Shown here: piece by piece, positions 1 through 64,000 of the stretch
How the letters are laid out: the number at the start of each line of letters is the position of its first letter
Position numbering within the stretch: position 1 is the stretch's first letter
Origin: Bacteroidota bacterium
GTDB taxonomy: Bacteria > Bacteroidota > Ignavibacteria > Kryptoniales > JAKASW01
Reading direction: 5' to 3'
NCBI GenBank assembly: GCA_021811615.1
Contig: JAJZNW010000055.1
Location: 1 to 64,000, forward strand
DNA length: 64,000 nucleotides
Notes under the pieces: generated by a model
Databases searched by the model: none
What the model saw: only the letters and a program-made list of their open reading frames with translations
Told to the model about the DNA's origin: nothing
Translations under genes and position numbers: made by a program

Positions 1-3000
1 TTTTGCCAACTGCGCGAGTGCTTTCTGATACTCCTCGGGAATGATCTTCCAGAAATTATCTTTCTCAGTGCTCCAGTTGTTCAATATGAATTCGGCCCGC
101 TTCGAACCGGTGTAATCAAAATGTTTCTGAACCATTGAATGAAGTTCCGTAATGTCCTCGTCGTAAATGAGATACTCTACCGAAACCATGCCATGGTTGA
201 TATATCTTTCGGCCACCTTGTTCGGGTCCCAAATGTAAGCAATGCCGCCGGACATTCCTGCCGCGAAGTTCCGGCCGATCTTTCCGAGGACCGCGACTCG
301 TCCGCCTGTCATGTATTCGCAGCCGTGGTCACCCACGCCCTCGATGACGGCATATGCACCCGAATTGCGTACGGCGAACCTCTCTCCTGCGACTCCGTTG
401 AAGTATGCTTCACCGCTCGTCGCACCGTAAAGACAGGTGTTGCCGATTATTATGTTTTCCGACGGGTCGAAAGTAACCTCCGGAGGGACTTTGACCACGA
501 GCCTTCCGCCCGAAAGCCCCTTGCCGGTATAGTCGTTCGATTCCCCTGTAAGGTCCAGCTCGACACCGTGAGCGAGGAAAGCGCCGAAGCTTTGTCCGGC
601 AGTGCCTCTCATCTCGATCTTTATCGTGCCGTCCGGAAGTCCCTCTTCGCCGTACCGCTTCGCGATTTCACCGGACAGCATCGCACCGACAGTCCTGTTG
701 ATATTCCGGATCCGCTGTTTGATCTGAACGGCTTTGCCATCTTCGAGGGCAGGCTTTGCAAGCCTGATGAACTCATGATCGAGCTGGTTTTCAAGTTCGT
801 GGTTCTGCTCACGAGTGCGGTAAGCGTTCGTTTCGTGAAGCGGGGTTGCTTTGAAAAGCGGCTTCGTGAGATCGAGTCCGCGTGCCTTCCAATGGCCGGT
901 CGGTCTAATCGGAATTATCTTCTCAGTCCTGCCGATCATGTCGGTAAGCTTTCTGAATCCCAATGCCGCCATCAGCTCTCTCACTTCTTCGGCGATATAG
1001 AACATGAAGTTTACGACGTATTCCGGCTTGCCGATGAATTTCTTTCGGAGCTCCGGATCCTGCGTAGCCACGCCGGTGGGGCATGTATTCAGATGACATT
1101 TTCTCATCATGATGCAGCCCTGAGTGACTAACGGGGCCGTTGCGAATCCGAACTCTTCCGCACCGAGAAGAGCTGCTATGACGACGTCTCTTCCCGTCTT
1201 CATTTGACCGTCCGCGGCGAGGTACACGCGATCTCTCAACCCGTTCAACATCAGCGTCTGGTGCGCTTCACTCAAGCCGAGCTCCCACGGCGTACCGGCA
1301 TACTGTATCGAAGAAATCGGGCTTGCGCCGGTGCCGCCGTCGTGTCCTGAAATGAGAATATGGTCCGCATGTGCCTTGGCGACGCCCGCAGCGATCGTAC
1401 CGACGCCCACTTCAGACACGAGCTTGACGCTTACTCTCGCGTTCGGGTTGACGTTTTTCAAATCGAAGATCAGCTGCTTCAGATCTTCGATCGAATAAAT
1501 GTCGTGATGCGGCGGAGGGCTGATCAGCGTGACGCCTGCAATGCTGTGCCGGACTTTCGCGATGACCTTGTCTACCTTGAAGCCGGGGAGTTGCCCCCCT
1601 TCGCCGGGCTTGGCGCCCTGCGCCATCTTGATCTGAAGCTCGTCTGCGTTCACCAGATATTCCGCAGTGACGCCGAACCTCGCGGACGCGACCTGCTTTA
1701 TCGCAGATCTCATGCTGTCACCGTTCGCGAGCCTCTTGAAACGGTCGGCTTCCTCCCCACCCTCGCCGGTATTGGACTTCCCGCCGATCCTATTCATCGC
1801 TATCGCAAGCGACGTGTGGGCTTCGCGCGAAATCGACCCGAAGCTCATGGCACCGGTGGCAAATCGCCTGACAATTCCCTTCGCCGGTTCCACCTCTTCG
1901 ATCGGGATGCTCTGTCCCGATGTGTCGAGCTCAAACAGGCTCCGAAGAGTGACCCGCTTTTTGTCCTGGTTGTTTATGAGATCGGTGTATTCCTTGAAGG
2001 TCTTGTAATCTCCGCGGCTCGTGCTCAACTGGAGTTTCGAAATAGTAAGCGGATTCCAGAGGTGATGCTCGCCGTCTCGCCGATAGTGATAGAGTCCGCC
2101 CACATCCAGCGTGCTCTGGTCGATCTGCGGATCGAGTGCATGGCTATGACGCTTTATCGTCTCCTCCTCCAGCATCTCGAGGCTTAAACCGTCAATCTTG
2201 GTCGGCGTGCCGGTGAAGTAATTCTCCACTATCTCGCTGTCCAGTCCGACCGCCTCGAATATCTGCGCACCGCAATACGACTGCAGTGTGCTGATCCCCA
2301 TCTTGCTGAAAATCTTGTAGAGGCCCTTGCTGACCGCCTTGACGAAATTCTTCTTCGCCGTCTTGTAGTCCTTTATATCGGGGAGAAAGCTTTTCTCCAC
2401 CAGGTAAGCGAGCGTTTCGTAAGCAACGTACGGATTGATTGCATTTGCGCCGTAACCGCAGAGAAGCGCAAAATGGTGTACTTCCCTCGGTTCCCCGCTC
2501 TCTACGACTATTCCGGTCTTCGTCCTCAGACCCGCCCTGAGCAGCGCGTGATGGACTCCCGATGTCGCAAGCAGGCTCGGTATTGCCGCGAGGTTCTGGT
2601 CGACTCCCTTGTCCGAAAGGATGATTAGTGAAATGCCCGACTTGACCGCCTCGACCGCTTCAGCGCAGATCTGGTCCATTCGTTCGCGCATGTTGTGCCG
2701 CACGCTCGGATTAAAGAGGAGTGGTATCGTGATCGATTTGAAATGACCTTTCGCAATGTTCCTTATCTTCTCCATCTGCGAGTTCGAAAGGAGCGGGTGT
2801 TCAAGTTCGAGCCTGTGAGCGTGAAGCGGCGTCTCGGCAAGGAGGTTCTGCTCCGGCCCGACGTAAGTCGTCAGCTCCATGACCAGCTCTTCCCTTATCG
2901 AGTCGATCGGAGGATTTGTCACCTGGGCGAACAACTGCTTGAAATACCTGAAAAGCATCTGAGGTTTCTCGGATAGAACCGCCAGCGAAGCGTCCGATCC

Positions 3001-4533
3001 CATGGAACCGACCGCTTCTTCTCCCTTCATCGCCATTGGGAGAATTACCTGAAAGAGATCTTCCTTTGTATAACCGAATATCCTCTGGCGCATGTGGAGC
3101 GTCTCGAAATCCGCGTTGTAGATCGAGTCGGGAGTCGGCAAGTGAGACAGGTTTATCATATTATCTTTGACCCACTTGCGGTAAGGCTTTTTCGTTACTA
3201 TTTCTCTCTTAACTTCCTCGTCTTCTATAATTCTCCCCTGCTTGAGATCCAGTATGAACATGCGTCCGGGTTGAAGCTTGCCCTTCCTTTCGACGTTGTC
3301 TGCATCTACGCTGAAAGTACCGGCTTCGGAGGTGAGGACGACAAGCCCGTCCTTCGTCACGACGTAACGCGACGGGCGAAGGCCGTTGCGGTCGAGGGTG
3401 GCACCGACGATATTTCCATCGGTGAAGACGACGGCCGCCGGACCGTCCCACGGTTCCATCATGGTAGCGTGGTACTCGTAAAAGGCTTTCCTGTCGGGAT
3501 CCATCAGGTCGTTCTTCGACCACGCTTCGGGGATCATCATCATCATGGCATGCGGAAGGCTGCGCCCGCTCATTACCAGAAGTTCGAGCACTGAATCGAA
3601 AGTAGCCGAGTCGCTCTGCCCTTCCATTATTATCGGAAGCATCCGCTTCAGGTCTTTGCCGAAGTAGGGCGATTCCATGACGTGCTGTCGGGCGGCCATC
3701 CAGTTCTTATTTCCACGCAGCGTGTTTATCTCCCCGTTATGAGCGATCATCCTGAACGGATGAGCAAGATCCCAGGTGGGAAACGTGTTGGTGGAGAACC
3801 TTAGATGCAGCATCGTCATCGCGGACTTCATGTCCTTGTCGCCGAGGTCCTTGTAAAAAGCTGTCAGCTGAGGCGCAAGGAGCATGCCTTTGTAAACGAG
3901 AGTCTTGCTTGAAAATGAAGGGACATAGTACTCGCTTCTGTCGCAGTCGAGCTCGACGCGAACACGGTGATCGATGATCCTTCTGATGGCGTACAGCTTC
4001 CTTTCGAACTCGTCCTGGTTGGATAGGTTCTTTGCGGCACCGATGAAGCACTGCCTGATAAACGGCTGGGTTGCCTGCGCTCCTTTGCCTGGCACCGTCG
4101 GATCGACCGGGACATCCCTCCATCCGAGGAATCTCTGGTTCTCGTCGACGACAATTTTCTCGACTATGTTCTCGACCGCCTTTCTCCTTATTGGATCCTG
4201 CGGAAGAAACATCACACCGACCCCGTACTTACCTTCGGCAGGCAGCTTTATCTTCCGCTCCGCGGCGACCTTGCGAATGAACTCGTCGGGCATCTGGATG
4301 AGAATTCCCGAGCCGTCGCCGGTCTCAGGATCGGCGCCGACCGCTCCACGATGTTGCAGGTTCTTGAGTATGTCGAGCCCCTTATCTATGATGGAACGTG
4401 ACTTCCTTCCTTTTACGTCCGCCACGAACCCCATCCCGCATGCATCATGTTCAAATGCCGCGTCGTACATTCCTTTGTTCATCGTGTCTCTTCCTTTACC
4501 GTCGTTGTCCTTCTGCATTGTTATGTCGTCCAT
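1..4533 (-). CDS. gltB: Glutamate synthase large subunit (partial at window edge)
   Basis: Large (alpha) subunit of NADPH- or ferredoxin-dependent glutamate synthase, which makes two glutamates from glutamine and 2-oxoglutarate. The frame is open from the ATG at 4533 to base 1 (1511 codons), so only the last few codons should be missing; family length is about 1500. The start is supported by AGGAGTGG just upstream. A short propeptide precedes Cys32 in DACGMGF, the expected N-terminal nucleophile of the class II amidotransferase domain after processing. The FMN/synthase domain follows, and a cysteine cluster C1140-x5-C1146-x4-C1151 (CIMMRKCHLNTCPTG) matches the 3Fe-4S ligands. The C-terminal GXGXG beta-helix domain fills the rest, up to the ending KALAQLAK. 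The small subunit GltD would lie to the left, outside the window. With glnA at 44-46 kb this gives a GS-GOGAT pair, although the two are not in one operon. Confidence 0.96.
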   Translation of the reverse strand, partial: MDDITMQKDNDGKGRDTMNKGMYDAAFEHDACGMGFVADVKGRKSRSIIDKGLDILKNLQHRGAVGADPETGDGSGILIQMPDEFIRKVAAERKIKLPAEGKYGVGVMFLPQDPIRRKAVENIVEKIVVDENQRFLGWRDVPVDPTVPGKGAQATQPFIRQCFIGAAKNLSNQDEFERKLYAIRRIIDHRVRVELDCDRSEYYVPSFSSKTLVYKGMLLAPQLTAFYKDLGDKDMKSAMTMLHLRFSTNTFPTWDLAHPFRMIAHNGEINTLRGNKNWMAARQHVMESPYFGKDLKRMLPIIMEGQSDSATFDSVLELLVMSGRSLPHAMMMMIPEAWSKNDLMDPDRKAFYEYHATMMEPWDGPAAVVFTDGNIVGATLDRNGLRPSRYVVTKDGLVVLTSEAGTFSVDADNVERKGKLQPGRMFILDLKQGRIIEDEEVKREIVTKKPYRKWVKDNMINLSHLPTPDSIYNADFETLHMRQRIFGYTKEDLFQVILPMAMKGEEAVGSMGSDASLAVLSEKPQMLFRYFKQLFAQVTNPPIDSIREELVMELTTYVGPEQNLLAETPLHAHRLELEHPLLSNSQMEKIRNIAKGHFKSITIPLLFNPSVRHNMRERMDQICAEAVEAVKSGISLIILSDKGVDQNLAAIPSLLATSGVHHALLRAGLRTKTGIVVESGEPREVHHFALLCGYGANAINPYVAYETLAYLVEKSFLPDIKDYKTAKKNFVKAVSKGLYKIFSKMGISTLQSYCGAQIFEAVGLDSEIVENYFTGTPTKIDGLSLEMLEEETIKRHSHALDPQIDQSTLDVGGLYHYRRDGEHHLWNPLTISKLQLSTSRGDYKTFKEYTDLINNQDKKRVTLRSLFELDTSGQSIPIEEVEPAKGIVRRFATGAMSFGSISREAHTSLAIAMNRIGGKSNTGEGGEEADRFKRLANGDSMRSAIKQVASARFGVTAEYLVNADELQIKMAQGAKPGEGGQLPGFKVDKVIAKVRHSIAGVTLISPPPHHDIYSIEDLKQLIFDLKNVNPNARVSVKLVSEVGVGTIAAGVAKAHADHILISGHDGGTGASPISSIQYAGTPWELGLSEAHQTLMLNGLRDRVYLAADGQMKTGRDVVIAALLGAEEFGFATAPLVTQGCIMMRKCHLNTCPTGVATQDPELRKKFIGKPEYVVNFMFYIAEEVRELMAALGFRKLTDMIGRTEKIIPIRPTGHWKARGLDLTKPLFKATPLHETNAYRTREQNHELENQLDHEFIRLAKPALEDGKAVQIKQRIRNINRTVGAMLSGEIAKRYGEEGLPDGTIKIEMRGTAGQSFGAFLAHGVELDLTGESNDYTGKGLSGGRLVVKVPPEVTFDPSENIIIGNTCLYGATSGEAYFNGVAGERFAVRNSGAYAVIEGVGDHGCEYMTGGRVAVLGKIGRNFAAGMSGGIAYIWDPNKVAERYINHGMVSVEYLIYDEDITELHSMVQKHFDYTGSKRAEFILNNWSTEKDNFWKIIPEEYQKALAQLAK

Positions 4534-4944
4534 TTTTCCACTCCTGCAAAGATTTTTTGACATTATATTAATAACTACATATCACGTCGTTTGCAAGTGT
4601 CTTTTTCTCCAATGAGCTTTTTTCTCCTTATTAATTAAACTTCTGGCCATCTAATTTACAATAATTAAGGCAGTCAAGCTCCAGAGGGCTGAACAGACAT
4701 ACTTTTTGTGGATACCCCCAATTGGGAAGGAAGTTGACCGACTTGTACATCTCAGGACGGAAAGAGCCATCCACCTCCGCGGGTTGCAAACAAATCGCAA
4801 GTTCGGATGCGTGGATTATCCGGTAGGATATCGATGGAAAGACTGACGGCGAAGAGACCGATCGCACTTTGACCCCATCCCCCTCCCCCGGCATGCGAGC
4901 CGGGAGAGGGGAAGCTACTCGAAGTCAATCTCTATTATGGATCG
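4534..4944. other. Intergenic region upstream of gltB
   Basis: About 410 bp between the uxaE stop and the gltB start. The 100 bp nearest gltB are AT-rich and probably hold its promoter (AT-rich stretch about 4555-4640), but I cannot pick a clear -35/-10 pair. The half nearest uxaE holds the GC-rich hairpin listed separately. An 87-codon open frame on the minus strand here has no ribosome binding site or recognisable domain, and I do not call it a gene. Confidence 0.5.
4880..4911. repeat. GC-rich hairpin, REP-like or terminator, after uxaE
   Basis: Inverted repeat with 13-nt arms (4880-4892 and 4899-4911, one mismatch) around a 6-nt loop, 34 bp beyond the uxaE stop. No T-run follows it in the direction of uxaE transcription. 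It may therefore act as an mRNA 3' end stabiliser or be a copy of a dispersed palindromic element rather than a classical intrinsic terminator. Confidence 0.5.
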
Positions 4945-6501
4945 TCACTTCCAGTTTTTGAAAGGAGCCAAATGCCGGTGGAAGTGCTTTATCAAGAGCT
5001 GGTAATGCAGATCCTCGTTTTTCTCCAGGCATTCGTAAATCCTCGTCCTGAAGAGGAACCCGCCCTTTTCATCCTTCTCGGTCAGGACTCTGCCGTATGT
5101 AACGTGAAGCGCCTGGCGGACATCTGCGGACTGGAACAGCCCTTCGAGTTCGTCGTCCCTGTAATCTTTCCCGGCTTTTATTTTCCTCATGTCGGCCGTG
5201 ACATGATAGCTCTTCTTCTCCCCGTCGTACAGGCCGACTGAAAAGTCGAGTATCTTCTTAAAGAGGGGCGCATCACGCATCGCGACCACCTTCAACGCTT
5301 CGAGGTAGCTTGTGCCCGCAGTCTTGACGTGGATCAGCGTCTGTTCGAGTGCACCGACAGCTTCGTACACTCGAAACTTGTCGCTGCCTGAGTGGAAACT
5401 GATCTTGTAATTACCGAAGTACTTCGCGATAGACACGTGTTGCAGATAGTGGTCTTTGAACAACCCGATGTCGCCCTTGTACTCAATTCCCTTTTCGAAG
5501 TCGCCCACGAAGCGAGGAGCGAGGCTCACAAAACCGACTCCCATTCTCTTCAGCTCGCTGACTATGAAGAAATGCTCGAACGGCGTGGTCACAGTATCGG
5601 TCTCGTCTATTGATACTTCTATTTCGCAGGCATAGTCGGCGTGTTTCGTCCTGAGGTGAGTGTGTATCCTTCTGATGTTTATGATCGCCGCCATGTACTT
5701 AAGACATGCCTCGAGGACTTCCCTTTCGTTCGCGGTTATCGAATGGGTGGAATCGAGTTTGAAGGTCTTGTCCTTGTAGCGGTCCAGAAGCTTATCCATC
5801 GAGTCGCCGAAATCCTGCCACGGAAGTGCCTTCACCTTCTTCGTGAGCTCGTCGTGACTCAGTTCGGTAACGCCGTTAACGACATGGTCGCTTGGGTCGA
5901 TCGTGAACATCGTAAAACCGGCCTTGATGAGTCTGTCGACATCATCTGTGGTCTTCAGGTGATCGGCGTCCGCGCCGAAGCCCTTTCTATACCCTTCCTG
6001 AAATACCGCCCATACGGCCGCATCCATCACATCCTCAGGCGTGCGCTGGGTACGGGTGAGCTCCCGGATCGACTGCTGTGCGAGGATCGGCCTGAAGTTG
6101 TATCCCTTCAAAGCACGCAGGTGTCCGGCATTGGCGAGTCCCAACCGGTCGCCGAACCCGTAGGAGTTTGTCAATCCGATGGCCACAGGCCTGGTGAATG
6201 GAAACACGGATTGCAGCTTACTGGCATTATGGTGATTCAACGCGCATTTCTTCACGACGATGCTGCTTCCGTTGGTGGATTGGCTGGACTCTTCTCCCTG
6301 GAAATCTGCCAACGTGTCGCTGCTTCTGGCGGGAGTCACGATATACAGCCATTTTCCTTTTCCATCTCTACCGATGAAGAATTTCGCATCCCCGGCCACA
6401 TTCAGGGACTCAGGATAAACGACGACACCCTCACCGGCCATCGAAGCAAGCGATTGTACGCTCGTGCCGGTTTCTTTCGTTATCACATCTTCAGTTTTCA
6501 T
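4945..6501 (-). CDS. uxaE: Tagaturonate/fructuronate epimerase, UxaE family
   Basis: Cytoplasmic enzyme of about 518 residues with no signal peptide. It resembles the UxaE family, which interconverts D-tagaturonate and D-fructuronate and so bypasses the UxaB/UxaA branch of galacturonate catabolism. The family call rests on overall sequence character, for example the GLTNSYGFGDRLGLANAGH stretch near residues 110-130 and the later ADADHLKTTDDVDRLIKAGFT and EIEVSIDETDTVTTPFEHFF regions, as I recall them from this family. Context supports it: the gene lies 43 bp downstream of an ExuT-type hexuronate transporter, and UxaC, KdgK and Eda are in the same window. Its product would feed UxuB and UxuA, which are not in the window. 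The start has AGAGG 9 bp upstream. Confidence 0.78.
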   Translation of the reverse strand: MKTEDVITKETGTSVQSLASMAGEGVVVYPESLNVAGDAKFFIGRDGKGKWLYIVTPARSSDTLADFQGEESSQSTNGSSIVVKKCALNHHNASKLQSVFPFTRPVAIGLTNSYGFGDRLGLANAGHLRALKGYNFRPILAQQSIRELTRTQRTPEDVMDAAVWAVFQEGYRKGFGADADHLKTTDDVDRLIKAGFTMFTIDPSDHVVNGVTELSHDELTKKVKALPWQDFGDSMDKLLDRYKDKTFKLDSTHSITANEREVLEACLKYMAAIINIRRIHTHLRTKHADYACEIEVSIDETDTVTTPFEHFFIVSELKRMGVGFVSLAPRFVGDFEKGIEYKGDIGLFKDHYLQHVSIAKYFGNYKISFHSGSDKFRVYEAVGALEQTLIHVKTAGTSYLEALKVVAMRDAPLFKKILDFSVGLYDGEKKSYHVTADMRKIKAGKDYRDDELEGLFQSADVRQALHVTYGRVLTEKDEKGGFLFRTRIYECLEKNEDLHYQLLIKHFHRHLAPFKNWK

Positions 6502-6544
6502 TTTATGTCCTCTTATTGATTAACCTCTGATTAAAACTTCCATC

Positions 6545-7927
6545 TTACAGATCGGTGACAAGCTTGTGCCTCGGCACGAACGCCTTCATTATTCCCCATG
6601 CAATCAGGTAACTCAACGCGCATACAACAAACATGATCATGTAAGCATGCTGCGGATCCCTTTTGAACGCATCCGTCAGGTAACCGGCGAGAAGCTGAAT
6701 GATTACCCCACCGATTCCACCGGCAGTGGTCCCAATACCGGTCACTGAGGCGACGGCCTTTTTCGGGAACATATCCGAGACCGTCGTAAACAGATTCGCG
6801 GACCATGCCTGGTGAGCTGTAGTGCCGATACAAATCATCCCGACCGCGAGTGTGACCGCCAGGGACCCGAACCGCGCTACGTCACCGAAATACTGCGTGA
6901 AAAGGACCATGAGCGGAAACAGGGCGATGATGAGCATGGTGGTCATGCGTGCGTTGTAAACGGGCATGCCGCGCTTGATGAACGACAGAGGGATGCTGCC
7001 GCCATAGATGCTACCGATTATCGAAACTCCATACACAATAAACGACGGGAGTATAACCTGGCTTTCCGTCATGTGGAATTGCGAAACCAGGTACGCGGGA
7101 AGCCAGAAGAGGTAGAACCACCATATCCCGTCGGTCATGAATTTGCCGGCGAAAAATGCCCAGGTCTGTCTGTACCGGAAGAGCTTAAGCCAGGGAAGTT
7201 TCCCGGCCTTTCCGTCGGCGGGCTCGTCCTTTTCCGCAGCCTCATCATCGATGTGGATATAGACGCGTTCCGGTTCCTTAAGCCGTTTCTGCTTCGAGGG
7301 AATTTCGTAGAGCCAGAACCAGAAAATCAGCCAAAGGAGTCCTACCGAGCCTGTCAGAATGAACGCCATTTTCCAGCCGTATCCATCTCCGAAGTATATG
7401 AGGCACCATGGCACGAAGATGGCGCCGAGCATTGCCCCGAAATTTGAACCGGCATTGAAGATCGCCGTCGCCAACGCCCTCTCCCGCTTCGGGAACCATT
7501 CCGCTACAGTCTTGACCGATGCCGGAAAATTACCCGACTCACCGACTGCAAAGAGACTCCGAATGAGAATATTCATCGATAAGAGTTCACCGACGAAGGC
7601 GTTGGCGATTCCAAAGAATGACCACGAAACCAGGGAAAGCGCTAGTCCGATCTTCGTTCCTATCTTGTCGATTACCCACCCGCCGAAGACGGTAGCTACA
7701 GCATAGACTCCTGTGAAAAAAGCTGTCAGATATGAAAAGTCTCCGGTAGTCCAACCGAAACCTCCCTGCGCAATGGGCTTGCAGAAAACGACTTCTAGAA
7801 AACTTATTACCTCCCGGTCCATGTAATTGGCGGTCGTCGCAAAAAAGAGCAGCGACACGATCACCCACCGGTATTTGCCTATCTTTGTCTGAGTCGGTAA
7901 GCCGACCTGAGCTTCGGCTGTAGTCAT
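6545..7927 (-). CDS. exuT: MFS hexuronate transporter, ExuT-like
   Basis: Inner-membrane carrier of 460 residues, with about 12 hydrophobic segments split by a hydrophilic loop near residues 220-250 (charged, Glu/Asp-rich), typical of the major facilitator superfamily. The N-terminal part has NYMDREVISF and WVIDKIGTKIG, the loop 2-3 signature, then GESGNFPASVKTVAEWFPKRERA, which closely follows the ExuT branch of the anion:cation symporter family. Members import galacturonate and glucuronate by proton symport. It is followed by uxaE 43 bp downstream, so the pair forms a transport-plus-entry unit. GGAGGA lies upstream of the ATG. The exact substrate (monomer versus unsaturated or disaccharide uronate) cannot be read from sequence. 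Confidence 0.85.
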   Translation of the reverse strand: MTTAEAQVGLPTQTKIGKYRWVIVSLLFFATTANYMDREVISFLEVVFCKPIAQGGFGWTTGDFSYLTAFFTGVYAVATVFGGWVIDKIGTKIGLALSLVSWSFFGIANAFVGELLSMNILIRSLFAVGESGNFPASVKTVAEWFPKRERALATAIFNAGSNFGAMLGAIFVPWCLIYFGDGYGWKMAFILTGSVGLLWLIFWFWLYEIPSKQKRLKEPERVYIHIDDEAAEKDEPADGKAGKLPWLKLFRYRQTWAFFAGKFMTDGIWWFYLFWLPAYLVSQFHMTESQVILPSFIVYGVSIIGSIYGGSIPLSFIKRGMPVYNARMTTMLIIALFPLMVLFTQYFGDVARFGSLAVTLAVGMICIGTTAHQAWSANLFTTVSDMFPKKAVASVTGIGTTAGGIGGVIIQLLAGYLTDAFKRDPQHAYMIMFVVCALSYLIAWGIMKAFVPRHKLVTDL

Positions 7928-7965
7928 ATTTAATTGTCCTCCGGGTGCTCTATTTCGATAATTTG

Positions 7966-7996
7966 CGGATGACGGTAGCGCGTCCTCGGATGACGG
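7966..7996. promoter_or_regulatory. Direct repeats upstream of exuT
   Basis: The decamer CGGATGACGG occurs twice (7966-7975 and 7987-7996), 21 bp apart start to start, that is two helical turns, about 40-70 bp upstream of the exuT start. A looser inverted copy (ATCATCCCG) follows around 8006. Spacing on one helix face suggests a dimeric activator or repressor site, but no matching regulator is known to me. It does not resemble the CGATAACTTAAC repeats elsewhere in the pectin locus. Confidence 0.3.
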
Positions 7997-8106
7997 GTCG
8001 GCGAATCATCCCGACGCCTATCGTTCGTCGACACGCGTACCATGATCCTTATGGTGCACGTTTTCAATTCTTGATCCTCGAACAATTGGATCGCATCATC
8101 TGATAC

Positions 8107-9666
8107 TCATTTTAGAAGCAACAGCTTTTTTGTTTGAGTGAATCCGTTTGACTCCAACCTGTAGAAATAGACTCCACTTGCCAACCCAGTGCCGTCAAAT
8201 CTTACCACGTGCTCTCCGGGCGCCTGTTCACCGTTGACCAGCGTGGAGACAAGTCTTCCGAGTATGTCATAAACACGGAGCGTGACATGACTCATCGCCG
8301 GTATCGAGTATGATATCATCGTGGTGGGATTGAATGGGTTCGGATAATTCTGTTCGAGGACATACTTCGACGGCAATGTCGGCGCCTGTTGAACGGACGT
8401 TAGTCTTGAGAAAGTCCCGTTAACCTGAAGGATGTAGCCCGGGCCATATGTAGCTGTGGACAATGTGTTTACTGTGTCGACCGCCGCGTTTCTTATCGTG
8501 AGACCTGTGCTTGCCGATATCGTGTCATTCTCAAGCAGCATATTCTTCATCGGAAGCTCGGGTAGTCCAACCATTACTCCGGCAGTGGGCGATCCGGTAG
8601 AGACGACGTGGATTATGCTGATGTCGTGAAAATCCGGCGTCGTCGCGGTGACGGGCTGTGCCGGATCGGACTCCGATGCGATCTTGGGATAGTAGCCCGA
8701 AATCCAAATCGGGTTTGCCACGTTTTGCATGGTGAGGTTGCTGTAGACGCAGTGCCTCACATTTCCGCCGTTCCCGCGGTACGATTTGATCCGGATGCCG
8801 TTATCTGTGCCGCTAAACGAACAACTATCCACATACATGCTGTCGACGCCGCCGGACGTTTCACTCCCAATCGACACACCGTGCCCATGAAGAAAAGTGC
8901 AGTCCTTTATCCAGAGCTGAGAACATCCCGCATTCGGGTCGGTAGGATCCGATCTTCCGGATTTGACCGCAATATCGTCGTCGCCGTTGTTTATCAGGCA
9001 ATGTGCGATGTAAACCACGTGACAAGTTGCCGGATCGATGCCGTCCGTGTTCGGCGAATTCGAAGGGGCGAGGATTGTGTCGTATTCAAGAGTATCGTAC
9101 CATGAGTTCTCCAGCGAGACGTTGAACATCGGCGAATTCTCAAGAGTCACGCTGTCTATCACGATATGATTCGTATTCCAGAATTCAATCAGCCGCGGCC
9201 TGGATACCCCGGTGGCTTCATAAGCGGCCCACCACGGTTGGCCGTTGCCGTCTATCGCACCGCCGCCGGTGATGGTAACGTTTGTATCGTGATCGCAGCC
9301 GATAAAAGCAAATGGATCCAGCCCGGCGAATGCAGTATCACTCGATATTGCGTAGAGCGTCGCGGAGCTGTCGATCCGCAGCGTGACGTTGCTTTTCATG
9401 GTGATAGGCCCCGACAGGAACTTCCCGTCTTTCAATTCAACGACGCCCCCGCCGGCATTGTTGGCACTGTCGATCGCGGCCTGAAGGGCTTTCGCATTGT
9501 CGGTTGTACTGTCACCCACAAAATCGCTGGATGATGCCACGAAAAATCTCCTATGCAGCGCACTCCCTGTGCGGCTGCCGGCAAATGCCGGATATGAGAA
9601 TGCGAGTATGACACCCGCAACAATCGTCATGTATACCTTGATCTCGTGCTTCATGTTGTTCGTCAT
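8107..9666 (-). CDS. Secreted GH28 polygalacturonase with T9SS C-terminal domain
   Basis: Exported pectin hydrolase of 519 residues cleaving alpha-1,4-galacturonic acid links. An N-terminal signal segment ends near PAFAG (about residue 30). The parallel beta-helix GH28 domain covers about 38-420 and has all four family motifs: NTDGID (N206-T207-D208), GDDD (D229, D230), HGHG (H262) and RIK (R292-K294). Residues about 435-519 form a T9SS sorting domain beginning YVLEQNYPNPFNPTT and ending in a Lys-rich tail, so the enzyme should be exported through type IX secretion and anchored or released at the cell surface. The ATG overlaps the stop of the upstream PL9 gene by 4 bp (ATGA), indicating translational coupling. 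A later Met5 is an alternative start. Endo versus exo action is not decidable by eye. Confidence 0.92.
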   Translation of the reverse strand: MTNNMKHEIKVYMTIVAGVILAFSYPAFAGSRTGSALHRRFFVASSSDFVGDSTTDNAKALQAAIDSANNAGGGVVELKDGKFLSGPITMKSNVTLRIDSSATLYAISSDTAFAGLDPFAFIGCDHDTNVTITGGGAIDGNGQPWWAAYEATGVSRPRLIEFWNTNHIVIDSVTLENSPMFNVSLENSWYDTLEYDTILAPSNSPNTDGIDPATCHVVYIAHCLINNGDDDIAVKSGRSDPTDPNAGCSQLWIKDCTFLHGHGVSIGSETSGGVDSMYVDSCSFSGTDNGIRIKSYRGNGGNVRHCVYSNLTMQNVANPIWISGYYPKIASESDPAQPVTATTPDFHDISIIHVVSTGSPTAGVMVGLPELPMKNMLLENDTISASTGLTIRNAAVDTVNTLSTATYGPGYILQVNGTFSRLTSVQQAPTLPSKYVLEQNYPNPFNPTTMISYSIPAMSHVTLRVYDILGRLVSTLVNGEQAPGEHVVRFDGTGLASGVYFYRLESNGFTQTKKLLLLK

Positions 9667-12600
9667 TTCAAAAGGACCATCTTGTGTATCTGTCTTTGTC
9701 CACCGCTTTCAAGCATGCTGAAATAGACACCGGAGGACAGTTCTCCGGCGTTGAACGGCACTGAATATATCTTTCCTGGCGTGGCTTCACCTGAGAACAA
9801 AGTCGTCACCTGCTGGCCGAGGATGTTGTAAATCCTCAGCACTGAAGGCCCGCTCTTAGCCACTGTAAATTGTATCGTGGTAGTCGGGTTGAAAGGATTC
9901 GGATAATTCTGGTAGAGTCTGAATACTGCAGGTACTTTCTCGATTGCTTTGACGGGCGTCGCTCCGAAATTACCGACGACAAATGTCCCGACCGTCGGCA
10001 CATTCCCCTGCGACACCGTGAAAGGTTCGGAGACGAAATTCGTGGTAAAGTCTCCACTGCCAGCCTCCAAATATGTAACCGAGTCTTTTTCGAGAAATAT
10101 CCCTGCGAACGATGTTCTGTTCGCGGCAAACGAAGTATCTTCCGCGCTCTTCATCCAACCAAGCTTAAGTGAATAGCCTCCCGCAGATGATATGGAAGAG
10201 GAGACGTTCCATTTAAGGTTGACTCGTGCAGGTTCCTTCGGGCCTCTGCCGGAATCTGCCATCACCGAAACACCTATCGTAGCGGTCCCACTCACGGCGG
10301 AGATCCATACCGGAGCATATCCCGAATCGGTTCCGACCGGAAAGAGGACTTGATTATTGCCTATGCCTAGAATCCTTAGCATGCCTCCGGAATTTGTCAC
10401 AAAATAATTGCCCGGTGCGCCTCCGCCCGTTGTTCCTGCAGTGAGATCACAATTATCCAGTATGACCTTTCCGGCGCCTACGTTAACCATTCCGCTGACA
10501 ACAAGCCCTTTTGTCAGAGTCAAGCCGCTCAAATTCACAGTTGTCAGTTTGTTCACTGTGTCGGGCATCCAGCTTCCGGTCACCTGCGGACTTGTACCAT
10601 TGAACACGTAGTTCGCCCCCGAACTGAAAAACTTCTCCCCGGTTACTTGAATGTTCCCGGCGCTGTCGAGTCCGGCAGCGCTTCCCATCCCGAGAAGAGC
10701 ACCGGCGCTCAATTGAAAGTCCTGGTCGCCCATAAGAGTATCGCCCTGGGGGAGTGATAATGTCCCGTTGACAACGAATGTTCCGGGGCCGCCGATGTTC
10801 CATGTCCTCCCTGTCTGGACGAACATTACGGATGAACCGGCCTTGATTGTGTCATTGACGGTAGGCTGCATCTGGGACGACGACATCGCAAACGGTGCAT
10901 GCAACGTCACAACCTGTGCCGACGATCCGACAAAGTTCAGGGCAAACACGCCCAGCGAGTTCGTGCCGAAGACTGCGGAACTGTCTATCGTCAAATTCCC
11001 GGCCAGATTGATTATACCCGTTTCGGTTGTGGAAGTCGAGCTGGTGCTGCTGCCTGCCTGCAGTTTCGCGCCGTTCACGAAATGTAGGTCTCCTGAAATG
11101 TTGAAAACACCGAGCCGGTGGGTGCCGCTCGCACTGGAGAACGGTCCCATGCGCGCCATCCCCGGTGTCGTCGATGAGTCTCCCACGGTGGCGCTGCCCG
11201 CGATGCTCCAGATTCCGGTGAGATCGTTTCCGCCGTCCACGCATGCCCACTGTCCTGAAATGACGGAGACATTTCCCTTCACCGTCTGAGTGAGGCTCCT
11301 GTTTACACTCGCATTAGTTGCACGGAAGTTGCTGCTCGCACTGCCGGTGTTTACGATCAGGTTGCCGTTGATGGTCAGATTCGCGCCGCATGTCGTTCCG
11401 CTCTTCAGTACAATGACATTTCCGAAAGTAGAATCGTATCCTGCAGAACCGAGTGTCCCCCCCGCGCTGCTCGTGTGGACATAGTTCCCTTCCGCACTGA
11501 TGTCGTATGAACCCGCGACCGGGAACGAAGGAACTTTCGAATTACTGTTGTAATACCAGGCGTTGGGAAGTAGAGAGAGCATTCCTTTGACGATCATCGG
11601 ACCGAAATCGTTGAGCTTTCCAGTAGATAGGATGTTCAGGTCGCTGCAGCGCGCAGTATCACCCGATGATATTGTCACGGAGTCGCCGGCCAGGATGACT
11701 ACGTAGTCCGAAGTGTCCGGGACGACGCCGCCGGCCCAGGTGGCTGCACTGCTCCAGTCGCCCCCTCCGGCACCGTTGGTGGAGAGGACTACCGGACCTG
11801 TCCCGCTTTCGAATGCGCCTATGTCCGGCGCTTTTCCGGTGAATGGAATTCCGGCATCCATGCCCGCATCGATAAGCGAACTTCCGGGGGCAAGCCTGAA
11901 CAGCGTCGTGGATGGGAGAGAACCGTCCGCCAACCTTGGTAGGCGCGCGAGCGACGTATCGAGGCTTAGAAAGTCGCCCGCGGTAACGTTGTGCCCCTGC
12001 CAGCTGTTCGAATCCTGCACCGCACCGGCAACAATTCTCGTGTCACCCTGGACCGCATCAAAAGAGAGATCGTTCATCAGAGTGTCGACCCCAACCTTCG
12101 GAGTCTCAGGGAAAGAAAAGTTATAAGTCCCGTTTCTGTACGCAGTACAATTATACAGGACGATACCTGCCATATTATTGTTTTGATCGAAACCCTTGAC
12201 GGTATTGTCGAACGAGACACAGTTGGTTACAATGTGAGGGCCGACCGAATCCGCACCGCCGAGCTTGAAACCGTTGCCGTTCCCGGTGAAGCCCGGGATA
12301 TTCCAGAGGTTGTAGCCGTTGTGGAAAGCCCAGCAGCTGTCGAAGACCACGCGATAAGGCGTGCCGTAACAGTCGTAACCGTCATCGGAGTTATCGAACA
12401 CGCGGCATCCGCGAATCACATTTCCAGGACCGCCATCGAGCTTGACGTCAATTCCATCGGCGTTCTGTCCCTCTGTCGCAGGATCGTTATTGTCGAACGC
12501 ATCGCAATTGTGGATGTAATTGTAGCTCCCTCCGCTGCTTATCTGTATGCCGGTGTCCTTGCAGTATGACACGCTGCAGTTCTCGACGATGTTATGCGAT

Positions 12601-13049
12601 CCGGAAATGAATATTCCGTTGTCGCCGGCGTTCTTGATTGTCAGCCCCTTTAGATACCAGTAGTTCCTTTTCAGCTCGATCCCCCGAAAGGATGAGGAGT
12701 AACTCTCACCGGAAAAGTCGAGTATCGGCTTTTCACCGGGGTAGGCCCACAGGTTGATGTAGTTGCCCGCCGTTCCGCTGACGCCGGCACCGAGAGTTGT
12801 GTTCAACAAATAGGTGCCGCCTCTCAGGTATATCGTCGTGCCCGCGGAAGCAACTGACATCGCCTTGCCGATGGTTTGATACGGCAAACTGATCGTACCG
12901 GAATTGGAATCGCTCCCGTCAGGCGATACATAAATCGTGGTTTGTGCAGCAGCTGCGGCAGACGCAAGAAAGACAAAGACCGCGGCCTTTATTAGTTTAG
13001 ACATCGCATACCTGACGGCATTTCCCCCTGACATTGCGGAATCAATCAT
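9663..13049 (-). CDS. PL9 pectate lyase fused to a solenoid surface module and T9SS domain
   Basis: Large exported protein of 1128 residues. After a signal peptide (clearest if translation starts at Met16; cleavage near AAAAAQ) comes a right-handed beta-helix of pectate lyase family 9 (about 37-415). The calcium ligands D198, D222, D223 and D226 (NADGID; SDDGYD) and catalytic base K262 (GNGFKLGG) reproduce the spacing known for Pel9A (D209, D233, D234, D237, K273) exactly. Family members beta-eliminate polygalacturonate, giving unsaturated ends. Residues about 421-1040 form a second, non-catalytic-looking module starting GGGDWSSAATWAGG that also makes up the two proteins encoded upstream at 16.3-21.6 kb. 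A T9SS sorting domain (FRLYQNYPNPFNPTT) closes the protein. Start and stop both overlap neighbouring GH28 genes by 4 bp, so three enzymes appear translationally coupled. Confidence 0.92.
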   Translation of the reverse strand: MIDSAMSGGNAVRYAMSKLIKAAVFVFLASAAAAAQTTIYVSPDGSDSNSGTISLPYQTIGKAMSVASAGTTIYLRGGTYLLNTTLGAGVSGTAGNYINLWAYPGEKPILDFSGESYSSSFRGIELKRNYWYLKGLTIKNAGDNGIFISGSHNIVENCSVSYCKDTGIQISSGGSYNYIHNCDAFDNNDPATEGQNADGIDVKLDGGPGNVIRGCRVFDNSDDGYDCYGTPYRVVFDSCWAFHNGYNLWNIPGFTGNGNGFKLGGADSVGPHIVTNCVSFDNTVKGFDQNNNMAGIVLYNCTAYRNGTYNFSFPETPKVGVDTLMNDLSFDAVQGDTRIVAGAVQDSNSWQGHNVTAGDFLSLDTSLARLPRLADGSLPSTTLFRLAPGSSLIDAGMDAGIPFTGKAPDIGAFESGTGPVVLSTNGAGGGDWSSAATWAGGVVPDTSDYVVILAGDSVTISSGDTARCSDLNILSTGKLNDFGPMIVKGMLSLLPNAWYYNSNSKVPSFPVAGSYDISAEGNYVHTSSAGGTLGSAGYDSTFGNVIVLKSGTTCGANLTINGNLIVNTGSASSNFRATNASVNRSLTQTVKGNVSVISGQWACVDGGNDLTGIWSIAGSATVGDSSTTPGMARMGPFSSASGTHRLGVFNISGDLHFVNGAKLQAGSSTSSTSTTETGIINLAGNLTIDSSAVFGTNSLGVFALNFVGSSAQVVTLHAPFAMSSSQMQPTVNDTIKAGSSVMFVQTGRTWNIGGPGTFVVNGTLSLPQGDTLMGDQDFQLSAGALLGMGSAAGLDSAGNIQVTGEKFFSSGANYVFNGTSPQVTGSWMPDTVNKLTTVNLSGLTLTKGLVVSGMVNVGAGKVILDNCDLTAGTTGGGAPGNYFVTNSGGMLRILGIGNNQVLFPVGTDSGYAPVWISAVSGTATIGVSVMADSGRGPKEPARVNLKWNVSSSISSAGGYSLKLGWMKSAEDTSFAANRTSFAGIFLEKDSVTYLEAGSGDFTTNFVSEPFTVSQGNVPTVGTFVVGNFGATPVKAIEKVPAVFRLYQNYPNPFNPTTTIQFTVAKSGPSVLRIYNILGQQVTTLFSGEATPGKIYSVPFNAGELSSGVYFSMLESGGQRQIHKMVLLK

Positions 13050-14470
13050 TTCATCAACTTCCCATTTATTGTGACATTTTCGAGTTTGAGCCCTGTTGCG
13101 TACTCAATGTTGTTCCCCTTCCTAACACCATCGAGCTTACAATCCTTGAGTACGATATCCTGAATCTTCGACTGCGGCAGCCCGGTTAGGTACAGGCCAT
13201 ACTCGCTCTTCTGAGAAGTTAGGTTATCGACAAAGACATTCCTTACCACCGGATAATAGCTGTACCCCTTTGCTTCCGGAGGATCATAATTCAGATTGAC
13301 CCTGAGGATCGAGACCTTCACCTGTCCCACCTTGATGTTTCGCGCGTAAATATTCTGGATGACGCCGCCCCTCTTCTTGTTCGACTTCAGCCGCAAAGCC
13401 TGGTCGAGATCCGGGCTGCTCATGTTGCAGTTCTCGATGAATATGTCCTCGGCTCCGCCAGTTATCTCGCTTCCTATCGAGACTCCGCCGTGGCCGTTCC
13501 TCATGGTGCAGTCGCGCACTATCATATCTTTCGCCGGGACATTGACCCTGCGTCCGTCGTTGTTCCTTCCAGATTTGATTGCGATGCAATCGTCGCCGGT
13601 GTTGAAGACGCAGTGCTGAACCAGGACATCGGTGCAGGACTCAGGATCACAACCGTCGGTGTTCGGACCGCTGGCATTTGTTTCAACTCCATCGATTGTG
13701 ACGTTGGTGCAAAGCACTGGATGGAGGAACCAGAACGGAGAGTTCTCCAGATGGACATCCTGTATCAGGACGTTCTTACACCTGTAAAATTCCACAAATG
13801 TCGGGCGAAGATAGTGCCCCGGCCCGAAGACCCTGTCCTTCAACGGAGCCCTTTCGTCGTTGTACTTCTCCAGAAGCGGCCAGCTGTTCGGCCCGTTGCT
13901 GAGCTTCTTCCACGGCCACCAGTGCTGGCCGTCGGCCTGCCCATCGAGCATTCCCTTTCCAGTCAATGCAACGTTTTCCTGACCGTAGGCGTAAATGAGA
14001 GGCGAGTAATTCATCAGCGTGATTCCCTGCCACCTCGCATGCACGAGCGGCAGATAGTCGTTCGGGTTCGTGCTGAACTTGACGACTGCGCCTTCCGAGA
14101 TATGCAGATCGACATTGCTCTTCAGGTGAATGGCACCCGTAAGAAATTCGCCTTCGGGGACAACCACACGTCCGCCTCCTGCTTTACTGCAAGCCTCGAT
14201 TGCCTTGGCGAACGCTTCAGTGCAGAGAGACTTCCCGCCGGCGACGGCGCCATAGTCTGTGATGACATAACTCCTGTCGGGAAATTTCGGCGGCACAATT
14301 CGTTTGAGGATTTGTGGCACAAGGTTCCACCCGCGAGCAGCCTCCTCTTTGTTGCCCGCAAACACGGGGCTGCTTCCTACCAGGATCGTAATGACGACAA
14401 GCAGGAACGATATCGCGGCAACAAAAGACTTCCGGCTGTTCCCATTTGAAATGTCTTTCTGAAAAGTCAT
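13046..14470 (-). CDS. Secreted GH28 polygalacturonase (no T9SS tail)
   Basis: Glycoside hydrolase family 28 enzyme of 474 residues. A hydrophobic signal segment (about 15-39, ending PVFAG) is followed by the beta-helix from about residue 67 (YVITDYGAVAGGKSLCTEAF). Catalytic motifs are intact: NTDG (N270-D272), GDDC (D293, D294), NGHGG (H327) and RLK (R360-K362). There is no NYPNPFNP sorting domain, so it should be periplasmic or exported by another route, unlike the neighbouring GH28 with a T9SS tail. The resemblance to PehX-like exo-acting bacterial GH28 enzymes, together with likely periplasmic placement, suggests a role on imported oligogalacturonides; this is inference. It is 18 bp downstream of the next GH28 gene and shares ATGA with the PL9 start. 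Confidence 0.9.
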   Translation of the reverse strand: MTFQKDISNGNSRKSFVAAISFLLVVITILVGSSPVFAGNKEEAARGWNLVPQILKRIVPPKFPDRSYVITDYGAVAGGKSLCTEAFAKAIEACSKAGGGRVVVPEGEFLTGAIHLKSNVDLHISEGAVVKFSTNPNDYLPLVHARWQGITLMNYSPLIYAYGQENVALTGKGMLDGQADGQHWWPWKKLSNGPNSWPLLEKYNDERAPLKDRVFGPGHYLRPTFVEFYRCKNVLIQDVHLENSPFWFLHPVLCTNVTIDGVETNASGPNTDGCDPESCTDVLVQHCVFNTGDDCIAIKSGRNNDGRRVNVPAKDMIVRDCTMRNGHGGVSIGSEITGGAEDIFIENCNMSSPDLDQALRLKSNKKRGGVIQNIYARNIKVGQVKVSILRVNLNYDPPEAKGYSYYPVVRNVFVDNLTSQKSEYGLYLTGLPQSKIQDIVLKDCKLDGVRKGNNIEYATGLKLENVTINGKLMK

Positions 14471-14488
14471 CGTTTGTCCCTTTAAGTA

Positions 14489-16162
14489 TTATTTTTGTGT
14501 AACCGCATTCCGTTGGACATCGGGTCCGTACTGGACCGGCGTCTTCGCCGATTTCAGATCAGTATCCATAATCCTGATGCCGCTCGTCTCTTTCCCGGCA
14601 ACATTCATGAATACATCCGTCCCCTGAGGGCAGAATCCTTTGTCGATCGTGAGATGTTTTGTATTGTTGATGTCGTAAATATTGCCCTTCTCAGGAAGGA
14701 TTGTCACGTTCTTAAGTGAAATGGCGGAAGCATTGTCCGAGAAGAATCCGGTCTGTGCGGAAATCACCGAATTTGAGATTGTCACATTCTTCACGGGCAT
14801 CTCGGGCAAACCGTCGATCCGGACGGCTTCCCTGGCTCCTTCGCAATAAATGCTGTCGATGTGAAAATCTTCAAAGATCGGAGTCAGCGAATTTACCGGC
14901 TGCGGTCCTTCACCTTTTCCAAATCCCTCATAGTACGTGCTAAACAGAATTGCCTGATGGACAATATCCTTCATGAAGATGTTGCTGACGTATATGTTTC
15001 TGACGACGCCTCCTCTGCCTCTCGAACTCTTGAATCTCAGCCCGATATCGGTACCTATGTAGTCGCAGTTTCTGACGGAGATGTCTTCCATTCCGCCGTC
15101 GGTATTGCTTCCAATGACGAATCCACCATGCGCGTGATAGACTATGCAGTCCGCAATGACGATATTCTTCAATGCGGCATTTCCGGATTTGTCGCGGCTC
15201 GACTTCATGCATATCCCGTCGTCACCTGCCGTTACCGTGGACTTGTACAAAAGGACATTCTTAGAAGATGCGATGTCGATCCCGTCCCCATTCTGAGCCC
15301 AATATTCATTGTTCACCTTGACATGACGGATCACAACATCCTGACAACGATCCGGGTACATCGCGAATTTGGGGGAGTTCGTGAGAGTGATCCCGCTGAT
15401 GAGAACATTGCGGCATCTGCTGAGCATAAAGAGTATCGGCCTCATAAAATCCCGTGCCGGTAGAAAATCAGCCGCAGTCAGTTCGCTCTTCTTCCTTGTC
15501 TTGAAGAGATTCTTCAGATACTGTTCACCGTCAGCTGCTTCCTTCGTCGGCCACCAAATCTTCCCATCGTCGGACACAACGCCGCCCGATTTTACAAACT
15601 CCTTCCACATCGACGCGGTGACTTTGGATTTTTTCACCGGCCTCCATGTAACTCCCTCACCGTCGAGGACACCGTCGCCGGTGATCGCGATGTCGTGCAG
15701 GTCGAAACCGTACAGGGGCGAAGCCACCACGAAACCTCGCGTCGGAGATTTTATGATCGGATAATCCGCATGATTTTTACTGAAAGCGATTACCGCACCC
15801 CGGCTCACATGGAAATTGATGCCGCTTCTAAGTTCTATCGGTCCCGTAAGCCAGAGCCCCGGAGGCACGATAACTGTACCGCCTCCCGCCTTTGAGCACG
15901 CATCCATGGCCTTTCTGAAAGCATCGGTGTTCATAACCTTACCGTTACCTACGGCGCCGAAATCCTCGATATTGAACGACCTGTCCGGGATCTCCGGTAA
16001 TTTGATCTCGGGCATCCTGAAAGGGAGATTCGCGGTGTATTTGCGGACTTCCGATCCGATCTTTTCGAAGCCGCCGCTTCCGGAAGCCAGAGAAATTGAA
16101 CTCGTTGAGAGAAAGAAAAGCACCACAAAAGGCAGTGAGCTTTTCAGATTTTTCATCGACAT
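14489..16162 (-). CDS. Secreted GH28 family hydrolase, variant NGD motif
   Basis: A 557-residue GH28 protein with an N-terminal signal segment (ending ISLASG) and the usual family start DFGAVGNGKVMNTDAF near 67-82. The catalytic set is present in slightly altered form: QNGDGID replaces NTDGID (N291-G292-D293), then GDDG (D314, D315), AHGG (H345) and RFK (R376-K378). A longer insert (about 175-235, charged) lies before the catalytic core, as seen in GH28 clades acting on branched rhamnogalacturonan or xylogalacturonan; the substrate therefore may not be plain homogalacturonan. No T9SS tail is present. Two in-frame ATGs (codons 1 and 3) are equally possible starts. A hairpin separates it from the upstream solenoid-protein gene, so its level may be set independently. 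Confidence 0.86.
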   Translation of the reverse strand: MSMKNLKSSLPFVVLFFLSTSSISLASGSGGFEKIGSEVRKYTANLPFRMPEIKLPEIPDRSFNIEDFGAVGNGKVMNTDAFRKAMDACSKAGGGTVIVPPGLWLTGPIELRSGINFHVSRGAVIAFSKNHADYPIIKSPTRGFVVASPLYGFDLHDIAITGDGVLDGEGVTWRPVKKSKVTASMWKEFVKSGGVVSDDGKIWWPTKEAADGEQYLKNLFKTRKKSELTAADFLPARDFMRPILFMLSRCRNVLISGITLTNSPKFAMYPDRCQDVVIRHVKVNNEYWAQNGDGIDIASSKNVLLYKSTVTAGDDGICMKSSRDKSGNAALKNIVIADCIVYHAHGGFVIGSNTDGGMEDISVRNCDYIGTDIGLRFKSSRGRGGVVRNIYVSNIFMKDIVHQAILFSTYYEGFGKGEGPQPVNSLTPIFEDFHIDSIYCEGAREAVRIDGLPEMPVKNVTISNSVISAQTGFFSDNASAISLKNVTILPEKGNIYDINNTKHLTIDKGFCPQGTDVFMNVAGKETSGIRIMDTDLKSAKTPVQYGPDVQRNAVTQK

Positions 16163-16213
16163 CTGTTCACCGATTTTTTCTTATGAGACCTCTTTTGACT
16201 CACCGTGAAAAGA

Positions 16214-16265
16214 AGAGGACTCCGCCGCCGACTCCGAATACGGACCATGTCCGACGGAGTCCTCT
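16214..16265 (-). terminator. Hairpin with T-rich tail after the 628-residue surface protein
   Basis: Perfect 11-bp inverted repeat AGAGGACTCCG/CGGAGTCCTCT (16214-16224 and 16255-16265) with a 30-nt loop, 31 bp past the stop of the gene ending at 16296. In the minus direction it is followed by TCTTTTC, the arrangement of an intrinsic or partially efficient terminator. It lies inside an otherwise tightly packed gene series, so partial read-through or attenuation is likely. Confidence 0.55.
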
Positions 16266-16295
16266 GAAACTTACTCACGCTTTCGCGTGTCGACG

Positions 16296-18182
16296 CTACT
16301 TGATCATCAGCATCTTGGCAATCACTACGTGAGTGCCTTCTATCAATCTGGCAAAGTAGATACCGCTTGCATACCGGGCACCGTTGAAGACTTTGTTATA
16401 TACTCCGGGAGCCAGGTTTCCATCTACCAGGGTTGCCACCTTCTGTCCGAGTTCGTCATAGATCGACAGGGCGACATGAGCGTTCCTGGTGACCGAGAAC
16501 TGAATCTGCGTCGTCGGGTTGAAGGGATTCGGATAGTTTCCGAGCGTGATTTTCGTCGGTATGTTAGGCGTCGAAACCACAGCAGTCGGGACCTTCAGCT
16601 TTCCACCTGTGATCGAGACTTTCCCGCTCGGTCCCAGAGTGAACGGTATGGTGTTATCGAACGTGCCTGCTACCAAAGCAAGAGTGCCGTTGATAGTAGT
16701 CGCCTGGGTAAGCGTTACACCAGCGGTGTTGTCGATCGTCAGATCGTTTACCGTCGCCGGAAGACCGCTTCCGGTAAATTGTGCCGCGGTGCCGTTGTAA
16801 ACGTAGTTGGCCTCGCTGCTGAAGACTCGCGCGGAATCGTTTTGGATGTTGCCGGAATCGGGTATTGCGGCTGTCGCGGACACAATTCCGTCTGGACTTC
16901 CGATTCCGAGAGTAGCGCCCGGATTTACGATGAACTTCTGGACTCCTTCTATCGTATCAGCACCGTCGATATTGAAGGTGCCGTTCACTACGAAAGCGCC
17001 TCCGCCGTTGGATGCACCTGCCATCTGAGATCTCCAGACATGTCCACCGGTGAAGGTGACGTTTGCACCTGCAGCTACGGTATCCCAGAGTGTGCATACC
17101 GGAGGTCCACTGTGGTTGAACGATACGTTATCGCCGAGCGTGACCGTCTGGGGCTTCGTCCCCTTGAAGTTGATAATGAAATTGCCTGTCGAGTTGACAG
17201 CGAACGTCGCTGTGGAATCGAACGTTAGATTTCCGTAAACGTTTACTTCGGCAATCTGGTTGATGCTCTGGTTGCTTCCCGAATTACTTCCGGCAGCCAG
17301 TCTGCCGCCGTTTATGAACGACATGTTGCCTTTTACGTTGAAGATGCCGGTTGCGCCCAGATCGTCTTCACTCGTTATGGGAGAAAACCTGGCGGTCTTG
17401 GTCAATGCCGCTGAGTCATATCCGACTGTGACGTTGCCGTCTACGTTCCAGGTGCATGAAAGCGGAACGGTAGCGCTCACTCCCATGTCCACGGCTGACC
17501 AGTTACCCGACATGACGGTAACATTTCCCATTACAGTATGGACTAACTTCGTAGCGCTGTTTCCGGCGGCAATTCCGCGGAATACTTTTCCCTGACCGGC
17601 ATTAATAATGAGGTTTCCTTTGATAGTCAGATTTGCTCCGCAGCTTATTCCGGATGCGTTTGGATCAATGATCACGTTTCCGAAAGTCGAGTCAGATAGC
17701 GCCCAGCCCAGAGTCGGATTGCCACCGCTCCCAAGCTCGAATGTGCTGTTCGGATCGATCGTATAACTCGATGCACCTGCCGGCCATGCCTTAGCCGAGT
17801 CAGTGTTATTGATGTACAGCGCACCCGAAGCTATCGAAAAGTCACCGGTCATCTGGATTCCAGGACCGATAACATTCAACTTCGAACCTGGCTGCATGGT
17901 TAAACCGCCGCACTGAACAACGCTGCTCAGGCTTGTCGCGACAGAATCGCCCGCGGCGATTGTAACACTACCGTTCGCGGGAGGAACCTGCCCGCCGGCC
18001 CATGTGCTGGAAGAGGTCCATGAGCCGCCTCCGGTACCGTTCGTGGTGAACTGCGCGAACGCCTGGTTTGCGCCGATAAGGATGCCGAACATAATTAGCA
18101 ATACCGGGATGGGTGACCCGGCAAAAAACCTGCGAGCATCACCAGCTCTCGACTGCACAATATCGATTCGTCTCTTGATCAT
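16296..18182 (-). CDS. T9SS-exported solenoid surface protein (628 residues)
   Basis: I do not recognise a named enzymatic family. A long positively charged N-terminus leads to a signal peptide (LLIMFGILIGANQAFAQ). The body (about 31-540) is rich in Gly, Ser, Thr and Asn with repeated short strands such as GNLTI, GNVTV and GTFNI, which suggests a parallel beta-solenoid. It opens with GGGSWTSSSTWAGG and shares many blocks with the C-terminal half of the PL9 protein: AGDSV, DSTFGNVI, CGANLTIKGNLI, MGNVTVMSG. The C-terminus (about 543-628, GNYPNPFNPTTQIQF) is a T9SS sorting domain, so it is a cell-surface or secreted protein. Placement among pectinases suggests a polysaccharide-binding, adhesin or scaffold role, but a catalytic role is not excluded. 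Confidence 0.72.
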   Translation of the reverse strand: MIKRRIDIVQSRAGDARRFFAGSPIPVLLIMFGILIGANQAFAQFTTNGTGGGSWTSSSTWAGGQVPPANGSVTIAAGDSVATSLSSVVQCGGLTMQPGSKLNVIGPGIQMTGDFSIASGALYINNTDSAKAWPAGASSYTIDPNSTFELGSGGNPTLGWALSDSTFGNVIIDPNASGISCGANLTIKGNLIINAGQGKVFRGIAAGNSATKLVHTVMGNVTVMSGNWSAVDMGVSATVPLSCTWNVDGNVTVGYDSAALTKTARFSPITSEDDLGATGIFNVKGNMSFINGGRLAAGSNSGSNQSINQIAEVNVYGNLTFDSTATFAVNSTGNFIINFKGTKPQTVTLGDNVSFNHSGPPVCTLWDTVAAGANVTFTGGHVWRSQMAGASNGGGAFVVNGTFNIDGADTIEGVQKFIVNPGATLGIGSPDGIVSATAAIPDSGNIQNDSARVFSSEANYVYNGTAAQFTGSGLPATVNDLTIDNTAGVTLTQATTINGTLALVAGTFDNTIPFTLGPSGKVSITGGKLKVPTAVVSTPNIPTKITLGNYPNPFNPTTQIQFSVTRNAHVALSIYDELGQKVATLVDGNLAPGVYNKVFNGARYASGIYFARLIEGTHVVIAKMLMIK

Positions 18183-18251
18183 ATGTTTTCCTCCATTGGT
18201 TAATCTGTTCCGGAAGTCGAATAGACTAGATCGCCTCTATTTCATCTGCAA

Positions 18252-18281
18252 ATGCTCTGCCGGGTTTCCCCGGCAGAGCAT
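18252..18281. terminator. Strong tetraloop hairpin after the 1087-residue surface protein
   Basis: Perfect 13-bp stem (18252-18264 with 18269-18281, arm ATGCTCTGCCGGG) closed by a 4-nt loop, in the 127-bp gap between the two solenoid-protein genes. Only TTGCAG follows in the direction of transcription, so there is no T-run. It is a good candidate for a 3' end stabiliser or RNA processing boundary in the polycistronic mRNA rather than a full terminator. Confidence 0.5.
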
Positions 18282-18309
18282 CGCGTGAATATTCGGACTC
18301 CCTTTCCGC

Positions 18310-21300
18310 TTACTTTAGCAACATCATTTTTTTGGCAGACACGAAGTTTCCTGCCCTGAGAATATAGAAGTAAACTCCGCTCGCGAAACGATCCATATTG
18401 AAGCTGAGATCGTAATGTCCGGCATTCTGATGCTCGTTGACGAGCGTCGCCACTTCCTGCCCGAGGACGTTGTAAACCCTAAGCGTCACGAAGGCCGCTT
18501 TCGGGAGGCCGTACTTTATTTCCGTCGACGGGTTGAACGGATTGGGATAGTTCTGATCGAGCGAGAACACCTTGGGAACGTTCGAGGCAGCCGAATTAAC
18601 CGCAGTCAGCGCCACAAGGAGCTTTCCTCCGTTGTTCAAAACTTTACCGTTAGGTCCCAGAGTGAATGGTATTGTGTTATTGAAAATACCAGCCATTAAG
18701 TTAAGATTTCCGTTGATGGTAGTTGCCTGCAAAAGCGTTACGGTATCGGGATTGTCGATCGTTAGATTCTCAACTGCCGACGGCAGATGCAAACCTGTGG
18801 TCTGAGGCACGGTACCGTTGAAGACAAAAGAGGCGCCTGAGCTGAGTGCCACGGTACCAGTGGTAGTAATGTTCCCATCCAGTCCGGTGGTGTCGCCCGA
18901 CATGATAGTTGCGCCGGAATCAGCCGCGAAGATCGCGTCTCCGCCCCATGAGTTTGTGCCCATCACAAGCGTTGCGCCCGTATCGACGACCGCCGGAAGA
19001 CTGCCGCCACCGAACGTCACATTTTGGAAGTTGATGTACTGCATTCCCTTTGTATTGGCGAACACAAACACATCATTGGAGCCGGAAGTCTGTGTAGTCG
19101 AATTAACCAACGAAAGGGTGTCACCATATGCATTCCAGGTAACAACGGGTCCGGATCCTCTTGAGATGCTGAAGTTCGCGTTGCTCACGAGTATGTTTCC
19201 GTAGCTGTTGACGTTTATTACGCCGGAGCTTCCGGAACCGTTAGAGCTGAACTGGCCGGCAGTAAGAATAATATTACCCATTATGTTGATGGTCTTCGGT
19301 GTCGAGCCCGGGGCGGTCAGGTAGATCCGATTGCTGCTCGGATTGTTAATGACGAGATTACCGTATATGGTATTGCCACCCATACTCAGATTTACATTGG
19401 ACTTATATCCGGCGTTAAGGATGAGGTTATAGAAGTTCTGGCTCGAGTTAAACCCGTCGGTGGAGGAGATAAGTCCATCTTTACCGGTGATAAGACACGT
19501 CGAACCTTTCTGCCATGTCGCACTTGGGATTCCAGCAATGCTTCCTCCTTTGGGAGCGCCGTCATATCCAAGCTGGAACGTGCTTCCGCTGTCGAATACG
19601 ACCGTAGCACCGCCAGTCTTGAGGCCAGTCGTATCCTTCAGGAAGCCGTAAACTATCAGGTTACCGCCGACGGAATCCGCGACATCGACAGTTACGGTGT
19701 CCCCTTTATTGATGAAGACATTCACTTCGCCGCTCGGGACAATAGTTGGAGTAGTGGCCCATGCGGTTCCGTTCCACTGCTTCCATGTAGAGATCGAGTT
19801 CCACGCTCCGCTCGCTACGGTGCCGTAGTCACCGATTTGTGCATTAAGATTGACGACGAATTTGCCGACTCCGAAATATCCGAGAGTCTTGATTCCGGTG
19901 CGGCCGAGCGTGTAGGGGGATGTCGTCAGTTGACTTGAGTATGAGCCAGTCCCGGCCTGCACGAATGTCGAACCGCTCAGGTTGTATATCTGTGCAAAGC
20001 TAAGCCTGTTTGCGGCAAAGGTGGTGTTTTCAGCCTTTCCAGTCCAGCCGAAGGTCAAGCCGAGGTTGCCGTCACCCGCGTTTGCTTCCGAGATGTTCCA
20101 TTTCACGTTGACACGGCCTCCTCCGACTGCAGCCGACGAGTCTGCCATCGCCGAGACTGAAAAAGTATCCACAGTGCCGGCGTTAGTCATCCACACGGGA
20201 GAGTAACCTTCCAAAGTGGTGCCGATGGGGAACAGCACTTCCGTCGTACCGACGTTTGGTACCATGAATGAGCTCTTAGCACTGTCCGTAACGGCGAAGC
20301 TCGATGATGAGGCACCGGACACCCCGGTGGCCATCACTGTATTGGTGTCGAGAAGAAGATTCCCGTTCGTAAGTGTAAGAGTATCGAGTACGCTGACCGA
20401 ATTGGATAGCGTAACTCCGGATGCATTGTCTATAGTGAGGTTTCCGACTGAGTCCGGTAGGAGCGATCCGGTTACCTGGGCAGATGTACCGTTGTATACG
20501 ACGCCGCCATATGGACTGAATTTGTTGGCACCGGTGTTTGTAAGGTTGCCATTCAGGCCGGTAGGTTGTGCCGTCATTACAGTAGCGGCACTGTCCAGCG
20601 CAAACGATACCGCACTCCCACCGATGACACTCGTGCCGAGGTTCAATGTAGAGTTAGTGTCTACTTCAAACGTGATACCGCCGGTATAATTCTGGCTTCC
20701 AGTGTTGACAAACGACTGAACACCCTTTTTCGCAAAGACCCACTTCGAAGAATTGTTTGAAGTCTGAAGTGTGGTACTGTTGGCGACGGAGAATGTGTCA
20801 CCGTAGCAATTCCATGCCACCACGCCGCCGCTGCCGCCGCTGGCATAGAGTTTACCCGCCATCAGGTAAATGTTCCCGCTGTCTATTATCGTATAACTCT
20901 GAGTCGAGCCTGATCCGGTCGGAGTAAGCTGGCCGCCGTTGACGATGACATTGCCGAGGATCTTGATGGTGATGGGGTTCCCGCTGTTCGCGCTGTTGTT
21001 CGTCATACGGAATTGAGAGGTCGCGGTCGACAGCACTGTCAGATTCCCGCTAATTGTGTTTCCGCTCCAACCCAGATTGAGTCCCGTGGACTGACCGGGG
21101 CAATTCCATGTGAAATTGTAGAAGTTCTGGTTGGCATTCGAAGGGCCTTTCGAAGTCGCACCCGTTACGAGGCAAGTCGATCCTGTGGCCCACGTCGCTG
21201 TCGGTATCGCTCCCCCATTTTCAGCATGTTGGTACACTCCTCCGTTGCCGAATGTAAGATTCGATCCGCCGGTGAGGATTCCCTGGTTGTAGACTGTATC

Positions 21301-21573
21301 TGTCACTGTGGTCGCCGCGTCGACATAAACCGAATCGGTCGACTGGATAATGATCTTCGGCGTGCTGCTCGTCGGGGGCGCCGTAGCTGTTGCCCAGCCC
21401 GAAGAGCCGTATACCTGCCAGGTACTCGCGTTGCTCCAGTTCCAGGGCCCGGTCGCCACCGGCGAGTTGGACCGATACTCACCGATCGTTTGCCCGAAGA
21501 CAACACCCGCGCCGGCTGACAGGACAAAGACCGTTAGAGCGAGCATCCTGAAGGCAGTTTTCGCTTTTTTCAT
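18310..21573 (-). CDS. T9SS-exported surface protein with two tandem solenoid modules
   Basis: Exported protein of 1087 residues without a recognised catalytic family. A signal peptide (about 1-27, ending GVVFGQ) precedes module A (about 29-405, starting IGEYRSNSPV...WNWSNASTW) and module B (about 580-1000, starting IGDYGTVASGAWNSISTW). The two align block for block: GSTCLVTG/GSTCLITG, QNFYNF/QNFYNL, GNTISGNLTV/GNTIYGNLVI, and a closing LTIDN block. Between them (about 440-575) lies a segment shared with the PL9 protein: LFPIGT, GYSPVWM, SAMADSS, RVNVKWNIS, FAANRLSF. The end (about 1003-1087, FSLDQNYPNPFNPSTEI) is a T9SS domain. It is the first of the two stand-alone solenoid genes in the transcript, has AAGGAGG upstream of the ATG, and follows the esterase by 36 bp. 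Function unknown; surface adhesion or glycan binding is plausible. Confidence 0.72.
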   Translation of the reverse strand: MKKAKTAFRMLALTVFVLSAGAGVVFGQTIGEYRSNSPVATGPWNWSNASTWQVYGSSGWATATAPPTSSTPKIIIQSTDSVYVDAATTVTDTVYNQGILTGGSNLTFGNGGVYQHAENGGAIPTATWATGSTCLVTGATSKGPSNANQNFYNFTWNCPGQSTGLNLGWSGNTISGNLTVLSTATSQFRMTNNSANSGNPITIKILGNVIVNGGQLTPTGSGSTQSYTIIDSGNIYLMAGKLYASGGSGGVVAWNCYGDTFSVANSTTLQTSNNSSKWVFAKKGVQSFVNTGSQNYTGGITFEVDTNSTLNLGTSVIGGSAVSFALDSAATVMTAQPTGLNGNLTNTGANKFSPYGGVVYNGTSAQVTGSLLPDSVGNLTIDNASGVTLSNSVSVLDTLTLTNGNLLLDTNTVMATGVSGASSSSFAVTDSAKSSFMVPNVGTTEVLFPIGTTLEGYSPVWMTNAGTVDTFSVSAMADSSAAVGGGRVNVKWNISEANAGDGNLGLTFGWTGKAENTTFAANRLSFAQIYNLSGSTFVQAGTGSYSSQLTTSPYTLGRTGIKTLGYFGVGKFVVNLNAQIGDYGTVASGAWNSISTWKQWNGTAWATTPTIVPSGEVNVFINKGDTVTVDVADSVGGNLIVYGFLKDTTGLKTGGATVVFDSGSTFQLGYDGAPKGGSIAGIPSATWQKGSTCLITGKDGLISSTDGFNSSQNFYNLILNAGYKSNVNLSMGGNTIYGNLVINNPSSNRIYLTAPGSTPKTINIMGNIILTAGQFSSNGSGSSGVINVNSYGNILVSNANFSISRGSGPVVTWNAYGDTLSLVNSTTQTSGSNDVFVFANTKGMQYINFQNVTFGGGSLPAVVDTGATLVMGTNSWGGDAIFAADSGATIMSGDTTGLDGNITTTGTVALSSGASFVFNGTVPQTTGLHLPSAVENLTIDNPDTVTLLQATTINGNLNLMAGIFNNTIPFTLGPNGKVLNNGGKLLVALTAVNSAASNVPKVFSLDQNYPNPFNPSTEIKYGLPKAAFVTLRVYNVLGQEVATLVNEHQNAGHYDLSFNMDRFASGVYFYILRAGNFVSAKKMMLLK

Positions 21574-21609
21574 GATTCCTCCTTGATGGTTTTATGTAAC
21601 ATGTTCCGG

Positions 21610-22665
21610 TCAACGATGTTCGGTCGGCCGGATTTGCCGAACTTGTACCGATTCATCAGACTTCTTCTTGAACACCTTATCAAGAAACTTCACTGTATAT
21701 GACAAAGTCTTATCGAACCATGGATGGAAAAGCCAGAACGTATGCGGAGTACCAGGGAGTGTCCGCACCTCGTAGAAAATCCCAAGATGCTTCAACTTCC
21801 CTATCATTTCGTCCCGGCCCGCATGGTAATGCTTCATCGAACTGTTGATGAAAATTATGGGAGGCGTCGATCTGCCGACGTAAGTTATCGGCGATGCCTC
21901 TCTCCACACCTGGGGTAACTCTTTGTACGAACCGCCGAACCAGCGGTGCGCGGCTGAAGGTTTCTTCGGGTTGTTATCGTACCTGGTCGAGTTGATGTTC
22001 ATGAAATCGAGAAGCCCGTCGACATCGACCACGGCCTGAACTCGCGTCGAGTGCCCAAGATACGCACCACGACCTTCGAACTCTTTCATATCGCCCGTAG
22101 TCCCAAGGAATGCGGCAAGCTCTCCGCCGGCAGAGCATCCGTAAACCGCGATACGTGAGGTGTCGATCCCGTACTCGGCGCCCTTCGCACGCATCCAGCG
22201 AATCGCCGCCTTCAAATCATATACTCCGGCCGGAAACAACGCCTCAGGTTGAAGCCTGTATTGGACGGTGACCGTCACATAACCGTATTTCGCAAGCTGT
22301 TCCGCCATCGGCACGAGCATGGAACGTTCCCCGGATATCCATCCGCCGCCGTGGATTATCAGTACGCCCGGATACACGGCATGCCCTTCGCGCACAGGCA
22401 TGAAGACATCGAGATACATCTTTCTTGTACCGTAGATCGTGTACACGATGTTCTTCTTCTCTACGACTCCCGGCGGCAAATCCGGTGTAGCAAGTTTCAC
22501 ACTCTTGAACTTCTTGTAAATTTTGACCGCGGCGCTGTACGATGTGTACGAAGTATCTCTTGGAAATCCGTCGGAAGCAGCGGTCTCCTGCGCGCATGCC
22601 ACACCGGCGAACAGCATTATCAGAAATGCCGCTTCTTTCAGCTTCGATGTCGGTTGAATTCTCAT
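21610..22665 (-). CDS. Exported alpha/beta-hydrolase carbohydrate esterase
   Basis: Serine esterase of 351 residues with a signal peptide (cleavage near VACA-QE, about residue 24). The oxyanion-hole motif HGGGW (H105-W109) and the nucleophile elbow GCSAGG (Ser178) place it in the hormone-sensitive-lipase/BD-FAE group of alpha/beta hydrolases; the catalytic His probably lies in the PGTPHTFW segment near the end. Such proteins in polysaccharide loci remove acetyl or feruloyl groups from hemicellulose or pectin. Lying 9 bp downstream of a pectinesterase-like gene and next to pectinases, a pectin or rhamnogalacturonan deacetylase is the most reasonable guess. Substrate is inferred from context only. 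Confidence 0.8.
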   Translation of the reverse strand: MRIQPTSKLKEAAFLIMLFAGVACAQETAASDGFPRDTSYTSYSAAVKIYKKFKSVKLATPDLPPGVVEKKNIVYTIYGTRKMYLDVFMPVREGHAVYPGVLIIHGGGWISGERSMLVPMAEQLAKYGYVTVTVQYRLQPEALFPAGVYDLKAAIRWMRAKGAEYGIDTSRIAVYGCSAGGELAAFLGTTGDMKEFEGRGAYLGHSTRVQAVVDVDGLLDFMNINSTRYDNNPKKPSAAHRWFGGSYKELPQVWREASPITYVGRSTPPIIFINSSMKHYHAGRDEMIGKLKHLGIFYEVRTLPGTPHTFWLFHPWFDKTLSYTVKFLDKVFKKKSDESVQVRQIRPTEHR

Positions 22666-22674
22666 CGCAAGTTT

Positions 22675-24033
22675 CTATATGTGTATGTTTAGATTCACAT
22701 TTAATTGGTGGACTGTTGCAGTAGTCCCGAGAAGTTGTCCGCCGCCTTTCAGGACGAGGCCCTTAAGATCTGAAGCGGCAATGCTGCCGCTCCTGGAGAC
22801 GAAACGCAGCGTATCCGAACCTGCGCCGGACGCGTATTGAAGTGTCTTCCCATCCGTTGAGACGAGCACCGGAGTACCGATGACCGTGATCGGCCCTTTG
22901 AAGAAGAAGAGAACGTAATCGCCGTGGACCTCGTATCTGGTTATTCGAGGGCCTCGGGTAGATTCGGGATTCCACTTCTTGTCGTACGTCCATTCGGGTG
23001 TAATCGTCGAAGGAGAAGGCGAGCCGGCCGCGCTTGAAAGATTATCGGCAAACCACGGGTAATTCCCCCCGATCCTGCGGCAATCATAATAATAATCCCG
23101 CTCTCCCCAGTTGAACGGCCTGTCCTTTGTTGAGTCTCTGTAAGTAACCCGGTAAACCGGAGTATCGGCCATGTCGCTCGAGAATGTGCAGCCGAGAAGA
23201 TAGAACTGCGCTTCGTAATGATGCCTGCCCAGACAGAACCCCTTCACGCCGTTGAAGGTAGAATTCACGATTACAAATTTCTGATTGATGTCGTACCCCC
23301 CCGCGTGCCATATCGCAGTCGAGCCTTTCTTGAGCTCGTAGAATTTAGAATTCCTGATGAAGCACCATCCTCTCGGACACACGCAATCGACGGCTCCTTC
23401 AAAGGTGCAGTTCGAAAAGTAATACATACCTGTCTTGTAGTCCCACGGCGAAACCGTGTCTCCCCCCTTGCTGAGGAGGTTGCAGTTTACGAAGACAGTC
23501 CTTGTACCACGATCATATATTGCGAATGCGTGCGGTCCTACCTCTGGCTGCGTATTCCTCACCGTCAGATTTTCGAGGATGATATCATCCGCGTGTATGT
23601 TCACGACCGCCGGACCGATCGTGTCTTCGTGGGCAATCCAGTCAGTCCTCAGCTGGTTATATTCGATGATGGTACTGTCCCGGCTCTCACCGCGCAGAGT
23701 CACGTAGTCCTGAGATATCCTGATCTTCTCGTCGTAAACTCCGTTCTTTATGTAGATAACCACGCGCTGGTAATTGAACATCGGAAGTGAATTTATCGCC
23801 CCTGTAATGGTCGTGAAGTCACCGCTGCCATCCTTTGCGACAACGATGTAATGGGAATCGAATGGGAACGCCGTTCCGGTCGCAACCAAAAGGAGAAGGA
23901 TGAGAACAAAACCTGTGGCGGAATTCGCGCTGCGACCGAATGACCGCAGGCGTCTTGACGCCGACCGGATTCGGCGTTCCCATAAATTACCAAACACCAG
24001 ACTCATCGCAGACCCCGCGTCATGCCGCTGCAT
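22675..24033 (-). CDS. CE8-like pectinesterase with altered active-site glutamines
   Basis: Exported beta-helix protein of 452 residues in the pectin methylesterase family (start VVAKDGSGDFTTITGAINSLP, about 64-84, preceded by a signal segment LLLLVATGTAF). Pectinesterases release methanol from methylated galacturonate using two aspartates. Here the QDTLY motif is GDTVS (G191-D192) and the GTVDFIFG motif is GAVDCV (D216), so both aspartates are kept. The glutamine before the first aspartate is Gly191, and the QAVAL glutamine aligns with His168. The late LGRPW motif is not evident. Activity on another ester, or a changed mechanism, is possible. It is the first clear gene after the promoter-operator at 24578-24650, with an unusually long leader. 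Met10 is an alternative start. Confidence 0.78.
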   Translation of the reverse strand: MQRHDAGSAMSLVFGNLWERRIRSASRRLRSFGRSANSATGFVLILLLLVATGTAFPFDSHYIVVAKDGSGDFTTITGAINSLPMFNYQRVVIYIKNGVYDEKIRISQDYVTLRGESRDSTIIEYNQLRTDWIAHEDTIGPAVVNIHADDIILENLTVRNTQPEVGPHAFAIYDRGTRTVFVNCNLLSKGGDTVSPWDYKTGMYYFSNCTFEGAVDCVCPRGWCFIRNSKFYELKKGSTAIWHAGGYDINQKFVIVNSTFNGVKGFCLGRHHYEAQFYLLGCTFSSDMADTPVYRVTYRDSTKDRPFNWGERDYYYDCRRIGGNYPWFADNLSSAAGSPSPSTITPEWTYDKKWNPESTRGPRITRYEVHGDYVLFFFKGPITVIGTPVLVSTDGKTLQYASGAGSDTLRFVSRSGSIAASDLKGLVLKGGGQLLGTTATVHQLNVNLNIHI

Positions 24034-24577
24034 ATCACGTCAGAGCCGAGATACGCGGACGGAAGAGATGAACCGATGGAGTTAGTCGGCAGGCCGGCGA
24101 GGCGATCGGTTTTGATGCGGGACACGACGGGCATCAGATCGTCTCCTGAATAGCGGTCTCGCCCGAAGCTGGATAGAGGAATAAACCGTGGGCCTCCGGG
24201 AGTACCGTAAGAGCTACCCCGCGGAGACCGCGCCGTGCAATCGAGGGAGAATGCAAAGACCGGGATTGAAGATTGTCATTCGAAAGGGCCTGCCCTGGAC
24301 CGATCGATTTTCCGATTCCATTAGAAACAGTAACAAGAAATCTCAACTCAGATGCTCGCCTCCTGCTTGGGTGACGGTTCGAGAAAAGGAGCGCACAAAA
24401 GCGACAGAAACTACCGTATCGCGACTTTGATGATCAAATGGCTCCGACGAGGTTGTAATTTGAGCAAGATGGCACCCGAGGTACATTGGGAACTCATTTC
24501 AGGGTAAAATTGACCAAAAGGAAGCGGCGCAGGACCCTTTGAAATTCACTCAAATCACATTCAAATTTTCAAATTAT
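24034..24577 (-). other. Long 5' leader of the pectinesterase transcript
   Basis: About 540 bp without a convincing gene between the operator cluster and the pectinesterase start. If the promoter at 24622-24650 drives the operon, this is transcribed leader. It contains an 8-bp perfect inverted repeat GCGGTCTC/GAGACCGC (24153-24160 and 24224-24231) enclosing smaller GC-rich hairpins. It also holds a 70-codon frame with a TTG start (24346 to 24134) that has GGAGG at 12 bp spacing but no recognisable domain. I cannot tell whether the leader is regulatory RNA, a decayed gene or a small coding gene. Confidence 0.4.
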
Positions 24578-24613
24578 CGATCACTTGAACGATAACTTAA
24601 CCGATAACTTAAT
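24578..24613 (-). promoter_or_regulatory. Triple 12-bp operator repeat, pectinesterase promoter
   Basis: Three adjacent 12-mers read on the plus strand: CGATCACTTGAA (24578-24589), CGATAACTTAAC (24590-24601) and CGATAACTTAAT (24602-24613). They begin 9 bp downstream of the -10 box, at about +2 to +37 of the expected transcript, a classic repressor position. The same arrangement recurs at 42192-42227, and a related pair precedes the LacI-family gene. The junction TTAACCGATAA resembles a CG-centred LacI-family operator half-and-half. Confidence 0.7.
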
Positions 24614-24621
24614 GACGCCTA

Positions 24622-24650
24622 AGTTTACATCCACCGCATGTAAATGTCAA
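24622..24650 (-). promoter_or_regulatory. Sigma-A type promoter of the pectinesterase operon
   Basis: On the minus strand TTGACA (24645-24650) and TAAACT (24622-24627) are separated by exactly 17 bp. This places transcription start near 24615, pointing at the pectinase genes below. It lies just after the SGNH esterase stop, so the downstream genes can be transcribed independently of the upstream eda-kdgK cluster. Confidence 0.7.
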
Positions 24651-24681
24651 GCACTTTCTTTGCAGTATCTGGCCGACTTCC

Positions 24682-25338
24682 CTACTTCGCCGGTCTGTTC
24701 AGCCCCCTCCAAATGGCATCCGCTATTTGCTGTTGACCTGCTTCATTCGGATGAAGCCCGTCCACATAGTTTGCCGGGGAAACAACTCTAAGCAAAGAGA
24801 TAAACCCTACCGACTCTTCTTTGGCAAGTCGCCTGTACCCCCTGTCGAGAGCAATGAGGCACCTCTCAGTATTCGCGTTGTACTTCTTCCGGAAGTTCAG
24901 AGGAGACATCGACTTGACGCTGATTTCGCTCGGAGAAAGTATGACTATCTTCGCTCCATGGTCCAAATCCCGGATCTTACCTATCATCCATTTCATATTC
25001 CTGATGCAATCCGCGACCATGCTGTCGTTGCCGTCCTTAAGATCATTCACACCGAGAAAAATCAAAAACATGTCGGCAGTCTTGTATCTTCTTATGACCG
25101 GAAGTATCTCCTCCCTGTCGGCGGTCTTCCTGCCATTCCTTCCCTCATTCACGAAGTTGGCTCCCTCGTGTTCCTTGGACAGAAGGTAGACCCAGCTGTG
25201 CCCGTTGACTTTGGCTCCGTGCGTGATCGAATCGCCGAAACACACAATGGTTCCTGTTATCTTGTTTCCCATGACAAATGCAAAGATTCCCATTATCCCT
25301 ACCAGAACTAACGCAACGCTCAACTTATCCATCATCAC
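24682..25338 (-). CDS. SGNH/GDSL hydrolase, probable pectin deacetylase
   Basis: Esterase of 218 residues with one N-terminal hydrophobic segment (about 5-24) serving as signal or anchor. The SGNH blocks are clear: GDSIT (nucleophile Ser37), GRNG near 66-69, GVND (N98) and DGLHPN (D193, H196). Enzymes of this fold include rhamnogalacturonan acetylesterases and other carbohydrate deacetylases. It sits 105 bp downstream of a GH43 enzyme and just before the operator-controlled pectinesterase promoter, so acetylated pectin is the likely substrate. Lipid or peptidoglycan substrates cannot be excluded from the sequence alone. Confidence 0.82.
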   Translation of the reverse strand: MMMDKLSVALVLVGIMGIFAFVMGNKITGTIVCFGDSITHGAKVNGHSWVYLLSKEHEGANFVNEGRNGRKTADREEILPVIRRYKTADMFLIFLGVNDLKDGNDSMVADCIRNMKWMIGKIRDLDHGAKIVILSPSEISVKSMSPLNFRKKYNANTERCLIALDRGYRRLAKEESVGFISLLRVVSPANYVDGLHPNEAGQQQIADAIWRGLNRPAK

Positions 25339-25443
25339 TCCTCAGCGGTTTATGGTCTTAATGTGTTGGACGGCACGACATCACCGATAGAGTCTTGCCG
25401 CGATCCTCTTCCGTCTCAAACCGGAAGGGCTGTTCGTGGAGCT

Positions 25444-27069
25444 TCACCGTACCCTGAACCAGTTGAAGTCCGCATAACCGGAGTCGTCCGACTTCTGCCT
25501 TCCGGTGCAGAATATTCCAAGCTTGGCACCAATCCAGCGGCCGGGCTTCGCGGTAAACGTCGCAGGCACCTCGGTGTAGTACCGGCCGTCAAAACTGTAT
25601 CCGAACCGGCAAACCGCGCCGCTGGAAACCGATACTCGTAGATAGACCAACGAGTCTGGCGCCACACCAAGTCGAGTCAGCGTCTCCGGATTGCCCCGGT
25701 CCGCGTGTTCGCAGACCGCATAAACTAGGTAAAGACCGTTCTCTTCCTTCTCAAGTGAGAGACTCGCATAACTCGAGCCGAGCACGATCAGCCCGGCCCT
25801 GTCGCCGAACGACAAAGGATCGAACGATAACTTCGTCGTCGCAGTAAATACCTCGGCAGGGAATTTCTGCGAAAGGATGTTGGGAACAGTCCAAAAATTC
25901 GTTGAGCTGTCCGGGATAGCGTAGAGACGGAGAAAGCCGAGCTTCCCCGCGGGGAATGCCCAGGTAGGTTGGGGATTGGCCTGCCATTGCCACTGCAACC
26001 CGATGCTCTCTCCATTGAACCCGTCAGAAGTCTGCGGAACTTCAACTGGAATTTCCTTCCCCACATAGGGCTTCCGATAAGTGAGAACCGGTTCACCTAT
26101 CGCGTGACCCGGCCGGCGCTTCCCTATTTCCGGCCACCCGTCGTTCCATCTCATCGGCTCAAGATAATCCACTCGTCCGTACGCCCCCCTGTCTTGAAAA
26201 TGTATGAACCACGACTGTCCGCCGGGAGTCTCGATCCAGGCTCCCTGGTGAGGGCCATTGACGGAAGTGTTACCCTGGTGAAGCACAACTCTTCGTTCGT
26301 AAGGGCCATAGACATTATTTGACCTAAGGACTACCTGCCAGCCGTTCCTCACTCCGCCCGCCGGCGCGAAAATATAGTAGTACCCTTTTCGCTTGTAAAG
26401 TTTCGGTCCCTCTATAGTCGGATCGATACCGTGACCGTCATAGACTATCGCGCCGTCATCGATTACTCTCGTCCCCATGCTGTTCATACGGTCGACCACC
26501 AATACACTTTTGATACCCGCACGGCTCCCGGCAAACGCGTGTATGAGATACGCCTTTCCGTCGGAGTCCCAGAACGGGCATGGATCCTCGAGTCCCTTTC
26601 CGGCCATCACAAGAAGCGGCTTCGACCATGGTCCGCGTGGGTTCGCCGCCGTCACCAAATAAATTCCATAGTCGGGATCAGGATAATAAACGCAGAACTT
26701 GCCGTCGTGAAAACGAATGGCGGGAGCCCAAACGCCGTCGCCCGGATGCACGGAATCGTAATGGCGGTATGGCGGCAGCCTCTTCAAGGCGTGTCCGATG
26801 ATCTTCCAATTGACGAGGTCTTTCGATTCGAGTATCGGAAGGCCCGGAACCTGAGTGAAGCTTGATGCGACCAGGTAGTAAGTGTTCCCCTTCCTGCATA
26901 CATCCGGATCGGAGTAATCGGCAAAGATAACCGGGTTGCGATATTGACCATTTCCGACATCGGGAATCCATGGCCCTCTTTCCGTAGTGGGCAAGCCCTG
27001 GGAAAGAGCCCGGCTGACAACGATCAGCGAGACTGCCAGAAGAAGAAGCGTGCGCCTTGAAGGGACCAT
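25444..27069 (-). CDS. Exported GH43 glycosidase with C-terminal beta-sandwich
   Basis: Exported enzyme of 541 residues (signal segment about 1-23, ending SRALSQ). The five-bladed propeller of GH43 occupies about 40-330 with the expected acidic triad: D54 in YSDPD, D162 in LEDPCPFWD and E220 in TIEGPKL. A C-terminal lectin-like beta-sandwich (about 355-541, ending GYADFNWFRVR) is typical of beta-xylosidase/arabinofuranosidase-type GH43 members. The likely target is arabinose, xylose or galactose side chains of pectin; the subfamily cannot be assigned by eye. It lies 49 bp downstream of kdgK and is likely co-transcribed with eda and kdgK. Confidence 0.88.
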   Translation of the reverse strand: MVPSRRTLLLLAVSLIVVSRALSQGLPTTERGPWIPDVGNGQYRNPVIFADYSDPDVCRKGNTYYLVASSFTQVPGLPILESKDLVNWKIIGHALKRLPPYRHYDSVHPGDGVWAPAIRFHDGKFCVYYPDPDYGIYLVTAANPRGPWSKPLLVMAGKGLEDPCPFWDSDGKAYLIHAFAGSRAGIKSVLVVDRMNSMGTRVIDDGAIVYDGHGIDPTIEGPKLYKRKGYYYIFAPAGGVRNGWQVVLRSNNVYGPYERRVVLHQGNTSVNGPHQGAWIETPGGQSWFIHFQDRGAYGRVDYLEPMRWNDGWPEIGKRRPGHAIGEPVLTYRKPYVGKEIPVEVPQTSDGFNGESIGLQWQWQANPQPTWAFPAGKLGFLRLYAIPDSSTNFWTVPNILSQKFPAEVFTATTKLSFDPLSFGDRAGLIVLGSSYASLSLEKEENGLYLVYAVCEHADRGNPETLTRLGVAPDSLVYLRVSVSSGAVCRFGYSFDGRYYTEVPATFTAKPGRWIGAKLGIFCTGRQKSDDSGYADFNWFRVR

Positions 27070-27118
27070 GCCTGAAGTGTTTTGTTTTTTGGAGACTGGA
27101 AGTTGAAAAGTTGAGATG

Positions 27119-28153
27119 TTATCTCTCGACCCTCCCGGATCCGCTCCCCTTCGCGAGCTTCTCGACCTCGTCGGCAGAAACGATGTTGAAATCTCCGGGT
27201 ATGGTCTGCTTTAGACAGGAGGCTGCAACCGCGAATTCGAGCGCTTCCCTCGTGTTTTTCTTTCTCAGGAGGCCGTAGATAAGTCCGCCGGCAAATGAGT
27301 CCCCGCCGCCCACCCTGTCCACAATTTGCACGTCGTATCGCTTGGACCGGTAAGGAACTTTGCAGTCCCCATCGTCATGAAGCACAGCGCTCCATCCGTT
27401 ATGCGACGCGGAATAACTCTCGCGAAGCGTGATCGCTACCGACTTGAAGTGGAACTTCTCCTTCAGCTTCCTTGCCAGATCGAAGTAACCGCGCTCGTCG
27501 AGCTCAGCGCTATCGACGTTCGTCGATTCCGGGTGAAAGCCAAGGCTCTTCTCCGCATCTTCTTCATTGGCTATGCAGACGTCTACATATTCCATCAACG
27601 GAATCATTACGGCCTGGGCTTCTTTGGTGGTCCAGAGCTTGGCGCGGTAGTTCAGGTCCGCGCTGACGACCACTCCGTTCTTCCTGGCGGCCTCGCAGGC
27701 TGTCCTGAGAGTCTCCTGTACTTTCGAACCGAGTGCCGGTGTGATCCCCGTCCAGTGAAACCACTTTGCGCCGGAGAACACTTCCCCCCAGTCGAGTTCG
27801 TCCTTTCCCAGATCCGTGACTGCCGAATTAGATCTATCGTAAATCACCTTGGATGATCTCTGGCTTGCGCCCGTTTCAAGGAAATAAATTCCCAGCCTTT
27901 CGCCTCCGCGAACGATGTAATCCGCCTTCACTCCGAATCGACGCAGGCTGTTTACTGCGGACTGTCCGATCTCATGCTTCGGGAGCTTCGAGACGAAATA
28001 ACTCTCGAGCCCGTAGTTGGCAAGCGACACCGCTACATTCGCCTCGCCTCCCCCGTAATTGACATCAAACTGTCCCGACTGAACAAACCTCGAGAATCCC
28101 GGAGTAGAAAGCCGGAGCATTATCTCCCCCATTGTAACGACTTTCTCAGACAT
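27119..28153 (-). CDS. kdgK: 2-keto-3-deoxygluconate kinase (PfkB family)
   Basis: Cytoplasmic sugar kinase of 344 residues. It phosphorylates 2-keto-3-deoxygluconate to KDPG, the penultimate step of hexuronate breakdown. The PfkB substrate-side signature YGGGEANVAVSLANYG (about 33-48) and the ATP-side signature DRVGGGDSFAGG with catalytic Asp285 are present. The assignment to KDG rather than fructose or ribose comes from the KdgK-like N-terminus (VVTMGEIMLRLSTPG) and from eda 61 bp upstream. Together they convert KDG to pyruvate and glyceraldehyde-3-phosphate. Confidence 0.92.
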   Translation of the reverse strand: MSEKVVTMGEIMLRLSTPGFSRFVQSGQFDVNYGGGEANVAVSLANYGLESYFVSKLPKHEIGQSAVNSLRRFGVKADYIVRGGERLGIYFLETGASQRSSKVIYDRSNSAVTDLGKDELDWGEVFSGAKWFHWTGITPALGSKVQETLRTACEAARKNGVVVSADLNYRAKLWTTKEAQAVMIPLMEYVDVCIANEEDAEKSLGFHPESTNVDSAELDERGYFDLARKLKEKFHFKSVAITLRESYSASHNGWSAVLHDDGDCKVPYRSKRYDVQIVDRVGGGDSFAGGLIYGLLRKKNTREALEFAVAASCLKQTIPGDFNIVSADEVEKLAKGSGSGRVER

Positions 28154-28214
28154 TTTGGCTACCTAATATCTTGTGAAAAGAAAAAGACATCCTTCAACAA
28201 CGTGGATGTAACCG

Positions 28215-28874
28215 TCATGAAACTTTCATCTCCTGCCTGGCTCTTATGATGCTCTCCATCAAAGTCTTAGCATTCTCAGTCAGGACCTGGTACTTTCCGG
28301 AGTTGATGGCTTTGTTGTCGAGGAGGGCCGAACCGACTCCAACCGCGCACGCCCCGGACTTCAACCACTCACCGGCATTAGTGAGAGTGACACCGCCGGT
28401 CGGCATCATTTTCAGGTGCGGCATCGGTGCGAGGACACCTTTGAAGAAAGCCATGCCGACGACGTCCGCAGGAAATACCTTGACGATATCTGCTCCGGCC
28501 TCGTATGCGGTCTGTATCTCCGTCGGCGTGAACGCTCCCGGCATGGCGGGTACATCGCCTCTGTGCGCGACCTCCACGATCTCCTTCTTGTATATCGGGC
28601 TGACCACATATCTCGCGCCGGCATCGATCGCTTTCTGCGCCGTCTCGGCATTCAACACTGAGCCGACACCGATGTTCATGTAGCTCCCTATTTCCCTGCT
28701 CGCCTCATCTATTACCTTGATGGCATTCGGTACAGTCATGGTTATTTCGATACCGGCGACGCCGCCGGCATAAATCGCTTCCGCCACCTTAATCAACTTG
28801 CCGGGATCGGCCAGCCGAATTACGGCAACTGCTCCTCCGTCGATTACTTTCTTTACTGTCTCTTCCCTTGACAT
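28215..28874 (-). CDS. eda: KDPG aldolase (2-dehydro-3-deoxy-phosphogluconate aldolase)
   Basis: TIM-barrel class I aldolase of 219 residues, at the normal family length. It splits 2-keto-3-deoxy-6-phosphogluconate into pyruvate and glyceraldehyde-3-phosphate. Visible landmarks are Glu43 in GIEITMT, the phosphate-side loop MPGAFTPTEI, the Schiff-base lysine K132 in DIVKVFPAD and the second phosphate-binding loop MPTGGVT. Immediately followed by kdgK, it closes the hexuronate pathway. It is the first gene after the spacer following the LacI-family regulator; no copy of the pectin operator was found directly upstream. Confidence 0.93.
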   Translation of the reverse strand: MSREETVKKVIDGGAVAVIRLADPGKLIKVAEAIYAGGVAGIEITMTVPNAIKVIDEASREIGSYMNIGVGSVLNAETAQKAIDAGARYVVSPIYKKEIVEVAHRGDVPAMPGAFTPTEIQTAYEAGADIVKVFPADVVGMAFFKGVLAPMPHLKMMPTGGVTLTNAGEWLKSGACAVGVGSALLDNKAINSGKYQVLTENAKTLMESIIRARQEMKVS

Positions 28875-29256
28875 CTGGATTTACCTATCGAGTTTAATTG
28901 ACGAATTGACGGTCGCACAGTCCCTGGGTCGCCGGCGGGTTCTCCCCATCGCAATGCAGTAACCGTGCATCCCATTCCGATTACGCACTAAAGATAACAA
29001 TTACAAAATTCAAAACGATGCAGGTGTACATAGTACGGGCCCTGCATCACAACGAACGATACTATTATCTGCGGATCGGCGGAGATTTGTGGATAGCTAT
29101 GGCTTCAGTTTCCCCGCCAGGCAGCTGCCCGACAATCACTCGGAAGTACACAGAGGAGGAAAAGAGAGCGACACGGAAAGACACTCCCATGAGTTGCCCG
29201 AAACCAAACCGTCGCGGCGTGGCACTGCCCGCGGCCTGCAAGCCCCGCACTATGTT
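28875..29256. other. Intergenic region between the lacI-type gene and eda
   Basis: About 380 bp without a credible gene. The middle holds the hairpin at 29017-29048; the part nearest eda is AT-rich (about 28985-29016) and may hold the eda-kdgK promoter, though no clean -35/-10 pair can be chosen. The 12-bp operator found elsewhere in the locus is absent. Confidence 0.45.
29017..29048 (-). terminator. Probable terminator of the LacI-family gene
   Basis: GATGCAGG/CCTGCATC arms (29017-29024 and 29041-29048) with an inner GTAC/GTAC pairing form a 32-nt hairpin. On the minus strand it is followed by GTTTTGAATTTTG, T-rich enough for intrinsic termination. It lies about 210 bp past the regulator stop and would separate it from eda. 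Confidence 0.45.
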
Positions 29257-30306
29257 TCACTTCACAGAAGAAACGACGGGATTCTTCTTCGGTAAGCATG
29301 TATCCCGTATGACAAGTTCCGTCGGCACTTCTATATGTTTAGGAAGGTACTCATCAGACTCGCCGATATGTTCGATGATGAGATCCACCGCCACTTTCCC
29401 GAGCGTGGCAGTGGGCTGGTCGACATAGCTGAGCGCAGGTTTGAGAAACTTATTGATGCTGGCGCTGCCAAAACAGATGATATCCAGATCATCCGGTATT
29501 CTTACACCCACTTCGGCGGCGGCGGCGTAAACGCCGAGGGCCACCGGGTAAGTAACGGCGAAGATGAATTCCGGCATTCTCCCACTCCTGTAGAGTTTCA
29601 TGAATCCCTGGTAACCATCGTCCTCCCCGAAACCTCCGTGGATAACCCAGTCAGGATCAATCTCGAGTCCGCGTCGCTTCATAGCTTCGACATACCCCTC
29701 GTATCTCCGCTTCCCGATGTTAATCTCAGTGAACCCGCCTATGTGCGCAATCTTGGTATATCCATTATCTATCGCAAGCTCGATGGCTTTGATCGCTCCA
29801 CCTTTATCGTCGACGGTTACCTGGCTCGTTCCATCGACAGGCATTACCCTGTCCATGAACACAAGAGGCACGTCACGGCTGACAACTTTTTCAAAAATGG
29901 TTTTGTCTTTGGTCTGTTGTGTGATTGAGATTATGAGCCCGTCCACTCTCATTGCCATGAGAGTCTCGATGTGCTTTCTTTCTCTCTCCACGTTTTCTTG
30001 GGACACAGTCAGGGCTATGTCGAAATTGTTATAGAACGCCTGATCGTAAATCGACTCTATCAGTGAACTGAAAAAGAAGTGAGCGATTTTGGGAACTACG
30101 ACGCCGATAGTGTTCGATTTCCTGGAAGAGAGGTTCCTTGCCGCGAAGTTAGGTGTATAGCCCAATTCTTCCGCAACCTTCTTCACAAGCTTGGTAGTTT
30201 CCCTCGAAATATCGGGATGTCCTCTAAGTGCTTTAGAAACGGTGACTTTCGACACGTTGAGCTGCTTCGCGATATCGCTCAGCGTAACGTGCGGCTTCCT
30301 GTTCAA
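29257..30306 (-). CDS. LacI-family regulator of the pectin/hexuronate locus
   Basis: DNA-binding repressor of 349 residues. The N-terminal helix-turn-helix (about 7-55: VTLSDIAKQLNVSKVTVSKAL, then a hinge helix NFAARNLSSRKS) and the periplasmic-binding-like effector domain (about 60-340) are canonical LacI/GalR. Translation most likely starts at a TTG (30304-30306) with AAGGAG 7 bp upstream; no better ATG is available. It sits between uxaC and eda, so a KdgR-like role sensing a uronate intermediate such as KDG is likely. Just upstream at 30331-30354 lie two units of the same repeat found at two other promoters in this locus, which suggests autoregulation. The effector is not known. Confidence 0.88.
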   Translation of the reverse strand: MNRKPHVTLSDIAKQLNVSKVTVSKALRGHPDISRETTKLVKKVAEELGYTPNFAARNLSSRKSNTIGVVVPKIAHFFFSSLIESIYDQAFYNNFDIALTVSQENVERERKHIETLMAMRVDGLIISITQQTKDKTIFEKVVSRDVPLVFMDRVMPVDGTSQVTVDDKGGAIKAIELAIDNGYTKIAHIGGFTEINIGKRRYEGYVEAMKRRGLEIDPDWVIHGGFGEDDGYQGFMKLYRSGRMPEFIFAVTYPVALGVYAAAAEVGVRIPDDLDIICFGSASINKFLKPALSYVDQPTATLGKVAVDLIIEHIGESDEYLPKHIEVPTELVIRDTCLPKKNPVVSSVK

Positions 30307-30330
30307 AATCTCACTCCTTGTTAGGTTAGA

Positions 30331-30354
30331 AAGTAACTTGACCGGTTACTATTG
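30331..30354. promoter_or_regulatory. Operator-like repeat upstream of the LacI-family gene
   Basis: AAGTAACTTGAC (30331-30342) and CGGTTACTATTG (30343-30354) lie 25 bp upstream of the TTG start. The junction ACTTGACCGGTTACT is the most palindromic form of the motif (TGACCGGTTA), typical of CG-centred LacI-family operators. An A-run (plus strand) adjoins it. The corresponding -35/-10 elements are not clear. Confidence 0.55.
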
Positions 30355-30425
30355 AAAAAAAATTAGCATACTTCGACATGATTTCATACACTTCTGGCTA
30401 CAGACGGGCCGATTTGACATCCTGT

Positions 30426-31835
30426 TCAAAGATTATAGGCCTTCTTAGCCAGATCATAAGCGAGTGCCTTCCCCATCGATTTCGCTTCCTCCATGGATAC
30501 GATGTGTCTGGCAACCATGCCCGAAAGAAAATTCGAGTCCATCCTTCTTGCCAGATCGTGCCTTGCAGGAATTGAAAGGAATGCGCGAGTATCGTCGGTG
30601 AACCCAACTGTATTATATATGCCCGCTGTCTCCGTAACATTTTGTCTGTATCTGGTCATTCCCTGAATACTGTCGTGGAACCACCATGACGCTCCAAGCT
30701 TCACAGCGGGATAGTGGCCTGCAATCGGTGCGAGCTCGCGGGAATATGTAGTCTCATCGAGCGTGAACAGGACCGTCTTGAACTTCGGGTTGTTTCCGAA
30801 CTCGTTCAGAAATTCCTGCATGTTCCGGGTATACTCGGTCTGAATCGGTATGTCACCGCCTTTGTCGAGCCCGAACCTGTCGAAGACCTGCCGGTTGTGA
30901 TTCCGAAGTGCGCCCGCATGTATCTGCATCACCAATCCATCGTCGACGCTCATGCGCGCCATTTCCATCAGCATGTTCGCCGTGAATGCCGCGGCGTCCT
31001 TTTCAGTCGACTCTCCTTTGAGAGCACGCTGGAAAATCGCGTCAGCTTCTATTTGGGACAATCTGTGCGCGTACGGACTTTCTACTCCCTGGTCTGTCGA
31101 CACGGCGCCGTAAGTCTTGAAATACTCCCTCCTGTTTTCAAGCGCCTTTATGTACGACTTGTAGTCATGGATATCGATGCCTGCCACTTTACTGATACCT
31201 GCTATTTCTGATTTCCATTTTGCGGAATTGATGTTGACAGCCGCATCCGGTCTGAAACATGGAATCACGCGCTTCTTCCATCCCGACTCTCTCATCTTCT
31301 TGTGCGATTCCAACGGATCTGACGGAGAATCGGTTGTAGTGAGGACCTCTATATTGAACTCCTCGAAGAGAGTCCTCGGGAGAAACTCTTTCGTTTTCAG
31401 TTTCTCCACCATGTGGTCGTATATCTTCATCGCATTTTTCGAATTCAATGGATCAGATATTCCGAACACCTCGACGAGCTCGTGGGTAAGCCAGACCCCC
31501 GTCGGCGTACCCGAAAACAGATAGAAATTATCCCCAAATATCTGCCATATCTTCCTGTGATCTTTCTCAACCGGAGTCCCATCGACAGTCGGGATACCCA
31601 ACGATTCTAGTGAGATGCCCTGCGAATATAGCATTCGGTAGATATAATGGTCGGGAATAATGATCAACTCAGTCGGATCGGGAAACGGCTGATTGTCCGC
31701 CAGCATCTTCGCCTCGACATGTCCATGCGGACTGAGAATGGGAAGGTCCTTTACGTTGAGATACAATTCGTATGCTGTCTTCCTTACACTCTCTTCAGGA
31801 TCGAAAAAACGGTAATCGTCTAATACGCTCTTCAT
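30426..31835 (-). CDS. uxaC: Uronate isomerase UxaC
   Basis: Amidohydrolase-superfamily isomerase of 469 residues, full family length. It converts D-galacturonate to D-tagaturonate and D-glucuronate to D-fructuronate, the entry step of hexuronate catabolism. The N-terminal region has FDPEESVRKTAYELYLNVKD and LPILSPHGHVEAKM, with the metal-binding HGH (H37, H39), followed by the UxaC-typical KDHRKIWQIFGDNFYLFSGTPTG block. No signal peptide, so cytoplasmic. It is the last gene of the run starting at the DUF4861 gene and is followed by the regulator after 119 bp. Its product is the substrate of UxaE. Confidence 0.95.
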   Translation of the reverse strand: MKSVLDDYRFFDPEESVRKTAYELYLNVKDLPILSPHGHVEAKMLADNQPFPDPTELIIIPDHYIYRMLYSQGISLESLGIPTVDGTPVEKDHRKIWQIFGDNFYLFSGTPTGVWLTHELVEVFGISDPLNSKNAMKIYDHMVEKLKTKEFLPRTLFEEFNIEVLTTTDSPSDPLESHKKMRESGWKKRVIPCFRPDAAVNINSAKWKSEIAGISKVAGIDIHDYKSYIKALENRREYFKTYGAVSTDQGVESPYAHRLSQIEADAIFQRALKGESTEKDAAAFTANMLMEMARMSVDDGLVMQIHAGALRNHNRQVFDRFGLDKGGDIPIQTEYTRNMQEFLNEFGNNPKFKTVLFTLDETTYSRELAPIAGHYPAVKLGASWWFHDSIQGMTRYRQNVTETAGIYNTVGFTDDTRAFLSIPARHDLARRMDSNFLSGMVARHIVSMEEAKSMGKALAYDLAKKAYNL

Positions 31836-31905
31836 TTTACTTTTCGCCTTCTTTCAACTTTCCAGGATATTTGATGTATCGGCGGCACCAAAGATTAATT
31901 TGCGT

Positions 31906-32745
31906 TCAGTCATTCTCTACAGGACCGGATTTTGAAAGGAGCCAGATGAACAGGCTCCGTGCCGCATCATAGTTGTCGAAACTCTTCGGCAACTTGTGAT
32001 CGTCTATGTATTCGTTGTAAAACCATGGATCTCCGACTGCGAAGACAAAGCCCTTACCGACATGCGCTGATGCCATGATGATGTCGCCGCGGTTGACAAG
32101 ATCGGCTTTCGCAGGCCTGCTAATTCGAAGTGTGCTGATCTCTTTTAGAAAAATCTCGTGGACCCCCATGAACATCGGGATATCCGGAAGATCGGAGAAT
32201 GCCCCGACCTGAAAATCCTTTCCGACTACGTCGTTTCTGCTGTCTTCGTTGAAACGAATTCCGAAGCGAGCTGCAAGCCGGTTGAGATGTTTGAACTCGC
32301 AGTTCCCGCTGTCGTTGGCAAAGAGCGCGAGAACTCCTCCTCTCTTCACCCAAGACACAATGGCCCCGATCTCCGGCCCGGTAATGTAATGAGGGTGTTT
32401 CGTTTCCGCAGGAGTATCGGGATCGACAATGATGTAGATGCTCGCACTATCGAGCGACCTCCTCGTAGGCGCAACCCGCGACTCGGTAATTTTTGCACCG
32501 AGCTTCTCAATTATGCCGCCGAGTTTCGAGTAACCGGTGTTTGCCGTATCTTCCCAGATATAGTGGAACCTGACCTCCCGCCCGTCCTTCGCCTTCTTCC
32601 ACTCGTTGTTGTGGTAGCAATCAAGGCAGACCACTTTTTGCTTCCCTGGTTTCGGCGCGCCTGGTGCAGTCCACCCGACGATGAAAGAGAACAACCCTGC
32701 GGCCGCTATCACAAACAAGGACTTCTTCATCTTATTCATATACAA
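31906..32745 (-). CDS. Exported DUF4350-like protein
   Basis: Protein of 279 residues with a signal peptide (KKSLFVIAAAGLFSFIVGW). The rest resembles the DUF4350/class I amidotransferase-like fold: LDCYHNNEWKK, YIIVDPDTPAE, ITGPEIGAIVSWVKRGGVLALFAND, FVFAVGDPWFYNEYID. Proteins of this type occur beside or fused to GH105 enzymes in Bacteroidota pectin loci, as here with GH105 just upstream (34-bp gap). No catalytic residues can be assigned. A role as an accessory or binding protein for unsaturated oligouronides is a guess from context; function unknown. Confidence 0.65.
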   Translation of the reverse strand: MYMNKMKKSLFVIAAAGLFSFIVGWTAPGAPKPGKQKVVCLDCYHNNEWKKAKDGREVRFHYIWEDTANTGYSKLGGIIEKLGAKITESRVAPTRRSLDSASIYIIVDPDTPAETKHPHYITGPEIGAIVSWVKRGGVLALFANDSGNCEFKHLNRLAARFGIRFNEDSRNDVVGKDFQVGAFSDLPDIPMFMGVHEIFLKEISTLRISRPAKADLVNRGDIIMASAHVGKGFVFAVGDPWFYNEYIDDHKLPKSFDNYDAARSLFIWLLSKSGPVEND

Positions 32746-32779
32746 AAGCCATCGCTCTCTCTAAATTGAAGCTTCCCGA

Positions 32780-34003
32780 CTATCGCGACCGAGAAGCCTC
32801 GATCTCCAGCGCCGCCAGGATGAACGGTCCCACTCCCTTGAAATCGTTATCATCCCTCGGCACGGAAACATAATACTCATACGATCCGTTTCGGTAAGGA
32901 TGCCCTCCCAATCCGGTGCCGGCGCAAGTATTCATCAGAATAGGATTGCCCGACGAATCGAACTTAACTTCATATTTCACCAGTCCACCGAACGCCGCTT
33001 CCGCCGCCCGTAGATACTTGCCGCTGAGATATCCTTTTCTCGCACCTTTCGCGAACGAATACGCAAACATCGCTGATGCAGAAGATTCGATGTAATTACC
33101 TTTCGCGCCCGCCTTGTCGACCACTTGATACCACAATTTAGTACGCTTATCCTGATACTTCAACAACGACGAGGCCAGGCCTCTGAAAATCCGGATAAGC
33201 TCTTCACGGCGAGGGTTGCTCTTCGGAAAGTAGTCCAGGACGTCCACGAGTCCCATCATGTACCACCCCATCGACCGGCCCCAGAAAGTCGGAGAGTCGC
33301 CGGTTTTCGGATTCGCCCACTTCTGTTTCTTTGAGGCATCCCAGGCGTGATAAAACAGGCCCGTTTTCGGATCGCGGTTGTGATCGGCCATCAGGACAAA
33401 TTGCTTCGCGATATCGTTATAGTCGGACGGCTGATGAAACATCTCTGCAAACTTGGCATAGAATGGCTCAGCCATGTACGCACCGTCGAGCCACATCTGG
33501 TTTGGATAGATTTTCTTATGCCAGAATCCGCCGTATTTGTTCCGCGGCTGTTCACTGAGCTGCTTCCTCAAAAGATCGGCAGCTTTCTTATACCTTGTCT
33601 CCTTCGTCGAACCGTACAGGTCCAGTACTACTCTGCCAGGCGTAATGTCGTCGAGCCTGAACTTGTCAACGTCATAAGTTTTTATCCGACCGTCTGCAGT
33701 CACGTAATAGTCTATGCTCTTCTTCACGTAGTCGAAGTACTCCCGGTTCCCGGTTTTCTCCCACACTTTCCAGATGGCATGGAGGAGGACTCCTTCCTCG
33801 TAATTCCACGACATCGTACTATCATGGGTCAGGTAATCGGGAAGTCTCGTAATGACGGCATTGGTCATGCGAACCGACCACGGGACATGTTCAGAACCGT
33901 TACGTGGTACAGGCGATCTTGACGAGCCGTACTGCTCCCTGCACATCGCACTCGATGCGACCACCGATGTAGCAAATACAATGACCAGCAGGGCTCTCTT
34001 CAT
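32780..34003 (-). CDS. GH105 unsaturated rhamnogalacturonyl hydrolase
   Basis: Exported (alpha/alpha)6-barrel enzyme of 407 residues, signal peptide about 1-20. GH105 enzymes hydrate and release the 4,5-unsaturated uronic acid left at the non-reducing end of pectin fragments by lyases. Motifs include WNYEEGVLLHAIW near 66-78, RLDDITPGRV (D118) and the catalytic aspartate D173 in QMWLDGAYMAEPF, corresponding to D143 of YteR. Later GRSMGWYMMGLVDVLDYFP and an AGTGLGGHPYRNGSYEYY end are typical. The product 4-deoxy-5-ketouronate would need KduI and KduD, not encoded here. It lies 24 bp downstream of the PorV-like gene within the receptor operon. Confidence 0.93.
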   Translation of the reverse strand: MKRALLVIVFATSVVASSAMCREQYGSSRSPVPRNGSEHVPWSVRMTNAVITRLPDYLTHDSTMSWNYEEGVLLHAIWKVWEKTGNREYFDYVKKSIDYYVTADGRIKTYDVDKFRLDDITPGRVVLDLYGSTKETRYKKAADLLRKQLSEQPRNKYGGFWHKKIYPNQMWLDGAYMAEPFYAKFAEMFHQPSDYNDIAKQFVLMADHNRDPKTGLFYHAWDASKKQKWANPKTGDSPTFWGRSMGWYMMGLVDVLDYFPKSNPRREELIRIFRGLASSLLKYQDKRTKLWYQVVDKAGAKGNYIESSASAMFAYSFAKGARKGYLSGKYLRAAEAAFGGLVKYEVKFDSSGNPILMNTCAGTGLGGHPYRNGSYEYYVSVPRDDNDFKGVGPFILAALEIEASRSR

Positions 34004-34027
34004 TCTTCTTATACCTCCTATATGACT

Positions 34028-35023
34028 CTAGAATGACATGATGACTGAGAACCGGTTCACACCGTTAAATATCTGCATCTGCGAATAGGAATAATTCACC
34101 TCGAGCTCGTTCCCCGCCAGGGTCGTATTGACTCCGACTCCTGCGGACCATGATTGCAGATCCCTGTTGGTCTGGTAACCGCCTCTCAGAGACAGCATGC
34201 CGAGAAATTTATATTGAAGTCCCATATCGAGCTCCTCGGAATGGCTATTCGAGTGAACGAAGTCCATCGCGTAGGTGAGCGAGGTGGACTTATCTTTAGT
34301 CTTCCTGAAAAAGTCGAGAAGGTCGATCGCGGCCCCCATCGTGAATGTCAACGGGAGCTGTTCTGCATAGACCTCGCGGGTGATGTCCGAAGAGAAGTTC
34401 CTGATGACCATTCCAAATCTGAAATCGTTCCAGAGAGTATAGTACTTCACGCCGAGGTCGAAGGCGAGTTTCGTGGCATTGTTTTTTATCGAGACGCCGT
34501 TGTAGAAAGTGTTCTCACCGAGGTTCTGTCCGACAAATCTCATATTTCCACCGACGAGGAATTGAGTATTTATGTACTTGGCATAGGAAAGTCCCAGCGA
34601 ATAAGCACCTACATTCGATACCGGGCCGTTGTCGATATAACCTCCGAGCGGATTTATGCTTGTTCCGTAGATCGTGCCGTAGTCGACCGTAAGGAAACTG
34701 AGACCGACCGCGCCGTAATTATTCAGGTTCCAGGCCACTGCGCCGGCATAGTAATTTATGTCGGCAATCCACTGAGTATAATCGAGGGCCACATTGAACT
34801 GCGTATTCATCTCAGCCATCGCGGCCGGATTATAGAAGATTGCGTCGGCGCCTTTGCCGACGGCGGTGTAAGCCTCACCCATTGCGCTCGCCACGGGCGA
34901 TATGCTTACCAGTTGAAAGTCCATCGTGCTTTGTCCGACTTTGCTCAGGCTCACTTGCGCGAACGCAGCGCCCGACAAGCCGAGTATCACAAGCAATGCG
35001 AGCAATAATCTATTATGATTCAT
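34028..35023 (-). CDS. PorV/PorQ-family outer-membrane beta-barrel protein
   Basis: Outer-membrane barrel protein of 331 residues (signal peptide ending SGAAFAQ, about 1-23). The start region SVSPVASAMGEAYTAVGKGADAIFYNPAAMAEM-type block (about 45-75) and alternating aromatic strands ending in FSVIMSF match the PorV/PorQ family linked to type IX secretion and of the FadL-like kind. PorV shuttles T9SS substrates to the attachment complex. Here, however, the gene is inside the pectin operon, between a T9SS-type surface protein and GH105, so this copy may be dedicated to the 735-residue neighbour or to the receptor. It is 21 bp downstream of that neighbour. Confidence 0.78.
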   Translation of the reverse strand: MNHNRLLLALLVILGLSGAAFAQVSLSKVGQSTMDFQLVSISPVASAMGEAYTAVGKGADAIFYNPAAMAEMNTQFNVALDYTQWIADINYYAGAVAWNLNNYGAVGLSFLTVDYGTIYGTSINPLGGYIDNGPVSNVGAYSLGLSYAKYINTQFLVGGNMRFVGQNLGENTFYNGVSIKNNATKLAFDLGVKYYTLWNDFRFGMVIRNFSSDITREVYAEQLPLTFTMGAAIDLLDFFRKTKDKSTSLTYAMDFVHSNSHSEELDMGLQYKFLGMLSLRGGYQTNRDLQSWSAGVGVNTTLAGNELEVNYSYSQMQIFNGVNRFSVIMSF

Positions 35024-35044
35024 TTTATCGATTCCTTTCCCTGG

Positions 35045-37252
35045 TCACTGCACGATTAGGAACTTTTGATAAGACATCCCGCCGTCGGGCGTCTGGAAAA
35101 CCGCTATGTAGACTCCACTGTACACGGCCTGCTGGTTCTTGCTCAGCATGTCCCAGGACCAGCTGCCCAGTGCGTTGCCGGATGCCCCGTGATCGTGAGA
35201 TATCACAAGGTCGCCGTTTTCAGTGAATATCTTGATCGTGCATCTTGCCGGCAAATTATAGAACGTTATCCCTCTTCCTTGAGTGGAGCTCAGACCCAAC
35301 CCGGGGTTTGTGCCGAGGAGAAGCGGGTCGCGTATGTTATAAGGATTGGGCACAATCCTGATCTTCGAGAGGTCGTTCTGTGGGAAATTGGACGGAGACA
35401 CATAATAGATGTTCGGGAAGAGGGCCCTCTCGCTGTACATCATCTGACCGCGGGTAGTTGGGTCAGCATTCATATCGTTGAGAGCGATCCTCGCTTTCGA
35501 CTGAATATAGTAGAACACCTGTGACCCGTAATACGAAATCGAATCGTAGAACGTGTGAGTCGTAGCGATATCGGTGGAATCCGAATCGTAAATAGGCACG
35601 TACGATACGGTGTCGAAGTCCGAAATCCTTCTCATGATCCTGTAGCCGTCGAAGTTGGGCATCGCCTCGGCTTCCGGATCGGACCACTGAATCTTAATCG
35701 CTCCGCTGGTGACGGTGATGTTTGCGGTTTGCGGAGGAGGAGGCGCCTGCGGGATATTGTAATCGTGTTCGTAATTCCATTTCGCCCTGTAGGCACTGAG
35801 CATGACCGAATCGATCCCTAAGCTGAGCCATCTGTCTTTCGCCATATCTACACTTGTCGCTCCCGAGGGAAACTGGAAGTTACTCGGGAACAATCCGGTA
35901 CGCGCGTTCCAGCCTGGGATCTGGGAGGCGTTAGGCGGATCGGTCAAAGTGCCGTTCAACCACTCGCTTCCGATTTTCGCGCCGAGTTTGTAACCGATAC
36001 CCGCGAAGCCGCTTGCGTAGACGATGTGTATTTTCTGACCCGGATAGAAGGTATAGGGACCGAAGCTGCAGCTACGGTATGAAATTCCCTCGTATTGACC
36101 TGCGGGATTATTCGTGTAGTCTGCAGTTCCGAGTTGATCCGTGTTGATTTCGTGATATGTACCCTGATATTGGCCCGGCTCCGGATTAAGTGCCGAGAAC
36201 GCTCCTCTGATGGCATAGAAATTCTTGTTGCCGTATATGTCACTGCTCTGAGTGAATGGGATGGCGGTGGCGACGCCCATGTACGTCACCTTCGGCTCGA
36301 GCGGGTCATCGACATCCTGGGTCGAATCCGTATAAGGTTCCTTCGACGCGTGAAGGATGGCAAAGTATTGCATGTTAGGATCTAGGAGACGGCCGTTCTG
36401 AGATACCTGAGGTGCACCCATATCGTCGCCGGAGGTGCGAGGGTTGTCCGCGCTGTATTCATAGAAAACGCGCGCCGTGTCGCCGGGTTTGCCGCCATAG
36501 TAATGCTGCCACACCATCGTCGGATCGAACGTTCCAGCCGGGTTGCTGCCGTTGGAATATACCATGTTCGCGCCGGTCTCCTGCATGTTGATGTACAGAC
36601 TGTCAAGCGTATCGCCGCTGACATTTGTGAATACCAGGTCGGTGATGACATAGTTGTCGTTGTAGTTCTGAGACCAGGCATACACCGTCCGGTCGCATTC
36701 GACACCTAGTATGGTAGAATCGACGACGTTCGCAACCTCGTCATAGGTGTGGTTTTTGAATCCGGGATACGAGGGATCGTAGGTTCCAAAAAGCGAAGCA
36801 CCTCCTTGTATCGAACCCGTCTGAAGAGCGGGATAATTGTAGCGGAGGTAATTCGTGAGCGGGACAGTGACCCTGCCGACAGGCAATGAGTCCGTGACGA
36901 ACGAGTACACCGCGACGTTCTCGACGGAATCTGTCAGCGGATTGAACCAATGAGTCGCCGTCAGGAATATCCCCGCTCCCGTAAAAGCCTGGGCGTATTG
37001 TGCCCTGTCGGCAGCGATGCTGTAATCATTCGGAAAGAAGCCGCCTGCTGGATTGAAGTTCATCTTGCCTCCGTTGGCGGGCATGCCGAGCCAGAGGTGG
37101 CCAAGCCTGATGGTCGTCGACTGCAGTTCAGGAGATTGAGTCTGTGCCATGCTTTTCAAACCGGAGAAAACCAGAAGCACGGTACTCAAGCACACGACAC
37201 TGGCGAGCCTGGACATTGTCTTTTCTCTAAGAAATCTCATGAGAATCTCCAT
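35045..37252 (-). CDS. Surface protein with FN3-like and T9SS-type C-terminal domain, partner of the TonB receptor
   Basis: Exported protein of 735 residues (signal segment around 13-37, ending LKSMAQ). No catalytic family recognised. The first 490 residues form a large beta-rich domain with many aromatic and Asn/Gly positions. An FN3-like domain (about 505-610: ITVTSGAIKIQWSDPEAEAMPNFDGYRIMRR) follows. The end (about 650-735: IRIVPNPYN, TIKIFTENGDLV, SGVYIAVFQTPDG) is a FlgD-like/T9SS-type sorting domain. It lies 10 bp downstream of the TonB receptor and 21 bp upstream of the PorV-like gene. In position it takes the place SusD has in Bacteroidia loci, so a surface glycan-binding role is a reasonable hypothesis. 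Confidence 0.65.
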   Translation of the reverse strand: MEILMRFLREKTMSRLASVVCLSTVLLVFSGLKSMAQTQSPELQSTTIRLGHLWLGMPANGGKMNFNPAGGFFPNDYSIAADRAQYAQAFTGAGIFLTATHWFNPLTDSVENVAVYSFVTDSLPVGRVTVPLTNYLRYNYPALQTGSIQGGASLFGTYDPSYPGFKNHTYDEVANVVDSTILGVECDRTVYAWSQNYNDNYVITDLVFTNVSGDTLDSLYINMQETGANMVYSNGSNPAGTFDPTMVWQHYYGGKPGDTARVFYEYSADNPRTSGDDMGAPQVSQNGRLLDPNMQYFAILHASKEPYTDSTQDVDDPLEPKVTYMGVATAIPFTQSSDIYGNKNFYAIRGAFSALNPEPGQYQGTYHEINTDQLGTADYTNNPAGQYEGISYRSCSFGPYTFYPGQKIHIVYASGFAGIGYKLGAKIGSEWLNGTLTDPPNASQIPGWNARTGLFPSNFQFPSGATSVDMAKDRWLSLGIDSVMLSAYRAKWNYEHDYNIPQAPPPPQTANITVTSGAIKIQWSDPEAEAMPNFDGYRIMRRISDFDTVSYVPIYDSDSTDIATTHTFYDSISYYGSQVFYYIQSKARIALNDMNADPTTRGQMMYSERALFPNIYYVSPSNFPQNDLSKIRIVPNPYNIRDPLLLGTNPGLGLSSTQGRGITFYNLPARCTIKIFTENGDLVISHDHGASGNALGSWSWDMLSKNQQAVYSGVYIAVFQTPDGGMSYQKFLIVQ

Positions 37253-37262
37253 TCGCTAAACT

Positions 37263-40200
37263 TTAGAAGTTAACCTGTATACCGAGCCAAATATCGCGGG
37301 GCTGGCTGTACAAGAAAAGGTCCGCGTAATCGGGATTGTTGATGTATGGCTTACTAGCCGATCTCAGGTCGCCGATCTGATCCTGTCCCGGAACAAAGTA
37401 CCCGGGGTACTTCGCACGAAGCTGGTCGTACAAAGGTGAATTGTACATCGGCAGGTGGAGAGACGCGAGGTAGTAAGCCTCGTCCGAGCCGTTGAATGTT
37501 TCTCCCGCCTGTCCTGGCCCCGGCGAACCGACGAGATCGCTGGAGAAGGCGTAAAGATTGCCCATCTCGTTGACCTTGAGATTGAGGACGTTCGTGACGT
37601 TCAGGTAAGCCGCTACGTCGAGTCCGGCCACTTTGAAATTCTTCGTCAACTTCATATCCAGCCTGTAGTAAGCCGGCCATTGCAGATTGTCGGTGAGATA
37701 AGGATCGCCGAGCGGATTCCACGTGAAATAGTCGCCGGCCTCCCACGTTCCGAAGAACGATAGGCTCCATCTCCCGAAAACGTCCAGTCCGCCGATCTGT
37801 GGTCCCCAATGCTCCGGCGACCTGAAAGTGACATCAGCGTTGAACCTCGGCCGAGGCAGTGTGGGCTGCTCATTGTTCTGGTAAAGATTTGCCTGACTCG
37901 CAACGGGTATGTCGTAGTATGTCTCGATTCCCGTGTTCCCAACCTTACTGAGCGCGTAGTTGAAATTGATCCATCCGGTGAGCCAGGAATTATCGCTCTT
38001 CGAAAGGTTGATCTCGACTCCCTGGATACTCTGATATTCGTTGTTGGAATAACCCTGGTAATCAAGACCGAGAGATGAACCTATAGTCTGATAGTATACA
38101 GTTCCCTGCTGGCCGAAGACGTCCTTGTAATAGCCGGAGACCCTCAGCAGTGTACTTGGAGCCAGCTCGTACTCGACGCCCAACTCATAAGACGTCGTCA
38201 GTGGCGGTTCCAGGTTCGGGTTCGACATCTGATACAACCCGTTCTTGGTATACCGGTACGTGAATTCATACATCGAGTAGTAAGGAGGGTTAGACCTGAA
38301 TTGACCGTAGTTGAAATAGAACTTGGACACTTCGGTTATCGGGAACGAGATTCCGATTCTCGGGCTGAGGGTCAGGAAGTTTTTGACCTTCTGAAGGAAT
38401 CCGGGATGGGTCGCATTGTACTGGTCCCAGATACTCCAGATATAAGACCGGCCGGAGTTGAGATACGAATAAAGCGTAGAGTCGACGGCCTGCGGCTGGT
38501 ACACCGGTACGAACGGCTGGCTCGGCCAAACTCCTCCTCCTCCGAAGTAATAATCGAGGCGGACGCCGAGATTGGCCACGATCCCCTGGTAGTTGATCTG
38601 GTCCTGGACGTAAAGTCCCGATTGGCTGGGAGTGCGGTGATAGTTGAACTCATAAGTGTTGTAGGCGTTGTTGTTCCACTCCTCCCAGAAGTTATGATCC
38701 AGGATGATCGAATTGTATTCGAAACCGGTCTTGACAAAATTGTGATCCCCGATTTGCGACGACAGGTCGAACTTAAACTGGTATTGATAAGTCTTGGAGT
38801 TGTCGTGTAAATCGCCCTCTTTGCCCCTGAACCTGAATATCGACATTCCAATAGGCGTGTCGTAACTGGGGAAAGTGTACCCGTTAACGCTGTGTTTCGG
38901 TGCAAACTGCAGTTTCCCGTAAGGAGACTCGTCAAGATTGAAGGGACCGATCTGAGTAATCATCGTAGTATCCCTGTTGTCGCCGGTGGGAGAATAATCT
39001 CCGATGGCCAGTCTGCTGACGGTGACATCGTAATATGTGCTCTGGGATATCATCTGGTTCAACGTGACACCGGTGAGGAGCGTTGTCTGGTTAAGGATCG
39101 GGAAATATGCCGGATCGTAGAGGTAATTGTAGTTATCGCCGCTGAGTCCGGCATTGTCGAATACCCAATTGAGGTTATCCTGTTGCATGAATCCGCCGCG
39201 CCCGCCCACGTTAGGCTCATCGCCGGATGCAGGCCTTATGGGACTCACTCCGATTTCACGCTTCCACAGGCCGTTAAATGTTATCGTCATGGTGCTCGAA
39301 GGGGTCGACTTCATGGTCAGCAACGAAGTAGAGGAGAAGTCGCTGTTGAGCGTTACCGGTTCCATGTAGTTGGATCGTCTCGTGTTGTTCGAGATATAGA
39401 AAGTGGCATCGCCGAGGGCCTTGCTTACAAACGGAATCGGTCCGCCGAATCCGCCGTCGAGATTGTAATCACTTCCTCCCTCACTGTTCGCATGTTTGGC
39501 AAAAGCACTCTTCGTGGCGTTCATCATCGAGTCGGCCTGCGCTACCGTCATCCCTCCGAGTATGGCCGGGTTGGCTGCAATCTGTTGCTGAATGCCCTGA
39601 TAGTCCGGCACCGACATCGTCATCCATGATGACATGAGATACAGCTCCAGCGGTGAGGCCTGTTGATCGGGAGTCTTCCCTTGATTGTATTTCTGTGCTT
39701 CCGCAATCCAGCCGTCGAAACTCGCGTGCTGATTTTGTTGATACTGATCCCATCCGCCAGCCTGAGTACCTGTGAAAGCCACGACCGGGTCAAGGTACGG
39801 CGCCAGGAAAGCGTTGTTGGGATCATAAAGCGACTGCCCGAACCGGCGCATGTGTGCCTGGTCGGCGGATATGTTGAAAGTGCCGTGATAAGCGTTCGGG
39901 GTACCCGACTTGGTCGTTATGTTTATCAAACCCGACCTGAAGTTTCCATATTCGGCGTTATAACCGCCGGACAACACCGACACCTGCTCGATGGCGCTCA
40001 GCGGGACGCTCGTCTCTGCGTTTCCGACCGCCGCATTGTCATACGAAAGACCGTTAACGAGTGTACCGACCTGGTCCGCTGTACCACCTCTGATAGTAAT
40101 GAAGCCGTTGTCGGTCGTGGATACCCCGGGAAGCTTGGCAAGGAATGTATTTATTTCCCGTACCCCTGCGGTGCTCATTATTTCATGAGCTGTGGAAACC

Positions 40201-40616
40201 ATTTGAGTCGACGATACTTCCTGGTGGAGTTGATTCCTTTGGGCGGTCACGACCACCTCGCTTGTTGTTATCGCCGACGCCTTCAACGCAAAATCGACGG
40301 TCGCCACTCTGTCCAGAGACACCAACACGCCCTTTACAAGCATCGGGGTGTACCCGATCATGGATGCCTTCACGTCGTACGTGCCTACCGGCACGTTGAC
40401 GACAAAGTACTTTCCGTCGAGATCGGTAACTGCGCCAAGGTTGGTTCCGACTACGAAGACGTTCACGCCGGGCAAAGGCTCGCCGGTCTTAGCATCGGTA
40501 ACGGTGCCCTGGATTCGACTTCGAGTCTGGGCATTGGCAAAACCTGCACTCATCACCAGCATCACCACGAGAGTACAAACCATTTCAACTAACATGCGAA
40601 ATGAGAGTCTTGTCAT
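37263..40616 (-). CDS. TonB-dependent outer-membrane receptor, CarboxypepD_reg type
   Basis: Outer-membrane active transporter of 1117 residues. Signal peptide about 1-30 (SAGFANAQ); CarboxypepD_reg-like domain about 33-115 (IQGTVTDAKTGEPLPGVNVFV); then SEVVVTAQR, which may include the TonB box; plug domain about 135-245 (FLAKLPGVSTTDNGFITIRGG); 22-strand-type barrel to the C-terminal IWLGIQVNF. This resembles SusC-like or TonB receptors used for oligosaccharide uptake, energised by TonB-ExbBD. No SusD lipoprotein is next to it; instead the 735-residue surface protein and PorV-like protein follow. Likely substrate: pectin or rhamnogalacturonan oligomers. It is co-directional with the DUF4861 gene 43 bp upstream. 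Confidence 0.9.
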   Translation of the reverse strand: MTRLSFRMLVEMVCTLVVMLVMSAGFANAQTRSRIQGTVTDAKTGEPLPGVNVFVVGTNLGAVTDLDGKYFVVNVPVGTYDVKASMIGYTPMLVKGVLVSLDRVATVDFALKASAITTSEVVVTAQRNQLHQEVSSTQMVSTAHEIMSTAGVREINTFLAKLPGVSTTDNGFITIRGGTADQVGTLVNGLSYDNAAVGNAETSVPLSAIEQVSVLSGGYNAEYGNFRSGLINITTKSGTPNAYHGTFNISADQAHMRRFGQSLYDPNNAFLAPYLDPVVAFTGTQAGGWDQYQQNQHASFDGWIAEAQKYNQGKTPDQQASPLELYLMSSWMTMSVPDYQGIQQQIAANPAILGGMTVAQADSMMNATKSAFAKHANSEGGSDYNLDGGFGGPIPFVSKALGDATFYISNNTRRSNYMEPVTLNSDFSSTSLLTMKSTPSSTMTITFNGLWKREIGVSPIRPASGDEPNVGGRGGFMQQDNLNWVFDNAGLSGDNYNYLYDPAYFPILNQTTLLTGVTLNQMISQSTYYDVTVSRLAIGDYSPTGDNRDTTMITQIGPFNLDESPYGKLQFAPKHSVNGYTFPSYDTPIGMSIFRFRGKEGDLHDNSKTYQYQFKFDLSSQIGDHNFVKTGFEYNSIILDHNFWEEWNNNAYNTYEFNYHRTPSQSGLYVQDQINYQGIVANLGVRLDYYFGGGGVWPSQPFVPVYQPQAVDSTLYSYLNSGRSYIWSIWDQYNATHPGFLQKVKNFLTLSPRIGISFPITEVSKFYFNYGQFRSNPPYYSMYEFTYRYTKNGLYQMSNPNLEPPLTTSYELGVEYELAPSTLLRVSGYYKDVFGQQGTVYYQTIGSSLGLDYQGYSNNEYQSIQGVEINLSKSDNSWLTGWINFNYALSKVGNTGIETYYDIPVASQANLYQNNEQPTLPRPRFNADVTFRSPEHWGPQIGGLDVFGRWSLSFFGTWEAGDYFTWNPLGDPYLTDNLQWPAYYRLDMKLTKNFKVAGLDVAAYLNVTNVLNLKVNEMGNLYAFSSDLVGSPGPGQAGETFNGSDEAYYLASLHLPMYNSPLYDQLRAKYPGYFVPGQDQIGDLRSASKPYINNPDYADLFLYSQPRDIWLGIQVNF

Positions 40617-40659
40617 TTCTTTCTCCTACAACTACTGGTTTGTTGGATCACACAAAAAT

Positions 40660-41946
40660 TCATAGTTCTACTTCTATCGGGCTGTCGAGTCTCACGAGCG
40701 TCCGTTCAAGGTACGACCTGAATTCCGTCTCGTTCTTGATTCCCCCCGGTTCCTGCTGCCATGCAGCCCCGAAATAATAAGTCAACCGCCCTTCATGCGG
40801 GCGAAAGACCACTATCCTGCTCAGGGAGTCTTCCGTGACTCTCACACACTCCGCCGCTTTGTAAAAAACGGCTATCCCGAGATCGTCGCCGGCAAGACTC
40901 TGTTTACCATATAGTGCTATGTATGCCCAGGTTCCGCCGCGCGCGGAAGACGAATGCATAAAATCACAGTCCTCATGTTTCGCAAGACCGGTGCACAAAT
41001 CCGCCTTTTCCCCAACGAGCTTCAGATCCACTTTCGTCAGCCTGCTTCCGGCCGATATGCTAAGATGTGAATACAAATCGTATTCCTCCTTGCCGACTCT
41101 CCACCCGAGATACTTGGTATAAATCCCCGATAGAATCGGGCCGTTCTCTGCGACATAACACTTCACCGTCCTGACATCGCTCACAGTCATCGCCTTCGAG
41201 TCGTGCCATATCGCTATGGAACCGATGCCGAGAGATTCACCCACCTTGAATATATCCATCCCCCAGTCGAGCATCTTAGTGTATGACTCCATGCTGTTCG
41301 ACACCAGGTCGTTCACACCAAGCTTCTGAAGTACAAGCTCGTCTTTCTTCTTTCCGAATATATCATTCCTGTTTCTCGAATCGAGATAATACCTGTAGAC
41401 TATCTTTTCCGATTCCCATCCCGGACCTTCAATCCTATATAGAGCGTCGTGCGCAAAATGATCGCTGGGTACCGTGGTCGAATCGACATCGACGAACCTG
41501 CCTCCCGTGTAGTATCCGCTGATCTTCTTATATCCGGTTTTCATCCCGAGGACGGCCTGCGTGAGTTTCGGAAACTTTTGAGCTATAACTGTATCCGGCA
41601 CCCATGTTACTTCAAGTATCTTCTTCTCGTTCGGCGCGAACGACACGAGCATAAGTATTTGATCGTGGCTTCCCGATCCGGTACCCATCTCCGACTGGGC
41701 AGGGACAGGTCTGCCGGCACAAGTGACGGTGAATGCCTTTGCGTTAAATGAGGGATACTTAACCTTCACTCTGTCAACGTCTAACGAAATAATTTCCTGA
41801 GTTCTTGAAATGTTTGCGGGATTAGTTGCCGTAAGAAGAAAGGAGCGAGGTCCTTCAGGGGCCGACGGATCTTGCGCGCCTTGAGATATCGACGGGGAGG
41901 AAAGCAGTAAAGCGATAAGAAGAAGCTGTAATCTAAAAAGCATCAT
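40660..41946 (-). CDS. Exported DUF4861 protein, first gene of the receptor operon
   Basis: Exported protein of 428 residues (signal segment about 1-23, SPSISQGAQ). The body matches my memory of the DUF4861 family: FLLTATNPANISRTQEIISLD, YYTGGRFVDVDSTTVPSDHFAHDALYRIEGPGWESEKI, then RYYLDSRNRNDIFGKK and WHDSKAMTV. The fold looks beta-sandwich-like, as in galactose-mutarotase-type or lyase domains, but no catalytic set is evident. Such genes occur in pectin and uronate loci of Bacteroidota. As the promoter-proximal gene under the triple operator, its product is probably needed early, for example for oligosaccharide processing in the periplasm. AAGGTGA precedes the start; the 5' leader is about 280 nt. 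Confidence 0.68.
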   Translation of the reverse strand: MMLFRLQLLLIALLLSSPSISQGAQDPSAPEGPRSFLLTATNPANISRTQEIISLDVDRVKVKYPSFNAKAFTVTCAGRPVPAQSEMGTGSGSHDQILMLVSFAPNEKKILEVTWVPDTVIAQKFPKLTQAVLGMKTGYKKISGYYTGGRFVDVDSTTVPSDHFAHDALYRIEGPGWESEKIVYRYYLDSRNRNDIFGKKKDELVLQKLGVNDLVSNSMESYTKMLDWGMDIFKVGESLGIGSIAIWHDSKAMTVSDVRTVKCYVAENGPILSGIYTKYLGWRVGKEEYDLYSHLSISAGSRLTKVDLKLVGEKADLCTGLAKHEDCDFMHSSSARGGTWAYIALYGKQSLAGDDLGIAVFYKAAECVRVTEDSLSRIVVFRPHEGRLTYYFGAAWQQEPGGIKNETEFRSYLERTLVRLDSPIEVEL

Positions 41947-42191
41947 CGCTCACCTTAAGCTCATACCAAAGCGGATGTACGTACTTCCTCCTTTCTAATG
42001 ACCTGCAGCAAGCTGCCGTCAAGTGAAATCTCAGTGATATGCGGAGGGTTTCGGGCGAGGATCCGGGACGAAAAGCCGATACGCAATCGCATTCTTCCCC
42101 GTTCTTCGATAATTCTATCTTGGGGAGCCCATTAGCCCAATCTGCATCGAATTCAATTTTGAGCGAAACCAGCCACGTAATTTAAACGGAG

Positions 42192-42227
42192 CGAACGGTT
42201 AACCGTTGACTTAAACGGTAACTTAAC
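42192..42227 (-). promoter_or_regulatory. Triple 12-bp operator repeat, receptor operon promoter
   Basis: Plus-strand units CGAACGGTTAAC (42192-42203, degenerate), CGTTGACTTAAA (42204-42215) and CGGTAACTTAAC (42216-42227). A perfect 14-bp palindrome AACGGTTAACCGTT (42194-42207) spans the first junction. The cluster starts 8 bp after the -10 box, nearly the same distance as at 24613, so binding would block transcription initiation. Confidence 0.7.
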
Positions 42228-42234
42228 CGAGCAT

Positions 42235-42263
42235 AATCTACTGCCGGAGGCTCCTATTGTCAA
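42235..42263 (-). promoter_or_regulatory. Sigma-A type promoter of the DUF4861-TonB receptor operon
   Basis: Minus-strand TTGACA (42258-42263) and TAGATT (42235-42240) with a 17-bp spacer; start expected near 42228. It drives the DUF4861, receptor, surface protein, PorV-like, GH105, DUF4350-like and uxaC genes, which follow with small gaps and no obvious terminator. Confidence 0.7.
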
Positions 42264-42573
42264 GTCATTTGTGAAAGAATTTTAATCCTGTTTCCCTTCG
42301 GCCGGCAGGATTGCGCCCCCTTTCCGGAAACAAACGCCCCGCCTTTCCCGAGTGATACTCCTCAAACCCAGGACTCATCCGCCAGATACCGGTCCAGCAA
42401 ATAGTTTAAGCCACCACGAAATCGGGCTTCCGTTCCCGGCGCTTCGTAGGAGCGCTAACACCCGGAGAGAAGCAATCCCGGACAAGTACTCATTCGCTCC
42501 CGCATCATGGCACAACCGGGGATCGGCCCGGTCACAATTCTCAAACAGACCGCTCGACAAAGTGCCTCTCCCT

Positions 42574-44010
42574 TCAAGTGCGAAAGAAAATCACCCAGAT
42601 CATGAAAAGTATCGGAAGAAGGATCGGGACAGAATATTTAAATATATAGGAAACGAAAGACGGCGTTCGCACTCCAGCCTGCTCCGCGATGCTCCTCACC
42701 ATGAAGTTCGGTCCGTTGCCTATATATGTCATCGCACCGAAAAATACCGCGCCGACTGAAATAGCCTGCACGATTATTCCGCGAGTGGCGAGTAGGTAAT
42801 CTGTCGCAAACTTTCCTGCAGCTGCGGTCCCTGAGGAGATCACGCCCGGATGATAGTCCATTGTCAAAGCTATAATCGATCGCAAGCCCGGCGCAGCCGC
42901 CATGGCGGAACTGACCTGGCCTTGATTCCGTACCAGGGCCGTCAGATCGTGCAGCACGCCGTTGTTCACAAACATGCCGGTCGCAGCACTCAGGAAATTC
43001 AAGTACGTAGGTGTGTTGTCCAGAACCGAGGAAAGAGCACCCGTCGTCCAGTAGTACTGCCCCGCGCTCCTAAGGCCTAAGGCAGCGGCATTCTGGGCGA
43101 TCCACTCCAGCGCAGGTACCATCGTGACGAATATTCCTGCAAACAGGATCGCCACTTCTTTAATAGGGACAAAATCGAAATCGTTTCTCTTATGTATATC
43201 GGAATGCGTGGTGAAATACGAGCCTGCCGCGGCGGCGACCATTATCGCCTCACGAATGAAGAGAGGGCGTTGCACAAAAACCGCCGCGAGCACGACCACG
43301 AGGAATAAAATGTTGTGCAGTCCCTCGACCTGTCCCTCTTCGCCGATTTCCTCCGCAAACTCCCGCTGACCCTTATTGAGTTTTGAAAATTCACGGCGAT
43401 CTATGACATAGAAGACAATAAGGATCGCCGCGACAGCGATGAGCCAGATGTACCATAAGTTTTCCACCGGCCAGAAGAAAGGAATTCCTTTCAGATACCC
43501 GACGAAGAGGGGCGGATCACCGATCGGCGTGAGAGCCCCGCCGACATTGCTCACTATGAATATGAAGAAGATAATATGGTACGCCTTGATCCTGTATTTG
43601 TTCACTCGGATGAAGGGCCTTATCATAATTATCGACGCCCCCGTCGTGCCGACAAAGTTTGCCACAAGCGCTCCTATCGCGAGAAATATTACATTGGTCA
43701 GCGGCCTGGACCTGCCCCGAAGCCGTATGTGGATTCCGCCCGCTATTACATACAAAGATCCGATAAGGGCTATGAAGCTTACATAATCCAATCCCGATTC
43801 GGCGATCGGACGTATCCTGTGCAGAAAGACGATGTAAAACAACACAGTCACCGCAGCGAGGCCGATGGATACTGCCGGGTAGAACCGGGCCCACCATTTC
43901 TTTTTAATCAGGGGGAGAATCGCTATGCACGCCAGGAGAAGTACGAACGGAATCCCCGACCAGAAAGGGATGCGAATTACACTCATCGGGTATCCCTGCC
44001 GCCATAGCAC
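42574..44010 (-). CDS. NhaD-type Na+/H+ antiporter (citrate-transporter superfamily)
   Basis: Inner-membrane protein of 478 residues with about 12 hydrophobic segments. Characteristic blocks include NFVGTTGASIIMIRPFIR, SNVGGALTPIGDPPLFVGYLKG and DNTPTYLNFLSAATG, which match the NhaD/ion-transporter superfamily (the TPIGDPP and DNTPTYL signatures). Members exchange sodium for protons across the cytoplasmic membrane. It is flanked by about 445 and 630 bp of non-coding DNA, so it is probably a single-gene unit. It has no visible tie to pectin use except by position; a sodium-gradient role is inferred. Confidence 0.85.
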   Translation of the reverse strand: MLWRQGYPMSVIRIPFWSGIPFVLLLACIAILPLIKKKWWARFYPAVSIGLAAVTVLFYIVFLHRIRPIAESGLDYVSFIALIGSLYVIAGGIHIRLRGRSRPLTNVIFLAIGALVANFVGTTGASIIMIRPFIRVNKYRIKAYHIIFFIFIVSNVGGALTPIGDPPLFVGYLKGIPFFWPVENLWYIWLIAVAAILIVFYVIDRREFSKLNKGQREFAEEIGEEGQVEGLHNILFLVVVLAAVFVQRPLFIREAIMVAAAAGSYFTTHSDIHKRNDFDFVPIKEVAILFAGIFVTMVPALEWIAQNAAALGLRSAGQYYWTTGALSSVLDNTPTYLNFLSAATGMFVNNGVLHDLTALVRNQGQVSSAMAAAPGLRSIIALTMDYHPGVISSGTAAAGKFATDYLLATRGIIVQAISVGAVFFGAMTYIGNGPNFMVRSIAEQAGVRTPSFVSYIFKYSVPILLPILFMIWVIFFRT

Positions 44011-44455
44011 CAGGTTAGCAAACGGTATTTCTCTGAATCGGCAGAATGAGAGTCACTCCGCTCGCCTGGTCCGAAGGGAACTGTAAGGGAGATTCGAATC
44101 ATAGATAGGACTGCGGTTCCAGCAGCGCTCCTGACTACAGTACTCGAAATGACTGACTTAATCGGCAGCGGCATCGATTAGTTCGCCGTTCTATCTTTGG
44201 ACACAAGCCTTCGTTTTCCAACGAGTCTTCACGAGAGCCGCTGGTGTAAACAAGACCGCGAGCACCGACGGCTGAAATCGACTACGGGCCCCAACTAACT
44301 TTCGTCTCTTGATTTCAATTCCATTCATCACTTTTCCTTCACTCAAAGAGCTGAACATCGTATGCGAAAAGGCATTTCACAACTGCGCTTGGCCTACTTA
44401 ATATGCCGGTTCGTCACGTCGATTACCGGTTGGACCCCATACTCTGCGTATGGTT
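44011..44455. other. Intergenic region between glnA and the antiporter
   Basis: About 445 bp with no credible gene, tRNA or strong hairpin. A GATTCGAATC sequence near 44092-44101 resembles a tRNA T-loop, but no matching arms exist around it. Confidence 0.5.
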
Positions 44456-45808
44456 TCAGTAAGTGGGAAGGTACTTCTCGAGCTCCCAGGGAGTCACTTC
44501 CATCCTGTAGTCTTCCCACTCGAGACGCTTAGCACTTATGAAACGGTCGAAAATATGAGCGCCGAGCGCGTCTCGAACTACGGAATCCTTCTCGAGCTCG
44601 TCGATCGCTTCGTCGAGTGAGCCGGGCAGCACGCTCAAAGACGAACCGCGTTGAGAATCGGCCATGAGATACACGTTCTCTTCCGTCGCGTCGGGTACTT
44701 GGAGTTCCCTTCTTATACCATCGAGCCCTGCTGCGAGCATAACGGCGAAGGCAAGGTACGGGTTGCAGCTCGGGTCAGGACATCGCAGCTCCAATCTCGT
44801 CGACTCATGAGTATGGGCCCTCGGGATCCTTATCAGCGCGGACCGGTTGATTCTCCCCCAGCTGACGTAGACTGGAGCCTCATACCCGGACACCAATCTC
44901 TTGTAAGAGTTCACGAGCGGCGCTAAGATGGCACACATTCCGCGAGCATGAGCCAGCTGCCCTGCAATGAAATGTTTGGCCACTTTCGAGAGTCCGTGCG
45001 AGTCGCCGGGATCTGAAAAAGCGTTCTTCCCGTTCGCTTTATATGTCAGACTCTGATGGACATGCATACCGCTCCCGCTTATGCCGCGAATGGGCTTCGG
45101 CATGAATGTCGCGTACAATCCCTTCTGCTGCGCCATGATCTTCACGAGGACACGGAATGTCACTGCATTGTCGGCAGTCTTAAGCGCATCCGAATATCTA
45201 AAATCTATCTCATGCTGACCGGTCGCGACCTCGTGGTGCATCGCTTCGGCGTCTATACCGAACGACGTCAGCGCCCCGGTCACCTGTCGCCATAACCCTG
45301 TAGCCACCATGTCTGCCGGCTGATCGAAATAGCCAGACCTATCCTGCGGCCGCGGAGGAGCCAGTCCACCTTCTGCCGAAGGTTTGAGGAGAAAAAACTC
45401 GAGTTCAGGCCCGGTATTGTAAATGTATCCCATTTTCTCGGCATCCGCGACGACGCGTCCGAGCTGCGCTCGTGGATCGCCGACAAAAGGCTGACCGTCC
45501 GGAGTGTAGACGTTGCAGATCAACCTCGCAGTTGTCTCCTCACCCGAAAGCCACGGGAGCAACGCAAATGTCGACACATCGGGCACAAGATACATGTCGC
45601 TCTCCGCAATTCGGGCAAACCCCTCAATTGAAGAACCATCAAACCAAATCCCGTGGTTTAGGGTGGAGGCAAGCTCTGCCGTCGGGATGGTTACATTCTT
45701 CACCGCGCCCCCCACGTCTGTGAATTGAAGGTCGATGTATCTGACCCCCTTATCCTTGACGAGTCCGAGGAGTTTGTCTGCATCTATGTTTTTCATAAGA
45801 TCCGTCAT
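44456..45808 (-). CDS. glnA: Glutamine synthetase type I (alpha-type)
   Basis: ATP-dependent glutamine synthetase of 450 residues, the short GSI-alpha size. Motifs: WFDGSSIEGFARI (about 55-67), the glutamate/metal site ELEFFLL, MHHEVATGQHEIDF, SGSGMHVHQSLTYK and SRLELRCPDPSCNPYLAFAVMLAAGLDG-type blocks, and the end LEKYLPTY. The region where GSI-beta enzymes carry the adenylylated tyrosine lacks the NLYDLPPEE motif, so control is probably by feedback or partner proteins. Its ATG overlaps the stop of a Ser/Thr kinase by 4 bp (ATGA), an unusual coupling. With GltB at the far end of the window it completes ammonium assimilation. Confidence 0.96.
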   Translation of the reverse strand: MTDLMKNIDADKLLGLVKDKGVRYIDLQFTDVGGAVKNVTIPTAELASTLNHGIWFDGSSIEGFARIAESDMYLVPDVSTFALLPWLSGEETTARLICNVYTPDGQPFVGDPRAQLGRVVADAEKMGYIYNTGPELEFFLLKPSAEGGLAPPRPQDRSGYFDQPADMVATGLWRQVTGALTSFGIDAEAMHHEVATGQHEIDFRYSDALKTADNAVTFRVLVKIMAQQKGLYATFMPKPIRGISGSGMHVHQSLTYKANGKNAFSDPGDSHGLSKVAKHFIAGQLAHARGMCAILAPLVNSYKRLVSGYEAPVYVSWGRINRSALIRIPRAHTHESTRLELRCPDPSCNPYLAFAVMLAAGLDGIRRELQVPDATEENVYLMADSQRGSSLSVLPGSLDEAIDELEKDSVVRDALGAHIFDRFISAKRLEWEDYRMEVTPWELEKYLPTY

Positions 45809-46776
45809 TTGTGAATAGCCTGAAGGATTATCGCGATAGCGATGATTGCAGCGAGAAGCAGGATGCCGGAAGCGACGGCTTTGAACGCAGACGACTTCCA
45901 GAATGGAGTCCCGGACGCACTCGCAGGGTTCCGATCAAGTATCGAAAGATCGACAGCACCCGGGTTATCAATGTCGTTCATGAAATCGTGAAGATTCGCA
46001 TAGCGTTCGTCGGGTTCGCGCTCAAGACACTTCACCACCACCGCAGCTAATTGCGGCGATACTCCCGGTTGTATGCGGTCCAGGCGCGGTATCGCTCCCT
46101 TGAGATGCTGTGCCATCACAGCCAGGTTATTGTCCCCGGTAAACGGAGGCGTACCTGCAAGAAGTTCGTAGAGCATAGTTCCGACAGCATAAATATCGGT
46201 CCGCTGATCGCCCCGGTGGCCCTCGATCTGTTCCGGCGCCATGTAATCCGGAGTGCCCGCGGCGCTGCTCAGGTTAGCATAGGTCACACGGTGGGCAGCC
46301 TTCGTCAGCGCTAATCCAAAATCCAGGATTACCGGCTGGCCTTCAGACGTAATGAGTATGTTTTCCGGCTTCAGGTCCCTGTGTATTATTCCGTGATCGT
46401 GGCAGTGAGCCAGTCCATCGGCAATCTTCCTGATAAGTCCAACTGCTTTCTCTTGAGGAAGCGGAGCAGACTTTCGTATCAGGTCGCGCATCGACTCGCC
46501 GTCCACCAGCTCGGTGACGAGATACGGCATATTGTTGTACGTGCCCGAGCCGAGGCCTCGTTGGATCGCAGGATGATTCAGTGTACGCATTACCTCCAGC
46601 TCACGCTGAAATCGCTCATACTGTGCCGGGTCCCCGATGGACATGACGTCAGGGACCTTCAGGACAACTTCCTTTCCGGCAAGCAGGTCGTAAGCACGAT
46701 AAATATCGCTCATGCCACCCCTGGCAATATGAGCCCGAATCTGGAAGTGATCGAACTGGTCACCTATCTGCAGCAT
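45805..46776 (-). CDS. Membrane-anchored Hanks-type Ser/Thr protein kinase
   Basis: Eukaryotic-like kinase of 323 residues. Kinase domain about 8-265: Gly-rich loop IARGGMSDIYRA, ATP-binding Lys40 (VVLKVPD), catalytic loop HRDLKPEN (D134), DFG at D152-G154, activation segment with SSAAGTPDYMAPEQ and the D-x-W-like RTDIYAVGTMLYELL. A short linker leads to one transmembrane helix (about 300-320) and almost no extracytoplasmic part, so no sensor domain (no PASTA repeats). The stop overlaps the glnA start. A PP2C phosphatase gene lies 455 bp upstream, giving a kinase-phosphatase-glutamine synthetase neighbourhood. Confidence 0.93.
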   Translation of the reverse strand: MLQIGDQFDHFQIRAHIARGGMSDIYRAYDLLAGKEVVLKVPDVMSIGDPAQYERFQRELEVMRTLNHPAIQRGLGSGTYNNMPYLVTELVDGESMRDLIRKSAPLPQEKAVGLIRKIADGLAHCHDHGIIHRDLKPENILITSEGQPVILDFGLALTKAAHRVTYANLSSAAGTPDYMAPEQIEGHRGDQRTDIYAVGTMLYELLAGTPPFTGDNNLAVMAQHLKGAIPRLDRIQPGVSPQLAAVVVKCLEREPDERYANLHDFMNDIDNPGAVDLSILDRNPASASGTPFWKSSAFKAVASGILLLAAIIAIAIILQAIHK

Positions 46777-47232
46777 TCAGGAACCCGACATTGTGATATC
46801 TGATAAGTTTTGTTGGAAAGATTAGCGCGAGACGCACCGTGCTCCCGATAAGTTTTTTTGAATCCAATAATTCTACTCAAGAATTCGCTCAAAAGCAACG
46901 ATTTGAATGGATACACTGTCGCAGAATTCCTCCTTCAATTTCTTGAACCGCCTCGCAGAAAAATCGATGATCATAATTGTCTGCCCGGTCATCGGTCGTT
47001 TCGTGAAGTTCATTTCCCGAGCGCGCCGCCTCACCCGGACTCTCATAGGCAACTTCCGCAGAGAATCACAGAGAGAGAAAGGTGGACGTCCATCTCGTCC
47101 GCCAAACCTCCCTCTGTGTCCTCCGCGGAGAGTTTGGGAGAAAGCAACTCTCTACAGTCACAACCACATAAACAAGTCTTTGATAAACGTTTCATCGCAT
47201 TTACTGATGTATGCCACATTCTTTTCGAATTC
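46777..47232. other. Intergenic region upstream of the kinase, with imperfect inverted repeat
   Basis: About 455 bp without a credible gene. It holds the imperfect inverted repeat CCGCAGAGAATCACAGAG (47056-47073) and CTCTGTGTCCTCCGCGG (47112-47128), a type of CCGCAGAG/ACACAGAG palindrome that looks like a dispersed repeat family. The AT-rich 80 bp nearest the kinase (about 46800-46900) probably contains its promoter. Confidence 0.45.
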
Positions 47233-48123
47233 CTAGCGCTTCAACTTCCGGAACAATCGGGAGAGCGGCCTATCGCTGCCAGGCGCGGCTGTTGTATTTG
47301 CGGTGACAAGACGCCTGAATTCGAGCGCGACAACGGACAAATTATCATCACTGTCCCGGTCCATTGCCGTCCGGAAGACTTGCTGGCAGAGTTCTTCGAG
47401 ATTATGCGACAAATTCGCAAGCTCACCGAATTCTTCATCCTGGATGACGGACCAGACGCCGTCCGTGCAAAGTATGACTTTATCGCCATCCTGCACCTGA
47501 ATCTTGAAAACATCAGGCTGAACGAAAAGCTCGAGGCCAAGGCACCTGTTCAACACGGACCGCTGGCTGTGTGTCCGAAGTTTGGCTGGCGACAGCACCT
47601 TCATCCGCACAAGCTCGGCGACGCGAGTGTGGTCGTTGGTCAAACATCTTGTCCTTCCTTCTCTGACAAGGTAGGCGCGCGAATCTCCGACATGTCCGAC
47701 GTAAAGATCACGCCCGATAACACCGACTGCAGTGAGCGTCGTTCCCATCCTCCCAGCACCCAGAGCGTGCGCGGTCTGGTAGACGCTCAGATTGGCGTTC
47801 TGGATTCCGACGCGGAACCTCTGTAACGGAGATACTCCGTTCGCCGCGTAATAAGTGTCAAAGAACGTCTGCAATGCAAGCGTGCTCGCTATACCGCCGT
47901 GCGCGAATCCTCCCATCCCGTCCGCAATACCGTACAGGTAGCCCGAAGCCGGACCAGTCGCCGGATCACACAGCATTACCGCGTCTTGATTGTCGGGGCG
48001 CACTTTGCCGACATGGCTCAAGCTGTAAGACAGAATGTCGGCTCCTACGGTTGACGGCACGAAAATATTCTCGGGGCAATCGGGGAACGGAAAGAGAGCG
48101 GGCATCTTCGAGCTCTCTCTCAT
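47233..48123 (-). CDS. PP2C-family Ser/Thr protein phosphatase
   Basis: Metal-dependent phosphatase of 296 residues, cytoplasmic. The PP2C motifs appear in order: SHVGKVRPDNQDAV (D44, D47), YGIADGMGGFAHG (D68-G69), the GTTLTAVGVIGRDLYVGHVGDSRAYL block, ILCTDGVW and DSDDNLSVVAL. It should reverse phosphorylation by the nearby Hanks-type kinase. It follows the APC permease by 22 bp, so porin, permease and phosphatase genes are likely one transcript, linking transport and signalling. Confidence 0.92.
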   Translation of the reverse strand: MRESSKMPALFPFPDCPENIFVPSTVGADILSYSLSHVGKVRPDNQDAVMLCDPATGPASGYLYGIADGMGGFAHGGIASTLALQTFFDTYYAANGVSPLQRFRVGIQNANLSVYQTAHALGAGRMGTTLTAVGVIGRDLYVGHVGDSRAYLVREGRTRCLTNDHTRVAELVRMKVLSPAKLRTHSQRSVLNRCLGLELFVQPDVFKIQVQDGDKVILCTDGVWSVIQDEEFGELANLSHNLEELCQQVFRTAMDRDSDDNLSVVALEFRRLVTANTTAAPGSDRPLSRLFRKLKR

Positions 48124-48145
48124 ATTCCGTCCACTTTTGATTCAG

Positions 48146-49693
48146 CTACTTGTTTGCACCCGACAGCTGCTCCGCCGAAGCGACCGAAGGTAGAATTGCC
48201 CTGCCTGCCTTCCTGCTGTTCAACACCAAATAGCCCACGCTGACCAGCGTCCAGCCGCCGGTAATGTATAAGGCCATCTTCGTTGCATCCTGCGAGACTC
48301 CTGGAGTACCGAGCCCGATGAGAACTACCGCGATAAGCATCGCGATATTTCCGAGGAGGCCGAGTATCGGGACGACTGCATGTTTTACGCTATGGAATTC
48401 TGAACGGCCGATGAACGTGACGAACGTGAAGAAACATATGAGGCCGTACAGGGCGAATGTCCCGATGTTGGAAACAAGGGTTATGCCCGTAAGCGCCGTT
48501 ACGCTGAGAACGCCGACGCTGCCTATTACTGCCGAGACGAGAACGAGGAGCCAAACGCCGATATGCGGAGTAGCGTGTCTCGGATGGAGTGCCCCGAGCA
48601 CACCCGGCATCTCCTTGTCCTGGGCGATCGCGAAGCTCACCCGCACGCCGGTGTTGATCGCAGCAAGCGTGGTTCCGAGTACCGCGAGGGCGACGGTTAT
48701 AGCGACGACTATCATCAGGGCGAAGCCGTTCCCTCCAAGCATCGCGTTGCCGATCAACTTAGTCAGATCTCCGATCGGGGCGCCTGACGCGGCCGCGGCG
48801 GCCATCCCGGTGACTTTCGTACCATCAGCCCCAACATAGACCAACTTGTTGCTCACGGCATAGTTGGCGGCAAAATACTCGAACAGGTATGCGAACAATC
48901 CCTGTATGACGAGAGAAAGTATAACGCCGCGCGGAATGTCGCGTTTCGGGTTGATCGCTTCCCCGGCCAGGGAGGTCGAAGATTCGAAGCCGACCAGTAT
49001 CAGGATTGCTATCGTGGATTGAAAGAGCATAGCCGAAAGATTGTGAGGAATCAGGATAGATGAAGCCGACGGATATGCCCAGTGGGTCGCATGAAGCGGA
49101 TTCTCGACACGAAATAGTATCGCCAAAACGCTGAACCCGATGAGCGAAACCAGCTGAACTACGTTTATTGCGATTGCAACATTGGTAGATCCCGTTATAC
49201 CCCTGACCGCAATGAAACCGACGAAGAGCGCGAACGAGACGGCTATCAGGATTTGCACCGGGACAGAGAGGGGTACATTGAATTCACCGCATATATATGT
49301 AACAAGTGTTGCCATCATGGCCACCATAACGCCGGGATAGACCCAATAATAGAGGTGGGCGGCCCAGCCTGTCACAAATTTCGCTAGCCTGGCGAAACGT
49401 TTGTGAGACGCTTTCTCGCGATCGAGGAAGGCCCGCTCTGCGAAATAGTAGGAGCCTCCTGCCCCGGCATCCGGATAACGCCGCGCCATTTGAGAAAAGG
49501 AGTATGCCGTTAGAAATGCGACGATCAACGCCGCAAGTATACCACTCCACATATCGGTCGCGCCTCCGGTATTTGAAGCCTGAAGCTGGTAAGTGATCCA
49601 AAGAAACGCACCAGGCGCAATCAGCGCCATCGCATTGACGGTAACGCCGGTCAGTCCCAGCGTCTTCTTCATAGTTGTTTTCTCGTCTGCCAT
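48146..49693 (-). CDS. APC-superfamily amino-acid permease
   Basis: Inner-membrane transporter of 515 residues with about 12-14 hydrophobic segments. The opening KKTLGLTGVTVNAMALIAPGAFLW, the ADMWSG...SFSQMARRYPDAGGSYYFAERAF-type block (about 60-90) and VGFESSTSLAGEAINPKRDIPRGVI (about 240-265) are characteristic of the amino acid-polyamine-organocation superfamily. Substrate unknown; amino acids or amines are likely. It is placed between a BBP2 porin and PP2C, in a nitrogen-related neighbourhood headed by a PII-like gene, the position an ammonium transporter would often hold. Confidence 0.87.
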   Translation of the reverse strand: MADEKTTMKKTLGLTGVTVNAMALIAPGAFLWITYQLQASNTGGATDMWSGILAALIVAFLTAYSFSQMARRYPDAGAGGSYYFAERAFLDREKASHKRFARLAKFVTGWAAHLYYWVYPGVMVAMMATLVTYICGEFNVPLSVPVQILIAVSFALFVGFIAVRGITGSTNVAIAINVVQLVSLIGFSVLAILFRVENPLHATHWAYPSASSILIPHNLSAMLFQSTIAILILVGFESSTSLAGEAINPKRDIPRGVILSLVIQGLFAYLFEYFAANYAVSNKLVYVGADGTKVTGMAAAAASGAPIGDLTKLIGNAMLGGNGFALMIVVAITVALAVLGTTLAAINTGVRVSFAIAQDKEMPGVLGALHPRHATPHIGVWLLVLVSAVIGSVGVLSVTALTGITLVSNIGTFALYGLICFFTFVTFIGRSEFHSVKHAVVPILGLLGNIAMLIAVVLIGLGTPGVSQDATKMALYITGGWTLVSVGYLVLNSRKAGRAILPSVASAEQLSGANK

Positions 49694-49744
49694 CTTCCTC
49701 TCCTGAATTGATTTAAATAGCTGTTAATGTGTCGCTAATAGTTT

Positions 49745-50866
49745 TCAAAAGGTCGAAATGAGCCCCACAAGGATTGTCGGTTGGGACGTCCTGGTAAAAT
49801 CTGTGGCAGAAATTGAGCTTGCCGAAAGGAACGCGTTGCCGTTCGCAAAATCGTCCCGCCCTTCAACCCGGACGATCAGCGGACTCCAGGGACGGTATTC
49901 GTATGTCAGAGTGATTTCCTTCAAAGTCGCCTTCGGTATTGTCAGTCCGGTTGTGTAGCCAAGCGGGTCGTAGTAGACTTCGCCGCGAAGAGCGAGATCC
50001 GATTTCGGCGTGAGATTGTACTTCGCGTAAAGAGCGATGCCCTTCCATGTTCCGAGCACACCGCCGACTCGCTCTTCCCCGAAAACACCGTCGGCCGCAA
50101 ACGACAGGTTGTCCCCGACAGATTGCGAAACGATGATCTCCGCAAGGTTGGTTTTCCCATATTCGGCACCCAGGGGCTGTTCGAACCCGCTCATCCCGTT
50201 CACTACAAGTGTGGTGGTAGATGTCGGCGAGTAAGTCAGACCGAGGGCAACGGTCTTTGACCTGTTGATACTCACAACCGAATTCCAGTCGTTCACCAGA
50301 TAAACGGCGGCGGTGAAATTACTCGTGAATGAATAAGTGGCTCTAATCCCCTCGTGATAATACGGTATCGCGTAGGCAAACGAGAATGAGCGGCTGTAAT
50401 TCCAGTTGCCGCTCGACTCTATGACCTCATTCCCCATAAGGGTCACGAACTTCCCAACGTCTACCGTTAAACCCGATCCGATAGGTAGATCCGTTTCGAG
50501 ATATGCTTGTTCCACCAGATCCAGAGTACTAGTCATTGGTGATGTAGCCCCGGTTAGTGGATTTAATAGACCTTGTACCACGTCATTAGCGGTTCCAAAC
50601 CCGAGGTCGAGACGGAATCCGACAGGTTGCGCTGCCTCCTGCAAAGTAAGCTTTGCGAGATTGAGGCCGAACTGATTTTCGTAGATATCGAAGTTTCTGA
50701 ACTGGTTCATCTGGTTTGATGGGCTGTTGAAATTCTTGCTATAGTAAACATCGACGAGGCCGCTCCAGGAAAAGGGCGGCGTCGAGGTAGAGTCGGCTGC
50801 CGATGCGACCGTCGATGTAAACAGGATCATAAAAAGCAGCGCCGATAGTGGTACGTGTTTTCTCAT
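49745..50866 (-). CDS. BBP2-type outer-membrane porin
   Basis: Outer-membrane beta-barrel of 373 residues. A signal peptide (ending STVASAAD) is followed by SWSGLVDVYYSKNFNSPSN, a stretch with QFGLNLAKLTLQEAAQPVGFRLDLGFG and the barrel strands typical of the putative beta-barrel porin-2/OmpL-like family, ending FTRTSQPTILVGLISTF. Such porins often accompany ammonium or small-solute transporters with PII proteins. Its ATG overlaps the stop of a 25-codon upstream ORF (ATGA), so expression is probably coupled to that ORF. The permease follows after 51 bp. Confidence 0.82.
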   Translation of the reverse strand: MRKHVPLSALLFMILFTSTVASAADSTSTPPFSWSGLVDVYYSKNFNSPSNQMNQFRNFDIYENQFGLNLAKLTLQEAAQPVGFRLDLGFGTANDVVQGLLNPLTGATSPMTSTLDLVEQAYLETDLPIGSGLTVDVGKFVTLMGNEVIESSGNWNYSRSFSFAYAIPYYHEGIRATYSFTSNFTAAVYLVNDWNSVVSINRSKTVALGLTYSPTSTTTLVVNGMSGFEQPLGAEYGKTNLAEIIVSQSVGDNLSFAADGVFGEERVGGVLGTWKGIALYAKYNLTPKSDLALRGEVYYDPLGYTTGLTIPKATLKEITLTYEYRPWSPLIVRVEGRDDFANGNAFLSASSISATDFTRTSQPTILVGLISTF

Positions 50867-50940
50867 CTATGCTCCTCAAGCAATTGGTGGCAGTATCTGA
50901 TGTTGTCTTTGAAGTGTGCCAAAAAGAAAAGACTATTCAT
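50863..50940 (-). CDS. Short ORF (25 codons) coupled to the porin
   Basis: ATG at 50940 preceded by a very strong AAAGGAGGAG site at 9 bp spacing; the 25-residue product begins MNSLFFLAHFKDN and ends LLEEHR. The stop overlaps the porin start (ATGA). No similarity recognised. It may be a real small protein or a leader ORF that delivers ribosomes to the porin, which otherwise has only GAGGAG at the end of this ORF. Confidence 0.5.
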   Translation of the reverse strand: MNSLFFLAHFKDNIRYCHQLLEEHR

Positions 50941-51025
50941 TCCCGTTCACTCCTCCTTTGATATGGGTTTCGGGTCGCCGGTCGGGATCCCGGCTGATAA
51001 ACCAAATCCCAAACCGTATTCCCGG

Positions 51026-51379
51026 TCAGTTTTCTTGATTTCCAGAGACTTCGTCGAAAACCCCTGATGCTTCCTGCATGACAACGTACTCGAGGGATAG
51101 TAGCGACTCATTTACACTTCTGATCCCTTCCCCATCTCCTTTTGACAAGTGTATCGCCAGCACTCGTTCCGCGATTTCGTCCGGCACCGCGACACTGACT
51201 CAAGCACGCGGATGGCCTGGGGAATCGAAACCGACAGCTTGTCCGTTGATGCCGTGGATGAAGGGCTCCTGTGTCTTGTCAACTTCACCGACCCTCAGTG
51301 TTCTTATCCCCAGGTCACGCAAACCATCCCTGAGGTCTCCGATCGTTTCTCTATCGACTACCATCTCCACCCTTTTCAT
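51026..51379 (-). pseudogene. PII-like signalling protein interrupted by in-frame TGA
   Basis: Reading from ATG 51379 in one frame gives 59 codons, a TGA at 51200-51202, then 57 further codons to the stop at 51026, total about 117 codons, close to the 112 residues of PII proteins. The start MKRVEMVVDRETIGDLRDGL, then GIRTLRVGEV, and the part after the stop, VSVAVPDEIAERVL, align with the PII pattern (MKKIEAI..., GMTVTEV..., VKIEIVVPD...). The T-loop is short and the GKIGDGKIF motif is lacking, so even the intact ancestor was divergent. TGA could arise from CGA by one transition, or be a sequencing error. It sits upstream of a porin and permease, a classic PII context. It could also be a genuine 59-codon protein. 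Confidence 0.5.
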
Positions 51380-51468
51380 ATTCTCAATCTCCGAGCCTCA
51401 CTTAAGTAAGTTTAGCAAATAACTACGATATGTTAGTAATATAAACTATCTAATCAATTCAACATTAT

Positions 51469-51498
51469 TAAGTAAGCATATCTTACGGACTATGTCAA
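51469..51498 (-). promoter_or_regulatory. Candidate promoter of the PII-like/porin/permease unit
   Basis: TTGACA (51493-51498) followed after 17-18 bp by TTACTT/TACTTA in a strongly AT-rich stretch. Two palindromes nearby, GTAAG-CATAT-CTTAC (51472-51486) and CTCACTTAAGTAAG (51397-51410, near-perfect 14 bp), might be operators. The -10 is weak. Confidence 0.4.
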
Positions 51499-51925
51499 GT
51501 AAATAAAACAAAAACTTTGGGGTGCCTAAAAGAGTGAGATAGGTGCTGTGGGGATCGCCGGTCTCGATGAAGATCATGCACTTTCGCCCAATTGCCGACC
51601 ACGTAAGGTGACACCCCCGCGCATCGAAGCCAATTGGCATTCGTAGCAGGTAAAATAGAAGAGAACAACTCCACGTTTGAATTGGAGATTGGATCTAGGT
51701 CAGCCAGGAAAAGAAATCACGACCTGTCGAGGAGGACTGGTACTCAGGGGCAAGAATAGCGATTGATTAGGCTCGGTGGGATTGAATCGATTGGAATGCC
51801 TCTCGACTCAACATGATGGTACAACTCACGAACGCCGACCGGCAGCCGCAATTCAGCAATGGCTTCATCGCAACTGACTCGGTCCTCCGTCATCCGGCGC
51901 TGCCGGAGATATCGCATGAATCTCC

Positions 51926-51962
51926 ATTCCCCGGCAAGGGAGTCACGCCCTTGCCGGGGAAT
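51926..51962. terminator. Perfect 15-bp palindrome after the Tricorn-type gene
   Basis: Arms 51926-51940 and 51948-51962 (ATTCCCCGGCAAGGG and its complement) with a 7-nt loop, 22 bp beyond the peptidase stop. There is no T-run on either side. It closes the four-gene glycosidase operon as a likely terminator or mRNA 3' end stabiliser. Confidence 0.55.
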
Positions 51963-51983
51963 GATAAGACATGGAACTACCGC

Positions 51984-54900
51984 TTAGTTGCTCGAGCCAC
52001 TCCCCGCGTTCGGAAGCGGCGGAAGCTGGGGATGGTAATTCCGGTAAGGGGGCACTTCGTATTTCGGGAGCGGATGTTCGGCCAGCTCCTTCAACGCGAC
52101 CTTCACCGCAGCATCCAGCTGTGGATCCTTGCCTTCCCTCATCAGCTCAGGGTTCTGCCATACCTTCACGTTCGGAGAGATGCCGTGATCCTCGACCGGG
52201 AACGTCCCGTGGAGTCCCTCCACAGCTATCCTCGGTGCAGTCACTGTGCCACCATCCATTAGCGAAGGATAGCCTCCTATGCCGACGAGACCGCCCCACG
52301 TCCTTTCGCCGACAAGCGGGCCGAGCTTGTCCATCTTGAAATACCATGGAAGCGCATCGCCGCCCGACCCGGAGAACTGATTGATGATCATGACCTTCGG
52401 TCCGAAGATGGCCATCGGGGGACAGATAGCTGTCCTGCCGTATCGCGTAACGTTCATGCTCATCGGCTTCTGGAGGAGCGTGTTGATGATGTAATTGGAA
52501 ATGTAACCTCCGTGGTTAAAGCGCTCGTCGATTATTACTCCCTGCTTGTCGACCTGGGAGAAGAACTCCCTGTTGAAGTCGTTGAACCCGGCATTGAGCG
52601 TGTTGGGAAGATACACATATCCGATCTTTCCGTCGCTCAGCTTGTCGACGAGCTTCATATTGTGTTCCACCCACGCCTTGTGGCGGAGTTCGAATTCGCT
52701 CGGTATCGTTCTCACTGTGATATCGTGCGAGTCCTTCATGTCGGGGTTAGGCCCGACGGTGAGGATCACCGTCTTGTTCGCGAGGTTCTGGAAGGCTTCG
52801 TAGATGTTCATGTTTCCGGTTATCGGGGTTCCGTTTACCGCCAGTAAGTAATCTCCCACCTTCACATTGAGATGCGGCTGCGCGAGGGGTGCGTAAAGGT
52901 CCGGGTTCCACGATCCGGAGCCGAATATTCTCGTTATCCTATAGCGGTCATTCTCGATTTTGTAGTTCGCCCCGAGCAGGCCTACCTTGATGTCGCTCAT
53001 CTTCGGCTCGGTACCGCCATAGATGAACATGTGACCGACCGACATGTAGCTCAGCATCTCCCGGAATAGGAAGGAGAGTTCGTCCCTGCTGGCCAGTCCG
53101 GGGAGATACGCCGCAAACTCCTTTTCAGCGGCGTTGATGTTCAGCCCGTCGAAGTTCGGGTTATAGAAGAATGCGCGTTCTATTCTCCATGCGTCGTGGT
53201 ACATCTCGTCCCACTCTTCGTGCGGCACGACGTACACTCTCATGTTGCTCACGCTGAGAATTTCCGGGGTGCCTGCGCCCAATCCGCCGGTAGAGGATAT
53301 CGCCCAGCCTCCGCCTTGTTTGTAGAGCATCTTGGAGCCGTTGGAGGAAAGCGCGAACTGCGTGACTCCCTTGACGAGCGTCTTGGTTTTCTTGGTCATC
53401 AGGTTAAACTTAATCACGCTCATCGCGCCGGACATCGTCCCCGGGATCGTAACTAGCGGCCCGCGGAGGAGGTAGATGTCTCCCGCTGCACCGCTACCCA
53501 TCCAGCGGTAGTTTGCCGCCGGAATTGGAAGTGGTATGATCCGGGCCTGAAGATCGGTGAAATCGATTTCTACGGTCTTCGAACTGTCTTTCGCGTTTTT
53601 CTTGCCCTTCTTCAGGTTCGGTTTCTTTTTGGCCGGGCTCTTCTCCTTTTCAAAGCCGCCGTTCGGAGCAAACGGAGAAGGAATGCCTTTCCTCAGAATT
53701 AGCGCGTAGACACTGCGTTCAACCGGCTGTTCCAGCCTCGTCATGTCGAGCCATCCGTGTGACAGCGCCGTATTCGTGCTCGCCGTGAAGTAGAGATACT
53801 TGCCGCTCTTGTCGAATGCCGGATAGAGGCAATCGCTGCTCCCATGCGTTACCTGGTGGATTTTGTGATTCTCCAAAGAATAGAGAAAGATCGCGTGCAT
53901 ATAATTGGGCAGAACCTTCGTGTACGCTATCCAACGACTGTCCGGCGACCAGCTCTGGTCGAACTCGTTCAGCTCCGCGTAGTTGTCGGTATCCACCTTT
54001 ATCGGTTTTGGATCCTTCTGGGAAAGATCGACATACCATAGATTCAGCTTCTGATCGCTGAACGCGATCTTCTTGCTGTCGGGCGACCACGTCGGCTGAT
54101 AATAGAACGCGCTCTTCTGACCGAGCACGATCCTCCTCGGTTTCCCGAGCCCATCCTGGTTCCTGACATACAGGTCGTACTCTCCGTCCCTGTCCGAGAA
54201 GTATGCGATCCACTTCCCGTTTGGAGACCATGCCGGATTACGGTCCTCCACACCCGGACTGCTTGTCAGGTCTTCGATACTTCCATGCTTGGCGGGTACG
54301 GTGAGTATATCGCCATGCGCCTGGAATACCGCACGTACGCCGTTTGGAGAGATATCGTAATTCGAGATCTGATCGGCCACCTTCTCGAAATGCGGCCTCA
54401 GCTGGGGAAGATCGCCCGACACGGTAATATGAACCGGATGCGATTCTTTCGTTGCGAAATCGTAAATAAAAATCTGGCCGAACTGTGAATACACGATCCC
54501 ACCCGGACCGGCTGATGCAGACGTTATGTCGAATCCTTTATTATCTATGACCTTTGTGATCTTCTTCGTGTCGATATTATATGAGAACAGCGTAATAGGT
54601 CCGTCCTGGTCCGAGAGGTAGTAGATCTTGTTGCCGACCCACATGGGGTCGTTGTAATTGGCTCCCTCTCTTGGAATTTTCACGACACTGGAATTTGAAA
54701 GTTTCGCGATCCAGATCGGTGTTGTCTGTCCGCCGCGATATCCTTTCCAGAATGGCTCCCACTGAAAATTCGGGACGTATGCTATGCGTGAGCCGCTCGG
54801 TGAGAACGACCCCGTTTCCGCCATGGCCAGCGGAAGCTCCTGTGGGAAACCTCCAGTCACCGGGACAGTGAAAAGCTGATCGGGATCCGAATAGCTGTAC

Positions 54901-55337
54901 CTGTGCGAGCGGAACAGGACATCTTTCCCGTCAGGCGTCCAGCCCACCGCGACATCCGGGCCGGGATGGTACGTCAGGCGCGTCGGCTCGCCGCCTTCGG
55001 CGGAGACGACATAGACATCTGTGTTGTCGTCGTAGGTGCCGGTATACGCTATCATCGAGCCGTTCGGGGAGAAAATCGGGTATGTCAGGACATCCGTTCC
55101 TGTAACCAATCGGTGAGCCGTACCGCCTTCGCGGTTCACGATCCAAATTTCACCTCCATACTCGAAAGCAATCTTCGTCTTCGAAAGGGTCGGGTACTGA
55201 AGCAACAGCAGCTTTGCAGCGGGAGGATCGGTCTTTCTATCCGATCTAACTCCCTCTGCCGCAGCCCGGGCGATGGCCGTCTGGCTCAGGAGGAAACAGA
55301 CGAGAGCCACCTGGCCGAGCAGGATTTTTCGTTTCAT
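51984..55337 (-). CDS. Exported Tricorn-type S41 peptidase
   Basis: Peptidase of 1117 residues. Unlike archaeal Tricorn, it starts with a signal peptide (LLGQVALVCFLLSQTAIARAAA), so it should act in the periplasm or outside. Order of domains: six- and seven-bladed propellers built of PD40/TolB-like repeats (about 40-330, 340-690; YPIFSPNGSMIAYTG, AWSPNGKWIAYFSDRDG), a Lys-rich linker (about 575-610, EKEKSPAKKKPNLKKGKK), the C1 region with DEMYHDAWRIERAFFYN (catalytic His), a PDZ domain (about 800-890) and the C-terminal S41 core with NQFSGSGGD (Ser991) and GERTWGG. Tricorn homologues trim peptides released by larger proteases. It is last in the GH89-GH38-GH92 operon, consistent with degradation of glycoproteins. 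Confidence 0.88.
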   Translation of the reverse strand: MKRKILLGQVALVCFLLSQTAIARAAAEGVRSDRKTDPPAAKLLLLQYPTLSKTKIAFEYGGEIWIVNREGGTAHRLVTGTDVLTYPIFSPNGSMIAYTGTYDDNTDVYVVSAEGGEPTRLTYHPGPDVAVGWTPDGKDVLFRSHRYSYSDPDQLFTVPVTGGFPQELPLAMAETGSFSPSGSRIAYVPNFQWEPFWKGYRGGQTTPIWIAKLSNSSVVKIPREGANYNDPMWVGNKIYYLSDQDGPITLFSYNIDTKKITKVIDNKGFDITSASAGPGGIVYSQFGQIFIYDFATKESHPVHITVSGDLPQLRPHFEKVADQISNYDISPNGVRAVFQAHGDILTVPAKHGSIEDLTSSPGVEDRNPAWSPNGKWIAYFSDRDGEYDLYVRNQDGLGKPRRIVLGQKSAFYYQPTWSPDSKKIAFSDQKLNLWYVDLSQKDPKPIKVDTDNYAELNEFDQSWSPDSRWIAYTKVLPNYMHAIFLYSLENHKIHQVTHGSSDCLYPAFDKSGKYLYFTASTNTALSHGWLDMTRLEQPVERSVYALILRKGIPSPFAPNGGFEKEKSPAKKKPNLKKGKKNAKDSSKTVEIDFTDLQARIIPLPIPAANYRWMGSGAAGDIYLLRGPLVTIPGTMSGAMSVIKFNLMTKKTKTLVKGVTQFALSSNGSKMLYKQGGGWAISSTGGLGAGTPEILSVSNMRVYVVPHEEWDEMYHDAWRIERAFFYNPNFDGLNINAAEKEFAAYLPGLASRDELSFLFREMLSYMSVGHMFIYGGTEPKMSDIKVGLLGANYKIENDRYRITRIFGSGSWNPDLYAPLAQPHLNVKVGDYLLAVNGTPITGNMNIYEAFQNLANKTVILTVGPNPDMKDSHDITVRTIPSEFELRHKAWVEHNMKLVDKLSDGKIGYVYLPNTLNAGFNDFNREFFSQVDKQGVIIDERFNHGGYISNYIINTLLQKPMSMNVTRYGRTAICPPMAIFGPKVMIINQFSGSGGDALPWYFKMDKLGPLVGERTWGGLVGIGGYPSLMDGGTVTAPRIAVEGLHGTFPVEDHGISPNVKVWQNPELMREGKDPQLDAAVKVALKELAEHPLPKYEVPPYRNYHPQLPPLPNAGSGSSN

Positions 55338-55392
55338 TTGGTACTCCTCTAACTAGTTGGTTCGAACTAATCGCTTAATAACGATCACCGGA

Positions 55393-57675
55393 TCATTTTG
55401 TTTCCGGCGATAGCTTTCGCTCCGGCTTGCTCATCGATGGAGGCGCATCGGCGGGGGAACTCCCCCACTCCTTGTTAGGCCTCGGCCCCATCCTGAGTTC
55501 GAGTACTCCCCCGTTCTCAATCTCTTTCTGAGTGAACCACGGTTTGTTCAGCGGTTTCCCGTTGAGCATCGCCGATTGTATATATTTATGGCGCACCGAT
55601 ACTCCGGCCGCCTTAATAATGAAGTCCTTCCCATTCGACAAATGAATCGTCGTCTCCTTGAATATCGGACTGCCGAGTACATAGTATGGGTCACCCGGGC
55701 AGAAAGGATAAAATCCCATCGCAGAGAAAACGTACCATGCCCCCATCGCACCCTGGTCGTCGTCACCGGGCAGACCGAGGGGCGCATCGTTATACCACAC
55801 CTCCATGATTTCTCGGATCATCTTTTGTGTCTTCCACGGCTCGCCGGCGAAATCATACATGTAAGCGATGTCGAAACTCGGCTCATTCCCCTGCGCATAG
55901 TTGCCGATCAGACCGGTCATATCGGGGAACTTGGAGAGGAAGACCCATTTTGAATCGCCGCCGTACTGCACCTCGAAAAGCGAATCGAGCTTGGTCAGGA
56001 ACGGCTTCCTTCCGCCATAAAGGTTGATAAGACCCTGAACATCCTGGGGAACATTGAAGGTCCATACCCAGGCGTTGCATTCCGCGTAGTAATCACGACC
56101 GCCGGGACCCTTCGGGAGTATCGGGTTGAAACCCTTCACCCACTTGCCGTCCGCGGACTTCGGAGCCATGAAACCGATCGACTTGTCGAAGACGTTCCGG
56201 TAATTATATGCCATCTTCATGAATCGCTCATAGTCCGCTGTATGTCCCAGCGCCTTCGCCATCTGTGCGATACACCAATCGTCATACGATGCTTCAAGAG
56301 TGACGGACACCGCCTGCCGCCTTTCGAATGGATGGACCTCAGGGTTCGTCTCCTTTTCCCCCTCTTTCAGCGCAGGGAAAAAACCTTTCTCAAGATACAC
56401 TTTCCCGAGGTCAGTCATCGGTCCCCTCCGCCACGGAAGCATCGTCGCATGGAGAGCCTCCTTCTTCATCGCCTGGTAAGCTTTCTCGACATCGAAGTTG
56501 CTATAACCTTTGAAGTAAGTATCTGCAATCAACTCGTCCGCGTGATCGCCTATCATTGCCGCGAACTCGCCCCACACTCTCGGGAACGACGGCAGCCATC
56601 CCCATTGCTCATACATCCTTACGAGCGACTGGATCATCGCCTCTTGTTGTTCAGGATCTAGAAGGAGCTGAAGAGGATGCTCACATCTGAAAGTATCCCA
56701 CAACTGATCGTGAGTATAGAAATCCACACCGTGAGTCTCGTGGACTTTATGATCGAAGCCGCTGTAGTATCGCCCATCTTCGGTAATGTCCATCATATCC
56801 TGCTCGGCCCGGTAAAGGGAACTGTAGAATATCGTCTTCTGTGCCTCCGTCCCTCCGACAACGCTTATCTTGCCGAGTAGATTGTTCCAGGCGGCTTTCG
56901 TCTGATGTTCAATTCGCTCGAAATTCCATCCATGTATCGCCTGGCCCAGGTTCTTCTTCGCCTGGTTGAGGCTGATGAAAGAAAGTCCGACCTTCACCTG
57001 AATCAGTTCCTTCTTCCCCGGGAAATTCAATGTCAGACCGACCCTTTGCCCTTCAACGGACCTGCTTTCCCCAGGCGCTCCGCCATATTTCCATGATGCT
57101 TGTCCGTTGAAAGGTTTGGAGAATTCCAGATAGAAAAAGTAAGGGACATTATGAATGGTGGTACTTCCTTCAACGATTGAAGACGAGACAATATGCATCG
57201 AACCGCTGTCAGGCATCATTATGTTTATGTGGTGAGAATCCGCTGCCGGGAATTCAAACCGGTAGAAAATTGCGAAGTGCCCAACCGTATATGAAGCCCA
57301 GATATTGTATGTTCCGAGCAGCCCCTTGTAATAGTATGGAGTCCGCGTTTCGAAATCCCTGTCGAAGCTCGAGGCGATCTCCCCGGGCTCCGTCTTGACG
57401 CTTCCTGTGCTCGGCATCAGCGATACGCCGCCCGCAGGGAAGCCGTATATCTTTGTCGCGACATAAGAGTCGTTGACTCCGGGATTGAGATCGGGAGTCA
57501 CCTGCGGATATCCGTGGGGCAGCTGTACCATAGGCCGGGTGGTCGTAAGGAGCATGCTGACTCCACCGATTGCCGGATTCACGTAGTCGACCGGCTCCCT
57601 GGGAGTCCCGGCGAAAGCGTTGAAATTAATTAAGCAGACTGCTGAAACGAGGACTAATATAGATATCATCTTCAT
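55393..57675 (-). CDS. Exported GH92 alpha-mannosidase
   Basis: Calcium-dependent exo-alpha-mannosidase of 760 residues with a signal peptide (AVCLINFNAFAGTP, about 1-23). Family landmarks: VNPAIGG...LPHGYPQVTPDLNPG at the start, YSSLYRAEQDMMDITEDGRYY, HETHGVDFYTHDQLWDTFRC, YYAECNAWVWTFNVPQD and the calcium/active-site GDDDQGAMGAWYVFSAMGFYPFCPG (about 637-661), then LGSPIF. GH92 enzymes mostly remove alpha-1,2-, 1,3- or 1,6-linked mannose from N-glycans or fungal mannan. It follows GH38 by 46 bp and precedes the peptidase by 55 bp. The linkage specificity cannot be set by eye. Confidence 0.94.
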   Translation of the reverse strand: MKMISILVLVSAVCLINFNAFAGTPREPVDYVNPAIGGVSMLLTTTRPMVQLPHGYPQVTPDLNPGVNDSYVATKIYGFPAGGVSLMPSTGSVKTEPGEIASSFDRDFETRTPYYYKGLLGTYNIWASYTVGHFAIFYRFEFPAADSHHINIMMPDSGSMHIVSSSIVEGSTTIHNVPYFFYLEFSKPFNGQASWKYGGAPGESRSVEGQRVGLTLNFPGKKELIQVKVGLSFISLNQAKKNLGQAIHGWNFERIEHQTKAAWNNLLGKISVVGGTEAQKTIFYSSLYRAEQDMMDITEDGRYYSGFDHKVHETHGVDFYTHDQLWDTFRCEHPLQLLLDPEQQEAMIQSLVRMYEQWGWLPSFPRVWGEFAAMIGDHADELIADTYFKGYSNFDVEKAYQAMKKEALHATMLPWRRGPMTDLGKVYLEKGFFPALKEGEKETNPEVHPFERRQAVSVTLEASYDDWCIAQMAKALGHTADYERFMKMAYNYRNVFDKSIGFMAPKSADGKWVKGFNPILPKGPGGRDYYAECNAWVWTFNVPQDVQGLINLYGGRKPFLTKLDSLFEVQYGGDSKWVFLSKFPDMTGLIGNYAQGNEPSFDIAYMYDFAGEPWKTQKMIREIMEVWYNDAPLGLPGDDDQGAMGAWYVFSAMGFYPFCPGDPYYVLGSPIFKETTIHLSNGKDFIIKAAGVSVRHKYIQSAMLNGKPLNKPWFTQKEIENGGVLELRMGPRPNKEWGSSPADAPPSMSKPERKLSPETK

Positions 57676-57721
57676 CTTATCTTCTCATCGAATGATTTAA
57701 ACTCAGACTCCGCGCACGAAA

Positions 57722-60700
57722 TTACCTAAGCATCAGGAATCTCTCCTGATAGGGGCTGAAGCTGATCTGACCTTTCACTTCGCGTGGATCCTCTTCAAGC
57801 GAGTTGACCTCCAACACCCGAGTCGCGGGCCGGTATTTCACGAGGCTCGTCGCATCTATACTCTCGGTTTTGCCTTCAATTTCCCTTAGACAGAGTATCA
57901 CGCCGTTCCCGTCCCAGGCCGGGCGCGCGAAGACGAGAAGAAGGCTGTTCTTGCCGAAGTCAAGCACCGAACCGGACTTGAGCTTCTCTCCTCTACCGCC
58001 TCCGGGCCTTAGTGTAGCAGTGAGTGGAACTCGTGACCCCCAGCCGAAGTTCGTCGCAAATTGCATTGAAGTATCAGAAGTGGAAGTGATGTCGTATTTC
58101 CAATTCAGTCCGCCTTCCTGGGCAGCACGGAAGTTTGTGTCCCAGTAATTGTTGAGTACATACGAATAGATATAAGGTTTCCTGACATGGTCCACTTCCT
58201 GCCATTTCCCCGTGTTGATCCCTCCGAATTGCATGAGCGGAGCCTCCGGGCTCACAAAAACTATCTGGCCGCTCTTTCCCCTCACCGTCGCATAATTCTG
58301 AACGCCGTCCCAGTCCGAAGCCGTACCTGGCAACTGCCCTTTCCCAGGCACTACGGTTCCGCCTTGTACCTCGAAGGCAATGTGGCTGTCTGACGATTCA
58401 AACGGGAATGCTACGTAGACTGCCTCAGGTTGATATACTTGCCGCTTAATCATCGAAAAGATGAGCTGAATCTTCTTCTGATCCTTGAAAAGCCTAACCT
58501 GGCATGTTACTCCCTCACCCGTGGCACACCCTTTCACCTGGCCGGTTATATCGACGCTCGTCCATATCGAACCGTCGGCCACTTTGCCGACTTGCACATC
58601 CGTCATGCTGGTGCGCGTGAAAATGCCCGGATCGTATGGCACCGAACGCGCGGAATTGATGAAGCCGGTATTCTTCGCTCTCTCGTAGATGAATTGTCCC
58701 AGTTCCCATGGCGCTTTTGAATCCACAAGTTGAAGATTGCGGGACTTGTCGATTAGGCTGACGATCCCGCCCTTTGCAGTGTCGATCCTGAGAGCGTAAT
58801 ACTTGTTTTGCAATGTTCCATCGAAGGTGTGCTCGATGAGCTTTGGTGCCGGCTTATCTTCAACGATTACCCTGAACATCTTGTAGCCGAAGGCCGGCAC
58901 GTCCTTCGCGTAAAGGTCCCAGTAACTTCCGCCGGGACCTGAGCCCGAGATTTGAATCGGAACCTTGTTACCATTGGCATCGACGACTTCGATCTCCTTG
59001 TTCGGTGGCAGAATATTACTATAGGCAAAGAACCGCGCGACTCCTGACCGCTCGAAGTTCATCGTGTTGAACACATCTATCGTCGGTACTGAAAGCTTGG
59101 GTACAAATGGGCGGAGAAGCCCAAGCGAGGCCTCCCTGAACACGCCGTTCTCTTTAACAGCGGTCCATGCATAGGCCGCTTTATTGTTCCATTGGACGGT
59201 GGTGTTGAGCGAAAGCGGATTGCTCACACTCTCCGCTGCACCGAAAGTATGTTCGTCGAAAAATATGAGGTTATCGTTTATGGAGCTCATGGCCCTGAGG
59301 GCGTCTGGTTGAATGCTCGCGCCGAGGAGTCGCGCCATTGAGAAGAGCCCCTGGTTCGCGATGAAGTCGGCCTGCGTATCGCGTACGTATGCGGTCTCCA
59401 GGGCGCACGATCCTGCGCCGTCGGTCCACCAATCGGGCCAGGCAAGTTTGTATGTCGGGAGCTGCGAAGCGTAATGCTTGTCCACGGATTTGAAGAACTC
59501 GCGGACAGTCGCGAGTTTCAGCCTCGGCCATTCGAATTCCTCGTTCCATTTCCTGACAAGGTTGCAGGCGTTTATGGACGGGGGCGAGTCGTCGATGAAA
59601 TAGCCGCTGAACTGAAGCATCGTTTCGTCCATCGGGTATCCCTTCGACTGCAGGTCGTTCAGATAGCTGAACAGTGCATTCCTGAAAGGCCCTATCGGGC
59701 CGAGTATCCCGAGACCGTTAGCATACTGGTAGTGTTCGCCGCGGTAAGCGAGTAACTTCCTGCCCGAAGGCGACTCCCACCAGAAAGCTGTCGGAATACT
59801 GAAAGGCCTGAGTGCGTGCCCCGGGTTCTCTCCCATGCTGAAGTATTTGATCCCCGCACTTGTCAGGTAATCGACCAGGCACCAGGCTGCGCCGTTGACA
59901 TCGTCCTGCATGGCGGTGGTCACATCTATTCCGGCTTTTCTGAAACCGCGAATGGTTTTCATTAAACCGGCAAGCGTGGCCTCGTCGTCGAGGTCGGACA
60001 TGTTAAGGTACATGCCTGTTACTTCGATGCGTCCCTGCAGTATCCTCTTAAGGAGCCTATCGACCTGCGACCTCGGTCGGGTCTTCAGATATTCCTGCAC
60101 AGCCCAGGCCGTCTCGCATGTCCAGTGGAATTGAGCGTCAGGAGGGTAGGAATCCGTTTTGTCACAGTAGTCGAGCGCGTAATCTATATACCGGAGCTGT
60201 TCCGGCATGATCTTTTGCTGCGGCTCCGCGTAACCAACGTCTGTGTGGGTATGCTCGACCAGGTATATCGTCCAGTCGCGTATGGGCTTCACGGCAAACC
60301 TCTGGCTCAACTTCTTCCCGTCGAGCTCCAGCCTGGCGTCGATAGTGCCCGCCTTCTTAACGATCGGTATTCTCACGAGGAACGAATTATACCCGAGATG
60401 AACTTCCACGCTTTGCTTCATCCCGTTGCTTAATTCGATGTCCGTCCAGCTGTTTTTTCCGAGATGTGTCACCATAAATTGGGCAAGATCGTACTGCCTC
60501 CCATCGTGCCTGATGACGGCAGGCACCTGCTCCGCCCGGAGTTCCTCGCGTATCGGCGACTCGAACGTCATGTACCATACCTGGCTCCCGTCACTTTGGC
60601 CGTGTATTCGTAAGACCTGCCCTTTTCCCGGTTCGACAAGCCGCAGCGGCAATCTCAACACCGCATATCCCATGAGATCGTCGTACATGTCGATCATCGT

Positions 60701-61114
60701 GGGGACAAAAGTCAACTCCGTACTGTCCATTCCTTCCACCATCCAGCTGGCTTTTCTGCTTAGCCCGGGATTTCCGAACTGCAGAATCTTCTTTCCATTA
60801 ACGATCAAAGAAAAGATATGCCCGTCCGGAGTCACGTTTATGCCAAACATCCATGCGAAGTAGGCGTACTTTCCGTCGAACTTCGCAGGGACGCGTGCGG
60901 TTTTCCACTCCACGTAATTCGTGGAATCCGATGAACGAACAAGCATCGAAGATGTCACGGCGGGATCGGGAGAATGATAGATGAAGCCTCCGCCGTGAAG
61001 CGTGCGTTCATAACCGCTGAAGTACGCCTTCGGCAGATTAACCGCGTTTGTTTGAGCCCGCAGTGAACCCGTCATGAATGTCAGGAAAACAAGTAGGGCG
61101 GAGAAGCGTTTCAT
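57722..61114 (-). CDS. Exported GH38 alpha-mannosidase, long form
   Basis: Zinc-dependent alpha-mannosidase of 1130 residues with signal peptide (MTGSLRAQ). The catalytic domain starts only after about 280 residues of extra N-terminal beta-rich sequence: HTHTDVGY (zinc ligands H290, D292), TCETAWAVQEY, and MQDDVNGAAW with D405 the likely nucleophile; the middle three-helix region and C-terminal beta domains follow (FNTMNFERSG, then VSLIDKS-type block). The motif QDDVNG instead of the common DPFG indicates a divergent GH38 branch. Co-transcription with GH92 and GH89 suggests trimming of complex glycans containing alpha-mannose. Confidence 0.87.
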   Translation of the reverse strand: MKRFSALLVFLTFMTGSLRAQTNAVNLPKAYFSGYERTLHGGGFIYHSPDPAVTSSMLVRSSDSTNYVEWKTARVPAKFDGKYAYFAWMFGINVTPDGHIFSLIVNGKKILQFGNPGLSRKASWMVEGMDSTELTFVPTMIDMYDDLMGYAVLRLPLRLVEPGKGQVLRIHGQSDGSQVWYMTFESPIREELRAEQVPAVIRHDGRQYDLAQFMVTHLGKNSWTDIELSNGMKQSVEVHLGYNSFLVRIPIVKKAGTIDARLELDGKKLSQRFAVKPIRDWTIYLVEHTHTDVGYAEPQQKIMPEQLRYIDYALDYCDKTDSYPPDAQFHWTCETAWAVQEYLKTRPRSQVDRLLKRILQGRIEVTGMYLNMSDLDDEATLAGLMKTIRGFRKAGIDVTTAMQDDVNGAAWCLVDYLTSAGIKYFSMGENPGHALRPFSIPTAFWWESPSGRKLLAYRGEHYQYANGLGILGPIGPFRNALFSYLNDLQSKGYPMDETMLQFSGYFIDDSPPSINACNLVRKWNEEFEWPRLKLATVREFFKSVDKHYASQLPTYKLAWPDWWTDGAGSCALETAYVRDTQADFIANQGLFSMARLLGASIQPDALRAMSSINDNLIFFDEHTFGAAESVSNPLSLNTTVQWNNKAAYAWTAVKENGVFREASLGLLRPFVPKLSVPTIDVFNTMNFERSGVARFFAYSNILPPNKEIEVVDANGNKVPIQISGSGPGGSYWDLYAKDVPAFGYKMFRVIVEDKPAPKLIEHTFDGTLQNKYYALRIDTAKGGIVSLIDKSRNLQLVDSKAPWELGQFIYERAKNTGFINSARSVPYDPGIFTRTSMTDVQVGKVADGSIWTSVDITGQVKGCATGEGVTCQVRLFKDQKKIQLIFSMIKRQVYQPEAVYVAFPFESSDSHIAFEVQGGTVVPGKGQLPGTASDWDGVQNYATVRGKSGQIVFVSPEAPLMQFGGINTGKWQEVDHVRKPYIYSYVLNNYWDTNFRAAQEGGLNWKYDITSTSDTSMQFATNFGWGSRVPLTATLRPGGGRGEKLKSGSVLDFGKNSLLLVFARPAWDGNGVILCLREIEGKTESIDATSLVKYRPATRVLEVNSLEEDPREVKGQISFSPYQERFLMLR

Positions 61115-61257
61115 CTTAACCTCCTAATATGGAAGAATAGAACCAGAAGATGGCACACGGATAAAGCGGGTCGAGACCGATTCTCACGGATATCTCCATA
61201 GCGACATCAATTTCCGTGGTCATCTTGTTTTCAAGCCCTGATCCGCACGACATCTTT

Positions 61258-63438
61258 TTACCTCAGGACCTCTTTGCAGTCGGCGACGAGACTTTTCGCG
61301 AACCCGACCGGGTCACGAGGCCGCGCGGTATTAAAATGCTTTATGGGGGTATCGTTCCATTTGATCTCCCACTTCAGGATGTCGTACTTCGTACCACGTT
61401 CAAGGCTGTCGGCAAACTTTTCCCATCGCTCCAGATAGTAGCCGTCGATGAGCCCGCTCCATTCTTTCGCCGCGTATTCCGACAATGCGGGCCATCCCCC
61501 CCAGATGGTGATCTGGAGCTTGGCGTCTTTCTCATAGTAATCCTTCTGCAGCGGTGTGCTTCCCCACTTGCGTGCCAGATCCACCCATCTTTTCAGCCTG
61601 AATAGAGGATGGGCTCTGAGGAGATAATCTATCTTCCGGAGAAGAGCGAACGCTTCGGCAAATGCGCGATCCCGCTCGCCGAACTTATGATCCATCTGCG
61701 CGCTGACGGCGCGGTTGAGCAACGAGTCGACTGTCAGGCTCGCATATTGTGCGGCGATCTCTATTGCGTCGTCTCGGTAGAGCTCACTCCCATCCAACTC
61801 TTTCGAGCACGATAGAAAAAGGCCGGCAGCCTTATCGAAATCTGGATAAGCCAGACCGCTGTTGTAATGCTGCAACATGGGTATATGCTGGTAAAAATAG
61901 AGGGGCCCACCCATCCGGTTGGAATAGAGTGAATCGAGAAGGTACTTCCAGGCAAGCTTCATATTTTCCGGATAAGCTCCATATCTCGACCTGCAATAAT
62001 TGGCGATCCATGAATCGAGATCGACCGGTTTATCGATCCATCCCATATCGGTGAGAAGTTCGTAGACGACCTCGTTCTGATCGATCCCCTCGGGAGAAAT
62101 TCCGAAGCCGACCATATTCCCATGCTTCGGATCGGAGAGCATTTTGATCGGGTTACTGGCGTAGAACGGAAGATTGCCGAACATCTGATTCCTTCCGCCG
62201 AAATCATGTATGATGGAGTAGATCCATTCCTTTCCGAAAAATCCATCGAGCTCCTTCCATCCGTGAAACGACTCATTCGCCAGATCGATGATTATCATGC
62301 GATTGTCGGGGACATCCCGGAGAAAGGCTTCTACCGACGGCTTGTCCCAGAATTTCCGGTCATTGTGGAACAGCCATCCCTGCATCACCCAGATCCCTTT
62401 CGGATCTCCCGCAGCGACAGAACTGTAGATCGCCTTGCCAAACGCTGAGAGTTCCTTATACCTGTCCTTTTCGGAAACCGGCACAGTCATTTCGTTGAAA
62501 GCATCCGCAAGATAAAAATGAGTGTACCCGTATGTCTTGCGGTATTCATGGATGAACATCTTCCCGATTTGACTGAAATGCCTCGAGAGCGGTGAGAGCA
62601 TACAGGTACCGTCTTCCTGTTTGAAGCCGCCCCACGATTTCATCGTGATGAGATGAACATCCGGATAAATTCTCTTCAAAGCCCCAGGCACATACCCTGA
62701 GAAGCCGGGAACGATCGGGTTCATTCCGAGTGCCCGCATCCTTTTCAATATCTTCTTTTGAAGCGCCTCACTTTGGGCGATGTACCCCTGCGGAAGAGGC
62801 CCCTGATACCTGTCGATATTGCCCATCCTGTTCCATGGCAGGAATGCGGGGCCGGTGAAATAATCTGTCGCCTCGCTCCTTGTAAGTCCGAGCTTCTCCC
62901 AAATCTTCTGCCAGATTGCCTCCTGGCCCGTCATGGCGAGAGGCATGTTGATGCCATGAAGCGCCATCCAGTCGATTTCCCTGCGCCACTGTTTCCATCC
63001 CCAGAACGGAGTCGTGTATCCAAACGCACAGACATTATAATAAAGCCTGTACTTGTAAGGAGAGATGATCTTTCCTGAGCGATAATCGGGCAGGATTTTC
63101 GGCAAATCGATGTGTTCCCCTTCCCAAGTGAACTGGGCGTGAACCGCGTGGCGGAGATAATAGTAGAAACCTCGAGTCAGGGCGATCGCGCTGTTACCTT
63201 CGACCGTGACGATACCGGCTGCGGCGTTTACCTCAAAAGCATCGTTCCCGCGCCAGGACGGCCCGTCTACGAAGCGAAGGTGAAAACTTCTTTCGTGCCC
63301 GGGAACCACCCTGGCTATCACACCGTAAGCCGCAGATACAAACTGTTTTTGGCTGGAGGCCTGGAGGGTCTGAGCTCTTAATTCCAGACCGGATAATGAA
63401 ATGAAAGCAATAAGGGGGAGGAGTAAGAATTTTCTCAT
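61258..63438 (-). CDS. Exported GH89 alpha-N-acetylglucosaminidase
   Basis: NAGLU-type enzyme of 726 residues, signal peptide ending LELRAQ. It removes terminal alpha-linked GlcNAc, as in heparan sulfate or mucin caps. The N-terminal small domain (about 30-115) leads to the TIM barrel: YRLYYNVCAFGYTTPFWGWKQWRREIDWMALHGINMPLAMTGQE-type blocks, GNIDRYQGPLPQGYI, YLADAFNEM (E316) and GISPEGIDQNEVVYELL (E450), both acidic residues matching the human E316/E446 positions. An all-alpha C-terminal domain completes it. It is the first gene of the glycosidase operon; the following GH38 starts after a 143-bp gap. Confidence 0.93.
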   Translation of the reverse strand: MRKFLLLPLIAFISLSGLELRAQTLQASSQKQFVSAAYGVIARVVPGHERSFHLRFVDGPSWRGNDAFEVNAAAGIVTVEGNSAIALTRGFYYYLRHAVHAQFTWEGEHIDLPKILPDYRSGKIISPYKYRLYYNVCAFGYTTPFWGWKQWRREIDWMALHGINMPLAMTGQEAIWQKIWEKLGLTRSEATDYFTGPAFLPWNRMGNIDRYQGPLPQGYIAQSEALQKKILKRMRALGMNPIVPGFSGYVPGALKRIYPDVHLITMKSWGGFKQEDGTCMLSPLSRHFSQIGKMFIHEYRKTYGYTHFYLADAFNEMTVPVSEKDRYKELSAFGKAIYSSVAAGDPKGIWVMQGWLFHNDRKFWDKPSVEAFLRDVPDNRMIIIDLANESFHGWKELDGFFGKEWIYSIIHDFGGRNQMFGNLPFYASNPIKMLSDPKHGNMVGFGISPEGIDQNEVVYELLTDMGWIDKPVDLDSWIANYCRSRYGAYPENMKLAWKYLLDSLYSNRMGGPLYFYQHIPMLQHYNSGLAYPDFDKAAGLFLSCSKELDGSELYRDDAIEIAAQYASLTVDSLLNRAVSAQMDHKFGERDRAFAEAFALLRKIDYLLRAHPLFRLKRWVDLARKWGSTPLQKDYYEKDAKLQITIWGGWPALSEYAAKEWSGLIDGYYLERWEKFADSLERGTKYDILKWEIKWNDTPIKHFNTARPRDPVGFAKSLVADCKEVLR

Positions 63439-64000
63439 TCAGGATTTTCCTTGGTACGCTTCAGGCATGCAGGGAGTGAGCGTCTGTCTGTCGAGGCGTT
63501 TGATTGTGAAAAGTGGAAAGGTCTTCTGTTATGTAAGTTCGGCAAGATAAGCGCTCACGTCGGAAAAGAGGTTTCGAATTCGGTTCTTGAGGGAGAATTG
63601 TCCGCCAATCACTGCTAAGGCGTACCATATTCCCGGGTCTTTCAAGCTTCACGCGCGGTTCAGATTGTCCATTAATGTACGAATTCAATTTGTATAAGGA
63701 AAGAAGTGAAGGAAAGAAGTGTCGCGAAGGGTAGAAGAAATCTCACGATTCAACAAACTGCGGAAAGAATGAAACGACACAGCTTCCGGCAGCTGCAGTC
63801 TAGGAAGAGTCCGATCCCTGGTGTACGGTGTTTGATCCGCTTGATCCATGTACTCCTTCTTTTTGAAGCCCACTCCCGCAAGGCATTCAGATAAACACAG
63901 GCCCGGAAAAAGACAAATTCTGAGCCGCTTACATGCCGCAGTCTCCGCTCCACCGGAGCCTGAGTGCGCTCCGTCAGTCCGAGGCGCTGCGCCTCAACAG
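63439..64000. other. Non-coding end of window upstream of GH89
   Basis: About 560 bp with only short unsupported frames. It should carry the GH89 operon promoter, but I find no convincing -35/-10 pair. Small palindromes GCTCC-ACC-GGAGC (63947-63959) and GAGGCGC-T-GCGCCTC (63981-63995) lie at the edge. The pectin operator motif is absent, so this operon is probably controlled separately. Confidence 0.4.

Follow-up and report, generated by a model that had tools for sequence, protein, structure and literature searches.

A conserved operator-like array with a 12-bp pitch at the promoter of a predicted pectin/uronate operon in an uncultured Kryptoniota-type bacterium

Genes and promoter-proximal arrays of the locus

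The window (the whole stretch of 64,000 bp analysed for this report) contains a promoter followed by a triple 12-mer at 42194-42263 on the minus strand, upstream of a series of genes on the same strand. The first of these genes encodes a DUF4861 protein (40660-41946), with its start codon at 41946, ~280 bp from the array. It is followed by a gene for a TonB-dependent receptor-type protein of 1117 aa with CarbopepD_reg and Plug domains (37263-40616), two genes without Pfam matches, a member of the GH88 family (32780-34003), which we take to be unsaturated uronyl hydrolases, and members of the DUF4350, UxaC glucuronate isomerase (30426-31835), LacI (29257-30306), KDPG/KHG aldolase (28215-28874) and PfkB sugar kinase (27119-28153) families. 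A second array on the minus strand lies upstream of a pectinesterase-family gene (22675-24033), which is the first long gene after it and has its start codon 580 bp away; downstream on the same strand is a gene of the GH28 family (14489-16162), whose members are presumably polygalacturonases. Judged by these gene families, the substrate of the encoded functions appears to be pectin or uronate. Elsewhere in the window, at 44456-48123, genes for a glutamine synthetase, a Ser/Thr kinase and a PP2C-type phosphatase are clustered.

The promoter at the first array consists of a -35 hexamer TTGACA (42258-42263), which falls within a block of 15 columns invariant in six genomes, and a -10 hexamer TAGATT (42235-42240), likewise invariant in the six, with a spacer of 17 bp between them. 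Together the two hexamers match the consensus at 10 of 12 positions; such sites occur three times per 3 kb here and 2.6 times on average in shuffled sequence, so the promoter match by itself is no proof. In the phase used by the initial annotation, the 8-bp sequence ATGCTCGG separates the -10 hexamer from three 12-mers at 42194-42229. With the units phased on CpG, unit 1 is CGGTTAAGTTAC (42218-42229, CpG at 42228-42229), unit 2 is CGTTTAAGTCAA (42206-42217) and unit 3 is CGGTTAACCGTT (42194-42205), the final bases of which are not conserved. The units resolve into 10-bp palindromic cores, TNANCGNTNA, each with a central CpG, that follow one another at 12-bp steps with a two-base linker in between. 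Units 2 and 3 carry full cores, at 42212-42221 and 42200-42209, and the CpG of unit 1 belongs to a partial core only (TAACCGAGCA on the plus strand, 42224-42233). The array at 42194-42233 is thus made up of two full cores and one partial core rather than three full ones, and in both window arrays the outer bases of the palindromic CG core are arranged as direct repeats.

A general period-12 score, compared with the scores of 40 dinucleotide-shuffled versions of the 64-kb window, gave 16 of 24 for this array, a value reached or exceeded in 16 of the 40 shuffles and thus not significant alone, and generic periodicity was dropped as proof of the array. The second array is a stronger copy of the same design. 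Its promoter has TTGACA at 24645-24650 and, after a 17-bp spacer, TAAACT at 24622-24627, followed by three cores at 12-bp pitch within 24569-24612 (24598-24607, 24586-24595 and 24574-24583); its period-12 score of 20 of 24 exceeds those of all 40 shuffles. Comparison of the six close genomes (G000, which is the window's own, and G010, G003, G001, G009 and G011) showed 28 consecutive invariant columns across the first array, with drifted flanks, and 32 across the second, with sequence farther out that varies. From these invariant columns we conclude that the first array is real beyond chance, and the comparison confirms it as a conserved, operator-like element. A third and weaker version, shorter than both arrays, lies at the promoter of the LacI-family gene on the minus strand (30334-30353), where one core (30339-30348) is placed between two direct AGTNA half-sites; this two-half-site form occurs in eight of ten ortholog genomes, and the genome of G008 is without the site. 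A pattern built from both arrays, and thus fitted after the fact, matches the window seven times against 0.92 expected, and none of 100 shuffles reaches seven.

These results bear out the initial annotation in its description of a clean TTGACA-N17-TAGATT promoter with three adjacent 12-mers, which are present and conserved in the six genomes, and they support its view that the promoter of a receptor operon containing uronate genes carries an operator-like array. Two further points fared differently. The palindrome that had been proposed over the first junction is indeed perfect over 14 bp (AACGGTTAACCGTT, 42194-42207), but among the six genomes it is private to G000, and as the functional centre of the array it was therefore ruled out. 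It had also been suggested that the three 12-mers would lie on nearly the same face of the helix. B-DNA has ~10.5 bp per helical turn, so that each 12-bp step turns by ~51 degrees and the outer sites stand ~100 degrees apart, out of phase.

Distribution of the sites within and beyond the genus

An ortholog of the LacI-family regulator is found in ten of the 13 genomes of the genus, the window's own included, at 66-100% identity; G002, G004 and G007 have only paralogs of ~30% identity. All ten genomes with the ortholog have arrays with at most one mismatch, and none of the three others does (Fisher 0.0035). With a 22-base pattern, perfect arrays were found in eight of the 13 genomes and one-mismatch arrays in G006 and G008, which together make up the ten ortholog genomes; G002, G004 and G007 gave two-mismatch matches only. 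At up to two mismatches the genus search gave 53 matches against 38 for the reversed pattern, so only the matches with zero or one mismatch are informative.

The spacing of the cores and the composition of the linker follow a narrow rule within the genus. At genus loci, 12 bp is the distance of 29 of the 37 core pairs that lie within 45 bp of each other (13 bp occurs once) and the linker is AG or CT in all 29, and at ten loci around lacI the corresponding figures are 19 of 26 core pairs at 12 bp and AG or CT in 19 of 19, counts in which orthologous sites enter repeatedly and many or several of the loci were first found through AG-bearing patterns. The wider sets hold only six core pairs at 12 bp: four in the first class set, all with AG or CT, and two in the second class set and the phylum set together, with TC at L265 and AG at L230. 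In a group of phylum-level regions (L230-L249) the same cores also occur at 14-bp steps, with nine pairs at 14 bp, eight at 28 bp and seven at 42 bp.

An AG linker extends the right-hand core into the half-site AAGTNANCG, and a CT linker extends the left-hand core. At the promoter of the receptor operon the linker is AG in G000, G010, G003, G001, G009, G011 and G008 and CT in G005, G006 and G012; in the array at another TonB receptor gene, G000 has AG as its second linker and G011 has CT. Because the direction differs between orthologous promoters in this way, one and the same factor very likely accepts both AG-direction and CT-direction sites.

The window's own genome (84% complete) was searched for exact matches, and four direct matches, those in the window included, and three full palindromes of the same half-site, AAGTNANCGNTNACTT, were found against none for either control. 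One direct array beyond the window sites, with its own TTGACA, precedes the gene for a TonB receptor of 1008 aa on contig C65, and this site is conserved in G011. One palindrome (C149) precedes a gene with a Lar_N domain, which has genes for 6-phosphogluconate dehydrogenase and a PfkB-family protein downstream, and is conserved before that gene in G010 and G011. The other two (C120 and C142; L271:6851 and L272:5956) each lie inside the first 50 bases of kduI. Together with the second pectin operon and lacI itself, these places are not random, in support of the initial annotation. A scan of the own genome for the single dyad at up to one mismatch gave 17 sites on each strand, where the control gave 11; these are mostly noise, with three exact matches among them.

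The site within kduI is present in seven of the 11 kduI copies examined, representing six of the ten ortholog genomes (a kduI fragment in G007 was left out), and among these 11 copies it is absent from those of G005, G006, G008 and G012. Third codon positions, compared in five distinct copies, are unchanged at 6 of 6 places within the site and at 4 of 30 beyond it, a count biased by the fact that the five copies were first found by the site; the four positions left free by the pattern are also unchanged. The kduI palindrome is likely to be an intragenic operator, and we list it as a candidate.

Beyond the genus the signal appears to be concentrated near the regulator gene. A class-level set of 294 genomes includes 66 with an ortholog at E <= 1e-90, and the pattern AAGTNANCGNTNAAGTNA occurs in 44 of these 66 and in 44 of the 228 others (Fisher 1.2e-12), or, outside the genus, in 34 of 56 and 44 of 225, respectively. 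Within the genus it has 28 matches against five for the reversed-pattern control; outside the genus the total in ortholog genomes, 53, is barely above the control count of 42. Of these 53, 25 lie within 20 kb of an ortholog, where ~1.3% would be expected with an assumed average genome of 3.8 Mb; P is 3e-33 if relatedness among the genomes is ignored. The far matches are therefore mostly background, and the one feature that sets the matches apart is their proximity to lacI.

Direct AAGTNA pairs were counted in 40 regions, 706,717 bp in all, that surround the best orthologs: there are 33 such pairs at a distance of 12 bp, 12 at 24 bp and four at 36 bp, against about three per other distance, and the canonical inverted spacing accounts for four pairs. 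A second set of 20 class regions around weaker or second orthologs has four pairs at 12 bp, with counts reaching six and seven at other distances, and 20 phylum-level regions have three pairs at 12 bp, neither set showing a clear peak; the 12-bp signal fades or is absent in these two sets. Among 80 wider homologs, the 12-bp pair stands at the start of lacI in nine and a palindromic form in two (L170 and L261). Unbiased k-mer scans are dominated by other repeats and subject to interference from codon periodicity (12 being a multiple of 3); a 5-mer scan ranked AGTAA, AAAGT and AAGTA at 12 bp in the top ten of the first class set, below GGATT at 9 bp, and in the other two sets these three 5-mers at 12 bp fell outside the top ten.

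The predicted regulator and its probable use of the array

The initial annotation had pointed to a LacI-family gene in the locus, and the product of 29257-30306 (minus strand, 349 aa) is the likely binder of the array. It combines an N-terminal LacI HTH domain (PF00356) with a C-terminal sugar-binding domain (PF13377/PF00532), both above cut-off, which is the domain content of the LacI family. The C-terminal tail of E. coli LacI forms tetramers. Since the alignment of the predicted regulator to E. coli LacI stops before this tail, at LacI residue 331, and the tails of the orthologs vary, it is likely to be a dimer. The hinge reads ARNLS exactly in 36 of the 45 orthologs examined and has its leucine in all 45, and in PMC2978694 this leucine (AA-54) is assigned a role at the central CpG of the operator. 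The recognition helix, SKVTVSK, reads K15 V16 TVSK in the numbering of that paper, which defines a dominant TVSR subgroup. Lysine occupies AA-20 in 45 of 45 orthologs, AA-16 being V or I, and membership in the TVSR subgroup was accordingly rejected.

The LacI paralogs present a more familiar picture. Forty of their upstream regions contain ordinary palindromes, including six perfect 16-mers and several near-perfect ones; for a 12-bp repeat, three of the 40 score above 95% of their shuffles, roughly the number to be expected, and none has an AAGTNA pair at 12 bp. The TVSR-type paralogs of the genus have ordinary palindromes, for example ATGTAAACGTTTACAT or TTGGAAGCACTTCCAA, behind a -10-like sequence; at L196, L198, L199, L203, L204, L206 and L209-L214 the palindromes ATGTAAACGTTTACAT and TTGGAAGCNCTTCCAA and close variants lie upstream of the paralog's own gene, with only a few bases between them and the -10-like sequence. 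A separate observation concerns a paralog with a TVSK helix (G011:C87 and G007:C34), just past the 3' end of which lies an array-like stretch (L087 near 2150 and L089 near 2175), AAGTAAACGTTTAAGTAA in G011 and with two mismatches in G007; it precedes a gene that we assume to be aldolase-like. In three genomes of family f2 (L028, L030 and L031) the LacI homologs lie within open frames of ~1300 aa, and the part that matches contains one TAA, which suggests either an odd gene structure or an odd genetic code.

We consider it probable that the array is a LacI-type operator of the 29257-30306 regulator, composed of overlapping cores at 12-bp steps on which adjacent dimers would be mutually exclusive and would block the polymerase. 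The regulator would thereby probably repress the pectin/uronate genes until released by an intermediate of the uronate pathway. The linker comprises the bases numbered 6 and 7 from the centre of a core and would be shared with the neighbouring core; in PMC2978694 residue AA-20 is linked to NT-6. An AG linker would give the outer G contact to the right core and a CT linker to the left core, and never to both. Adjacent dimers should exclude each other because the neighbours need different letters at the same place, probably in the same major groove; the first and third cores, at a distance of 24 bp, could both be occupied at once. With AG linkers throughout, an array would offer equal registers, each of half strength, and one AG...CT pair would create one full palindrome on which the affinity would be concentrated. 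Any bound register would block RNA polymerase, since the array begins a few bases after the -10 hexamer. The geometry of the array, in which one linker is common to two sites, argues more for mutual exclusion than for filament-like binding.

A different possibility, which we think unlikely, is that this LacI clade reads true direct repeats, with one head per AAGTNA arranged head to tail at a 12-bp pitch in a cooperative chain, which is the filament idea of the initial annotation, or in a flexible, CytR-like manner. The AAGTNA pairs at 12, 24 and 36 bp would suit such an arrangement, as would the class arrays without a CpG (L142, L158 and L166) and the direct repeats described for CytR (PMC3454398). 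Moreover, the lacI promoters keep a second AAGTNA without a CpG behind it, and in three, those of G005, G006 and G012, a G stands where the palindromic core wants T, features by which a simple palindromic-core model is strained. Against direct repeats as the recognized unit stand the full inverted palindromes at kduI, before the Lar_N gene and in the promoters of G005, G006 and G012, the T found as the second base after CpG in 23 of 23 loosely defined direct sites, as the palindromic core requires, and the different pitch of the CytR repeats. A broader reading, likewise of low probability and put forward as a speculation, is that tandem same-direction half-sites at 12 bp might be the normal operator of a widespread TVSK-helix branch of the LacI family in the class, serving as a head-to-tail chain or as a sliding switch with multiple registers. 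If this were true, searches restricted to palindromes would have missed a class of operators.

It is considerably less probable that another regulator, of the DeoR, AraC or response-regulator type, binds the array and that the LacI gene is a mere neighbour. Regulators of these types frequently act on direct repeats; repeats of 10-11 bp are described for DeoR-family rhamnose regulators and of 21 bp for AraC types (PMC3870299), but none of these three families was detected in the 24 window proteins scanned out of 63 ORFs of at least 150 aa, the presence of arrays tracks the LacI ortholog, lacI itself carries the motif, and a central CpG is typical of LacI-family sites (PMC4052901). That the repeat functions as RNA, by forming a hairpin where the transcript begins, seems very improbable. 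The array does lie at the likely transcript start, and three leaders of the own genome are more stably folded than their shuffled versions (z -2.2 to -2.9), but two orthologous leaders are not (G001, z -0.25; G005, z -0.65), the direction of the repeat flips between orthologous promoters, and the palindrome lacks conservation. An origin by chance or by recent duplication of a 12-mer within the locus, with which the shuffle result for the window copy alone would agree, has next to no probability, being contradicted by the invariance of the array in six genomes and its presence at unlinked loci.

Relation to known operators of the LacI family

The initial annotation had regarded a contiguous triple array as unusual for the LacI family, a view that a published survey does not sustain. 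As described by Ravcheev et al. 2014 (PMC4052901), whose search was for palindromes, LacI-family motifs are palindromes, mostly with a central CG, and the distances between sites peak at 13, 22 and 32 bp. The survey lists 110 operons with overlapping sites at a spacing of ~13 bp, including the GntR sites at E. coli gntKU, and 116 operons with triplets of adjacent sites. It states that dimers placed so closely are unable to interact and suggests an unfamiliar binding mode, the overlap being hard to square with known structures. In the literature searched, a body that has most subscription journals outside its coverage, we found no description of a 12-bp same-direction LacI array, and the available parts of PMC12125979 and PMC8457756 contain nothing on LacI direct repeats of this kind.

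Other systems resemble the array in some respects only. The Bacteroides regulators KdgR, UxaR, UxuR and UxmR (PMC3878776) likewise place uronate control under the LacI family in the same phylum, and the workflow taken to cover them sought palindromes. The closest solved relatives of the predicted regulator by sequence are CcpA structures (PDB 3oqm and 1rzr, E 1e-52 to 1e-50), including the complex of CcpA with cre; cre is described in PMC5263246 as a single site of 14-16 nt, unlike the array reported here. CytR, a LacI-family member that uses direct as well as inverted repeats (PMC3454398), recognizes octamers, with a 1-bp spacer in the direct repeats, usually between CRP sites; the present array differs from that type in its 12-bp pitch and its location downstream of the -10 hexamer. 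It likewise differs in pitch from the DeoR-type tandem operators, whose repeats measure 10-11 bp, and no member of that family is among the 24 proteins scanned from the window.

What appear to be the sites of one regulator thus occur at orthologous promoters both in an overlapping same-direction form and as ordinary palindromes, the two differing mainly by the linker, and the puzzle of overlapping sites raised in 2014 becomes directly testable with short synthetic DNA. The observations also suggest that operators can escape regulon searches that look for palindromes only, and they suggest the outline of a pectin/uronate regulon for uncultured Kryptoniota-type bacteria. The overlapping sites in PMC4052901 share with the array the LacI family, the central CpG and the overlapping contact zones, and differ from arrays of the present kind, which have a 12-bp step, up to three full cores, half-sites in the same direction (in the window arrays) and the AG/CT linker rule. 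On the sequence evidence, the arrangement is most likely a variant, with a 12-bp pitch and for the local LacI-family regulator, of these published and as yet unexplained overlapping LacI sites.
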